Source: Owenia fusiformis
Lineage: Eukaryota > Annelida > Polychaeta > Sabellida > Oweniidae
Reading direction: 5' to 3'
DNA length: 64,000 nucleotides
Assembly (NCBI GenBank): GCA_903813345.2
Contig: CAIIXF020000003.1
Location: 13,654,931 to 13,718,930, forward strand
In this document: piece by piece, positions 1 to 64,000 of the stretch
Layout of the letters: the number at the start of each line of letters is the position of its first letter
How positions within the stretch are numbered: position 1 is the stretch's first letter
Made by a program: the position numbers and the translations under genes
Notes under the pieces: model-generated
What the model saw: only the letters and a program-made list of their open reading frames with translations
The model's database searches: none
What the model was told of the DNA's origin: nothing

Positions 1-1614
1 TCGTAGGACTGGCAAGAACGGGTAAGAACTAGTATAGTTTGGTGTGATAGGGGGGTTATGATTTGAAAAGAGACAGAGATTGCATAAGCAGTTTTATTAT
101 ACTTAGGTTCGCATCAATATTATAAGTATTTTTCATTGGAGGTTAAATAAATAAAAAATTCAAATATAAAGAGGCTTTAACACGTAGTTCAATGGCGGAG
201 CTAAGGTTGCCAAACTTATGGAGGGGAGTGTAATATACGCCAAAGTGGTTTAAACTTTATATGGGGCCTTTAACTCTCTTAGTGCCGGTGCGACTTTTTG
301 TTCGTTTGACGTCTCAGTGCCGGTGCGACTTTTAGGTCGTTTTTGAAGGAAAATTGTGTAAAACTCAAATATGTTCGTATTTCCAATTCAGAAGTGATTG
401 AAAACACAATAAAACTATCTGATTACATACTTCAGTACTATACCTTATGTAAATGCCTCATATTGAGCCAATGGAATAGTGATAAGAGGAGAAATTAGAG
501 TGAAACTCGACATATTCCTCCACGTCTTGGAAATATTTTCAATATGGCGCCATTGGGGAAATCCCTGGGGAAATCCATTTGACATGTCATTTTGAAACGT
601 ATGATAATTTATTAATAATTGATAAAAACTTCAATAATGCTTGCAAACGAAAAATTTAACGATAATTTATAATCTTATTTGAAGTATTACTCAATTCTAA
701 ATGCATATCATTACAAAATGATATATATAAAGAAGTGTAACTAAAATATATATATCTTGAGAATGATCGGTTCATAGATTTAACCTACTTTTCAAATGAA
801 GATCATCCCCCAATCTTCATGTATGTTTAGCAGATTTTATGACTTATGAATGCATTCTGTATGCTATCAATTATACAAAGTAATCTGATTTGGAGCTATA
901 TTCATCAAGTACCTCGCGTGTGTCATTGCTGAAGCAGATTGGAAGTTTTCGTTTCACTTTCATTTTACAGCATACACTGCCACAAATCAGTCGTTTTTTG
1001 TTTTTGACAAAAACATGTGAGATTTTGATTTTGGAGTAAAAAAGACTTAAATTCAGACCTATCAAGTAAATACCTTGATGAAAATGTTGAAGAGGATGTC
1101 ATGGATTCGATTTATTCAGAAATGATCACATCCAATGTTGTCAGTTCACCGGAAAAGGAGGTTTCCTGTACAATGAATTTATTTACTGAATTTTCCCCAG
1201 TTGTTTACATTGATTCAGTACATGTCCATGTGAAATTGGGCCTTGTGGTGTATCCAATGGCATCTTTGATAGGTAAGCATGATATCTATATTCCTTGTAA
1301 AAACTGAAATCGTAACAACTATCCAAGTAGTTCATTGTTTATGTACTTTTACTCTCAGCAGACTACATGTACATAATCTTAGTGTACCAGAAGTACTGCA
1401 TGATTTCAATGACATACAATGACAGAGCACTGTAATATCAATGGTTGCGGAATATCAGATAGAAATTCTTTTGATCACCACGGTAAGGTATTCTGTACTC
1501 ATTCATTTATTATTGAATGCATTTGATTCTTTTCTAGGCATTCTAGGAAAATACGTATGCTGCGGCAAAGTAGCAAAATGTTGGTTTGTCAGCAAAGAAA
1601 GTAGGGGAAGGATG

Positions 1615-1740
1615 AGTGGACCGATGCTAACATACCCGAGAAAGCTTTCGTTGGACTCCTGCTGTATATCTGGTGTCATCAGAAAGACATACTGGATGCT
1701 AGTCCATAGATACCATGAACATTGGAAAGTAATGACCAGA
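1615..1740 (+). pseudogene. Possible piggyBac-type transposase fragment
   Basis: One frame reads DEWTDANIPEKAFVGLLLYI, like the 'W.D.....ELKAFIGLLLLMG' segment of piggyBac transposases. The frame has stops on both sides and no further domain is seen, so this is at best a short degraded scrap. Confidence 0.25.
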
Positions 1741-2639
1741 AATAGATAAAGGAGGTACATATGTATGACTTGTTTTAACTTCCCAAATAACAAAATCAAG
1801 AAGAATATATTTTTTCGCAGTTTTGAAATTTTGTGTCCATTTATTTTCACTAACTTTCAGTTTTCTGAATTTCATGGCTTTTACTTTTTGTAGATTTGGG
1901 AACAAATTTTTCCAATTTTTTAAATTTCTTTGATTGAAATCTTTTAGAATCCAACTTAAAATTAAGAAAACAGTACCATTCTACCTTTTTTCACCAAGCA
2001 CTAGACTAAAATTTATATTGTGCGAAATTGAACTATTGGGATTTCACGGCTACTTTATTCTCTCCAATGAGAGCATACTGTACTTCCCAAGATGAATCAG
2101 TTGAAATTGAATCAGTCGAAGGGATAGGTAGAAAAAATATCGCCAATAATCTTTTTACAAGATGTTATCACTGAGCTGGGGTTTACATACTGTACAGCTC
2201 CCATATATCTTTCTCTGAATTAGATTAATCATATATCATTCAATAATAATCAAAACTATAATGCATTAAACTTTGTGTTTTCTTGAGATCATGAAAGTCG
2301 CATGTACTTTATTGATACTATGTGTTCATTTAATAGAATACAGTATTACATTTTGTGAATCTTCAAAAAATCATGAAAAGTGCAAATATAATTGAACAGG
2401 AAATTTACAGAGAATACAGTATATCATGCTAGATTCCCGGGACTAGATATTGTAATACAGTACATGTATTTTTTCCATGCAGATACTGTGCAAAGTATGA
2501 AGCAGCAAATACAGTATAATAACAATTATCATAAACATAGCCATCATTTTATTTGACAAAAAAATAAATGTCCAATACACGAGATAAAGTTTGGTCGGAA
2601 TATCAATTTCCTAAATCATTTCAGATAGCAAAATATATA

Positions 2640-3097
2640 CAGTAAAACCTGTCTAATCCGAATGCCAGTAGGGCTGGCTAAAAGCTTTGAGATTTTGAGG
2701 TGGTTTCATCTGCAAGATTCTTGCTTTTGAAGAAATATAAATGCATAAAATCATTCTGAATTAACATTAATACTTTTATTGACAACATAGCTTTGTTCCA
2801 AAGTCATGCCAGAGAAACCAATTAAGATTGAGATCATTTGTTGTTTTTTCAAAAGTTTTGATAGCATAAGAAATCAGTGTTAAATTGAAAATACGTGAGC
2901 AGTTTTGCAAGAAATATGTGATATTTTGTGAAAAGTGTTCATTTAGACAGGTTATTTTTCAAATATGAGTGTTCATTGTTCGAATTAGAGGTGTTCAGAT
3001 TTCAAGGTTTTCTTAACATCGGAATCAATGGGAGGATAGATTTGGACTTGAAAAAGTGTTCGGATTAGCCAGGTGTTTGGATATACGGGTTTCACTG
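2640..3097. mobile_element. pogo/Tigger-like MITE
   Basis: Begins CAGTAAAACCTGTCTAATCC and ends with the related inverted sequence GGATATACGGGTTTCACTG, flanked by TA on both sides. CAGT-A-AACC termini with TA duplication are typical of pogo/Tigger elements. 458 bp, no coding potential. Confidence 0.65.
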
Positions 3098-4371
3098 TAT
3101 TCATTTTTAGTCCCCTCAAAAAAGCAGAAATCTGTTCTTGTTGAAAAAGGTGAGGTTTTGTTTTGTCAATTTCTAACAAATAACTTGAGCTATTTTTATT
3201 AAGTGTTCAAGAAATGGAGTTCAGATTCAAAGGATAAAGTGAGTTCATTCAGAAAACAGAAATTCACAGGACATCCATTTCAATACTTTTATTGTTCACA
3301 GTGACATCAATAATGACATGAATGAGAGCAGTTCATTTTATTATTTAAGTTAGTGAAAATAGGATCCAAAAGAAACCACAGCAAGTTAAGATTTAAGCCA
3401 AAGAGCAAATTTTGTATTTATTTGTGACATAATTTTTACAATTTTATGCAAAAACCTTGAAAAAATAGTTGTCTCTCCTGCCTAATACTCATAGCCAACT
3501 ATACTTGCAATTGCAAGGTATATTTATTCATGTTTCAATTTTGTTTTCCAGAGATACATAGCTTAGTTACAACTCTCATGGGAGCAGTGCAGTACAAAAA
3601 TCAACCTGAAATGGTACACACAAATATTAAAAGAACAAAGTAGGAGTCGATCTAGCAGAATATATGACCACAATTTATGACTGTAGGTATGCTATTTATG
3701 TAAAATCCCTAGTAATATTTTATTGTGAATGGCCCCATCTTTAATCATCCAAATATTATTTGTCATATTTTGAAAAAGTTGACTTTTTATGAAAACATTA
3801 AATTAAGATAAAAAGTGTCAATTGCATCACATTTTGATAATAACAATGGGAAATAATACTTTCACAAATCGCCCTATGAGAATAAAAATGTCCCAACTCA
3901 CATTTTTGTGAAATGGAGAAATCAGTTTTTGAAAGTTTAGTCATCTGTTACTTCAATACTATCCATATGTCATTTGTTAAATTTTTATATATTTTTTTTG
4001 TATCAAAAATGTGTGTATATTCACTGAAGAATTCATGAAGATTTTCTAAGCCAATTTTTGAGAATATTAAAAATGGAGAAACACTAACATCGAAAGATTA
4101 AAGCTGAGCTATGTCCATTTTGCTATGTATTTTCAATGGACACAAATTTCTCTAATCGTTATTTTTTCAAAAAAAATCTCATTTTTTCAAAAATGGCACT
4201 TGGGACATTATTCTCATACAACGAAATATAAGCCAATGTGGTTTAAACTTCACACAGTGCCTTGAATGTCAACCTAATTTCAACCATAACGTGTAAAGAC
4301 ATAAACATACCAGTCATCAAAGTCACATTAAATTCCAGTATGGTATAATACATGGGTTTAATACATACAGT
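3098..4371. other. AT-rich stretch without recognised gene
   Basis: I see no exon or coding motif. At its right end (4225-4260) it contains a diverged copy of the sequence just left of the large element (225-265), around GTGGTTTAAACTT. Confidence 0.5.
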
Positions 4372-4838
4372 GTGGACCAAAAATGCCACTTTTTAAAAAA
4401 TGTTATCTTTTTTAATATTTGATCCAAAATCATATTTATACCCAAAGAAACTTGAGAATGCTTACTAAAATAAAATATGTCACCCGCATCTCACTTATAC
4501 ATGTGGCATGTCATGAGAAATTAACATAATTTGCATAATGTACCTTTAACTGATGCTGCCTGATGACCATCCCGCCATTAGTCGTGATGTTAAGCCCTAT
4601 GATCATAGAAGATGGGCAATGAAAAGTTGGAAGAAACTTAGCCAACGTTTCTTTGAAAATGCTATATCAGCATGGGGACCAATAATAAAACTATCATCAA
4701 AAAATGTACTCATTACATTAGCCTACTTTATTAATCAGGACCACTGGCTCTATATAATTGCTAAATTGTGTGTATGTAGGTTGGGTAATAAAAAAGTTAT
4801 AGCATTTTTTGTAAAAGTGGCATTTTTGGCTCACCCCT
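4372..4838. mobile_element. Short inverted-repeat element
   Basis: ACCAAAAATGCCACTTTTTA near 4376 pairs with AAAAGTGGCATTTTTGGCT near 4813. The enclosed sequence has a 116-codon plus-strand frame (4553-4903) with no family resemblance, which I do not call as a gene. Confidence 0.4.
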
Positions 4839-5559
4839 TTGTTCTGTTGTTTGATGAAATCATCCCAAAACAAGTACAAATAGTCATACATGTAATTGCA
4901 TGATATGCATATAATTTACATTCCAATTCGTTTGTTGTTTTTCAGGCAACAGCAAAGATGACTGGTACAGATTCCTGGATTCAGTTACCATTATGGAAAT
5001 AAACTTGATTTACAGATGAACAAAGAAAATTTGGAAACCAAGGCATAATGCCTTTGAAAGGAGATTGAAGGAACATCATTTAATTGACAAGATACGATAC
5101 CTGGTACTGTACATAACCTAATGAGCCTGAAGTTTAAAGTGAATGTGAAAATAAATGATTATTGTTGCAGTTTAGTGTAGGCCTACTTATAATCAGTCTG
5201 GAGAAAAGAATTGTGCTATGCCAGTAAAAATGTTTTACATTGTATTGTTCAATGTAAAACACTATTATCTGGCACAAGGAAGGCATTCTGGATCTGTAGT
5301 TAATATTACAACATCATTCGCGCTTATCTATTTGCACAAACATGAATGGCAACATATAATATTGATGCTCAACATAGCATCTTAACAAATCAACAATTAA
5401 ACTGGTGCATCGTTCTTTGTATTGGAAGATGCTTCCCAAGATATCATTCAGAGGTGAACTCCAGTAATCAAAATACAGAAAGGTGAACATGTTTCATTTA
5501 CAGGGTGGTCTATGATTATATAATTTTACTACTGTACACATCCTTATTATTGTTTCATA

Positions 5560-6790
5560 TTTTCTGAAAATAAAATACAAATACAAGCTCATAAAATAGT
5601 AAGTACGATTAATTGCTGATTCATTAATCATTCTTGATTTAGCATAGACTAGGCTAAATAATGCAGAATGGGTAATTGCGATCTTTTGAAATTCTGTATT
5701 TTTGTTTTTTTACCTGATGTTTTGTACCTGAGATTTAATATGGTTACCATAGTAACAGATATGTTAAGTGGACTAAAGTTTTTATGAACTTTGAAGATAA
5801 TGTCATCATGATGACCCATGGCAAGTTTCACAACAACTCAATATCAACTGAATGAAATATTTGTATTTCAACAATACAGTTACAAAATTTTTGCAAAATG
5901 TTCTATTTAAAAGATATTGTGTCAAATAGATGTCTATATTTGAAATCTTATCATGACATTAAGACATTATATATAAACATCTGGATACAACCCTATGCTT
6001 TATTTAATTTAGAATGTTTTATTCTGAATAAGAAATAATTCTGACATGCAACAACTATAAAAATGGCATGTAATGTGCTGATATTGCTAATACAAAACCA
6101 TTGTCTTTGAATACAGATATTTGAATATTTTCTTGTTATTAAAGATACCAAGGTGAATATGGTTACTATGGCAACCTACAACGCCCTCACTTGGTGTTAT
6201 ACATTTATCTTCAAGCCTTTGTTATTTTCATGACCCATGATAAGTTTCATTGCATTTGGTTCAGGATTAAATCTTATATCCAGGTTCATAATGGAAGTGC
6301 AAAATATGTCAAAAACCTGTCCGATTTAAAGACGATGCGGCACTGAGATGTCTGTTTTGAAACCCATTATGGCATCAATCAATCATATCCTAATATCAGC
6401 ACATCACGTTTGGATACACTATCTAGACTTGATAAATGTGTTTTTTGAGTAAGAGACGGTTCCTGTGTTCCAAAACCGAAATTAAGATGGAATGCGCTGG
6501 TACCAATAATAAGAAATATTGTCTTCAAATTGGAAAATTTCACGATTTTCATGTTTTATAAGATTTCAAGATTAATATGGTTACCATGGTAACCAGCACA
6601 GCCATTGACGTAATGTTGCACATGCATTTTCAAGCCAGTGTTATTATGATACACCATGTCAAGTTTCATTGCATTTGGTTCTAAACTAAGTCTAAAATTC
6701 AGGTTTGAATGATGGAAGTGCAAAATATGTCAAAAAGCTGTCTGATTCAAAATTAATGTGGCACTGAGATATCTGTTTTAAAATTTTTTG
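5560..6790. repeat. Three diverged tandem units of about 410 bp
   Basis: Each unit carries a TGGTTACCATGGTAAC-like core (about 5740, 6158, 6581), then a GACCCATG.CAAGTTTCA motif (about 5812, 6230, 6655). The last two also share ATGGAAGTGCAAAATATGTC. They make up the right subterminal part of the 269-6809 element. Confidence 0.6.
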
Positions 6791-6804
6791 CGGCACTAAG
6801 AGAG

Positions 6805-7033
6805 TTAAACAAATGCAAAGCGTAAACGGCAAGGGACCCTTGCCCCCCACTCCACGCTTATCGAAAATAAAGGTTTTGTGAATATGCATCAATGCCAGTG
6901 AACTTACACGAGTTTGTCCCATAGTTGATCTGAGATAAGTCTTGAGACGCTTCATAGAGCTTAAGCTGCGTTCAGCTGTTGCGGTAGAGACGGGGTAGAG
7001 TCTTGAAGGGAAGTATAGTCCAGGAAAGATCAT
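6805..7033 (-). pseudogene. hAT transposase C-terminal dimerisation fragment
   Basis: The minus strand reads YPVSTATAERSLSSMKRLKT followed by YLRSTMGQTRVSSLALMHIH, the conserved C-terminal region of hAT (Ac/ZMYM-like) transposases. Only this last part is present, so it is a fragment. Confidence 0.8.
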
Positions 7034-7144
7034 GAAACAAACTATTTTGCTTTACTTTTTTATTTTTTAAAACAATTAATTTTTTGGTTACGCGCCTGCA
7101 TGGTACCCAGCTTCACAGATTACAGCAACTTTAATCTGATCTAG

Positions 7145-7390
7145 TTATATTCTTTGGGTGAGTATGTCAAAACGAGCACCGTTATCAGAGCAGATACTGT
7201 TTATATTGCTGAATAAAACGTTCAAATGATCAAAATGCACCATATTTCTACTCAGTGGACCTGGGTTGGTATGAATATCACCTGCCCTTAAAAGTAATAC
7301 TTTTAATAGATTGCAAGATAAGATAAGGTAGATGAAGTGAATCCACGAGTAAGGTATAATGAAAAAATGGTCAAAAGGCATTTTCTAGTG
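7145..7390 (-). pseudogene. LINE (CR1/L2-like) endonuclease N-terminal fragment
   Basis: The minus strand reads LLLRAGDIHTNPGPLS, then HLNVLFSNINSI and RFDILTQ. This is the start of the endonuclease domain of CR1/L2-type LINEs. GDIHTNPGP resembles the 2A-like DxExNPGP motif with His for Glu. The rest of the element is missing. Confidence 0.7.
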
Positions 7391-8878
7391 CTGCACCATT
7401 TTCTGTGTCTCATGTATTTAAAGGTGCTATAGGGAATGAGTAACGTCATAATTGAAAAGTAAGTCAGAATAAAGCGATTTTTCGTAGCAACAAGTAATTG
7501 AGCTATCGCGAATACCATGTTAAGTCGATCATAACTACTAAAAGTGAACATGAACAGCATTAAAGGAGCCCACCATTGCCCTATATTGGAGTAAATCAAT
7601 ATTCATTTAACCTATACCTGACCTTCCCTACCCAGTCCAAAGGATTCCCCCAGATGCACATCGTCCAAGAATCAGCTTTTGCTAATACATGCAATCAAAA
7701 ATATAGTCATCAGCAGGTCAACTGTAACAAGTATGTTAAATTTAGTTATTCCAAATTCTTAAATATCAAGAAAAATGCATATTTCCAGAGGACAGTCAGC
7801 ATAGTAACACAAAAATATATAACATATAAAGTCTGCCAATCTACTTTTAGTTATACTCATTGAGGTAAAGTAAAATCCCAGACTAAATCAAAGGAGCAGG
7901 GAAAGTATCGCAACAGACTTTTGATAATTTTGACAGTTGATAATTTTTTTGTGAGTAGTTTCTGGCTGTAAAAAGTAAATGCTTGGGAAAGGCGAATCTA
8001 TAATCTTCAAGAAAAGTTCAAAGAATAGTTTCCAGATCAATTGGATTATCTTATAATCCATGTTTAATCCACCCATCAACAAGCTTTTTCAAAATACATT
8101 CGTCATTTTCACCATCGCCCCTCATTTTTTTTACAATTTTTCATGCAAAGTTACATTGTACTTGAACACATGTTTCATCACTTAAAATATGTAAGGAACT
8201 CCTTGTGGATTAGGATTATGATAATCCAATATAAGGGGATCCAATGGGGCTATGGTTTTAGTACAGCACACTCATATAAGATGTCATTAGTGTGCCATAA
8301 AGTTAGTTCAAAATGTTTTCATAAATGAATGGTTGGACTTGTTTGATCCCCTGCTGTTTGATCCCCTGTTTAATCAATGGAGCATAACCGCAGCATTTCC
8401 CCAAAAATTCTGAATACCTGTCAAGTTGACTGTTTAATGTTTGAGTGCAGTTAAACCTGTGTGTGTGTGTAAGTTGCTAAGAAATTCTAAATACCTCTCT
8501 TTATGATAATTTCTATGATGCCTTATTATAGCATTTACTTTGAACAGGTTTTCTGTATCTTGTTTATCAGTAATGATTCACGAGGTATACAGTGCTATTA
8601 AATTCATAAATACAGTACAAGAATTCAGTACATCATACCTTTGCCAATAATTTTAGTAAGACAAATATTTTGATCCAGCTTCTGAAAAAACATTGAACAT
8701 GTTTCTATATGATGATGTGTTATAACACACTTCCTTATTTGAGATTATCTCCAGATTGATTATTCAAATTATGAAATGAAGGATGATATGCTAAGAATAA
8801 TTTTTGCATATTCATCAATTCAAGAAATGTTATCCTAAGAAAATGTTATGAGTAACATACACTCTTACTGTTAACATT

Positions 8879-9003
8879 AGGGAGATTAAGCTTGCATATA
8901 AAATCGAAATGCCAACCTATGACCAATCGCCCATACAAATGCATCGCTAAATATTTTCCATTCACATTTAGGTTGTGAAAAACATTGCAAGCTTAAAGTC
9001 CCT
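8879..9003. mobile_element. 125-bp MITE with 3-bp target duplication
   Basis: Ends AGGGAGATTAAGCTTGCA and TGCAAGCTTAAAGTCCCT form an imperfect inverted repeat flanked by ATT on both sides. A 3-bp duplication and GGGA.. termini suit the PIF/Harbinger group; the family is not proven. Confidence 0.6.
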
Positions 9004-9256
9004 ATTGAGAGTCTCTGAAAACCACAATAAATACCATTGAGTATGTGGTGTATACTACCTTTATCATTATTTCTAAGATTTACAATAACATCTTTTTAGC
9101 AAAATGTCCGATTTTCTTCCATATAATGTGAACAAATATAAACAAACATAGAATGATTCTATTGGTTGAGTCAACAATTTCAGTTATTAGGGAGGTTAAG
9201 ATCGCACTATTTTGATGAACGTACACATGGAATGTGTAAACTTATGGTCCCCTATT

Positions 9257-10026
9257 CACGGTGTTATAGCATGACGGTTACGTCAAGGCGATTTGCAAAA
9301 TTTTGCGGTAACGATAACAAAAAATGGCGGATGGGAAAGGCAGCATGTCCTCTTTCTCGCCTGTAGGCAATATTCACAGATAAGATTTCCTTTTAAACTA
9401 GTTCCATTCGGTGACATATATATGGATGGTTATAAAGACTGGGTCAAATCTGCCAGGTGGTCTACAAGAAACAGAATATAATCTGTAAACCTACCGACTG
9501 AGATATCAAAGTTTATAAGTTTTGATCCATTCTCGTGTTGTCTCAGTACATGAGCCACTCAAAATATTAACTGTAAAAGTAAACTGTGTATAACTACTGC
9601 AAATTCAAAATACATTATTATGGCTTGGGTAGAACATATTAGGTGGTTTCCAATGCTCAATTGGCTTTGTATGATCGTATGTAGGTTACATCTATATACC
9701 ACAAGGTTTTTAGGCAATGTAGACCATGCCCTAACAACAAAAACAAAAATAAACAAAATTTCAAACTCGACAGTTTTTCTCTTATTTCATGTTATCCCCG
9801 GGCATCAATTTGCAAAGGCTACGTTCAAAATATACATTACTGAAAGTATCACCGAATGCGATTCTTACATAAATCGTTCATCCTTTCATTGATACACAGA
9901 AGTAGAAAATAATGCGCTAACCTTACTTTTCTCTTCCATCGCGGCCATTTTATTGGATAAATCAGTGAACGTAGCTGTCCAACCTCGTTTTCAGAGGTGG
10001 CGTAACCGTCATGCTATAACACCGTG
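9257..10026. mobile_element. 770-bp element, CACGGTG termini, 5-bp target duplication
   Basis: A perfect 26-bp inverted repeat starts CACGGTGTTATAGCATGACG and its reverse complement ends at 10026. CTATT flanks both sides (9252-9256 and 10027-10031). A 5-bp duplication with a CAC..TG end is the Transib/RAG pattern. No transposase inside, so non-autonomous. Confidence 0.75.
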
Positions 10027-10031
10027 CTATT

Positions 10032-11345
10032 GACTATTTTCACATCACTGGCCTCTTTTTGCCTGATTGATATAATGCCAATTGATGTAATGGTCCCCAG
10101 TTAAACCAGTTGAGAGATGGACAACATTACTGGGGGTCATAACAGTACTCGTTCATGTTCAAGTTCTCACACAAGTGTTTTACACAGTCTGTAGCCAGCT
10201 TTTACCAAGGGGTAGGAGCAGTTTTACCAAGGGCAAAGCTTTTGCCTAGGGATGAACTTTTTGACAGTTTTGGCTAAAAAATCATGCGAAGTGCTCAGAT
10301 TGGTGAGAAACTGCATCATTTTGAAAGAATCTCTTGGGGGAGCAACAGCTCCCTTTATCTCTCCCCCTCTACCTGCCTACGAGCCTGTGTACTTAACCTC
10401 TCTAATGTTCATGATCAATACTAAATGTAAAATTTTCACATTTTTCATATTTCTACTATTCATATTGACCAATCCCCATTCATGTCATTTTAACAGGTCC
10501 TTAATCCCTTGTTTTCTAGTCGTATGTGCTTTTATTATTCAGTTTCACAATCTATTGTTTTGCCATGCCAGTTTTACATGTTTGCATGCTGAGTTTGTTT
10601 TATGTAATGTTTTTTGTTCCTTATATGCTTTACACATTCACTCAATTGAGTTGGGGTGTTGCCCCATTACTAGTTAATGTTGCCTAGAGTTTGTGACTGT
10701 ACATACACAAAGTATTTCAAATATATATTTTAGAAAACATTTTATATTTGATTCCCACCCAAGGGTCTTCCGCTCACCCATTAACATAAACAAAACATGA
10801 ACTCTAATAAAAATGCCAACAAGACTGCAAGGGAAACTTAATCTATGAATTGGACTTTGCCATATCACATGTATTAGTCCCGTGACCAGGGAGGGGAGGA
10901 GGGGGGGGGGGGGGGGTTGAGAGACGATCCTCTCCCCTAGGCACATTTTCTGTCAACATCCTGCAATTTTTCACCACTTTAGTACTTTTCAAGTGATGTT
11001 CGGATGATGCTTTCATTTAATTGCTTGAACTGATGGTTTCTCTTGAAAATTCATGCACATAAGGTGATCTAGTATTTCAACACAGGACTCTGAAAGCGCT
11101 ATTTGAGCTTGAAGTAGAAGTATTCATATTATTACTGTTTGTATTATTAATCTCTATGATTTTTCAATAGGCTAACTCAGTCAGTGAATGCAAGATTAAA
11201 ACACAACACACATGAGTAATTCACCCACCAATGCATGTTATTATTGGAAAACATTGCCATCTTTTACATCACTCCTAAATTATTTTTGTAAACATGCATT
11301 TTAAGAGGTTCATTTTTTCAAAAAAAACTCAAAAACAAACTTCAT
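10032..11345. other. Interior of the fold-back element, no gene seen
   Basis: Contains T-rich sequence, a 141-codon frame at 10252-10677 with no domain or splice support, and a G-run of about 17 nt near 10900. I see no coding gene. Confidence 0.5.
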
Positions 11346-11904
11346 GGAGTTCCTTACATTTTACTTGATGAAACATGTGTTCAAGTACAATGTAACTTTG
11401 CATGAAAAATTGTAAAAAAAATGAGGGACGATGGTGAAAATGACGAATGTATTTTGAAAAAGCTTGTTGATGGGTGGATTAAACATGGATTATAAGATAA
11501 TCCAATTGATCTGGAAACTATTCTTTGAACTTTTCTTGAAGATTATAGATTCGCCTTTCCCAAGCATTTACTTTTTACAGCCAGAAACTACTCACAAAAA
11601 AATTATCAACTGTCAAAATTATCAAAAGTCTGTTGCGATACTTTCCCTGCTCCTTTGGCATCTTACATATTATGGAATGGTCATATTAGATTAAATGGCT
11701 CTTGCGTCGTAGTATCAAATTCACCCTGCCATTTGCGCAAACAAAGGCAATTGAAATGAAACCTAAAGATAGAAGCACGCATATATTATCTAAACAAATT
11801 AGTTTCTTTTACTCTGAAAATTAATATATCTAGTTGCCATGCCATTTCAGTAAAACGTACAATCGGGTTCCAATACAATTCTAATTCTAAAGGCCTAGTT
11901 ATGC

Positions 11905-12040
11905 CTCACAGTTGACTGAGCGGCGGCCGTAGCTTTCCAAACTCGAGAGGAATATTACAGCAAAAATATAGGGATAAGCAGTACGATGAAAATTTTCTAT
12001 CGATTTTGTGAAGCTACGGCCGCCATACGGCCGCCATAGA
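11905..12040. repeat. GC-rich inverted repeat
   Basis: GAGCGGCGGCCGTAGCTT near 11918 pairs with AAGCTACGGCCGCC near 12010, followed by a second ACGGCCGCCAT. Possibly the ends of a very short fold-back element in otherwise AT-rich DNA. Confidence 0.4.
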
Positions 12041-12193
12041 GCAAATGTATCTGAAGCTCTAGTAATCTTCATCCACCAAACGTGGATAGCGCCAATGAGC
12101 TAAAAGAAGAAACGATCTCTGAGGCTCCATCCAAGAAGCTAGACTTAAAACATTTTTTAAGTATTCCAAATGAAATATGTTTATAGTACGTAT

Positions 12194-12682
12194 ACGCTCG
12201 ATTACGCTGTCGGTAACAAATTGTCGGAACGTTGAAGGTACGATTTTTCTTTTTTCCTTATTTCACGCCTTGTAGGCAGAATCCCCATGACATTTTTTTC
12301 TCACAAACGTGTATCCTGCATATGTTTTAGAAAATGTACATGGTTGCGAAAAAAGCCAAGAAGACAACAGAATCGTCGATTTAATTCCTCACTTAAGTTA
12401 CATAAACGGTATGGGTTAAAAGTGCAGATCTTAACTGTTTTTCGAAATACCGTTTATGTAACTTATGTGAGGAATTAAATCGACGATTCTGTTGTCTTCT
12501 GAACTGTTTGTTCGCAAATATGTACATTTTCTTAAACATATGATACTGATACAAGTTTGTGATAAAAATGTCGTGGGAATTCTGCCTACAACGTGTGAAA
12601 TAAGTAAAAAAGAAAAATCGTACCTTCGACGTTCCGACATTTTGTTACCGAAACGAGCCGTTGGTAACCAGCGTAATCGAGT
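12194..12682. mobile_element. Fold-back element, arms of about 220 bp
   Basis: The left arm (12194-12417) and right arm (12437-12682) are reverse complements with modest divergence, leaving a loop of about 20 bp. Both outer tips carry CTCGATTACGCTG. Paired landmarks: TTAATTCCTCAC...GTGAGGAATTAA and CGATTCTGTTGTCTTC. It lies 20 bp from the donor of gene B exon 5. Confidence 0.8.
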
Positions 12683-12701
12683 GGATCACCAGTGCCATTA
12701 C

Positions 12702-12946
12702 CTCTTTGCCTAAGCTGATTTTCATCTCGTTCCATTGGCTATCGTAAATCTGGACAGTAGTACCATCAGTGGTTAAAATGGCCAGTTGTACAGTATGCGA
12801 TGAGTTCTTAGCAAGAAATTGAAATTCATGTTCAACCGGAAACGTCGGATTTTCATCGGGGATCATGCTGCATTCAAATACGACTTTGTTGATTTCCTGT
12901 TTTGGATTCGACAATGTGACATTTTTGGGTTTGTTTGGAAATTGCG
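12702..12946 (-). CDS. VWDE-like: Gene B exon 5: VWDE linker region
   Basis: 245 nt, acceptor TTTCAG|CGCAAT, donor AAAGAG|GTAATG, phase 1 in, phase 0 out. Encodes QFPNKPKN, FECSMIPDENPTF, HEFQFLAKNSS and ISLGKE, paralogous to gene A exon 7 (12 nt shorter). A fold-back element (12194-12682) lies 20 bp beyond its donor. Confidence 0.92.
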
Positions 12947-15900
12947 CTGAAATAAAGAACATTTTTACTTAAAATAAAAATGAAACAAATGTATATTTGT
13001 AACTTTTTATTTACTAGTTCACTTCAAAAACAGATTGATATCAAAACATCACATTGTCCACTCAACTATAGCTAACTATGACCTCATACTTAGTTTTTCT
13101 AAAATATACCTGAACAGGGTTCCATATCGTCCCCATGTATGGATCTTGTTCCATTTTTACATTTAACCTTGTGACCTGAAAAACGATCATTTGATTGGCG
13201 AACATTCCGAAAAACTGGGTCGAGGGAAAATACCTTGTTGGCTTTGTATAAAAAACCTCCCACCCACGTACCCTCGTACCCACGTACGTGGGTCCTGACC
13301 CAGTCTTTAAAGAGTTAAATCTTTAACATTTTTTAAACATTATTCTATCTCAATGTATGCTTAATTATGGATGAATTTATGTACCCATACGCCTTTATTT
13401 CTAGATCGGACATCTGTCTCGTCATAAAATAAAGCCGGTGTAAAAGGGTAGGAGGTCCTATCAAATTATGGTCCTACTCTCCATTGATTTATATGGTGAC
13501 CTAAATACAAGTCTTTCCCTCATTATCTTACAGGCAATCAGGGCCAGTAAGGGCCGTTAAGAAAGGGGACCATAATCCCTGGGAGACCATCATTTCTTTC
13601 ACACCGGCATTGCATAATGTTCATTTGAGCTATTTGAGGTATGAGGTTCCATATCCATCCGCCAAAAGGTATGACCCCTATATAGTCCATTTAAAAACCT
13701 GTAGTATTGTTCTAAATAACGCCATAGTTGGCTACTAGGGTACCTAGTATGCCACTATTTGGTATCAAAATAAAGAGGAGGAGTTCAACTTTCATTTGAA
13801 TTACGAAAATAGCGATGTAGGTCAAAAATAGTTCCGACGTGAGCATGTTTACTACGCGTTTGCCCATCATCTCAGAATTGAGGAAATTGTAGCAAACGCG
13901 AGTTACAATAAATGGACGCTGATATCTCAAAAAGTAACCTGACTCCCTATAATTTGATGTAGATCAATCGAACCCCTATATGAACAGGTACATTTTGATA
14001 TATAACACTATGGAGGGTAAGCGTTTTAAAGTTGATCACGAACGCCATATGTGCAAAGTATTGATATGAATTTTCGAATTTGGTGTTGGATTACGGTACT
14101 CATACCCTAATCAGCACTGATGTGTTATACAGGTAAGACTGCCCGATCAACAAAAAACATTTCGACAAACATAAATCAAATAGCTCAAAAATAATGAACA
14201 TTTATGCAATTCCGGTTTTATTTTATTTTACTAGAGAGATGTCAGACCTATAAATAAAGGCATATGGATGCATAAATTCATCTATAATTCAGGATAAACT
14301 GAGATTGAATAATGTTTTAAACATTTAAAAATTTAACTCTTTAAAGACTGGGTCAGGACCCACGTACGTGGGTACGAGGGTACGTGGGTAGGAGGTTTTT
14401 TATACAAAGCCTACCTTGTTGGGGTCTTGCTCGCCAAATGATGCCAAGAAGTGACAAACTTTTAATAATTTCCTCCTGTTGATTAAATATGTATTGGTGA
14501 ATTTTATATCACTGAACATGGTAGTACTCGTTGAGAATCACAAAACGTTACGGTTTATCATTTATTTGGGATTACGCAGGGGTCATTTTTCAAAAGAATT
14601 TTGTTTATCCCAAGGTTGCAAAGATATCCACCACTGTTCAATTGTCGCATGCATACAAGACCGTCGTGTTGAATAAAATCTAAATGTTACCAGCACAATA
14701 TCCTTCAGGTGGTGAACATCCACTTGCTGTAGGCTTCAGTTTGTACACGTAAAATCCAGCACAATTCGTCACTTCAATAGGATATTTTTTGTCGCAATTA
14801 GTGGTTCGACCCAATACGCATCCTTCCAAACGGGCCGATTTTCCATAATTAGGATGTGTGCCTATATAAAAAAGGTATTTAAACATTATTATTGTAATTG
14901 ATCTTCAATTGCCTCACACATCAAGTTAACACTATTTGTTTTTCGTTTAATTGTGAGGATTGTTGCATTTAAATGGCGACGCTTGAATTTTGCGGGCATT
15001 CTTGCTCTCATATTTTTTTTATCGGTTTTCACCAGATGATGACTAATGGCCTCCTCACATATGAAGGAATCCAACTAGACTAAAAAACTTTGCAAATTGT
15101 TTAAATTGGTATTGGGAACGCTGACATCCGAACCAAAATGCTACTTTCCGCATGCCGACCGAAGCTTTCAAAAAGCGGGTACTTCCGTATACAAACACCC
15201 GAACGATGAACAACGTACCTATACTAATGGGAACGAAGTTTACTCATGACAAGTCCTATTTGCTGGTACACGGGAGTTGACGTTCGACGTTTTTTGCGGT
15301 CGCTTTTACAGGAAAAAATTGTAATTGTTTGACTGCAGTTTGAAAAACGAAAATTTTACGGTAGATTCCCGTAAAAATACGGTAGGTTGGCAGGTATGCG
15401 TCGTTGGGTTTGCCTTCATGTATGAGGAGCCTTTAGACAATGTCTTGAGACAAGGCCCCCTCACATATGAAGGAACAAACCAAACGCAGTCTTGCGAAGT
15501 CAATTCTGGCTATTGAAGCTTTCCGAAGGGATTCTTAAAATTTAAAGTAATTTTAGTTTTTATTAGTAAACCATACTTACCTAATATTGCCACTATGTGC
15601 TAACATCCACCATTGAATCTATCTATGGCCAACTTCCCGGGAATTTCTTGAGCATATTACACTGTGCACCCCCGCACAAATGCCCGGATATTCCTCAATT
15701 ATTCCGCTATAACATTTATGAACATTCTGCTGTAAGCGGAGGAGGAGGGAGGGACATATTTGTAGTGGCAATATTAGGTAAGTATGGTTTACTAATAAAA
15801 ACTAAAATTACTTTAAATTTTAAGATTTTACTACGCAAACCTTTACTACTTACACTAATATTGCCACTATGTGCTGAATCCCAGCCAAGTAGGCGGTGGT

Positions 15901-18900
15901 TTAAACAGCAGAAAGACCACGGGAATAGAATAAATTTGCAACAAACTACAAATTGATCAACCCTACAACTTTAGGTAACCCAACTTTACATCCTAAAGCC
16001 TTCGGGACTAAGGAACTTAATAACCTAGTACAAGTTCTGGGGTGAAATGTTTAAACTGTGTTAAACACTTAACAAAACTAATTATTCAGATTCACTATGC
16101 TAAAAAACTACTGAGTATTATTTCATATATGACTCAATTGGCCACTACGATAAAAAACGGACGTCTATCTATGGCGGGGTAATTCAACCATCAAAGGTCA
16201 ACAACAAACTTATACCACAGTACAAATTCTGACATTCTGATTGGCCATAAAGTTAAGAAAAATGTCAGAATATTTTCTAGCATAGTCTTAGACTTACATA
16301 CATGACTTGGAAGTAATTTAAGCTGCCCATTGTGCCTGCTTTAAACATGTCTTCCACTCAACTTCTAGAAACAAAGATTGAAGAAGTAGCTACTGGTCTT
16401 GACATAACGTTTTCGACCCTTCTTTAACAGCTACATGTGTATACTTCTGTATACCTTGTACATGTATAGATAACAGCTAATAATTGCTTGATTAAAAGAT
16501 CTAAAGGAATTATATTGAAGTTCCTTTAATGTATCTGGTTCTTCAAATCAATGCTAACTTTTCGTTCTCTCTTTTGAGTAAAGGTGAGACGAAGTACTAC
16601 ATCGGTTACCACATGTTGGATTCTTTATGATCTTCGAACTATGAACACCAGTTGTTTAGATATTCTTGGGATTGTGATAACTCCGAAATCCCAATTACAT
16701 CTTTAAATATTAAACATCTGGTATAAGTGCTTCTGCAAAGCATTGTAATCCTTAAAGGCTAAGCTGTGTCTGAATGATACACTACGTAGAGATTCATCAT
16801 TTACTCATTGCCATTAGGATCACATGTTCGATCATTGAAGAACCCATGTACACCCTCCTTATTAGTCGAGTATGCTTGGTTGTTTACAATTCAACAATAA
16901 AACTGTGCATATTACCGAACACTTTCTGAAAAAATCGGTAAATTAAAGATAGTCATGTATCCAAACATGTCTAAATGATACCTGCTGAATACAATCCTAG
17001 ATCTTGGTAAAAACCCAAGAAAGAGATTATAATGGTTAAGAGTGGATAAGTTCAACTGAACGACAACACTAACTCAAAACCTTAAAGAATCATTCGACTC
17101 TAGAAGAAGTTATCAGGACAAGATCATTTAGGAACTGGTTCTGAAAACCCTCCTCTGATATATGCTGACAATTTACTAGAACAATAGTATTTCATAATTG
17201 TACGATATCATGATAGAATATATCATTAGAGAGTTCCAATTACAACAATTACAGGTAAATAAGACGACTACCAAGTAATTCAGTGACATTCTAGTCTTAT
17301 AGCATATATAATGTGATAAAGATTTTTTGTGTCTCTTGGTAAGAAACACCTGCAATGTATTTATTACTAAGGAAGATATACGTTTCATGTATCTTCTAAT
17401 ATTGCTGTTTAGTCATAAACAAACATGTATACTATGACTAAAATATGAGTAAAAAACTCATTAGAATGCAATGGAAATGCAAGCTCACATTAATAAGACT
17501 ATGATGTTCTAAACATCAATATTCTTTGAATCTGAAACAACAAACAATTCAAGTGAGACGTCTTGATGTCTAATAATTACTAGTATTACACATCAATTGA
17601 ACTGTAGTGTCAGATATCACAGTATTGCTTTCTTGCAATATAGGTGTTAAAAACCCATCACGCTTCTCATCCTTAAAATCTACAGGTGTTTCACTTTCTC
17701 TTGTTGAAAATGAACCCTAATTTTGAAGGATAGTCTAGCTGTCAAGCAACGTGGATATTCGTTATGGTTTGCATCTTTGAACACAAAAATGTTCTTGGGC
17801 AACTTTCATCTACCTTGTAAGTGTTCAAGAACCGTTCCCATATAACATGTATAAATAAAACGAGAATTATTCTCGCATTGAAATCCTCTGTTAAACACCT
17901 CAAGAGGTTGACCACCATCTGCCTCAATTATGAATGGTACAGAGGAAAATAAAGCAACGTTAAAAGCCTTATTCAATTGCCAAATAGAATATAGGCAAAC
18001 AGCACTAAACTACAGTAGCTAATAGGAATCGAACCGATGACTATGTGGTTCCTGAGAATTTACATTCCTGTGACAGGGCACCAAAATGCCTTGTTAATTA
18101 CTTGGAATCTTGACATCATAAACCTTAGATGTATATTTGTCCTATTAAGGGGGTAGTGACATTACTAGTCTCAGGACAGGACGATTCCTTAATTCAGTGT
18201 TCTACTCAGAACAACATCTGAAAAAATATACTGTCTCAAAAATGAAACTATTTGATACAGTATAGATGGAGTTGAAGATAATTCGCATAGAAATATCTCC
18301 AAAACCGCACGGAAACGACTGTGATTTCCGTTAAAGATTAGAACATATGTATAACAGTCAGCAGAAAATGTCTGTGATTCTTAAAATCATGAGACTGTTA
18401 CAAAAATAACTTGGTCACAATTTGATCACGACAATTTTTGGCATATGTGTGAAAAATTGCCACTGTTAAAATTAATTGACCAATGCGTAAAAAGGGAAGT
18501 CTGAATCTCTTGTTTGGAAGAGCTCATGTTAAGACAAACGAAACCATGTCTGTAACAAAGAGTACACTAGCTCTTGAGTATATAGTACTTCAGTACCACT
18601 AAATGATGTATTGAGGTTCTACCACCAAGGAAACATGGTAACAAGTGATTCCATGGTGAAAAAACATAAACCTCTAATCAAACATGTAAGATCTCTCAAA
18701 TAGTGATTGAACTGAACACTGATGATACACTGATTTAAAGTAAATGTGTGGCTATTTAAGACACAAATGTTTACACAGAAGCACGGCACGACTGTGAACC
18801 TGTTGAAGAGTGATACGGTCATGACTGAGGCTGGCTCAGTAAAACACTCTTCAAAACAGTGATTAAACTTAAACCGTGTTTAAAAACTGAGCAACCTGAA

Positions 18901-21900
18901 CAAGGTCAAAATAAACACATATTCATTCTGTGTGTGATGTGGTAGCAAACAAGCCAATGGTCTGGATATACAGATATAGGGACTTGTTATAAATAAGTAT
19001 AACTACTTCCTCTCGTCACAAAAGAAAACCTTTGGAATAACACCCAAGGTTGTAGTGAAAACACAGAATTTGATTTACAGTCTCTTGAACTGACTTACCA
19101 AGAGATCTGAAAAGTCATCTTAGACTTCAATAATCAACTTTTGACTTCAAAAGCTGTCAACGGTCAAGGCTAAGAAAAATAAAGGAAACAAAACCTTTAC
19201 TGAGGTTAGACATAACCTTACTTAAACTGGCAAACTGAAAGCCGCCAAATGTTTTAGTTTTCAAAAAACCTCGACTGTAATCTAAATTCCTCAAACAATT
19301 AACACTGAGTTGAATGCTTTATGAGAAGCATCTGGAGAAAGTAACCTATGTCAAAGATACTTCCGCCAACTCAACTCTGAACGTTAATATTCCAGGAATA
19401 GAGTCTTAATAGGAGTATTCAGAAATTATTCTTGAGAATATAAAGATTTCAGTCAGAAATGACAAGTTCATGACATTGTCATTTGTCAACGCATACAACA
19501 CTTCCTATATGAATAAGTACTTGTGTTGTTCAGTTGTTGGCTAATATAGAAGGCTAGTCTAGTGACTCAAACTAAAACAATCTAAGTCACCTTCTACTTC
19601 TCTGTTGAAGAGACTGAATCAACCAATAACAGGATGATTGTGATCATCCATGAATCGTTTTCTTCAGCATATATTAATAGCAACATCTACAATTACTTGG
19701 AGAAAACAGAAACGCTCAATCAGAGACAATAACTTATATGTCTCTGATTCGAAAAGATTTTACATCTACTTGGAAGATGAGTAGGCTAAAAATGCTATAT
19801 TGGTCTTTTCTGTGAAGAAGATGACGACTTCACAGTTAGGCCTACTGTTAATCTTACAGTTACTTTTGTTAATCTTTAGCCTATCCTTTTTCTGAACAGT
19901 AGACAAACAACTCAGTCCAGAAATAACTGTACCAAATGCATAAGTGACAAACTTATCCTGCTGTGCATAACTAGTATAAAAACTAAATGGACTAAATAAA
20001 CCAATTATACTGTGGTCAGCATACGTGTTCTATGTATGCAACATTATATGAATACTACACCAGATTTAACAACATACAGTGTTACTTTCTAAATACATTT
20101 AAATGTATGTGAACCAAGTGTCTTCATCTGAACATCATCGTGATCACGCTACTGTAAGATGAAGAAATATCTTCTGTAAGATGAAGAAATAGAAGAAATA
20201 TCTTCTTCATCCTAGGATCATACAGTCTATGCTCGACACATGTCAAATCCTGAAAGACAAATTTACTGGTGTAGTTATTTCTTCATGTTTACACAATTCA
20301 TATCGGGACTGGAGTCCTTTTATAAACTATGCATAAAGAAAAGAGATGATAACTGCGTTCTTATGAACACGTATGTGTTTTCATTGTGGACTTACAACCA
20401 AAAAACACATGAGCAGTAAAGAAGCCATTTCGTCTGCGTTCTCCTGAACACATATGTGTTTTTATTGTGGACTAACAACCAAAAACACCTCAGCAATAAA
20501 GAAGCCATCTTCAGATGTAGATGTAGATATTTTTTCAAATTTCTCATATTCATCTGGAACTGAACACGTTTATGTGATAAATACAGAGACGAAAAATTGA
20601 GAGCTATGTAATCTTGAACAGTTAATGTTTTCTTTATGGACTGACAACCAAAAGAAAAACCTAAATGATAGGCAAGGTACTGTAGGCATAAACACAGTGT
20701 CTACCTTCTTCGGGCTTCCTTACTTTCTTATCTGGATTGAAAACCTCTCATGTAACATAACACAGAGAAGAACAATATGTAATATTACGTTCTCTGTACA
20801 TGATGTCTTCTGATGGTCTAATGACCTGTGAAATTGTCATTTATATATGACAAATTGTCTGGAAAAAGGTCAATTGACACTAAAGACCTTTTCCATATAC
20901 TTACTATAATCTCATGTCGGGACTGAAGACCCTATATGGAGCAAGCAAAGATAAAACGAACGAGGTAAGATCTTCGACATTTTATAGATCAGATGTTTTC
21001 TTTGTGGACTAACAACCCAAAGAAAAAACCTTGAAAACTTGTCTTATAGTTCCATATGATCTATTTTCCTCGTCCTCTTACTTTCATTTGTAACTGATGA
21101 ACCTGTAGAACAACTAACTTCCTAGTTCCGTGTCCATAGTCACAAGTTATTTGTAAATTTATTGCGATTCTAAAATTTCCGTCTTTACAGAAGGAAAATG
21201 GCGGAATAATTGAGGAATATCCGGGCATTTGTGCGGGGGTGCACAGTGTAATATGCTCAAGAAATTCCCGGGAAGTTGGCCATAGATAGATTCAATGGTG
21301 GATGTTAGCACATAGTGGCAATATTAGTGTAAGTAGTAAAGGTTTGCGTAGTAAAAACTTACTCATACAAACACCCCAACGATGTACAACGTACACATAT
21401 TAATAGGAACGAATTTTACTCAATTCATATTCGCGAGACTACGTTTAGTGGATTCGATTATATGACAGGGGGGCTTTAAGGCCTCCTCATACAGCCGAAA
21501 CTCCAGCTAAACTCCCGGCGTCAACTTAAAACAATGCCATATATGTAGGATTTATATCTAATTATATGTAACAAAGTTATCGGAATGTTCATAAATTCCA
21601 AGGGTATGTCAAATAATCTAGCCATATGCATTTAATCTTGAAAGGAATAGAACATATACATTTTCTCAGGCTTTAAATAAAAAGTCTGAAATCTACAGTC
21701 TTGAATTGAACTTTGTCCAATTTACCGATATAGTTCTAATCGATTTGCAATTTTTACTGGGTGGGAATACATACCTCGAAGCCAAATAGGAGAAAATGTG
21801 TTGCAGTATTGAATTTCCTTCGGTGGTGAAGAAGGCATTTTTCCACCCGCTGCACTCGTGAACCTGTACCATCCCTCTATCAAATTGTTGTCGCACCCTG

Positions 21901-22305
21901 GTGTCTCATCGCTGGGTGTTTTATAACCACTCGACCGTCTGTGATCATCGATTGTCCTATAGTCTTCGCATTGTTTGGCTTAAAATAATTTCGATAATCA
22001 CATAATACGTTTAAATGTTTATAATCCCTCTTAGATTTATTATTTCAAAGTTACATATTTCTCCCCGGCGACTAGTTTTAATTGAGGAAACATTGGAAAA
22101 GTGAAGAAATTGTAATTGAGCAAAATTATCCCAAGTCGTGGAGGATACTTAATTTGTATTTAATTTAATATTTGAATATCACTAATGTAATACTAATTAC
22201 CAAAACACATTTGGTAAAAAAATAATGTTTACCTTTGAATTTGAGTGTCGCTCCGACCGATACGATAAGAATGGTCAGTCCAACCAAAATACCCTCGACA
22301 TGCAT
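12702..22305 (-). CDS. VWDE-like: VWDE-like protein, gene B (5' part, five exons)
   Basis: Spliced minus-strand model: 22305-22233, 21978-21775, 14861-14691, 13175-13110, 12946-12702 (759 nt, 253 residues, open at the 3' end). It encodes a signal peptide, a full eight-Cys D8C domain, the two-Cys micro-exon and the linker exon ending ISLGKE in phase 0. Three exon lengths (204, 171, 66) and all shared phases equal those of gene A. The next exon (starting ISC..) was not found in 1-12701, so the following intron would exceed 12.7 kb and the gene runs off the left edge, or it is truncated. No stop or frameshift is seen in the five exons, so selection is probably still acting. Confidence 0.83.
13110..13175 (-). 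CDS. VWDE-like: Gene B exon 4: two-Cys linker micro-exon
   Basis: 66 nt, acceptor TTTTTCAG|GTCACA, donor TCAG|GTATAT. Encodes HKVKCKNGTRSIHGDDMEPC plus S, aligned residue for residue with gene A exon 6. Confidence 0.9.
13240..14411. mobile_element. MITE with 9-bp target duplication, copy 1
   Basis: Ends GGCTTTGTATAAAAAACCTC and GAGGTTTTTTATACAAAGCC; TACCTTGTT is duplicated exactly on both sides (13231-13239, 14412-14420). The terminal repeat runs on for about 160 bp and includes nested ACGTACGTGGGT palindromes. A 9-bp duplication suits Mutator-like or Merlin-like elements. 1172 bp, no coding capacity. It sits in gene B's intron between exons 3 and 4. Confidence 0.85.
14691..14861 (-). CDS. 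VWDE-like: Gene B exon 3: D8C domain, second half
   Basis: 171 nt, acceptor TATATAG|GCACAC, donor GCTG|GTAACA. Encodes SARLEGCVLGRTTNC and VTNCAGFYVYKLKPTASGC, ending EGYCA. It supplies the last five D8C cysteines. The intron before it (6.9 kb) carries the hairpin-rich element. Confidence 0.92.
15048..15500. repeat. Dispersed-repeat patch left of the hairpin element
   Basis: CACATATGAAGGAA occurs at about 15055 and again at 15463. The block 15186-15240 (ATACAAACACCC.AACGATG) is repeated right of the big element at 21362-21420, and a related block lies at 62255-62400. The hairpin-rich element may have inserted into this older repeat. Confidence 0.5.
15534..15824. mobile_element. 291-bp element with 62-bp perfect TIRs
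   Basis: 15534-15595 and 15763-15824 are perfect reverse complements over 62 bp. In addition 15582-15707 is the reverse complement of 21201-21326 at the far end of the neighbouring 5.5-kb element. The two elements are separated by a single base, so they are related and probably result from one rearrangement. Confidence 0.8.
20373..20410. other. Hairpin H1 with conserved loop TGGACTNACAACC
   Basis: Stem ATGTGTTTT (20373-20381) pairs with AAAACACAT (20402-20410); the loop contains TGGACTTACAACC. First of four hairpins in this element with the same 13-nt loop. Confidence 0.7.
20456..20488. other. Hairpin H2 with conserved loop TGGACTNACAACC
   Basis: Stem GTGTTTTT (20456-20463) pairs with AAAAACAC (20481-20488); loop ATTG plus TGGACTAACAACC with the TG shared. 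Followed, like H1, by AGCA.TAAAGAAGCCAT. Confidence 0.7.
20628..20658. other. Hairpin H3 with conserved loop TGGACTNACAACC
   Basis: Stem TTTTCTTT (20628-20635) pairs with AAAGAAAA (20651-20658). The loop contains TGGACTGACAACC. The stem sequence differs from H1 and H2, yet pairing is kept. Confidence 0.7.
20997..21025. other. Hairpin H4 with conserved loop TGGACTNACAACC
   Basis: Stem TTTCTTTG (20997-21004) pairs with CAAAGAAA (21018-21025); the loop is exactly TGGACTAACAACC. Confidence 0.7.
21775..21978 (-). CDS. VWDE-like: Gene B exon 2: D8C domain, first half
   Basis: Encodes CEDYRTIDDH, CDNNLIEGWYRFTSAAGGKM and YCNTFSPIWLR. 204 nt, phase 1 both sides; acceptor ATTTTAAG|CCAAAC, donor CGAG|GTATGT. 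Close paralogue of gene A exon 4. Confidence 0.93.
22233..22305 (-). CDS. VWDE-like: Gene B exon 1: start codon and signal peptide
   Basis: ATG at 22305 (minus) opens MHVEGILVGLTILIVSVGAT, with a hydrophobic core. Donor AAAG|GTAAAC, phase 1, as in gene A exon 1. It joins the D8C exon over a 254-bp intron, giving KFKAKQC. Confidence 0.75.
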
Positions 22306-23520
22306 CTCTTTACATGTTAGGAACTATTTGGGGCAGTTTATAGTGCTATTTTGTGATTCAATTCACTATGCTGATAAGAAATTCTGAGTATTTGTTTTTT
22401 ATCATATATTTTTCAATGGGTTTTGAAGTGTCCTAATGATCTATTTTAGTCTATTTATGAATTTGTATTGTATAATCAGTATTAACACAGTCTAATGTAC
22501 AAGCGGTTTATCTTCGAAGTTGCCATTTTATCTTATTAATATCGTAAAGAACAATTGAGATTATCTCACACCTTTCCAAACGCATTGTTATTTAAGTACT
22601 CCACTGATTAATAACAGAGAATCCTCTTATGATGCATGTACGAATTTTATAAACAAATTGCGTATACATTATAGTTTGATAAGGATTACAAAACGTGAGT
22701 AGTAATTTTATATGAATGAAATTTGAAAAAAATCAATGCAGGTTAGTCAATTAGGTTTAGTCTTAGATAACTATTTTGTTCCCTTAAGTAAGTGAGTAAG
22801 ATTAACAGGTACAATCGATTGTTAATGGGACTCATCTCTAACCCTTACGACAATGGTAATACACTTGCCAATTACAGAATACAAAATAAACATCTTCAGA
22901 AAAAGCTTGTTTATTAACTTCACGTTTGACAAGTGTTCTATAATTAAATTAAAATTAATTAAAAAGCATGCAAATGTTTTACAGACATGTCAAACTAGTA
23001 AGTAACTTGCTTTTTCCGCTTAATTCCATTAGTATGAGCATTTTATACAAAGTATCATTGTATGAGCCATGCCACAGGAAAAGGGGTCTTAGACTATCAA
23101 AGATTTTTTCAATATTTTGATTTTTTGTTTATCTTGAAGTAACTCTCTGACGATTCTAGGCCGAATTTCGACAATTTAAGCGATATGATTTCAAGAAAAT
23201 AGTCTTACCTTTCTATTAGGATGGGTTCAGGTGCCAAAAATAACTGATCCATGGGAATATATCATTTTGAAAATTTGAAGCAAGAAATATTTTTTCGGAG
23301 CCATGTTTTTTTTACGAATCATAACAGGAAATAGATTATCTAAATGAAAACTGAATTTACATCATTAATCCTGGTTTTAACTTAAAAATTTACCGAAATA
23401 GATATTTAAATATTATTAAAATGATTATTGACTATTTTTTTTATTAATTTTATGCAGTGATTCGACTGTTTTCTAAAATTCATAATATATCTTTAAAATT
23501 ATATTATTGTTTTCTCAACT

Positions 23521-23572
23521 TGTCTCTGTGGCCGAATGGATAAAGGCGCTGGACGACCCGGTCGAGACCAAG
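23521..23572 (+). other. tRNA-like fragment (A and B boxes, no anticodon arm)
   Basis: GTGGCCGAATGGATAAAGGC resembles a tRNA A box and D arm, and GGTCGAGACC resembles a B box, but only about 15 nt separate them. There is no room for an anticodon arm, and no acceptor 3' half follows. It may be a damaged tRNA copy or the head of a tRNA-derived SINE. Confidence 0.35.
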
Positions 23573-23999
23573 GATTTTTTATTTTTTATTTATCTCTCAG
23601 ACGCGATTTTTTTTAAATCTCTTTTTAAACAACATATAGTCATATCTATTACTTTTTGAGGATTTAGATTTTAGATACATCGTAAATGCCTTACTTAAAA
23701 AAGCACAGAGACCTTTCAAATGAGCCATGACTTATGTCTTATCAATTTTTCCGTGCAGATATAGACCAAGAGACAGATTTGAATTTAGCACATTTTCCTC
23801 TTAATCTTGAGCACATTTTTGGCTCTGTAGCACAACTTTAGTTTTTGTGATAAAACCGGTTTCCCTATGGCCAGGCTCATATATTACCTTGGAATAAAAT
23901 CAAAATGGTTGAGTATTCCCATACATTACTGATGTATAAGAAAATCGTTTTACCCTACGGTACAGCCCCGTATTGTATCACCATCGATATTAAATAATA

Positions 24000-25030
24000 T
24001 CAAAGTTTATTGAAATAAAGAGGTGATTGAAATTCGACATGGCGGCAAGAAAAACTTAGGTAAGGGCACGGACCTCTGCCAGATTACCTCCTCTGTGTAT
24101 AGGCTCAATAAATATACTAATTTCCTTTGAGCCTACTACCAACATGGGCTGGATCTGGCTCCGGATCTGTGGGTAAGGGGCCAAAACCCCAGGCGTCAGA
24201 ACCATTTACAAATGTTTGTCTTATTAGGTTTTAATTCATTTACCCTCATTTGAATTTTCTCATCCTCCGATCACAGGGCTTCAAAATCCAGAATATGTTC
24301 TTTCTATTTACCCCCTGCGATAAGCAGTTAGTATTTCCCCGATTAAGAACTCGCACTCTGATTGGCTGTCGCAACACTGCGACATAAATCATAAGTCATT
24401 GCGCATTATTAGATCACGTGATTCAGTTTAATCGGGCGCTTCAAAATTGGTTATATATAGCAGGGGGAAGAAGGAGGTACGGATTCTGGATACCTGCTTA
24501 GGGGAATGAATTTTCTTGGAATTCAAACTATTTAGATAATTAAATGCAGTAAGCTTAATATTTTAACATCAGACATGCTTTAGACATGTGAATAGCGACA
24601 CCATACTGTTTCGCGCTATTAACATATTGCGCTGAAGATAACAAAGGAAATTCTAAAAATGTTATTTAGGGATACAAGAACTATTGTTTAAACTAATAAA
24701 ACAATATCAATGTTTTAGTTTTTTCCTCAAAGACTATCAAAGTTTATCGAAATAATAAGGCGATTGAAAGTCAACATGACGTCAACCTTATTGCCGAACT
24801 TGGGTAAGGGGTCACAACCCTTTACAAATGTTGGTCTTATACTCTTTATCTTCCCTCATTTGGAATTTTTTTGTATTCAAACTATTCAGATAATTCAATG
24901 CAGTAAATAATAACATTTTAAGCGATTGAATAATGATTCGCATGTCTAAAACGCGTATAGCGAGACCATACTGTTTCGCACTATAAACATTTCGCGTTGT
25001 AGATAATAAATGGAATTCTAAAAGAAAAAG
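24000..25030. repeat. Imperfect tandem duplication, two units
   Basis: Unit 1 (about 24000-24670, including the MITE at 24260-24506) and unit 2 (about 24735-25030) share the order TATCAAAGTTTAT.GAAATAA, TTTACAAATGTT.GTCTTA, TTCAAACTATT.AGATAATT and CCATACTGTTTCGC.CTAT. The MITE is present only in unit 1. Confidence 0.7.
24260..24506 (+). mobile_element. MITE family M1, copy 1
   Basis: Starts TCATCCTCCGATCACAGGGC and ends GGATTCTGGATACCTGCTTA plus GGGGAA; TGAATTTTC is duplicated on both sides. Subterminal ATCCAGAAT/ATTCTGGAT form an inverted repeat. Unit 2 of the host duplication gives the empty site. Other copies lie at 34705 and 42344. Confidence 0.75.
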
Positions 25031-25636
25031 CGATGATACCTATGCGGTGCTTACCATGCTTTATTAATGCTCATGAAAAAAATTGACAACAAAACATTTC
25101 AGCTTATCAAACGCCGTAATTTAAAGAACACTCTTGGTGAATATGTAACAGTTTCCTTTTCTTGCATCGCTGAATAGGGAACGTATCGCTTTTATTTAGT
25201 GATCCTGTTCTAGCAAAGCGGGAAAATTGAGGCTTTTTTGCCACAACGTCATACCCATATTTAAGACGATGTAGTGAAATATTTTCAGAGTGAACATTCA
25301 AATTTTTGTCATTCAATGAGATCATATATGAAACCCTTCCGAAAAAAACAAACGGAAGCAGTGCATTCATGGTTCCCCAAAATTGGCAAGGTTAGAGGTG
25401 AGTCCTCTTAACAACGAATAGTTCATACAATTGTCAAAAACCTCTGGAGAGTGAAACAAATATAAAGTAAGTATTTTACTAAAACCATTTGTACTTCAGT
25501 AACATCTCCATTGGAAAATTGCTATGCCCCCTCCCCCGATATCAGTAAGCCTATTAATATTAATGTTTATGCGTATTTTATTTTATTTTAAACCATAGGA
25601 CTAATTCACAACGATTGGCGGTTTGGCGTTATCAAA

Positions 25637-25700
25637 ATGAGGTCGAAATTCATGAATATATGGTCGATTGCCTCTCTGACAATTGCTGTATGCCTGCCAG
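25637..25700 (+). CDS. VWDE-like: Gene A exon 1: start codon and signal peptide
   Basis: ATG at 25637 opens MRSKFMNIWSIASLTIAVCL, a basic N-terminus plus hydrophobic core typical of a secretion signal. The exon ends in phase 1 at CCAG|GTAAAA. An in-frame ATG five codons on is possible, but the first one gives the better basic n-region. A 5' untranslated exon may lie upstream; none was recognised. Confidence 0.75.
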
Positions 25701-28700
25701 GTAAAATATTTTAATTTCATCCGTTACATAACAATTTGCAAATTAGCCTTTTCATTCTGGCTCTTTGCATCTATTTATTAAAGTTAACCCTAATGTGCAC
25801 AGTGTTGGATGACCCTCTCCTGGTTTTCCTCGGTACTTTTCTGGCATTAAAAAATTGTTTTAATCGGAGTAGCTATAGCTACAGATAAAATACCATGCTT
25901 GACTAGTGGGCATACATCAATAAAACCTTTTTAAGAGGTACCGAACATGTCTGTCAGATATCTGCCAACAATATAGTATCTCTATTAATTTTGTAGAAGA
26001 AATTTATTTGCCTCCCCTCCCCCAAGATTTTTCCATAGTGCCGCTATTTTTAGTCATTTTCATATTTACAATATAGTTTATATATGCATCAAAATATTAC
26101 GGATTCTAATATGATACGTGGCGTCACAATACAATAGCTAGAAAAATTGATTTACTGTTCTATACAAGGGCTTATTCAATCCCCGGGCTTAAGTTGTGTA
26201 CCAAACAAAACGACATCCGGTGCTTTATATGATCTGCATTACGCAATGGTGTATAGAGGGGTCAGTTTTCTAAGACCTAGCGGTTATTTTACTCTGTGAC
26301 ATTGCAAACCGTTCAAATCATTAGCTACATAATTGATTAACTCAAATATATGAGATGTAAATGAGGGTTAATACAAACAGAATAAACAGGGAAATGTACT
26401 TGAAGTGGCGATTGTGTTTTCTGTCAGTCAGTCTTACCCCCCTAACCCAGCTCTATAGCGCGGTATAAGGTGACCGGCCTGATTATGCAAATGAGAAGAC
26501 CCCGTTGGTTTCTCGTCAGAACAATCAAAACGGACGCGGACAATCTTCGTTTTAAATGCCGTTTCTCATCATTTCGTGACCAAAATTCACTAAACTATAT
26601 GAAATATGTTAGTAAAGATGGATTGATTTTACTTACCAATCATCAACATGAGCTGGCAATTTCAGTTTTGGGAGTTCACCTTAATAAAATCCCCAATGTG
26701 CATGGGATTCTTCAAACAGCCAATAGTATTGTACATTCGGCGGACTGCTGTTGTACAGTAGAGCATCCTGCAATCCGTGTTGCTAAAGTACGAACGGTCA
26801 CGAAATGGCGTGATGCATATCGCCGTGTAAAAAGGCAAACTAGGTGTGGATTTTTTGGATGGGATCGGTGTACGAGATGGAGCAATCAACGTTTGTGAGT
26901 TATATATGCAACAAGATCTGCAATAGCAATCTGATGATTCTTTAAATGAATGATGGGGTGGGAGAGCAGGCGGTTCCTACAAGAAAAGCCAATAAATCTG
27001 GAAGACTTATTTTTTCAAGAGAAGGTTTACTACCAAATTGCTAAATGAATAGGCTCATGGTATGGTAAAATAATAGGTGTTCTAGAATTTTAGTGAATCG
27101 ATACGCTTCTAAAAAATATATATAAACTGAAAGGAAGGGGGGGGGGTGGAGTGAACGGAGGGGGTAGTAATATGTCTTAAAGGTGGAATTCATTTACACA
27201 TTTTACAAAATGACTCGAAAGAAAGAGTGTCACACCTATGAAGAGTAAAAAATGCCGGGGAAAAGAGTTTAGCCAAGTTATAGAAAATAAACTCAGATAA
27301 CATCTTTTATTGACACATCACTTCCTCTGTTCAATTTTAATTACTTTTGATATTATAGACACTTATTTTAAAAAGCCAGCGATTACATTAATTGTGTGGT
27401 GATAACCTCTCTTGCAACTATTGAATACAGGTCGTGCAGACCCCTGTTGCTTGGTTTACAGAGAACATTGACTTGGACACGTTGGTAGCGTTGCGCCTTT
27501 TTTGATAGATCTCACACCTTAGAAGTGTATCAGTTCATAAAAATCATAAAATACCTAACGAATTTCACCATACCATACACCTATTCATTTAGCGATTTAT
27601 TCGTAAACTTTCTCGGGAAAAAATAAATCTTGCAGATTTGTTGAATTTTCTAGCAGAAATTGGCAGCTTCCCCTCCGTTCTATTTCCAATCACCGGGCAT
27701 GTATTTGCGCACAAACCAAGTAAAGTAAATCTATATGCGTCCTAACACCAATGTAATTTAAGATTCGGAACAATACATTATAACCAAGTACTAGAAAGAT
27801 TGTCAATAATGCTCTTTAAATAAATGGCATTAATGGACTGATTTGAAAATGCATTACAATTTTCTACTTATTTTAGTCGAGTTTCATATGAACATGTTGA
27901 AACGTTTTATGTATTAGTTCCACAACCATGTCCAAAGGGTAAAGAAGTGTGTTACCAAGGTGCCAAGCTAGCAAAGCAGTGTACAAGTAAGTTTAGACCG
28001 ACGAGTAGCTTGTATATTGAGATATTTTAATTAACAGATGACAAATATATGAAACTGTACACGGTGGGGATTGTCATCACGTGACCTTCGTAATTGATGG
28101 TGTCTGAACAAGTTGTACGATTTTCTCGATTAAGCCAGAAAAATGAATATTTTTCATATTTATACTTTGTTAACAGCGTCAAATATCTCCCCACTTATGT
28201 ATACTATCTTAGTCTTTCAAACGAACCTAAATTGACAAGCAGAGGACGCATATTATTTGAGATATGACTGTTTTTCGTTTCGAAGAATGATGGTGTCTGA
28301 ACAACTCTTCCATTCTGTATGATGGTGTCTGTACAAATTTAAAAATACACTACTTGGAAAGTAGTCCTCGTGTTTTCGTGTGTTTTTTATATACATCTGC
28401 TTCTTTCCAATATGTTAAACCAAAATCAACCTAGAATTGTGATGTTTGCCTGTTATCACTGCCATCCATTGGTTGAATTTCCAACATCCACTGAACGATT
28501 TGCAAATCATGTGTGGGACAATAATCCATCAGAGGAATTTAGATACATCGTGTATTGCCACCAGAAACTGGGCGATAAAGTTATTTGATCAGACGTTATT
28601 TATCCAATATTACAAAAGATTACTTGATGTACTTGAAGAAAACAATATAAAATGAATCCATCAATCGATTTAGACTGCCCAGGGATGGTATTATTCAGCA

Positions 28701-31700
28701 TCTTCGCACGCTCGGTCTTCATTGCGTTCCGACGGGAGCCGAGTGAACGAAGATGATTATTCAGTAAAGCCAGTCACCTTTTGAGAGGCCAGAGAAATCT
28801 GACCAATCAAAATACAGGATTTCTTCGTGATGTCATTGTCCTGATTAAAGTCAATTGCTCTGCAAAATTATGTAACATTAATAGGGTCTAGCTTCTGCAC
28901 TGTATAATAACTTATTAAATATAGGCTTTGTATAAAAAAAACTTGTACCTTATGCCCACGTACCATCGTACGTGAGTCGTGATTCAGTCTTTGAAGGGTT
29001 CAATTTTTAAAGCTTTAAAGGATTGTCTGATCAATTTTTTAAAAATAGCGCCATAGGCTCAAAGGCACGTCCAATAGTCTTGGGGATCGTAAATTCATCC
29101 CTACACACGAAAGTGTAATTGTTTGCTCATATTATGGATGGTGATTCCGAATTGGATGACGGGGAGAGTAGTACACCCATAAAGACAAGGTTGTAATGCA
29201 ACCTAAATGTGGCAATATAGTCACACCTTAAAGACGACTTCCTGGAAGTCCTCAGCAAATGAAAAACGTGACAATTTTAGTGAATATTGCTTCTAGTGAA
29301 CGAGCATTAATAGATAAAGGATCCGTCATACTAATATTATAAAACTGCCCCCAGGTCATTCATGACCATTATGACATATAATATGGTATTTAGAAAGGCG
29401 TTAATTATGGCATAGTGTTCAGGTGCATCCTAATTGTTATTGAGGCCATAGTGACCTTGTAAAGGTCAAGTCAGTGCATATCTGATAATAAAAGATTATT
29501 GTGTGCAATTTTGACCTTAACCTTTGATTTTCATTTCATTTTTTGTTTTATTATTTTATTTGGTTCCATTGACTTAGCATATGGATATCAGCATGTATCG
29601 ACTTGATGATATCCTGATGTTAAGTCAATTATTCTTTCAAATGAGCTGGGTATAATGCTCCTTCTTAACCTTGGGACAGCCTTATCTTGATATTCTAGGC
29701 AGGTTACCAATTTCCCTTGAGTTATTAATCAATTGCATAGTTATATTCTTAATCCACTTTGTACATTTGTAGCACGAGTATAGTCAACATCCAAAATGGT
29801 ACAAAATATTTCGAAGAAAATGCTCGACATATACACATATTTCAATGCAAATGCGTGACATACGGAACTCCGTGAAAAGTCCGAACGGAATGCGTTCGCC
29901 TTTTTCCGACGTGCACTAATGCATTTACAATTCAGCATAGACGAAGATTGAATGATCTTATATTTTAAAAATTGAACCCTTCAAAGACTGTATCATGCCC
30001 CACGTACGTGGGTCGGGACGTGGGTACGAGGTACTAGGTTTTTATACAAAGCCTTAAATATACGAGAGTACAGGAATGCATAGTATATAATAAACAATTA
30101 CACATGAAAACATGGAGACTGGTATCCATGTCGTGTATTTAAAAAAATTGTACAGACACCATCATACAGAATTTAAGAGTTGTTCAGACACCATCATTCT
30201 TCGAAACGAAAAACAGATAATATGCGTCCTCTGCTTGTCAATTTAGGTTCGTTTGAAAGACTGAGATAGTATACATAAGTGGGGAGATATTTGACGCTGT
30301 TAACAAAGTATAAATATGAAAAATATTCATTTTTCTGGCTTAATCGAGAAAATCGTACAACTTGTTCAGACACCATCAATTACGAAGGTCACGTGATGAC
30401 AATCCCCACCGTGCTGTGTTCGTGAAAACTAATTTTTTGTTTGGGCTATGTGAAAATGGTGCATGCAACCAGCACGTGATAATATAACATACTACATGTA
30501 GTATTCAAATCAAATTGGAATGTTTGAAACTTTACAATTATATAAATCTATACAATTTTTAGGCAAACCGTGTGAAGAGTACACAACAATCGATGACTAC
30601 ACCCGCTCAACTGGTTTCAACAAATTAAACCAACATAATCCTGAATGTGATAACAATTTAATCGAGGGGTGGCATCGTTTCATTAGTTCTGCAGGCAACC
30701 ATATGCCATCTTCACCACCTAAAGGAGCAACTTCATGCAACACAAATTCTCCTATATGGTTACGAGGTAACATCATGTCCTCGAAAATAGTTCGAATAAA
30801 ATTGTAGAACTTGTTGTTTCGTTATGCACATTTATGTTGATGCAAGATGCTAGCCTAGCAACAAACCCTCGTGACCCCTCATTACACTCCTCTTTGCAAC
30901 CGACAGTCGTTATATACAGCTACTTGTGCTAAAAATCTAATCCCTTAAATTACAAAAACATCAACAGAGTGAACTATATTTTTAAAGTTTTGATATGGTT
31001 GTCAAATTAGTTGATGATATGGTAATATATGTTTATATAGTTAATATGATGTCATAGAGCTATAGCGCTGTGTGGAAGGCAGCTGGAAGATATGATGAAA
31101 CTTGTCCATAGTCTAAACCTTCACTCCTGTACTTAAATCCATATTTTCTCCATGTATGGTCTCTATCTGTCATCAGATTAATTAAGACAATATCAAGAAG
31201 TTAGTTTCAAGAAAAGTGTGATCAATTTTGGTTCATTTCACCGAGGTGGTTTTTCTTTAAGCTGCTTCTCAACTGAGCAGGTCATTTAGGATTGAATTAT
31301 TTACACAAAGATGGCCACACTTTAGAGCAAAAATACTAAAATGTTTGACAGTGAAATAACATTTTGTCAATTAGTAAATTTAAGAAAAATTAATTTGTCA
31401 CATGTTCATCCAAAATAAAGTTCGGCTAAGTTGAATTGACGGAGATACAGATGTTTGAAAACATGATGGTATCTATATTTTAAAACTTTGCAAAAATATA
31501 ATGTGATCAATATATGTAAGTTAGTTCAATTTCATCACTTTATGAAAATATCGGAAGTTTTAGGAAGGTATAGCAAACTTCACATACCTTAGCCAAAAGT
31601 TTCCTCTGCTGATTTCATAAGATGAGAGTGTTATGAACAATATCTGCAATTTTCATTATTTTTCATAGTCTGATTCTTTAAAAAACAATTAAAAAGCAGG

Positions 31701-34700
31701 GATGGAAGGGGTTGAAAATCAGGAAAACATTTCAGAAAAAACATGTGGGTGGTTTGTTTGCATCTACCCAGTCTCAAAGTCGATATTATTTCATCACCTC
31801 TAGAAGTGATTTTCCTGGAGGTAATGCATTGGCCTAACATACCCAATTGTTTAAATCCTCAGAAAATGGCCAAAATCAAACATATGACTGTCCAAAATCT
31901 GTTGCGCTAATTTCCCTCCTCCTTTTAGTATAAATGCATCCAGAAAACAAACTGCAACATCGACAGTTAGGAAATGGTAAATGTAAAAGCGGATTTTTCC
32001 CAAAAATATAATATGAAAATACGAAACACTTGTGAGGACGTGTTAATTATAAACTAACGTCAACTATTTAGGTTCACTTCCAACACAAGGAGGATACGCC
32101 CGTCTTGTGGGATGTGCAAAAACCTTAAGCAATGTTTGTAACAGGCAGTATCCCATTGGAGTGAAGCACTGTGGAGACTACTACGTGTACTATCTAAAAC
32201 CAACGTCGAGTCAGTGTTCCCCAAAAGAGCGATATTGTGCAGGTAATATTGTATACAAATTTATTCCATCCATAATGTAAAACAATAATGATGCTGTAGA
32301 GAAAAATGTCGCCCACGCTAATTCTGTGCAATATCCTAAGTTATATTTACTTTTAGGGAACAAAACAAATTGCCAAGACGGGCTTCGCTCAATCAATGGA
32401 GATGGCATAGAACCATGTTCAGGTACCATATACCATGGCTTTGTCGAATATTATACAAACATTTAATTCTATTCATCAGGTTAATGTACATGTACATCTT
32501 TCACAAGTGATATTCCACGAAGCTCGAAGGGCTAATGGAATAGCATCCCGTTGAAGTGTCACAAGTATTCACTGAAAATATAATTAAATATTTGTTTTAA
32601 AATTCGCTGTTATATTCCTTTAATTACTCACATTAACTTTATAACAAACTATTAATGTTTAATTAAAAATAGCAATGTACTCCCGGGGATATGTAAAATT
32701 AGATTACATTGAACTTAGTCGTGACTGGTTAATATAATTTGATATTCAACGGAAGTAATTTGACTTCCGTTGAATATCGCTTGTTATTTTTTTGTCATGT
32801 GAAAGACATGGGCCAATCAACGAGTGAAAAATATGACAGTAATATTTAATTTTATTTAATTCTATATACCTGTGCATCTTTCACAAGTGATATTCCACGA
32901 ATCCCGAATGGCTAATGGAATTTTATCATGTAAAAGTGTCATAAGTATTCACTGAAAATATAATTAAATATATGTTCTTTAATTCACTTTTAGATCTCTC
33001 ACTTAAATTAACGGATAACAAACTTTTTTTTTTTAAATAACATTGTACCTCCGGGGAAAATAAAATTGAAATTACACTGGACTAAGTCGTGACTAGTGAA
33101 TATCATTTGATATTTTCCACGGAAGTCTATTTTCTACCTTTAAATATCGCTTGTTATATTTAATTCGAGTGTAGGACATGGGCCAATCAAAGAGTAAAGA
33201 ATATGACAGTGCTATAATAATGCTAATTATTTCTTAGCAAGATATACGATGATCGATATTTTACAGTCGATATGTTACGACAAACGCAAAGCTCTATTTA
33301 GTGATATTTTCATTTCAAATATGGCGGCTTATCCGATGTCTGACAACCCTTACAAAAATTCTAAGCAGTGTGCATTTTTACCTCCTGTGAAATAACAAGT
33401 GGAACTTAGTAGTTGTTTTGTGTTTTATTATCATTCTGCATCGTAATTTCTATGTGATGTGATGTTCAAATGTCTGCAGAAATACATATCCATACGATAG
33501 TCGAGTGAATTAGATAACAGATTTTTCGAAAACCCGTCTCCTGCTAAGAGTGTAAAAACTTGTATTAACATGCTCAAAAGTACCAATTTGCACATCAATG
33601 TCAAGCTAAATCAATGTTGTGTCTAAAACAGGTACCTAATCTACTCGAAACAGCTTGTCATTCACGTATACACGCTTAGCAAACACGGCTAAGAGTGTAA
33701 AAACTTGTATTAACTTGCTCAAAAGTACCAATTTGCACATCAATGTCAAGCTAAATCAATGTTGTGTCTAAAACAGGTACCTAGTCTACTCAAAACTGCT
33801 TGTCATTCACATATACACGCTAAGCAAACACGGCGAAATAATCTGAATCTTGGTCGTTCGAGAGCTAGTAATGTTTGTCTCTAGTTCGAAAGACAATCGT
33901 ATCAACTTGAACAAAAGTTGAGTTTTGACAAAAATTTTAACATGCGCAGAAGTCCCATTTTCGTTGTACCATATTGACTGTTTACATGTTGTTTATTTAC
34001 CATCATGTTAGTTTCTACTTTGCAGCCTTATTTCCTAATAGGCCTAAGGAGGCGATCATGCACACACCCAGGGAAATGAAAGGAAGTGATTTTGAGGGAG
34101 TCATATTTGAGTGCAGTGTTGTTCCGGAGATTAATCAATCCTACCCAACAATTCACGAATTTCAGTTTTTAGCCGAAGACTCATCAAAAACCGTTGAATT
34201 GCATACATTTGAATCAAACAACACCAAAGTGTTTATTACGGACGATCATTTTGCTAGAAAAGGCATCAGTCTCGGAAAAGAGGTATGCACAAACTGACTC
34301 ATATCATATACAATACGTCATTGTTGACTATTATTCAATGTTTTTTGTTTATTTCAATGTGGTCTAAAATGATAAATTGTGCTCTTTTCCACAGCAATAC
34401 TTTCTTAATAATGGATTGTATGCTTGTTTCTACGTAACATGCAGTTAAGCATTCTTTTTTAAGCATTGTTCTGTTTCACTAATTTGAACATCATGACTTT
34501 AGGTGTTTAGGTTTTGACACTTTAGGTGTTGTATTTCTTGCTAAAAAAACATTGGTATTTTTCATACATTTGATATTCATGGTTTGCTGTGAGGATACAG
34601 AGAAAATGTTTAACGATGACTATCAAAACCACTGGAGGGTATCGTGATGCAAAAACACAGTGATGCTGCATCAAGATGGCCAGCCTTCCGGTGATAGATT

Positions 34701-37700
34701 TTCGATCATCCTCCGATCACAGAGCTTCAAAATCCAGAATATATATTCTTTTTTTTACCGGCGAAGAAGGAGGTACGGATTCTGGATACCTGTTTAGGAG
34801 GATGATTTTCGTACGATATTTTGTTTTCCTCATTTAATCCAATTTCTAGGACGAGTTTATCAATAATCATACTGGTGCAGTTAGCGCACGATCCATATTA
34901 AAAAAAACTGTCGTTAGTATACAACATGTAGCATCACCAGGAAGCGATAAATTCACGATTTAAGTTCCTCACTATTGATGTCTGTTTGTTATCGATGATG
35001 TAAAACACCAATGTCACTGGGGAGTATCGTGATGCAACGACAAGATGGCCAGACTTCCGGTGATAGATTTTCGTACGATATTTTGTTTCCCCAATTTAAA
35101 CCCATTTCTAGGACGAGTTTCTCAATAACCATACACGTGCAGTTAGCGCACGATCTATATTTAAAGAAACTGTCATTAGTATACATGTAGCATCATCAAG
35201 AAGCAATAAGTTCACGGTTTTAGTTCGTCACTGGAGAGGTTAAGCTAACGATGTTTTTCACAACGTAACCGTGAACGCAAAGTACAAAAATTAACAAAGG
35301 AATGTATCGAGCGCTCATAGTTTTATGCGCGCTTAGTCTACTTCAGATACTCTTTCAGCTTCAGAGTTTCGGGTTTAGAACGGGAGATTTGAAATTTGAC
35401 GTTGGGTCAACGTGAACCATTTTACTCGTGTCTATTGAACACTATGCTGTCAATTTTGATTTCGATGCACAGTTGAATTCTTGCTGAACACGATGATGTA
35501 TGTCATGCATGATTTAGCGCCAAAAATCTTACGAAACGAGCTCGTTTAAAATATGTATTAGAAAACCAGCTATAAAACCGCATCAATGACACACTATAGA
35601 ATCATTACACGCTATGGTGTAGTCTAAACAAACACTGGATTTGAACGGCTATTTATATGAGAAGGCTACATGAATTTGTATATGGTCGAGTGATACGTAC
35701 AGGTTCAGTTTCGATTATATATGCAAAGCTTAACCTCTCCAATATTGATGCAACAACGCCAAACCGAAGATGCAACAACACTCCTCTAGATTTGAGCAAT
35801 GATGCAGCAACACCAATTAATAGTATAATTTCAGAAGACCATGAATCTCGAGAGGAATAGATTTTTAAATGCTATAATTGCAACACCGTTACCCATTACC
35901 CATTTGCGTTCTTCTCAAGGCATTCAAAATACACGTCCTGCAGGCGAAGATTCTTTATATGTATTTCAAAAAATTACACTTTTAAATATCATAATGTACT
36001 GGACGTTGTTCTATAACATAGTTCAATCGGCTTCAACCTGGCAAGCTATAATAACCCAATATATTTTCATAAACCACTGTTCCATAGCTTGATGACCCTG
36101 ACTCCAGTTAGTATCATTCAAAATGGTGAACAAACATCTTTCGTTCTCGGTAAACATGACGAGCTATTGGAAATTATCTGTCATCCATCTGTGGAACAGT
36201 GATAAACTATAAGCGGGTGACAATTTGGGTAGAATAAGTGAAGTGCTGCACCCCCCGTACAACTTTACATGTTTGGTACCATATGAAAGGTCTTGACTTG
36301 TACATTAAAAAATATATGTTGTGGATCTGGGTGCTGTGACATAAGCACTTTTTTATGCATTATTACATAATCGCTTAGAAAAATATTGATGATTTACTCT
36401 GATATACTTTGACTAAAGAATAAACAAATTTTAAACTTAATGTTTTTACATATTAGTAAATAATACACTATTATTGACTCAACACAGTCATAACCTCCAT
36501 ATTTAAAAGCTATTACATAGCATTTAAAGAGTTATAACAAAAACAAATGAATTTGTCTATTTCTGTAACCATTTCTTTATTTAGTTATGTGATATTACCA
36601 CAATGATATAACTGTTAAACATTATTTTGCTCTTTAAATTAACAGTGAATTTACTCTTAGTTAACTCATTATTAAGTCAAAGTCTTGTATATCCTTTTAA
36701 CTTTGATAGAGACAAATACACTGTTGCTCATAAATATGGAATATTTAATAGATACGAACTGTTCGATGGAATTTCTACAAAATGATAACATGTTGATGAA
36801 AATTTGTAATGTGTTCTCATTCCCTCATCAGTTTTGCATATAAAACTGATTGGTATGAAAAGTTAAAACATTTATGGTTGATTAAACTTGTACTTACTCA
36901 GGTGACCCCTTGACCTCATGATAATGGTAACTTGAAAGAGGTGTCCAAACCTTAGCTGTAATCATTGTGCACATTTTATAAAATTTTAATTTAGAGTTGG
37001 AAGAGTTTTTAGAAGGCAGGCCCCATAGAATAAATGAAAAAGAGCATGGTAGGTCATAGGGATGGCGCTCTCTGGCATGAAACAAACTGCCATTGCCAGG
37101 ACCCTAGGGGTGTGTCAGGAACAGTCTCTAAAATTTTGCAGTGGTACCAAAGGTACTGGACTATGACTCCAGGTCACAGCAATAGTAGCCCCAGAGAGAG
37201 AAATGTAAGTAAAGACCACCACCTACTGCATTTATGTCATCAAAATCGCTTATTAGTCAACCAGTAGTCTACGAGGTGAATGGCTGCCCAACCTCAAAAC
37301 CTGTGTTCCAGAGCTATAGACAACCAGTGATTTCTTTATAACGGATGCAAGGCCATGAGACCTTTAAAGAGACCACAGCTGACTGATCATAACAAAGAAA
37401 GGTCCCTTCAATGGGCAGGAAAGCACCAAAACATTGGACCTAATCTTTGGTGTCATATGACATTATGTGAAGAAATAAGATGTGTCCTCAACAAAGTTGA
37501 TAATTGTGTTCCGTTCTGTCGTAGACCAGGGGAAAGAGACAATAAGGACACTAACTGATGTGGCAGTCCATGAAGGCGACCCTATTTATATTTGGAGCAG
37601 TATTACAGAGGTTGTTTAGAGCAGTACTACAAAAGTTGCACCCCCTTGGTGATTCCCAAACATAATTTCAGAGTAATTTGACCTTTTGGACCTCCATCAA

Positions 37701-40700
37701 GTACCACATGCAAACAGAGTGTTTTGGGGCAACATTCAACTGAAGAATGATCATGCTGATGCATATGCTAGTGGCATCGTGTTGGATTACATCAGGGCAG
37801 TCATTGTGGACCAGCTACCATTGGCACAAAAATCAGCCAATCAGGCTAATGCAGAGCAAATGTGGGATGACCTTGGTACTGAGATTCGTGACTTGGACCT
37901 CCAACTCAAAATTTAGACACGTTACGCACTGCCCAGATTGAGGAATGGGGCCTTATTTCACTTCGAAAGGTCAGATGTTTCATTCTATGCTGGTCCCGTA
38001 GGGTTGATGCTCTTATTGCAGGAGAAAGAGGACATAACGCATATTAGTGCTATCATTGGATTGAGGACACTTCAATCTTCATGACCAGATGTTTATTTTG
38101 TTTGATCTGTTTTACATGACGATTTAGATCGGGGTGTTTTGAAAATGCAAAAAATTCTTAGCGTACCCCTGTTTAAATAACAGTAATTTTCTAAACTTAA
38201 ATGTGAATATTTTTTCTCTAAAATATGTTGATCTGTAGATGAAATATGTGGTTATGATTTGCCTAGAAAATAAATGTCTGAACCAACTCCAAATAAATGT
38301 TCTCTTACTCCAAACTTTGAATTCTGAGCTGCCAAATCTAATATTCCATATTTATGAGCAACAGTGTACATTAAGAAACCAAACAAAATACATTTCATTC
38401 ATGGACCACTAACTCACGCGTTTTATTCATGTCCCGACCAACACCTGGAAACAGAACATAAAACAGTTTCTCTTGTTGTTCAATGATACATTATATTGAC
38501 GTTTTTGCATCAGCACATTGGTGTTGTTGCATCATCGATAATAAACAGAGTGGTGTTGTTGCATCAATAGTGAGGAATTAAAACCGCGAATTTATCGCTT
38601 CTTGATGATGCTACATGTATACTAATGACAGTTTTTTTTAAAATATAGATCATGCGCTAACTGCATTTGTATGATTATTGAGCAACTCGTCCTAGAAATG
38701 GGTTTAAATTGGGAAAACAAAATATCGTACGAAAATCTATCACCGGAAGTCTGGCCATCTTGATGCAACAACACGGTGTTGTTGCATCACGATACCCCCC
38801 CCCCCAGTGAGTGTGCTGATGCTAAAACGCCCATGATAATGTGTCATTGAATAACAAGAGAAACTGTTAAGCCTATGTTCTGTTTACGTGTTAGTCGAGG
38901 TACATGAATAAAACGCATGAGTCAAAGGTCCATGCAAGGGACGCCTTTTGCTTGGTTTCTTAAAGACTGTATTTGTCTTAAAGTGTCTCACATATTCGAT
39001 CAAAATTTGCCATGCAAACATGTTAGTCTACTTTACTGGCCCCCCTTGCTGTAACAAGGAACCCAAAACACATTAAAACGTAAACATAAACCAATTAGTC
39101 ACTTCACTATGAAAGTGGGGGTGTTAGCAAATGTATATTAGCAGAATACGCTGTGTGCATGGACTAACACAATATCAGTGGTCATTTACTGTGTCAACTT
39201 AGTAACCCTTGCATATCGTGCTCACTCAAGTATTGAATAATATTTTTATGATCTAAATGTTTGTGGTTTATGAAAAAATGTGATATATTTTAGTTTGAAA
39301 TACATTAATTAATATATTCATTCAAACAGCACTAGAATGCGGGAAGAAAGAGCAATGGTGACAAAATGCAGACAGAATTTTCCGCAAGGGTTTCAAACAT
39401 TTCTGGACACAATCATACATGTGCTTCATGTGTATTGTTATTTTTAGTGCTGTATTTATAGATATAATTTCACGTATTAAAATCATATTTTCCAGCAATG
39501 ACTTCAAATCCGGAACCACATCCATATCACATTTTCTTCAATAACTCCAAACATGTGTAAACATTGACCATATGCATATAAATTCAGATTTCACGAGCTC
39601 TTTCCTATTCGAGTACCTCATACACCCCTGCATGGATTTGAGTTGGATTCGCCTTTTATACGTGAGCCGACACACTCGCAAACGCTGATTGGATAAAGAT
39701 TGCGAGAATCTTTAAACAACGTTAAAAATCGATATTTCTAATTTTGTTCCAACAAAAAAAAAACTCCTTAGTATTTACTATTAATATTTACTACATTTTC
39801 TAAATTAAATTAGTGTACCGCTCTCAATTTACCTTTTCGGACCGAAATCCCATTACTTTTGTATACCTTTATACTCAGTCGGGGAGAACAAATCCACAGA
39901 GAACAATACTTCTACGTATACATGTGCGCGCCGTGTAAGATTTTCACAAAACGTGTGACTTAACCTCCCTAATAAAGTCATTTACACGTTTTTGACAAAG
40001 ATGAAGCAATCATCCAATCAACATGCTGTCTAAAATGTTTTTCCGATAAGCTCACCGATGTCACAGTTAAACTGTTATAATTGTTATATTTTCATCAACA
40101 CTGGTAACGTACATTTACTCGTTTATCACTTTCAGTAGATAATCAGCAATATCATGTCATGTTTAACGAAAACAAAAGATATTTGTCCACCATTTTGAAT
40201 GGTACTAACTGGAGTCAGGGTCATCAAGCTATGGAACAGTGGTTTGTGAAATAGATTTGGTTACTGTAGCTTTCCATCTTAAGGCGATCGAACTATGTAA
40301 TGGAAGAACTTTCAGTACATTATGGTATTTAAAAGAAAATTTGTTTGAAGGGCAATCTGGACTGCAGTCGAAAGTAGTTTCATTGTTTCATAAAGTGCAC
40401 CTCTTAGCCGATCCTTCATCCTAGTGAAAACAGCAAAATCAAAGTTGTCTCATCTGGAGAGTATGTACCTTGGGGCAGCTTTGCCATCTATTTTGCCAGT
40501 TATTTGTGATGATTTCCTGCACAATATTAGCAGTGTGATCGGCTGCATTATCCTGATGGAAAAAATAGAGTTCGGCTGAATGGTTAAGTTTTAATCAACT
40601 CACCATAGCATTACGTTGTTGATTTTCTGGTCCACTGGTACATGATTGACTAACCCGATTTCAGAAATGTTCGTGAAAACAATGAACATCAATTTCCCTT

Positions 40701-43700
40701 CAGAACATTTGTAATAAGATAAAAACAAATTAAAAATAGGGATCCTTCATTTGCATACATTGATAGATTTCTGTAATGGTAAATTGTGTGACGTAAAAAA
40801 GTGCCCCGTCTACCCAAAAGTCAAGCTATCATAGTAACCCTTGTTTTTGACCAATCAAATTAGAGATGCTATTTTAAGAATCAATCAGAAAGTATTTTAT
40901 ACATTGTGTGAAACTTTTATGGGAAAATATAAAGAATCTTTGAAATGAGAGATTTTTCCGTGAACTTATTGAAGGACCTGGTACGTGTAAAAATCTTCGC
41001 CCGCTGGACGTGTATTTTGAATTCCTTGAGAAGAACGCAAATGGGTAATCTTTGGATTTAATTGTTTTCCTTTCAGTTTTCTTTCAAATAAATGGCATTG
41101 CGGCACATAGCAGGAAGTTTGTTTTATTGTAATCATAGTTATTATTCTTTGATCTTTACCTTCCAGTGTCCTCTTTGGAGAGTCAACTCTTAGTTGACCA
41201 TTATTTTATGGCCTTCATTTTAGCGCAATGAGGCGCGAGCACTTCAAACCAAAGTGGTGTGATTTATACGTAAAACCTCCCATCTAAGTCATCAAGAATC
41301 AGTTTCTGAATGCTAAGGTTCTCAGATGCCCCGGTGTTGCAGTATAGTAGTCGCATTTAAAAAGCTGTTCCTCCTGGGATTGATGGTCTACTGAAATTAT
41401 ACGATTAATTAATTAATAGTCTAGAAACGTCCACGGTAGGGTTTAACAATATGCCATAAATCAATGTTGTTGGATCATGGCTGAAATCTAGAGGAGTGTT
41501 TTTGCATCTTCGGTTTGGTGTTGTTGCATCAATAGTGAGGAACTAAAAACGTGGATTTATCGCTTCTTGGTGATGCCACATGTTGTACACTAATGACAGT
41601 TTTTTAAAATATAGATCGTGCGCTAACTGCATGTGTATGATTATTGATAAAATCGTCCAAGAATTGGTTTAAATCGGGAAAACAAAATATCTTACGAAAA
41701 TCTATCACCGGAAGGCTGACCACCGTGATGCAACAACACGGTGTTTTTGCATCACAATACCCCCAGCGAAAAATGTAAGCTACCAGGGACACGCTTGACA
41801 TAACTAAGCATTTAAATGTGTTAAAATTTACTATACATATTTAGATGGTTAGACAATATTTTCAAACTTCGGCTTGGGCCTTTCACTTTTTTATATTGCC
41901 TAACTGTTGTTTATTTCCTAGATATCATGTCGTGTTAGAGCCATTTTTACAAACGCTGACGGCAACCCAGATCTCAAAAATGCCTCGGGATCAGCATGGG
42001 AACAGAGTAATGCCATTTTCGTTGGAGTACACGTGATGGTAATAACTATTATATACATCTTCATTTTTACCACAGACATGTACATATTTGGAGACCCAAT
42101 ACTTGTATAATTCCGAATAAATACAAAAAAAGAAAAGTATCGCGTGATAAATTATGGCGATATTTTCTCGGCGGGAAATAGTTCTACATACCCTCTGGAA
42201 AAGTAATGTCTCACTGTGGTTTGATTCCCCTTTACTCATTAGTTAGTAATATTTTTTATAATTATTATTTTGCTATTATGTGCTGGCAAAAATCATAAAA
42301 TCTGTGAATTTAGCTATTAATTCTCTTAAAATTATCATATTTCTAAGCAGGTATCCAGAATCCATACCTCCTTCTTCCCCCTGCTATAACAAATTTGGAA
42401 GCGCCCGATTAAACTGAAACACGTGATCTAATTATGCGCAATGACTTATACATGATTTCTGTGGCAGTGTTGCGACAGCCAATCGGATTGCGAGTTCTTA
42501 ATTGGGGAAATGCTAACTGCTTATCGCAGGGGGTAAAAAGAAAAATTATATTCTGGATTTTGTAGCCCTGTGATCCAGAAGTACTCGAAGGCAAAAACAC
42601 TATAGACCCGTTAAGTATCTGTGGACTTAAATCCCATATTTGACGTTTTTATAAATTACCTATTATTTTGAAACGTTGCAGCCATGTGGTTCAGAATTGT
42701 TGATTGTTTCACAGCTAAAGGTAAATTGCTTAAATTTTTTTTTAAAATCCGTTCCTCATTCCAGGTTCAAAGTGTCCAAGTCCAAGTCCGAGACGAGATA
42801 TCAGCAAATAAATGTGCAAAAAGTAGCTGGTCTTTATTGTTCCAATTTCCTCCCATAGTTTTGTTATCATTTGATTTGATGCAGTTCGGCACTTGTATAT
42901 ATACAGGTAGAGTTACATTGATTATTCTGTCAAAATATTGCTTATTTGCTATAATTTGGACTCAAATTACGCTTAGTAAACAGAAATTTGAAATCATAAG
43001 TGGAATTTGATTGAACAATAATACACATCAATCTGAAATTTTTGACAGAAATTCATGTTTTGTTACTACTCATTTCTGTTGCGTTGTTCTAGACAGAGGC
43101 TCTAACATCAAGATTATTGTACTACCCATACCCGTATAAACTCAGATCATTATTACATAATTTATATAAATCATTGATGAATTTATTAATTATAATTATT
43201 AATTAATCTGGATGAACAAGTTGTAACAACTTACTTGGAAGGAAGGCACATTAAGTGCTGCATGAGCAAATTGCGCCGCGGGCAGTTCAAAAATGCAGTC
43301 ATAATTGCCTTATAGCTAGTTATTAGACGAATTATCAGTTCGGACTGACCTTTAACAATCCATTCGTGACAGAGTCAAAAATCTTTTATGTCAAATACAT
43401 TTAAAGCTCGTGTCAAGCCATTATTAAATCACAATATAGATTTGTTTCATTAAGTGTGTTAACACTATTTTCAGAATAGATATAGGAAGATCTGAAGCAA
43501 CGTAACTGAAGATTTGAGACAATTGGTACATTAATAAGGGTATGGCTCAATTAGAGCACATTGAGACATTAATTTCTTTCCAGAGGGTGAAGTTTGGCTG
43601 TGACCAACGAACGATTATTTTGAATATGGTTGTTCTTCTGTATAAAATGCCTTCTTGTTTTTATTATCTGCTAAATAACGATATTCTCACCGTATGTTGT

Positions 43701-46700
43701 AGATGGAAAGTGGGCCTCTGATAGCTGGGGAAATAACGTCTGTAAAATTAACATTTAACGTTACGATCCCAATAGTTTGTAACTTTTATCCATACTGCAA
43801 GGTTTCCGTTTTCCTTGGGTTTGAACAAAGGATAATTCCTGCATTAGGATGTAGTGCAGTTGATGAACTAGCATCCACAAGTTGTAATGTCATATTTTAC
43901 CCTGAGTCAGCGCGAACGATTGAAAAAGAAATTAACATTGAAGTCAAAGCATCATCTCTGCACAGTTATGAAAGTTTGTATCACCTTCGCGTGTTTACAG
44001 GGGAGATAGACGACCCGAAGATTTGGCACAATTATAAAATTGCAGAAATACCTGTAAGTATGAATTGAAGGTGGGAAGAAATGGGTGACGATACTTATAA
44101 GGACTTAGTGAAACATTAACGGCTAGTCGCCCAAAGTAGTGAAGACACCAGAGAATGTAGACCAAAATTATTATAGTTATATACTGAAAAACAATTGTTA
44201 CATTTAATACAATCGATCCAATTGCAGCTTCGAGTGAATCATCCAAATGGTCGTATTGAAGGATCGACCGACTGTAAAAGTATCAACGATCCCCACATGA
44301 CAACATTTGATGGCAAGTACGTATTGAAACTCAAAGATATTAAGATGAGTCACATCAAATATCAATTGGTAGATTTTAGTGTATCATATATTGATAAATG
44401 GAAATAATTGTGTTTCTTGTCTGTTTATTATATTAGAATCATAAAAAAGGCCTCGATTTTATGATTTATGACGTATTTATGACCTCTAATTTCATTCTAT
44501 TTATATATGACCGAAAATTCTATATTACCTGGTCATTGTTAAAAGACCGAAATCGCATATTGATTGAGGTCTTTTGCAATGGCCAGAATAAAATTTGAGG
44601 TCATACATAAATCATAAAATCGAGGTCTTTGTTGCGATTATGACGTCACGTATCACATTAGAATCAAGAATAAATCACAGAAAGAACGAAACGGATTGCA
44701 CTCTTCTTTCGTGACCATAGGCAGAAATTGGTTAATAGATTGTCAAATGTTTTTCGGGAAACTAGTTCTACTCGTAGATATAACTTCTATTTTCTTTGAA
44801 TTTTAGCGGCCATGTATTCTCCAATATAGACCAGTTAATCAATTGTTATAGCTATTGTGACGTCACGTATCATATTAGAATACGCCATAAATCATATATT
44901 TGACATAAATCATAAAATCGAGGTCTTTATTCCTTAAGTATTACATACCTAGCGAAGCATTTGTATGGAAGTCAATGGGAAAGTTAGCGAGCTATATCCA
45001 CCGATATTGCCCGATTACCCCGATATAGCCCGCTTACCTCGTTTTGATATTAGATTTCTTTAATAACCATGATAATATCATGACGTCACGTCATTGATAC
45101 AAAGTAACCATGGGAACAAAGGCATGTAATACATCAGTTATGTCACTATGACGTGAAATATGCCTTCGTTCTTGCCCAAATATAGAGCCTCCCAAGGTCG
45201 GCCTATATTGGGAGAACTCAGGCATATTTCACGTCATAGTGACATAACCTCTAAATATTACTCTGTATATTAATCTCAGCTATTACCACAACTACGAAGA
45301 GGGTGTGTTTCTCATGTACAGAAATACCGAGTTAGATTACAAGGTAGTGTATAAAATGATTTTTTACAAATACTAGAGCATAGTCAATAATTGATTCAGA
45401 AGTGAATTAAAGTAATACGTATAATTTACTCAGAAAGTATAAATTTAGAAGATCGAGACATTTGGGTCCGTGTCTTCTTATCGCCGGTGTTATTGACCCT
45501 TGTAAAAAGATGGATTAATGCGGCGGCTAAACCTCGAGCCGGCGCTAATAACCCAGATGCGAGTAGAAATAATCTTGATTTACGTCATTAAAAATTCAAA
45601 ACTCAGTCAAAGTAATATCATATTTAAAATCTACATGTAAAATTACATCTAGAAATGTGGTTTTAAAAAGTGTTTATCAACTTTGAAAAAATAATTTTCT
45701 TTGAAAATGTGACTTCTAGCTCGGGGAGATTCCCCATAGACCCCATTCTATAAAATCACAAAAAATGAAATATCTTTTCTTTTAGTGGACAGATAATATT
45801 TTGCTTTACTGGACATATTTTCATTAGTATAAGTATCAGACACATAAGGGTTATATTAAAATTAAGCCACTTAAATTGATAATATTCAAGTTTAAGGGTT
45901 CCCAGAGTTTAAAGATGACAGACATAATTACCTCTCTTGCTTACCACCTTCGTTCGTTCGAATTTTCATCGGCTAGTTATCAAATACTGCACTTCGATGG
46001 GATGTTTTAATTGATATAGGCATATTCCGTACACCTTTCTTTATCTTGATGTGAAATGAGAAACTATGATATTGGTTAACACGCCAGAAATGAACATAAT
46101 ATTATTCGAAGCGTATTTCGTAAATTTTGAAACCGCCATTGATGACGTCATTTGTTTGTCGACTTTTGACCAATCAGCGACGATGTCATCTCGATACAGA
46201 TTTACATTATAAGCGTATGTCATCTTTGAACCCTGGTGTTTCTCCCCCTCTAGCAACACTGTAATCGCTGTTGTTATAATGTGCGTGCGCACTGTGATCA
46301 TGCCTTCATAATAATCTACAATCGATTGGCCATGGCGGGAAACTGTCAAGATGATCTTGATTTTGATGAATTTCAGACGATGTATATTTTAAAACGATGA
46401 AATAACCTTGGTTGCCCGTCTTGGCCCACGGCCCTTCTTACCCCCCCCCCTTAACACTAGCATTTTGGATTTGGATCTGAATATCTCGTCTTTGCCTCTA
46501 TTTTATCATATAGGATGTATAGCAGTTTTACTTTCTCAATATGCTTCAACTGTGAAAACAATCCCGATTTTTTGATTACACCAAGAAAATCGAATACAGC
46601 GACAGCATTTTCACGGTTATTTGAGGCTATTGGCGCATGAGTGTATAGTTGTACAACCGGTGTTAGAATGCATAAACAAGAAGGGGGGGGGGGGGGCGCA

Positions 46701-49700
46701 GAGCTTTAGGGTATATAATTACCATATAATTACGTCTCTTGCCAGAGGGGGAGAAACACTAGGGTTCAAAGATGACATACGCTATAATGTAAATCTGTAT
46801 TGAGATGACATCGTCGCTGATTGGTCAAAAGTCGACAAACAAATGACGTCATCAATGGCGGTTTCAAAATTTTCGAAATACGCTTCGAATAATATTATGT
46901 TCATTTCTGGCGTGTTAACCAATATCATAGCTTCTCATTTCACGTCAAGATAAGGAAAGGTGCACGGAATATGCCTACATGTATGTCAGTGAAAACATTC
47001 CATCGAACTGTAATATTTGATAACTAGCCGATGAAAATTCGAACGAACGAAGGTGGTAAGCAAGAGAGGTAACTATGTCTGTCATCTTTAAACTCTGGGA
47101 CTTTCCCTCCTCTTGTCTCTTGCGTACCACCTCCGGTTGTGCAACTTCTCACCAGTTGGGTTGGAAAATAACGCGTTGTTGTGATGTTTATATCCATGTA
47201 AGCATATTCATTTCACATTTCTTTATCTTGATCCAAAATAACAAGCTATCATCAATCAAAACGCCGAAATCAAAAGTACGAAAATATTATTCGAATGTTT
47301 CGGGAATTTTGAAACCGCCATTGTCTGTCTGTCGATTTGACCAATTATTACGATATGTCTTCTCAATGTCGATTTGACCAATTAGGACGATATGTCTTCT
47401 CAATACAGATTTACATGTTGGACATGTGTCTCCTTTGCACCCTTTGGTTATTTCCCCCCTGTATATATACCATCAACATAATTGATATCGCCGTTCTTCT
47501 GAACGCCGGCGTTACGTAACACCGCGATAATAGTTATAGCTGCTCAGCAAGGTCAATTTTGCCAATTTCTCTCTTAATTCAAGTGCCTTAGTATAGTCAG
47601 TAATCATAATATATAAATTTAGCTATGTGGCACATCTCATGTACAAGTGAGGTCGATATTATAGCATTATAAACATTTCGTTTCTTCCCTGTTGAAATTC
47701 AAGCGAAAGTACATCACCAAAATTATATCTTGTCATGTCGCACAAATTCAATGTTATATTTCGAATTTTCAACCAGGAAGTCTCACTGTAAATTCCAAGG
47801 TTAAGTTAAGGTCGTTACCATGCCTAGCTAATGTTTTTCCAAGCAAACGTCCTTATCTCCCATCTTTTACACGGCTTATACATGAAAACTATCTTCTATA
47901 ACTAAATAAAAAATATATATATATTAAGTTTAAAACAATCTAGCGGAAATAATGAAGATAATCGGGAAAATCCTATTCATTGAGAAAATTAGCTAAGGGG
48001 CTTCTTTTGGGATGTCTAAAATTTAGACATTTAAAATGGTTAACATAGTTTTAAAATATTGTTTGTTCATTCTACTGTTCTGAACTGTATGCTCTCCAAT
48101 AATAATTCACTTTCCAAGCGTAAGCATATGCTATAACTTCATTATTATCTTTAAACTGTTTACAATTTCACCGTCGATAAATCAACATCACTTTTATAAT
48201 CAACAACTTTTTATATGAAATCTAAAAATCTAGAATTCGTTACGCCTACTAGTTTTCAGGCGAACCGTTTTTTGAGATTGATCTCGTATTTCAGAGATGT
48301 CTCTTGGTATGAGAACATTGCATTTTTTGCTTGAAAACGTTTCGGCAAAGTCTTATGCTACGATGCGTATTTGGGCAAACCGTTTCATGGATAGGTTTAA
48401 AGGTTTTTATTATCAAAATAATCAAAACATGTGTTAACATTCTCAGCCAGGGCAGTGGCAATACATTATTGGCCCTATTGCACTGTGGCTAGTCGATCTA
48501 TGTGGATGCAGTCATTTATATGCAATGTATCGTGGGTGCTCGCGTACATTGTAGGGAATGGGATCATTGCAAAAATATGACAGCAAATCGAGGTTTGTGA
48601 TCTCAGAGTTTCTAACATTGTGCCTTGAAATCTTGCATACATATTCAATATACCTAGTATGACAATGTGTGAAAGTTGCAGCCACCATATTCCTGTTCTG
48701 GGAAGATATTAGAAAAACATTTTGTAAACGTCAACATATATGTATAAAATGGATGGCACTATGTATCATTTGGATTCAGAACGGTAACAAATGGATGGTA
48801 TAATAAATTATACTTTTATCATGATGATTTATTTAATGATGGACAACTGGCCAGATTTTCTTTGTATCCATTGTTTGGATAAACATTCCCCATTCAGTAA
48901 AGTAATTAGCAACCCCATTACAAGACACCCCCATGAAAAATTGAAAATACTCAATGTAAACCCATCAACTGGAAAATGCCATTACAAAACTATGGTTTTA
49001 TCCCTTATACTGTTAATTTGAAAAACGGGTCCATAACATGTAATGATGACAATGCAAATGTTGAAATTAGGTACGCCAATGAAGTGAATTCAGAGCAAAA
49101 GACCCATCAACCCACTTGAATACCCACAAATCAAGTTTCATAGCCTTGCCCAAGTCGGTCTCTTTTACTCATTTTGATTTCTAGGTAAAATTTGACCAAT
49201 CAACGACGGCCCTACATTGCCTGACTAGGTCTTAGTGCATTTCCAGTTTTTACAGTTTGCATTTTACAGTTTGCTTTTCTTGTTGGGTTTCCAAAAAGTT
49301 TTTAGTCACCCTTCCCTTTTGGCATTTGTGCTTATATATCCATCACAAATTCAGTTTTGAAAAATTGAATTGCATGATTTCATTTATACGTCGAGTATTT
49401 ATGACCGCTTACATTCCAATGTACATTTAATAACATAATATATTGTAACTCTCAAGAAACACTAGCTCGATTAGATCATTGAATTTCAAGTTTTAGACTG
49501 GTAGTTTGCTTTTTTATGCAGGTCAACCTGATAACGTTTTGATTGGTCAATCAGCCTGAGGTCACGCGTCGTGTCCATGTCCATATTGTCAATCAATATA
49601 TATGGTTTCGCGATACCATTAGGTAGCCTAGGTATTATGGGAATCTCAGAACTGCTGAATAACTTAGCATAATATGAGCGATGATGCATTGGATTGTACA

Positions 49701-52700
49701 AGGTTGTTATAATTCAAGATCAGATAAGTAAATAAATACCGACTTGGGCAAGGCTACAAGTTTCAGAGCCATTAACATTCCTTGAAAATGACAATGAGCA
49801 GCCAACAGATGGACCATCCGTAAATATTGATGATTTTGTCAGCTCAGCTGAACAAGCCTACAGATTCCTTGAAACAAATGACCCAAATTCAAGAATAATA
49901 TCATCTATTTACAATTTTTTGAAATCGTGGTAAGTGGAATCTTTCCAATTACCAATATAGTATTATCATTGTTTTTGGACACTGTGGATTAAAATATTAA
50001 AAATACACATATTCAAATTGATTCAATTGAAACCTAGCCAGTCTGTTCATTGAATCAAATAAGAACGTCTACTAATCCACATGATACATCATAATTAAAT
50101 TGCTTTTTTAAAGCGGATATTTCATACCATAACCCTAAAAATGTTATAAAACGCATTGTATTTGTATTTTACTTCACACAGACATATTTGTGTACGTGAA
50201 ATAATCATTTTACTTGAATTTTTTATTCCCATTATAAGGTAAACGTATGGCAATTATACATACCTTCTCACAGCTATAAGCGAGATGATAAAACTGGTCG
50301 AGTGAACTCGTTTGAGTTGTCTATTCTCCGTAAAAATATCAGAGAATGTGTGTTTATAGTGTAGCTTTAATTGGTTTTGTAAATCAATGAAGTATGATAT
50401 ACACGGATGAGTAAAAATAGATTATTCAAATAGAAGTGCAAAATTCTTCAATTGAAAAGTACAGAGGCGGGCACTCACGAAACACTACATGTGCCTGACT
50501 GCATCCACATAGATCGACTACCCACAGTGTATTAATAAAGTCTTCAATATAAGTTAATGGTCATTCTGAACTTAATGTTGTGTTGCCACCAGCTTGACAT
50601 TTATAGTATAACTGGGTGATTTCAAATAGTTTTAACATTTTAGGTTTACACGCAGACAGTAAAATGTGGCAGAGCTTCGTGCAATTGTTTAGTTGCGGCT
50701 GAAGTAGAAGACGATCTTCTTGTCATAGATTCATGCAAAATTCAGCGTGTCGACTATGGTCTAACTAGAGGTTTTCGATTCAAGAACAGGAAGATTAAAC
50801 TTTTTCAAAATGGAGTTTTAGCTTACGGTTTTTTCTTAGAAAGCGCAGATGATGGACGAACATTAAAGGTAAATATATGTAACCAAAATTTGTAAATGCA
50901 TTACATACAATGGTTGTCCATTATTCAATTAACCCTAATGTCTGCAGGGGGGGGGTCGAATTTTTAAAGAGTACTTTCTCCGTTATCTTTTAGCTTTAGA
51001 AACAGATATAAGACACTTTTTGGCGTAAAAAACAATTTATCACAAAATTTACACTCCCTAGGTCAAGTTGACCTCGACTTGACCTATGTTGACTAATTAG
51101 CTTTTTAAGAAAATAAAATTTTTCTGAAGAGGTAATTAAATGAAATCAGACAAGTAATGAAAAATTACGCAGAGGGATCCAAATGACCCCCTCCTAAGTT
51201 GCGACTTAGTGTTATAAAAACGGTTGCATTTCATGCTAAATTCCATCAAATTTCCACAGCTAGATGACTGTAACTGCAGTTAGTATCATTCAAGATGTTG
51301 GCCGATTCTTTTGTTTTTGATAAACTTCCGATTTCAGTTAAACTAGGTTGAATCTTGATTCCATTTTTTGCAATTCAAACTACTGAAGCTATGATTGTAA
51401 ACAGCCACAAGAAAACGTTCAAATACCCGCGATATTGGAGAAATTTAAAGAAGACGGCCTCGGAAGACGGCGGTCTCACTTAGAATTAAAAATAGTTGGA
51501 CTTGATGATGACGTGTGAATGACGCTAACTGAAACGGTGAATGACACTTACTCTATTGGATGAATAAATGCATGGCCATCTGAGTTAGTGTCATCAATAG
51601 TGAATATCACGTTTGAGTTATTATCAGTTAGAGTCATTTTAAGTGAAGCTGTTTTCTTTAAATGCATTATTCTCTATTAATGCAGGTGTCTGAGCATTTT
51701 TTCCTGACTGATTACAATGTGTTACTTTTATTTATTAGTTTGCAAGGCGAAACATTTTGAATCCTGATTTAAGTTAATTAAGCTGAAATCGTTGATTTAT
51801 GAAAAAACGAAAGAATTTTGGCTATCATCTTGAATGATACTTCCTGTAGTAAGCGTTATCTAACTGTGGAACAGTGTACATGGAACAGATACGACTAGAC
51901 TATTTAAAATAAATTTCAAAACTCCAGATAACATTGCCGAGTGGTACAGTGATAACCGTATTAGATGGACATCTAGATCATCTATTTAACGTATTGATAA
52001 CCCCGTCAAACCTTGATAAGCCAAGAGGGGGAAAGTTTGATGAGGGCTATAGGACACGAACTGAAGGGCTATGTGGTGTGTATGACAAGGACAGGGATTT
52101 TAGAACTGATTTGAAACCCAGAGAGACGGGAGCAGTAATGGACAGTTGTTTTTCTTCAGAGCGCGGTTGCTACAATAAAGTACTGAAGAAGTTCCCTCAA
52201 CAATGGCGGTAAATAACATCACCCTTTGTTTATATGTTTAGCCAACCAAGTCAATTGAATAGCATGATAAAGCCTGTTTTTGTTTGACTTTCTTATTATG
52301 TGCGTCAATATCATTTAGAAAATAATTCGTAGTTTTTCCCATTACCTGATTACCAATAGTTCTAGAGGGAGAATAGTGAACGATTTTGTTGAATTTGTAA
52401 AGTCCCCAATATAAACAGTTTTTAAGACTTAGTTCGGAGTGGTATTTTCGTGTGCCAAAATAAAAGGAATCGTATACTGAGAAGAAATTGTAATGCCTTA
52501 ACAAATTACGGTACATTCATGAATTAATCAGTCCTTCACTTGGTAATTTTTCTATAAACCTATAATAGGTGATTGTATAATTCGGGAAATGGAAATAAAA
52601 TACTTGTGTTGATGGCTCGATTATATACCATGTTGATGTTTCAGAATCCATAATACTGACTTTCTGAGTAAAGGATTGCCACACAAAAATAAAACAAGAA

Positions 52701-55655
52701 AACACTGTGTTTGCATTGCAACGGGTGCAATACTGTGTAATGATTCGTGTTCCGTGACGAACAGTATCACTTCAATGGGACAGGGTTCGTTTAAAGATGA
52801 TGTGTATCCCATAGACGAAGACTTTCAGGCAGAAATATTCAGCGTGCACAGAAGCGTTGAAAACATCAACACAAACCAACGCGTAAGTTAAAATATAAAA
52901 ACAAAAATAACACTTACAGTAAAATTATAATACAATGCTTTTGATTAAAAACGTATCACAAAATTACAAATTTCCAATTTTAGTTTCCGAGATCATCAAG
53001 ATCGGCATTATCAAATGCGACAGACTTTTGTATAACTACTGTTAGCAGCACCGGTGCAGCAAGCGCATTGAAGGATCTACCCGAGGGTGTCGAACTACAC
53101 TCGTATATACAGGGCTGTATAGAGGATATTATGGTATGTATCTGATTGATTTGTATTTGAATCTATCATTGAGAAGTCATTAAATTGACAAGTATGACAT
53201 TTTGTAGATTACAAATAGTACGGATTGGATAGATGGCACAATTGAATCCCTCCGAGCAGAGGTTTTAATGGTAGTTGGAAAGAATATATCTCTGTGGAAT
53301 ACAAACAAAAAAGGAGACCCCGTGGAACCTCCGACAGAGTTAGTAAAGCAACTCTGCCCACGAAATTGTAGTGATCATGGAAATTGTGTGAATGGAACGT
53401 GCGAGTGCGATTCAGAACACACAGGAGCAGACTGTGCCCTTGAACGGTCAACTCCCCCGACACTTCTATTTGTACCGGAGAAGGGATTGTGTGACGTACG
53501 TTTGAGACCATGTAGAGCCACGCCGATAATGGGAGAAAACTTCGTAGACGCAGCAAATCTTACTTGTTATGTGAGACAGTTACAGGTATTTACAACTCTG
53601 GAGTATTTCTGTATGTTTGTCACGTTGAAATCGGTAGTTCATTTTAATCTTTCGGGCGAACTGAAAAAGAAAATATTCTTTTTCATCTAATCTCCTTTTA
53701 CATATTATGCAGTACATAATCTGATTTAATAGTGCTTGTATGTTCATTATTTGGTCCACATTATGTGTTAAAGTAAATCAATAGCATGAATGAACGGTAA
53801 CCCAACTTTTACCAACAAACTCCCATATGATATAGATTAGACAAAATGGAACCACGGATTTGAAGGAAGAAGTTCTAGTTGCAAAGGCCCGATTCGACTC
53901 GTACCAAAGAATTATTTGCCCACTATTTCCGACTGATCGAGCTGTACAGCCTAATTACACAGAAACACCTATTATAGCTCGAGGTTTGTTTCTACGGTTT
54001 CTTCAAACATCCACAATTTGTAAAAAAGTTACAGTTCTGTGTCAGCCATTGTTCTGTGCAAATATGTGAGGCATTTTATGTGATAAAAAGATAACATCTA
54101 AGAGCACGACTTCAAATAAATTCATATTTTCAATACAATAAATTTTAATTCATTTGCACGTATTATTTTAATTTAACACATATTATTTTATTTCTGTGCC
54201 GTTGAACTGACCCGGAAATGAGTAGTTTATTGCTCATCAATTTTTCGTTTATAGAAATGCCAGCGGTTGGATTCAAGATAAAAGTCAGCAATGATGGGAG
54301 AGTTAAGAGTAACTCAATTGATCTAGTGTCCTATGATGGACAATGTGTGAATTGTACAGGATTTGGGTCTATGAATTGCTCACAAAATGTAAGTTTGATT
54401 AGTCCTGAATATTAATTTATTGACATAGCATATTCTTGACCTTAAACTATTTAAGAAAGTCTGTACAATTAACACTTTGGTGTGCTTTTAAGGTGAATGC
54501 AGATTCATGTTTGATAGATGGAAAATGTTATGCTCATTTACAATCGTTGTCAAGCAATAGTTGTCAAATTTGCAATGCAACAGAAGACAGAACTAGATGG
54601 ACAAGAGACTATAGAAAATGTCTAATTGGCACGGAATGTTTCGCTGGTGGGGGCTACCACAACAGCACATACTGTTTGAAATGCCAACCAACAATAAACA
54701 ACAGCCATTTTCTTTTGGATAATGACTATTGCTTCATTGATGAGACATGTATTCCACAAATGATGGCCAATCCTAGCAATAAGTGTAATATTTGCAATAA
54801 AACTGAAAACAGTAATCGCTGGACACGAGATCATAGCAAATGTATGCTTGGAAGAGAATGCTTTGATGATGGAGGTCACCAAAATGGCACCCATTGTTTG
54901 AAATGCAAACCCAAAATAAACAATAGCAACTTAACAATTGAATCCGGATTCTGTTTCATCGAAGGAAAATGTTATGAAGATGGAATGAGCAAACTCGAAG
55001 ATGAATGTGAAGTATGCAATGCAGCAGACAAAGTCACAGCATGGACAATAAGAACAGGTATGCTTAATAAAGAAACCCAGTGGTAACATATTTGCCTTCC
55101 TAAAATCACTGTTTAAATTACGCAGAGATAACATTTTTAAATCCATTTTATTGTGTTCTAATGTTAATCTAACATAATTCATTCTAATATTTTACAGGTT
55201 GTCAGAGATTACCAAAACGAGACTTGGTACCGCATGTGATTGTTATAACCATTTGTGTTGGAGTGCTCTTGTTTGTCGCTATCATTGTTGCCATCATGAC
55301 AGCATTAAAGAAGCATAACAAGGTCGCCCCAATGCATACACCTAGTGACTCTAATGGCATTCCAATGTCAAACTCTAGACCAGGTAACAAATAAAATTAT
55401 TTGCAATCGAGTGACGTTGAGCACGTTGTAGGCATACATCCCATCATATGGAAATAACCAGACAAATCTACGTACTTCCATGTTAGATAATGGTGTTCAT
55501 ATACTGATATATTTTCATATGGAATAAACTCAAACTGACCTACGAAAAAGTGGTGTTATATTGCTCACATATGTGTCTTGTTTAAAATAGGTGATGAATA
55601 TGACATGAAAGAGAATCGTCGTACAAAGATTGAAATTGCAGATAGGACCATGTGA
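25637..55655 (+). CDS. VWDE-like: VWDE-like membrane protein, gene A (21 coding exons)
   Basis: Spliced model. Exons: 25637-25700, 26759-26894, 27877-27986, 30563-30766, 32072-32242, 32357-32422, 34026-34282, 41922-42038, 43703-44053, 44228-44316, 45280-45343, 50644-50868, 51928-52208, 52645-52882, 52984-53133, 53208-53585, 53836-53983, 54255-54388, 54493-55057, 55198-55383, 55591-55655. All introns are GT-AG, phases agree at every junction, and the total is 3999 nt (1332 residues plus stop). Order: signal peptide (1-21), EMI-like Cys-rich segment (22-103), D8C (104-228), linker with paired cysteines (229-492), VWD (about 500-711), Cys-rich region, EGF (about 891-917), three Cys-rich repeats (about 1064-1249), one transmembrane helix (about 1261-1284), cytoplasmic tail of about 48 residues. 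The layout matches VWDE-family proteins; extracellular adhesion or signalling is inferred. The start of exon 2 is the only uncertain boundary. Confidence 0.87.
26759..26894 (+). CDS. VWDE-like: Gene A exon 2: EMI-like Cys-rich segment, first half
   Basis: Encodes a basic stretch with TVTKWRDAYRRVKRQTRCGF followed by FGWDRCTRW. The donor GTTT|GTGAGT is strong (phase 2). Three acceptors keep the frame from exon 1: after AG at 26664-26665, 26718-26719 or 26757-26758. The last has the best pyrimidine tract and is used here. The open frame reaches back to 26470, which I take as chance. The Cys and aromatic pattern resembles the short EMI-like module found at the N-terminus of many secreted invertebrate proteins; the assignment is tentative. 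Confidence 0.65.
27877..27986 (+). CDS. VWDE-like: Gene A exon 3: EMI-like segment, second half
   Basis: Acceptor TTTTAG|TCGAG, donor ACAA|GTAAGT. Phase 2 in and phase 1 out fit both neighbours. Encodes YEHVETFYVLVPQPCPKGKE followed by a CYQGAKLAKQCT tail, the usual close of a small Cys-rich N-terminal module. Gene B has no counterpart. Confidence 0.78.
28060..30413. mobile_element. CACGGTG-ended element with about 283-bp TIRs
   Basis: Starts CACGGTGGGGATTGTCATCA; the inverted copy ends at 30413. The arms (28060-28343, 30130-30413) are nearly identical, and each contains the 11-mer GATGGTGTCTG three times. Flanks are CTGTA and CTGTG, a near 5-bp duplication. A second element (28924-30053) is nested inside. 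The plus-strand frame at 28370-28588 contains CYHCHPLVEFP and FANHVWDNN, vaguely zinc-finger-like, too weak to name. Confidence 0.75.
28924..30053. mobile_element. MITE with 9-bp target duplication, copy 2
   Basis: Same family as 13240-14411: it starts GGCTTTGTATAAAAA and ends TTTTTATACAAAGCC, with the same ACGTACGTGGGT subterminal palindromes. TTAAATATA is duplicated on both sides (28915-28923, 30054-30062). Nested in the CACGGTG element. Confidence 0.85.
30563..30766 (+). CDS. VWDE-like: Gene A exon 4: D8C domain, first half
   Basis: Encodes CEEYTTIDDY, then CDNNLIEGWHRFISSAGNHM, then CNTNSPIWLR. The pattern C..Y, CD..L..GW.RF...AG..MP, C.T..P.WL is diagnostic of the D8C domain of uromodulin, GP2 and VWDE. 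Length 204 nt, phase 1 on both sides, identical in length to gene B exon 2. This exon carries three of the eight cysteines. Confidence 0.93.
30767..32071. other. Gene A intron 4, no element recognised
   Basis: Plain AT-rich intron. I see no exon, no inverted repeat and no element end in it. Confidence 0.4.
32072..32242 (+). CDS. VWDE-like: Gene A exon 5: D8C domain, second half
   Basis: Acceptor ATTTAG|GTTCA, donor GCAG|GTAATA, 171 nt, phase 1 both sides. Encodes the remaining five D8C cysteines, including IGVKHCGDYYVYYLKPT and the closing ERYCA. The V..C..YYVY.L motif is the canonical D8C end. Same length as gene B exon 3. Confidence 0.93.
32357..32422 (+). CDS. VWDE-like: Gene A exon 6: two-Cys linker micro-exon
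   Basis: 66-nt exon encoding NKTNCQDGLRSINGDGIEPC plus S, phase 1 both sides. A paralogous exon of exactly the same length in gene B (13110-13175) makes it secure despite its size. Confidence 0.9.
32480..33235. repeat. Two tandem units of about 385 bp
   Basis: ATCTTTCACAAGTGATATTC starts near-identical stretches at about 32496 and 32877. Both run through GTATTCACTGAAAATATAAT and a GACATGGGCCAATCAA.GAGT end. Confidence 0.75.
33285..33980. repeat. Dispersed repeat R1, copy in gene A intron 6
   Basis: CGCAAAGCTCTATTTA...ATTTCAAATATGGCGGC recurs at 55779 onward. The right part (33890-33975, GACAATCGTATCAACTTGA) recurs at 63263 onward. Within it 33544-33690 is repeated in tandem at 33690-33836 (146-bp period, landmark GAGTGTAAAAACTTGTATTA). 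Confidence 0.75.
34026..34282 (+). CDS. VWDE-like: Gene A exon 7: VWDE linker region
   Basis: Acceptor TTTGCAG|CCTTA, donor GAG|GTATGC, phase 1 in, phase 0 out. Encodes LFPNRPKEAI at the start, FECSVVPEINQ in the middle and ISLGKE at the end, the family pattern in which the cysteine pairs with ISC at the start of the next exon. Gene B carries a clear paralogue at 12702-12946. Confidence 0.92.
34705..34803 (+). mobile_element. MITE family M1, copy 2 (internally deleted)
   Basis: Same ends as copy 1 (ATCATCCTCCGATCACAGAG ... TTTAGGAGGAT) but only 99 bp. GATTTTCG is duplicated on both sides (34697-34704, 34804-34811). It is inserted inside a repeat whose other copies show the empty site. Confidence 0.75.
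35233..35740. mobile_element. 508-bp element inserted in repeat R2
   Basis: Perfect 14-bp inverted ends GGAGAGGTTAAGCT / AGCTTAACCTCTCC. The uninterrupted copies at 38570 and 41540 (…CACTATTGATG…) show the empty site. The ends resemble those of the 8879-9003 MITE. Flanking duplication is short and imperfect (ACT/AAT). Confidence 0.65.
36719..38366 (+). mobile_element. Tc1-like transposon, full length, decayed transposase
   Basis: 1648 bp, TIR of 28 bp starting CACTGTTGCTCATAAATATG, flanked by TA on both sides, as in Tc1/mariner. Transposase traces on the plus strand: SGTVSKILQWYQRYW and MTPGHSNSSPRERNV (DNA-binding region, about 37100-37215), HNKERSLQWAGKH (about 37385-37435), VFWGNIQLKNDHADAY and SANQANAEQMWDDLG (C-terminal catalytic part, 37700-37915). 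The frame shifts and stops several times between these, so the gene is dead; it may still have been mobilised in trans. Confidence 0.9.
38505..38810 (-). repeat. Repeat R2, reverse copy with perfect hairpin tip
   Basis: Reverse complement of copies at 34630-35235. At 38761-38789 it carries a near-perfect palindrome with arms GATGCAACAACAC and GTGTTGTTGCATC, then CACGATA and a C-run of about 12. GTGTTGTTGCATCA occurs three times in this copy. Confidence 0.7.
38811..40187. other. Interior of the 36071-40245 element, no gene seen
   Basis: No coding motif recognised. It contains CTTAACCTCCCTAAT at 39960, a possible solitary relative of the GGGAGGTTAAG ends seen at 9183 and 35233. Confidence 0.4.
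41465..41770 (-). repeat. Repeat R2, second reverse copy
   Basis: Same order as 38505-38810: GTGTTGTTGCATCAATAGTG, GCGCTAACTGCATG, TCTATCACCGGAAGGCTG, GATGCAACAACACGGTGTTT. It ends 151 bp before gene A exon 8. Sequence left of it (41470-41510) also matches 35760-35800 inverted, and 40975-41055 matches 35880-35955 inverted. Confidence 0.7.
41922..42038 (+). CDS. VWDE-like: Gene A exon 8: VWDE linker region
   Basis: Acceptor TTTCCTAG|ATATCA, donor GTGATG|GTAATA, 117 nt, phase 0 both sides. Encodes ISCRVRAIFTNADGNPDLKN and ends NAIFVGVHVM. With exon 7 it gives LGKE-ISCRVRA, the usual VWDE junction. The intron before it is 7.6 kb and almost wholly made of mobile elements. Confidence 0.9.
42344..42576 (-). 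mobile_element. MITE family M1, copy 3
   Basis: Reverse-orientation copy, about as long as copy 1, with GCAGGTATCCAGAATCCATA at the left and CCCTGTGATC at the right. It lies in the intron between gene A exons 8 and 9. Confidence 0.75.
43703..44053 (+). CDS. VWDE-like: Gene A exon 9: VWDE pre-VWD region
   Basis: Acceptor GTTGTAG|ATGGAA, donor CCT|GTAAGT, 351 nt, phase 0 both sides. Encodes KLTFNVTIPIVCNFYPYCKV and a further Cys pair (LGCSAV, TSCNVIF), matching the 'TVPI.C....C' segment that precedes the VWD domain in VWDE proteins. Confidence 0.9.
44228..44316 (+). CDS. VWDE-like: Gene A exon 10: start of VWD domain
   Basis: Acceptor TTGCAG|CTTCGA; donor GGCAA|GTACGT, phase 2 out. Encodes CKSINDPHMTTFDG, the hallmark opening of a von Willebrand factor D domain. 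Reading on through the donor gives a stop within about 30 codons. Confidence 0.93.
44437..44945. repeat. Inverted and direct repeats around TCATAAAATCGAGGTC
   Basis: The motif CATAAATCATAAAATCGAGG occurs at about 44600 and 44908, and its reverse complement near 44452. TGACGTCACGTATCA.ATTAGAAT occurs at about 44641 and 44859. Probably a short fold-back element that duplicated locally in gene A intron 10. Confidence 0.6.
45137..45248. repeat. Hairpin with 29-bp perfect arms next to exon 11
   Basis: 45137-45165 and 45220-45248 are perfect reverse complements (core TATGTCACTATGACGTGAAA). The 54-nt loop has further self-complementarity (CCAATATAGGC region). It ends 31 bp upstream of the exon 11 acceptor. 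Confidence 0.8.
45280..45343 (+). CDS. VWDE-like: Gene A exon 11: VWD domain micro-exon
   Basis: Acceptor TCTCAG|CTATTAC, donor AAG|GTAGTG, 64 nt. Its first base completes the codon from exon 10, giving FDGN-YYHNYEEGVFLMYRNTEL. This is the expected aromatic-rich strand after FDG in VWD domains. A 112-bp hairpin (45137-45248) ends 31 bp before the acceptor. Confidence 0.92.
45901..47101. mobile_element. Fold-back element with about 355-bp arms
   Basis: The arms 45901-46257 and 46741-47101 are reverse complements with few differences, both tipped by CCCAGAGTTTAAAGATGACA. The spacer contains C- and G-runs. A degenerate third arm in the left-arm orientation follows at 47102-47470. It contains a 37-bp tandem duplication (47332-47408, TCGATTTGACCAATTA). 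Confidence 0.8.
47520..48475. other. Part of gene A intron 11 without recognised feature
   Basis: AT-rich, no exon or clear repeat end seen between the fold-back cluster and the CACTGTG element. Confidence 0.4.
49141..49756. mobile_element. 616-bp MITE with 9-bp target duplication
   Basis: Ends TAGCCTTGCCCAAGTCGGT and ACCGACTTGGGCAAGGCTA, flanked by CAAGTTTCA on both sides (49132-49140, 49757-49765). The 9-bp duplication suits a Mutator-like element. Nested in the CACTGTG element. Confidence 0.85.
49767..49929 (+). other. Exon-like open stretch inside the CACTGTG element
   Basis: Preceded by GTTTCAG and followed by a strong donor TCGTG|GTAAGT. It reads LTFLENDNEQPTDGPSVNID, then SSAEQAYRFLETND and IYNFLKSW. 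No family recognised. It could be an exon of the element's own lost transposase or chance; its phases do not fit between gene A exons 11 and 12. Confidence 0.3.
50644..50868 (+). CDS. VWDE-like: Gene A exon 12: VWD domain core
   Basis: Acceptor TTTTAG|GTTTAC, donor AAG|GTAAAT, 225 nt, phase 0 both sides. Encodes VYTQTVKCGRASCNCLVAAE and a VIDSCKIQ strand. The C...SCNC pattern is typical of VWDE VWD domains. The preceding 5.3-kb intron carries a CACTGTG-ended element. Confidence 0.92.
51252..51872. mobile_element. About 620-bp relative of the 36071-40245 element
   Basis: The left end has TTCCACAGCTAGATGACTGT then GCAGTTAGTATCATTCAAGA. The right end is the imperfect reverse complement, CATCTTGAATGATACTTCCT ... 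TAACTGTGGAA. The motif AGTATCATTCAA is shared with 36110-36121. Confidence 0.6.
51928..52208 (+). CDS. VWDE-like: Gene A exon 13: VWD domain C-terminal part
   Basis: Acceptor CTCCAG|ATAACA, donor GGCG|GTAAAT, 281 nt, phase 0 in, phase 2 out. Encodes TEGLCGVYDKDRDF, the VWD signature 'GLCG.YD...DF', followed by a Cys-containing loop and FPQQW. Confidence 0.93.
52645..52882 (+). CDS. VWDE-like: Gene A exon 14: post-VWD region
   Basis: Acceptor GTTTCAG|AATCCA, donor CGC|GTAAGT, 238 nt, phase 2 in, phase 0 out. Encodes HCVCIATGAILCNDSCSVTN and an acidic stretch. It follows W-R as in VWDE proteins, where a 'W.I....SLF' segment and a C.C motif come after VWD. Confidence 0.9.
52984..53133 (+). CDS. 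VWDE-like: Gene A exon 15: post-VWD region
   Basis: 150 nt, phase 0 both sides, acceptor TTTTAG|TTTCCG, donor ATG|GTATGT. Encodes ATDFCITTVSSTGAASALKD and IQGCIEDIM; two cysteines, no separate named domain. Confidence 0.9.
53208..53585 (+). CDS. VWDE-like: Gene A exon 16: EGF-like domain
   Basis: 378 nt, phase 0 both sides, acceptor TTTGTAG|ATTACA, donor CAG|GTATTT. Encodes an EGF module with spacing C-x3-C-x5-C-x4-C-x1-C-x8-C (CPRNCSDHGNC then GTCECDSEHTGADC). It is followed by GLCDVRLRPC, the IPT-like segment that follows the first EGF in VWDE. Confidence 0.94.
53836..53983 (+). CDS. VWDE-like: Gene A exon 17: post-EGF region
   Basis: 148 nt, phase 0 in, phase 1 out. Acceptor GATATAG|ATTAGA, donor CGAG|GTTTGT. 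Encodes NGTTDLKEEVLVAKARFDSY and a single cysteine. The acceptor is modest, but only this choice keeps the frame open to the next exon. Confidence 0.82.
54255..54388 (+). CDS. VWDE-like: Gene A exon 18: post-EGF region
   Basis: 134 nt, phase 1 in, phase 0 out; acceptor TTTATAG|AAATGC, donor AAT|GTAAGT. Encodes VGFKIKVSNDGRVKSNSIDL, then SYDGQCVNC and two more cysteines, matching the 'S.D..C..C' element ahead of the Cys-rich repeats in VWDE. Confidence 0.88.
54493..55057 (+). CDS. VWDE-like: Gene A exon 19: three Cys-rich repeats
   Basis: 565 nt, the largest exon, phase 0 in, phase 1 out. It encodes three repeats of about 62 residues. Each contains C.I.G.C, then C..CN.T or C..CN.A, then a W-T pair; the first two are followed by KC..G.ECF..GG and CLKC. 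Examples are DSCLIDGKCYAH, DYCFIDETCI and GFCFIEGKCYEDG. Many N-x-S/T sites suggest heavy glycosylation. Repeats of this type precede the C-terminus in VWDE-related proteins. Confidence 0.92.
55198..55383 (+). CDS. VWDE-like: Gene A exon 20: transmembrane helix and juxtamembrane tail
   Basis: 186 nt, phase 1 both sides, acceptor TTTACAG|GTTGTC, donor CCAG|GTAACA. Encodes VIVITICVGVLLFVAIIVAI, a clear single transmembrane helix, followed by KKHNK (stop-transfer) and a Ser/Pro-rich tail. Confidence 0.9.
55591..55655 (+). CDS. VWDE-like: Gene A exon 21: C-terminal tail and stop
   Basis: Acceptor AAAATAG|GTGATG; encodes DEYDMKENRRTKIEIADRTM and TGA at 55653-55655. The charged tail continues the cytoplasmic segment. 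Confidence 0.88.
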
Positions 55656-55731
55656 AGGAAATGTGCTCCTTAGAGACATTATGGTCATCTATACCTGACT
55701 TTGAAATCAATTCGTCTTGATTTTATATTAC

Positions 55732-55737
55732 ATTAAA
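55732..55737 (+). terminator. Possible polyadenylation signal of gene A
   Basis: ATTAAA 77 bp after the stop codon of gene A. This is a common variant of AATAAA; no canonical hexamer lies nearer. A dispersed repeat begins about 40 bp further on, so the transcript probably ends here. Confidence 0.45.
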
Positions 55738-55778
55738 ACCAAAGCAAAATCTTAGAACTGAGATGAACAAAAACCGCA

Positions 55779-56165
55779 AAGCTCTATTTATTTAGTGATA
55801 TTTTCATTTCAAATATGGCGGCCAATCCGGTGTCTGACAAACCTTACAACAAATCTAGGCAGTGTGCATTTTAACCTCCTGTGAAATAACAAGTGGAATT
55901 TATTAGTTGTTCTATGTTTTATTATCATTCTGCATCGTAATTCTATTTGCCGTGGTTTTAAATGTCAGCAAAAATACATATCCATACGATAATCGAGTGA
56001 ATTAGATATACGATACATACGGAAACAAATTTCAACATGTATAAACATGCTTAAAAGTGCGAATGTGCACCTCATTGTCAAGCTAAATCAATGTTGTGTC
56101 TAAAACACGTACCTGATCTACTCAAAACAGCTTGTCATTCACGTATATACACGCTTAGCAAACAG
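55779..56165. repeat. Dispersed repeat R1, copy downstream of gene A
   Basis: CGCAAAGCTCTATTTA, ATTTCAAATATGGCGGCC, CCTCCTGTGAAATAACAAGT and AAGCTAAATCAATGTTGTGT follow in the same order as at 33285-33840. It starts about 125 bp after gene A's stop codon. Confidence 0.75.
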
Positions 56166-56819
56166 CGAAATGATCTGAATCTTGGAATTTCGTGAGAGCT
56201 AGTAGAGACAATTCCACAGACGAAAAGTATATGCTCTGATATAATCCAATGCCGGGGAAAAGATTGAAATCTTTTGATTGATTATTAAAAAACGAGGATT
56301 TTCGGTACATAACCCCATATACCACGGGATAGCTCCATATGTCCCCTTTCAAATCCCCCCCACAAATTGTGCATAGATCACCCATTGAACCAATTAAACC
56401 ATGTTCAACAGATTTCAAACTCAAGACCACCGTCACAAAATATCAAATATTTGAAGTGAACCGAATCATTTCGTCATACCTTTTGTAAAATTATATACAC
56501 CAGATAAACAAAATAAAATATAAAATCTGTACATTTTCACTAGTGATCACAAGACAAAATCGTATGGAATAACTTCGGATAAGCTAGTTATTAAGCTTGT
56601 TATTATGGTCTTACTAGTGGTTATTATTGAGTAATGGTACAGGTATTCGATATGGTATTGCAGCTTACACTTAAGTAATGGTACACGTATCCTTGGATTT
56701 TAGGCCCGAATACCGAGGTTTATTTTTTTAATTATCGTGTATTATTATTTTGTGTTGATATTAGTTAACCATCTAACTATTGGCATGATATGATAACCTT
56801 GTTATATTAATATAGCGCA

Positions 56820-57066
56820 TAGGCGTAGCCAGGGGGATGCGATGGGTGCGATCGCACCCCCATCCCCTCCATAACCAATGAAAATAGAACCATTAGATAG
56901 AAGAAAAAAGTCTTAAAATGCTTTTTATTTGAAGCTTCTAGCTCGATTTTGAACGAAGTTGCACCAATTTTTGTAAAATTCAAAACAAATCTTCAAAAAC
57001 ATTTTTTATGCCACGATCGCACCAAGCCCCCCCCCCCTCCCCCCGACTGAAAGCTGGCTACGCCAC
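56820..57066. mobile_element. GC-rich palindromic MITE, GGCGTAGCCAG ends
   Basis: Starts ATAGGCGTAGCCAGGGGGAT and ends CTGGCTACGCCACTG. GATGCGATGGGTGCGATCGC inside is partly palindromic. CAGTGGCGTAGCCAG ends are widespread among hAT-type MITEs. A truncated relative with a 29-nt G-run lies at 59930-59990. Confidence 0.6.
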
Positions 57067-58000
57067 TGTAACGTGTAATCAATACCCTACATTTTGTATG
57101 TTCAATTTGTATACTAAAAACTGTTATTAATCCACAAATTTAGATGACGACAAGATAAAAATTCGAATCAAGAATGAAAAGGTGTCTAAGTATATAAATC
57201 TTAAGGGTAATGCATATTTGAATTAAACAGAGGCGGGTTAATTTATATTGTGCTATGAATTACGCTTTTATTCAAAATTGCAGCTAAGATGCCTGTTTTA
57301 TGAAAAATATCACGGAAGATGTATTCTAGATATCAGTAGTATTCTCAGAAATTTATTATCCGAAACGGATAACATCTAGCCACTCAGACAAACAATCGCA
57401 GACATAGGCTAAGCTTGTTTATTTACCAGTTAGATTTGTTGACTTACCGATCCGTATTTCAATCTCCGGGATGACGTTCTTTTCAATTTGTATTTGCGTG
57501 CAGTGTAATATAAGTTGATACTTTTGTTCAAAAATGTACTTTTAATGGCTTTTTTATGCCTTTTATTTTCAAATTATGTTTTGTTTTGATGTCAGTGTGA
57601 AAAGTCAAGAAACGTCAACCCCGACTTTTAATTAAAAAATGTTGGTTAATCACTTATGGCAAATCACAAGGTTGATGATGTCAACGGACCATGATCGTGG
57701 AAGGCTATCAATATCAGGTGTATATCGCATAGAAAAAAAATATAGCTAATTTTTCGCACTGATATGATGATGACTATTGGGCGTACATACTCGTTCTGTC
57801 ATGTTACTTACATTTCATTTGCAAGTTGTCCACATATTAATCCGGCGTTTTGTTTAATCAAATTTCCCGCCCCTTGAGGTTTCCGACCAATGCATCAGTT
57901 AATATTTTCAGAATACAAATTTTCCATTTTCATTTCTCTGATAGATAAAGTCTCATTTTGAATCTGTTCGTGTATTAAAGAGTATGCTTTTATAATGCCG

Positions 58001-58130
58001 TGGTCACATTTGCTCAGATTTTCAGCACCGGCGCCCGGCCGATGAGTATTTTGTTCAAAATTGTATTCAATTCTGAACAAAATACTCAATCGGCCGGGCG
58101 CCGTAATGAAAATCGGAGCAAATGTTACCA
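58001..58130. repeat. Near-perfect palindrome of 130 bp
   Basis: TGGTCACATTTGCTC at the left pairs with GAGCAAATGTTACCA at the right. Arms of about 60 bp include GGCGCCCGGCCGATGAGTAT and its complement. The central loop is a few bases. Likely a tiny fold-back element. Confidence 0.8.
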
Positions 58131-58552
58131 AGTCATAACTGATGAAAAATCAAATGAGAACATGAACATGGATAATAGGGGCACTATCACGCTGCGTGCA
58201 GAGTCTAGTTATAAACTACGAGAAGACGAAACTCTCATTTAAGAAGTGAAGTTGAACAAATGCAAAGGGTAGGGTACTATAGAAGGGGATCATATAAAAG
58301 CACGATCTATTTCACAACGCCTTTAACTTTTGTTCTTCAACTGTTGCCCTTTGTGCATTTCAAAAATAAAATATCTCAATCTGATTTGTTCCACCTTTCT
58401 TTTCGCTCAGTTCTGCAATATTATGTCCGTATGTTGTTTAGGATTATGTCATTTGCGAAATAGCTGTAAGACATTATGAGAATGAATATGGGAGTTTCCA
58501 CGATAATGTTGTTCACATGATTTTATACACATACCTGCATAACAATCGGAGA

Positions 58553-59230
58553 CAGAAGTCTTAATATTGTCCAATAAAAAAAATAAGAATCTAACATTTA
58601 ATGATAACAAAAGGATTAATTGCTTAGTTCTCTTTGTTTTAGTCTTTGTTTTCTTAAATGCGGAAGTGTACCAACATAACCTAGATTACATAAGAGATCA
58701 TCTAACAGTCTAAAATTGCTTTTAATTGCAAGTTAATGCATTCCGACCAAAATTTGTATACCTGTAATTTTGGGGGGGGGGCGATGTTACATCACATAAC
58801 TACAACGTTCATATAGAAATATACAATAAGCATGTCCGTATAAAAGCTTAAATTATAAAAACTCATTTCAAAGTCATTCTGTTCATGGGAGCGTCAAGTT
58901 ATGAAAAACAATGCTAAACACTCAAACAAATCGACTTGATTACCTTTGAAAACTTCTTGAGAGGAAATGGACAAATGTATTTTTCTAACTCATTAGAACG
59001 TCTGTCTGATTGAAACTCTATTTTTTAAATACAAACATAAATGATTTAATCTTGGTCAGAAGTCTGAACATTGTCCAACAAAATAATAAGAATCTAACAT
59101 TTAATGATTACAAAAGGATTGATTACTATATAGTCTTTGTCTTAGTCTTTGTTTTTCTAACGGCGGAAGTGTACCAACATCACCTTGATTACAGAAGAGA
59201 TCATCTCACAGTCTAAAATTGCTTTTAATT
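58553..59230. repeat. Direct repeat of about 170 bp, spaced about 500 bp
   Basis: AAGAATCTAACATTTAATGA, GCGGAAGTGTACCAACAT and AGTCTAAAATTGCTTTTAAT occur in both 58568-58730 and 59070-59230, in the same order and orientation. Confidence 0.75.
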
Positions 59231-59926
59231 CCCGGGTTTTAATCCGGGGTTTTAATTACATTTTATGTATAGACTTTTTTGCCTCTATTCTCATTTTTAA
59301 ACCTGTTTCTGTTTGCTTATTTAACAATTGTGATAAATTATTCAGTTAGTGTCGAAATCAAAACAATTTTCTACATTATAGTCCCCTCCTCTTGCACTGC
59401 CTAAATATTAAAATAAGCCAGTCTGATTGCGAATTTACAAATCCTGTAAAAGTAGCTTCAAACCGCCTTTTAATCAGAGAAAACAATAAGTTAATTCATC
59501 TGATTGCGAAAATACGAATCAATCTGATTATCTGATCTCCATGCTATTTGATTCGTGCATTATCTACAAGTCAGTCGGGCAAGGGTGAAATTATTTCATT
59601 TGAAAACAGAAATAAATATCAGAACCCCTCTAGCATAACTATTCGGAAGAAATTCATACAAAAAATAAGGTACACAACTGATGAAGGGTCCCACACAATG
59701 CACACACCCCTCTCCTCCTCCTCCGTGTTGGCCCACACACGACCATATTTGACAATTTTTCTAAAAGCGTTTTCCCCGGGAATATCGTGTAGCGGTTGCC
59801 AGAAGTCGCACAGCTTGGGAGTCAGGGTATCCTGATCCATGCCTCAACGCCTGGCGGGTCTGATATTTAGAGGGGGCGCAAGAATTATTAGGGGAAGGGG
59901 TAAATGTGAAAGTTGCCAAAATATCC

Positions 59927-59995
59927 ATAGGTGTAGCCAGGAGGGGGGGGGGGGGGGGGGGGGGGGGGGTGCGATGGGTGCGATAACAATAGGCT
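59927..59995. repeat. Truncated GTAGCCAG repeat with a long G-run
   Basis: TAGGTGTAGCCAGGA is followed by about 27 G, then TGCGATGGGTGCGAT. It matches the left end of the 56820 MITE, where the G-run is only five. Confidence 0.65.
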
Positions 59996-59999
59996 TTAT

Positions 60000-62900
60000 A
60001 TATGCTTTAATGTTTTATTTATCATGATGCTTCTATGTAGCCTATTAATTACAGTTCTTTTTGCAATATAAAACTGGTATGTTTATGCAAATTCCGATTG
60101 GACTAATATAAAGGGATATTGTTTCATTATGTGGACTTGAGAAAGTCCGACATACTCATTGCTTTCAACCCAAAACTTAAAATAGGAAGTTATCAAGATC
60201 CCAAGAACACGATCGCTACTTACACAATACGTTTGTAGAATCCCGGCGATCGAAATGCAATCAAACTTTCGCAATCAGGTGCCTAATTAGTCTTTTGATC
60301 TCTAAAGTTTTACGACTGAACGTTTCAATGAACTCGTGAGAAGCAAACGCAATCATCAGATAAACATTTTTCTAGTAAATCTAAAATAGAGTAAAACCCA
60401 GGGAAAAAGATCGCGTGTTCATAGAAATTAGGCATATTTCAATTTTGAAATAACAAAAGTCAGTCTCGGAAGAATTTTCCAAGCATTCCCTGCTTCGATG
60501 CGTTTTTATTGCAAGGGCCGTTTAGCGCCGATATGAATTCATTATAGGGCATTAGGGTTGTGCTTTATTTGTTTTATTTATATAAATGTTATAAAATGTG
60601 TACGACACTTTAATGAATTATTTTTAGGGTTACAATGCATATTTGACTTTTCCCTCTAAACGTTTAAATTCATCTTTATACTTTTCTTAGTTTGCTTCAT
60701 AAAATTAACATTGGATCCTAGACAGTTATCAAATTCTCAGACATTTGATTAATATAGATATTTGTATTTCCTTTGACCAGTGGTGCTGGTGTGACTGAGA
60801 TTCGAATCTAATCTGTTTCATTTTTATGTAAATTGAGAGGAATAAAGTTTTATTTTAAGCGTTTTAACAAACTTAACGTTTGGCGTGCAGCTCAACTTAA
60901 TACACAATCAAAGGACAGAATACAGAAATAAGAACATGCCTTTTATTTGTTATTCAAGCTTGTGGAAGGATAAAGACAAAGGGGTCGCGGCTATCGTGAT
61001 GACGCCATCTTATTTCTAGGAATTATTTCTGCCTCTCATTGCTTAAACCGGCTTCGTTAAACAGTGGCAAAATATATAAGTCGGAGCCAAAAACAAGACT
61101 ATTTTTATATTTAAAACCCCTCACCTTGTCAATGTCTATGCCTGCATCTGGTTTTCCCACATTTGGGAGGGAGCCAATATACACATAGATTACTTACTGG
61201 CCATGGACAGGGGGGGGGGGGGCACAGAAACGAACATTCTGGGGTCATAAGGGATACTTGGGGAAGGGGGAGGGGTGGTGGTGAATAGTGAAGTCCGGGA
61301 GTGAAGTTAAGGGGTACTGAAATCTTTCTTTTGATATTTAGTGCTTGAATGGAGACTTGTTTCCACCTCCCGCATTCTAGTAGAATTTAAATATTTGATC
61401 CAAAGGAGTTATTTTAAATCAAACTTGCATTCCGATTAATTAACACTCCAATGATTGTACCGCTTCACTATTGTCTAAGATAATTATAATGAATTCACGG
61501 GACACTATAGTCTTCCTTTTAAACTTTAGTGGTTGGATGGAGACTTGTTTCCCCACCCCGTACACAAGTAAATTTGTAAATTTTAAATATTTGATTTAGG
61601 AAGGTATTTGCAATCAAACTCTGATGATGCAAGACTAGTCAGCCAAGACTAAATAAAATTATGAACTTATTATCATTTAGACTATTGAGTTCATTAAATT
61701 ATAATTCCATAAATATCATATTTAATCCTGTCAACACAATAATGGTATTAATTGGCATGATATGTAGTCAGAGACGGTTTAAAAAGTTGTTTAGATTAAT
61801 GATAGTATTAGGAAAAATCCTAACTCAAAGTTTTTGTTCTTTCGCAATCCAGAGCAAACCACTCGCCGGGCAAGCATTCTTTAAAAACGTGAAGTTTTCA
61901 CCATGTTGAGCAGTTTTGAAAATTGTCCAATTTGAACCATCGCCTTGTATATTTCTGTAACTGCCCCCCCCCCTTGACACTCGAGTGTAAGAATCCTTTC
62001 CACACTGGAGAACAATCACTGACTGCGATTTGTATGATTGAACATTATACACTTATCATTAATTCGTAAAGAATAGTTTTAAAATAAACAGCTTGTTTTA
62101 TGTTATGATTGGAGTGATGTATGCATAGACAGAAGAATGACACTGGTTTTGAAATATCTTAATTATCCCATTGAATGAATGAATGAAGCCATCCGTCCCT
62201 CTGTCCATTCTTAACTCATACTTGTGGACTGATTTGATTTAAAGGAGAAGTCTCGGTGTAGGACGTGTACACACTAATGAGAACGAATTTTACTCATTTC
62301 TATTTAGGATTCGTTCATATACTAGCGGGGCTTTAGAGCATTTACAAACGCACGAAATGTATTGTTTTAAGGCAACTTTTATGACATATAATGTATTTAA
62401 AGCTGATTAATTTTAGATTATATTCGGTTCAATTTTACAAATAATGAATAGTATTACAGTATATCGAAAAATATACAATAATTTACATTAACTTGCGCAG
62501 ACTGCAAACAATGTACATGGTTGGCGCGTTCTTGATAATAAGAATTAAAGGTTGAACTTAAAAATCAAACATTTTCTTTTTTAAACATAATAAATCTTTA
62601 AATCAAGAAAATAAAAATAAGATTGATGATTGAACTTTTCATAGTCAACTGCGACTGTGTCGACGCATGTTTATTTACTTAGCTAATTAGATATGTAAAA
62701 TTGTTAATGGCCGCAACGGATAATACGTAAGCTGCTGTTCGGATAAGACATTTCTATATGATTAATAACAAATCCCGGACAGAATGTTATTCAACAGTAC
62801 TTGATCTTATCAGTTATTATTCAATTTGGATAATAAATCTATTATCTAGTCGTATTGATGTTTATTATATAGTGTTTCTCGTTGTGGATTGCACTGATAA

Positions 62901-63180
62901 ATCTTAATTTCAATCAACCATTATCCCGATTTTAAATTTAGATTTTTGTTACCTTTTCACTAGCGCCCTCTGTATGTTCATTAGACTTCGCGCATGCTCA
63001 GGAGAAAAATCAACCAATCGCGTTTATGAATCAATTTTTCGCATGCGTCTTACAAGGGTAAAGCAATTCGTATTAAAAAACGAACCAATTTGAGATAACC
63101 CGATATCAAAATATCTATTTTTCTAGGAAAAAACCTGGAAACTCACTTCAAAAAATAAAAAGCGGACTGACGGCGTATTT
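60000..63180. other. Non-coding region with local duplications
   Basis: TGGAGACTTGTTTCC and TTTAAATATTTGAT recur at about 61351 and 61539 (period near 190 bp). G-runs lie at 61210-61222 and a C-run at 61965. A copy of the 15186/21362 dispersed repeat is at 62255-62400 (GAACGAATTTTACTCA). No gene recognised. Confidence 0.5.
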
Positions 63181-63183
63181 TCT

Positions 63184-63240
63184 ATGCTGGGATCTAAGAT
63201 TTTTAGTATAGATGAAGTCTTCTTGGATCTTTCGAATGAG
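63184..63240 (+). CDS. Possible first coding exon of a further gene
   Basis: ATG at 63184 reads MLGSKIFSIDEVFLDLSNE and meets a near-consensus donor, GAG|GTAAGT, in phase 0. Upstream are two palindromic GCATGC cores resembling NRF1 sites (about 62991-63000 and 63041-63048) and CCAAT-type boxes, as in TATA-less promoters. A dispersed repeat starts directly after the donor. The product is not recognised, and the rest would lie partly or wholly beyond the window. Confidence 0.28.
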
Positions 63241-63244
63241 GTAA

Positions 63245-63360
63245 GTCTCTAGTTCGAATTAAAGACAATCGTATCAACTTGATCAAAAGTTGAGTTTTGA
63301 CGAATAATTTTAATATGCGCAGAAGTCCCATTTTCGTAGTACCATATTGAGTGATCACTT
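63245..63360. repeat. Dispersed repeat R1, right-end copy
   Basis: TCTCTAGTTCGAA, GACAATCGTATCAACTTGA, AAAAGTTGAGTTTTGACGA and ATGCGCAGAAGTCCCATTTT match 33880-33975. Confidence 0.75.
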
Positions 63361-64000
63361 TCACAGTTGTCATCTTTTTGCAATGATAACATGTCATTAA
63401 TTCTTAAAACGCGTTTATTTGGCTTATCCGAAGCAAAATTTCAAGTCAAGTGGCGTATTAATTTTGGCTTCATTTTTGTGAATTTCAATTTCTGTCAGTA
63501 GAGAGAGGGGCAGTGTCGTGATCGATGTTTGGCTCCTAATGAGTCTAGTGTCAAAATAATGTAGCTTAGACATTGCTTTTGAACCTCAGATAGGCCAGTG
63601 GGGCCACATAAACCCATACCTCGAGATAAAAAGGCAGGCGTTTAGCCTTTTGCCCGTTGACTAGTATGGTGACGTGAATTAGGGTCGTTTTGCTTTTATT
63701 TCAATAGAGAAAATTTCAAGATAATTAGGGAAGTCATGGCTTTTCAGTCGGTATGCATTAACATGTTGTCCTTATAACATTCACTCTTAAAGGGTGACGC
63801 ATATCGTTTAGCAAATCGAACGCTCGTTTCTGGTGTTGCTCACCGTTTAGTATAAAAGGCCCGATCCCGGAATAATACTCAAGGGTTCACAGGTTCGAGG
63901 TCGTTGTGTCAACACCTCTAACTGTTATATAGCATAAGTATATTATAGATCGTCACACATTTATAAAAGGGTGATTTTTATTTTGACAAATCAATTCCAC

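Follow-up and report, generated by a model that had tools for sequence, protein, structure and literature searches.

A non-autonomous DIRS-type retrotransposon family of Owenia fusiformis with a hairpin array in its degenerate gag

Introduction

DIRS1-like retrotransposons have a terminal plan in which inverted repeats at the two ends are accompanied, at the 3′ side, by an internal complementary region (ICR) that joins both outer ends (PMC3266345). The element described here matches that account (PMC3266345) in its inverted terminal repeats, a 3′-side ICR of both termini, the absence of a visible target duplication, a length of 5.8 kb and relics of gag and of the tyrosine recombinase (YR), but it differs from DIRS1-like elements in that its family has no coding capacity and carries an array of hairpins, with three of the four units lying in about 940 bp of extra gag-region sequence. 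According to PMC5633606, the replication model of DIRS-1 has been proposed but not fully proven, and TRE5-A.2 of Dictyostelium is a non-autonomous retrotransposon mobilised in trans. Elements of the TRE5-A.2 type have, like the family studied here, kept their termini, lost their proteins and left young copies; the present family differs in being nearly full length rather than internally deleted, and its helper is a presumed one.

RNA viruses are known for ordered RNA structure on the scale of the whole genome. The present family resembles them in folding along the whole element beyond the needs of codons, but it folds equally on both strands and is dead as coding sequence. Coding palindromes of up to 284 bp occur in mitochondrial genes of Nematomorpha, as reported in PMC6649704; these have in common with our case that inverted repeats lie within coding sequence, whereas the stems described below are short, mostly 8 to 15 bp, and belong to a retroelement. 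DIRS elements are known as a class, and in the open literature we found no description of a non-autonomous member with a hairpin array, of a hairpin array in a DIRS gag or of a hairpin excess in DIRS coding regions; the word "hairpin" is absent from PMC3266345. With its genes gone and its ends and hairpins retained, a young family of this kind lets cis-acting signals be told apart from protein constraint, and the question of DIRS-1 replication becomes testable. Comparing a dead family with its coding relatives is also a way to ask whether structure in retroelements is selected or a by-product of codons.

Four paired sites share one loop

The window, i.e., the whole stretch of 64,000 nucleotides of O. 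fusiformis DNA analyzed here, had been described in a first-pass annotation as containing four hairpins with an invariant 13-nt loop and two classes of stem, each paired over 8 to 9 bp. The loop TGGACTNACAACC is indeed found without mismatch at all four places (starts at 20387, 20468, 20637, and 21005, all inside 631 bp), within the minus-strand hairpins H1 (20374 to 20409), H2 (20455 to 20490), H3 (20625 to 20659), and H4 (20993 to 21027). The longest Watson-Crick helix that the 13-nt arms can form measures 8, 8, 8, and 9 bp in H1 to H4, respectively, compared to a mean of 4.6 to 5.0 bp for shuffled arms (p = 0.023, 0.019, 0.016, and 0.008); permitting G-U pairs raised these p values to 0.079, 0.085, 0.033, and 0.017. 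When the arms of H1/H2 were exchanged with those of H3/H4, just 5 to 6 bp of helix remained. The two stem classes and the lengths of their helices thus hold, except that the helices do not directly close the 13-nt loop and that the pairing register of the two classes differs by 3 nt.

Since H1 and H2 belong to a tandem duplication of 81 bp, and H3 matches H4 at 91% across 35 nt, the array amounts to about two independent cases rather than four. With helices set off from the 13-nt loop and registers 3 nt apart, there is no column-wise covariation among H1 to H4. Covariation measures on five sequences (H1 to H4 and the H2 of subfamily B, the H3 of that subfamily being left out) were no better than in 500 shuffles, and the expectation that covarying pairs would be seen was not borne out. 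RNA folding z scores of the single hairpins were modest on both the plus strand (-1.1 to -2.3) and the minus strand (-1.1 to -2.7). At the gathering score, Rfam returned no match in the window; four sub-threshold matches fell in 15500 to 21400 and none at H1 to H4. A tRNA, a tmRNA, or an Rfam RNA was considered as the identity of the hairpins, and none was found at these four sites. Three of the sub-threshold matches resemble box C/D snoRNAs and lie on the sense strand of the element (minus) at 16487 to 16551, 17111 to 17218, and 19451 to 19521 (E values of 0.35 to 2.6); they are probably due to chance.

The hairpin array is specific to one repeat family

The genome searched comprised 498 Mb in 525 contigs, in which TGGACTNACAACC occurs 125 times, compared to 20 times for the reversed pattern. 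The annotation had expected further copies of the loop, and these exist: a 28-nt core, allowed up to 3 mismatches, was found at 90 places in the genome and at none for the reversed controls, a count in which the H3 of subfamily B is missed owing to a one-base deletion. All 90 matches lie inside the arrays of the family, which confines the hairpin to this one group of repeats, and with no core within 3 mismatches outside it, the exact site is present in none of the other DIRS elements of the assembly. A DNA search with the array returned 27 rows corresponding to 26 arrays (one is split by an insertion) that are 90 to 100% identical. For detailed comparison, 20 other copies were used, giving 21 with the window copy. 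Unit spacing is nearly constant in these 21 copies (81, 161 to 175, and 359 to 374), the exceptions being those that have gained an insertion, lost a unit, or had a site altered by mutation. A sequence-only model of the hairpins recovered just the four window sites, with none in the coding relative L057 described below and none in L058.

L058 (G000:C6:16465800-16468600) is a 2.7-kb short copy that has both termini and the ICR and is devoid of the array, with position 18019 joined to 21162 in window terms. From this one such copy, the array may be dispensable, or L058 may be a plain deletion. Captured host sequence was also considered as the source of the interior; a search with 3.9 kb of interior gave at least 39 rows, and those listed lie at or near known copies or L058, with no other donor among them. 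One copy, L023, contains a Gypsy-like frame of 1336 aa (named by inspection).

The array lies in a dead DIRS-type element

The whole element spans 15533 to 21356 (5824 bp, minus strand), with its 5′ end at 21356, its 3′ end at 15533, and boundaries common to other copies. Its 5′ inverted terminal repeat (21198 to 21356, minus strand) faces a 3′ inverted terminal repeat with an outer extension (15533 to 15710, minus strand), and the two match in inverted orientation at 93.8% over 162 columns (21198 to 21359 versus 15555 to 15710). Of the 20 other copies, 16 have the left boundary, which makes 17 of 21 with the window copy. Next to the 3′ repeat lies the ICR (15763 to 15875, minus strand), a copy of the circle junction in which the 3′ end (63 bp, 100%) and the 5′ end (55 bp, 98%) abut, each as its reverse complement. 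As the ICR marks the 3′ side in DIRS1-like elements, the minus strand is the sense strand of the window element. A comparison by eye of the flanks in the 17 copies that have both ends shows no common target-site duplication, and the left context of the insertions is mostly (A/G)AN.

None of the 17 copies with both ends has a frame longer than 125 aa. For the other four copies (L011, L023, L027, and L028), the left end was not found, and the frames listed there include flanking or inserted DNA. The gag, RT/RH, and tyrosine recombinase genes are absent as frames, and only a relic of the gag start (ATGGAC at 21137) and a relic of the YR C terminus (16295 to 16399) are left, which is why we call the element a non-autonomous derivative rather than a complete DIRS. 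The YR relic matches at 40% over 35 aa by tblastn, with an E value of 0.054 in the window copy and of 0.024 to 0.16 among the 10 of 21 copies that matched; the remaining 11 gave no match at E values up to 1. A stop codon lies within this relic.

Altogether, the window element is almost certainly a derivative of a DIRS retrotransposon, and what the annotation had termed an undescribed element is a non-autonomous one of this class. The four hairpins lie in its decayed gag region, the termini and the ICR being kept and the frames lost. A classical DNA transposon with long inverted repeats is ruled out by the ICR, which joins the reverse complements of both ends, and by the relative L057, and a MITE nested at the left end by the block at 15533 to 15825, which is common to the copies with a left end. 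On the right of the element, 66 bp (21357 to 21422) are 85% like 15181 to 15246, about 290 bp to its left, and the element may have inserted into repeated sequence.

A coding relative retains open frames

L057 was found through a one-mismatch form of the element terminus, and at its 5′ end 9 of 10 bases agree with the first ten of the window family. The sequence examined (5,666 bases, from the 5′ end to just beyond the ICR, which occupies the equivalent place) contains three open frames: one that is gag-like (576 aa), one for RT/RH (757 aa; RVT_1, 2.5e-21), and a third, of 990 aa, that overlaps the RT/RH frame and has a YR-like end. This YR-like part is named a tyrosine recombinase after its sequence motifs, and no match to it was accepted in Pfam. 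The genome holds at least 64 matches to the L057 RT, many of them single open frames of about 750 aa, so that proteins able to act in trans are available, and they presumably do so. Eleven of these matches, 53 to 54% identical and covering query positions 59 to 755, are candidate members of the type of L060, a further relative treated below.

When its minus strand is compared with L057, the window element aligns in the first 456 nt (20901 to 21356; 64%, 481 columns, E value of 8e-35) and in a 3′ part (15737 to 16436; 70%, 717 columns, E value of 1e-91), with weak diagonal matches between. The 5′ homology is carried largely by the terminal repeat, which is aligned with the L057 5′ end; the leader after the repeat, aligned alone, did not exceed all 300 shuffles. 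H4 is orthologous to the L057 gag codons NVSRGYSQSPKKR, and H1 to H3 lie within about 940 nt that L057 lacks, as judged from the shift of the alignment diagonals. Two related repeats accompany the hairpins on the minus strand, namely P5 (20298 to 20342, sense GGACTCCAGTCCCG) and P6 (20912 to 20956, sense GGGTCTTCAGTCCCG), the latter aligned with L057 gag GGGTCGTCAGTCCCG (KGRQSRK). A further minus-strand hairpin (19810 to 19835) has a loop, TCGTCATCTT, that is common to L057; relative to its counterpart the loop is kept and one stem pair is altered on both sides (C-G in L057, A-T here).

Folding exceeds chance along the element and in three of four relatives

Hairpin density in the element reaches 5.62 per kb, compared to 1.62 in dinucleotide shuffles (3.5-fold). 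Of the 16 four-kb segments of the window, 13 are clear of the element, and there the density is 1.79 versus 1.47. On the sense strand of the window copy, four stretches gave folding z scores of -3.5, -4.1, -5.2, and -1.8, compared to 1.5 to -2.6 for six other window stretches. Two further copies gave -3.3 to -7.1 in six of six segments, and 81 control segments had a mean z of -0.49 (sd 1.71), with five at -3 or below and one at -6.1. The element folds equally strongly on both strands.

Further relatives (L059, L060, and L061) were compared in their 5′ parts, that of L061 being a 600-base piece; the RT frames of all three are open. Against shuffles of synonymous codons, folding z was -4.4 for the gag of L060, -4.0 for that of L059, -4.0 for that of L057, and -6.6 for the L057 RT/RH frame, which overlaps the long YR-bearing frame, an overlap that the shuffle ignores. 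The controls gave -1.4 for a Gypsy open reading frame (ORF) (p = 0.07), +0.4 for a LINE ORF, and -1.3 for one host-like ORF. L061 is weak (z of -1.9 with synonymous and -1.1 with dinucleotide shuffles), and the L057 YR C terminus is not structured (z of -1.0, synonymous shuffles). Hairpin counts are small in L060 and L059 (5 and 7). H1 to H4 are part of an element-wide excess of hairpins that is common to three of the four DIRS relatives examined. Among the controls, the most structured segment (z of -6.1) was the first 1400 bases past the element end in the right flank of the copy L009.

A hexaloop recurs with different stems

On the sense strand, H1 to H4 can each be read as a hexaloop NAGTCC closed by TTGT/ACAA (AAGTCC in H1, TAGTCC in H2, CAGTCC in H3, and TAGTCC in H4); in H3, the closing strand is AUAA and a G-U pair preserves the pairing of the inner stem. 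Such hexaloops, closed by at least 4 bp, are formed at 4 of 8 sites in the window element, 5 of 7 in the L060 gag, and 3 of 50 elsewhere in the window, and at none of the sites in L057 (0 of 8), L059 (0 of 2), or L061 (0 of 5). The five in L060 are closed by 5 to 10 bp with stems that differ, and three units owe a common inner stem to duplication, which means that the L060 units are not all independent. At the seven AGTCC sites of L060, folding energy sums to -72.0 kcal/mol, compared to -31.9 (sd 6.8) in synonymous shuffles, none of 500 being as low; AGTCC-site folding against such shuffles gave p = 0.004 for L057 and p = 0.02 for L059. The apparent 5′ end of L060 starts with TTTTACTACG, identical in 10 of 10 bases to the window family. 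Selection on folded RNA or single-stranded DNA, which the annotation had read from the four hairpins, gains from these results and from the folding of the whole element beyond chance, but its argument from compensated stems fails, as stem changes among the four sites show no column-wise compensation.

Stem evolution within the family

Within-family tests of conservation, stem pairs, strand, and subfamily, whose results point both ways, relied on an alignment of 14 of the 21 copies; the other seven either contain sizeable insertions or deletions or lack the left end. At variable stem pairs, with the window copy as reference, 12 one-sided changes preserve pairing, compared to 2 to 7 when the partners were slid. 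Pairs altered on both sides numbered 0 to 2 per reference among about 270 to 310. G-U and A-C changes (15 versus 21) showed no strand preference, and together with equal folding on both strands this means that sense RNA is not favoured. In the stems called from two A copies, fixed differences between subfamilies fall below expectation (9 versus 19.9 and 8 versus 21.0 expected); the stems called from two B copies show no such shortfall (19 versus 18.5 and 20 versus 21.1 expected). Conservation of the hairpin cores does not significantly surpass that of random windows within the family (p = 0.24 to 0.67), the figure for H2 being weighed on by one copy with a lost unit.

Origin and retention of the hairpins

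Our preferred explanation, held tentatively and at somewhat less than even confidence, is that of a dead DIRS element that is mobilised in trans and has kept its structure. Its parts differ in strength. Trans-mobilisation is very probable: the element would still have multiplied because other DIRS elements supply the proteins that act on it. The hairpins would have been retained as structure of the element RNA or of single-stranded cDNA, and that selection for folding has kept them is plausible, if a little short of evenly balanced. The stems with NAGUCC hexaloops near the 5′ end might constitute a putative signal for recognition or packaging, the other hairpins representing general folding, a specific role that we think unlikely. 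In its most ambitious form, also improbable, the idea would be that the DIRS gag region harbors a dedicated stem-NAGUCC-stem array that, together with element-wide folding, marks the RNA or single-stranded cDNA for the retrotransposition machinery, and that the gene-less family has kept these marks and parasitises intact DIRS elements.

The repeats could instead be leftovers of serine, proline, lysine, and arginine repeats of gag, inert since the death of the gene, in which case pyrimidine-rich Ser codons would pair by themselves with the purine-rich Lys/Arg codons that come after an intervening Ser-Pro (AGT CC). The alignment of H4 with L057 gag codons speaks for such an origin, as do the richness in S, P, K, and R of the gag-like frames of L057, L059, L060, and L061 (by inspection), hairpin cores that evolve no slower than other windows of the family, the absence of column-wise covariation among H1 to H4, and the five NAGTCC sites of L061, which form no hexaloop. 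However, folding in three of the four gags clearly exceeds that of synonymous shuffles in which both protein and codon usage are preserved, and the excess extends to the L057 RT/RH frame (with the caveat of its overlap) and to most of the interior of the dead element, so that we regard inert codon repeats as a somewhat unlikely origin. Template switching in hairpins at a single-stranded cDNA stage would also generate them, by perfecting palindromes while loops stay as they are and with function unneeded; DIRS elements reportedly pass through a linear single-stranded cDNA intermediate. Such a mutational process would fit an excess that is alike on both strands and in coding and dead elements, the one loop with different stems in L060, and the B-copy stems, whose rate of substitution is undiminished, as though they had arisen recently. 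It is quite improbable nonetheless, given that just 0 to 2 of the roughly 270 to 310 pairs per reference changed on both sides among the 14 copies, that A-copy stems are depleted in substitutions, and that L061 shows little excess.

By analogy with the Su(Hw) sites of the Drosophila gypsy element, the array might also be a set of DNA sites for a host factor near the 5′ end, each consisting of a linear core with A/T-tract flanks. The 28-nt core stays linear at each of the four sites even though the register of the stems shifts, and all four lie within about 1 kb of the 5′ end, as such an array would have it. We consider it very unlikely, since the core is found nowhere else in the genome within 3 mismatches, arms exchanged between the classes lose their pairing, and a second family has the hexaloop between different flanks.

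Other features of the window

Two segments outside the element are also structured (24201 to 25600, z of -2.7, and 12601 to 14000, z of -3.4) and may be other inverted-repeat elements. Cysteine-rich frames at 53208 to 53690 and 54424 to 55086, with EGF-like repeats recognized by inspection, are probably exons of a host gene for an extracellular protein (53208 to 55086). ARAGORN predicts a tRNA-Asn (gtt) of 93 bases at 29401 to 29493, perhaps with an intron or a pseudogene. Finally, two 145-bp copies with 95% matches stand in tandem at 33543 to 33834.
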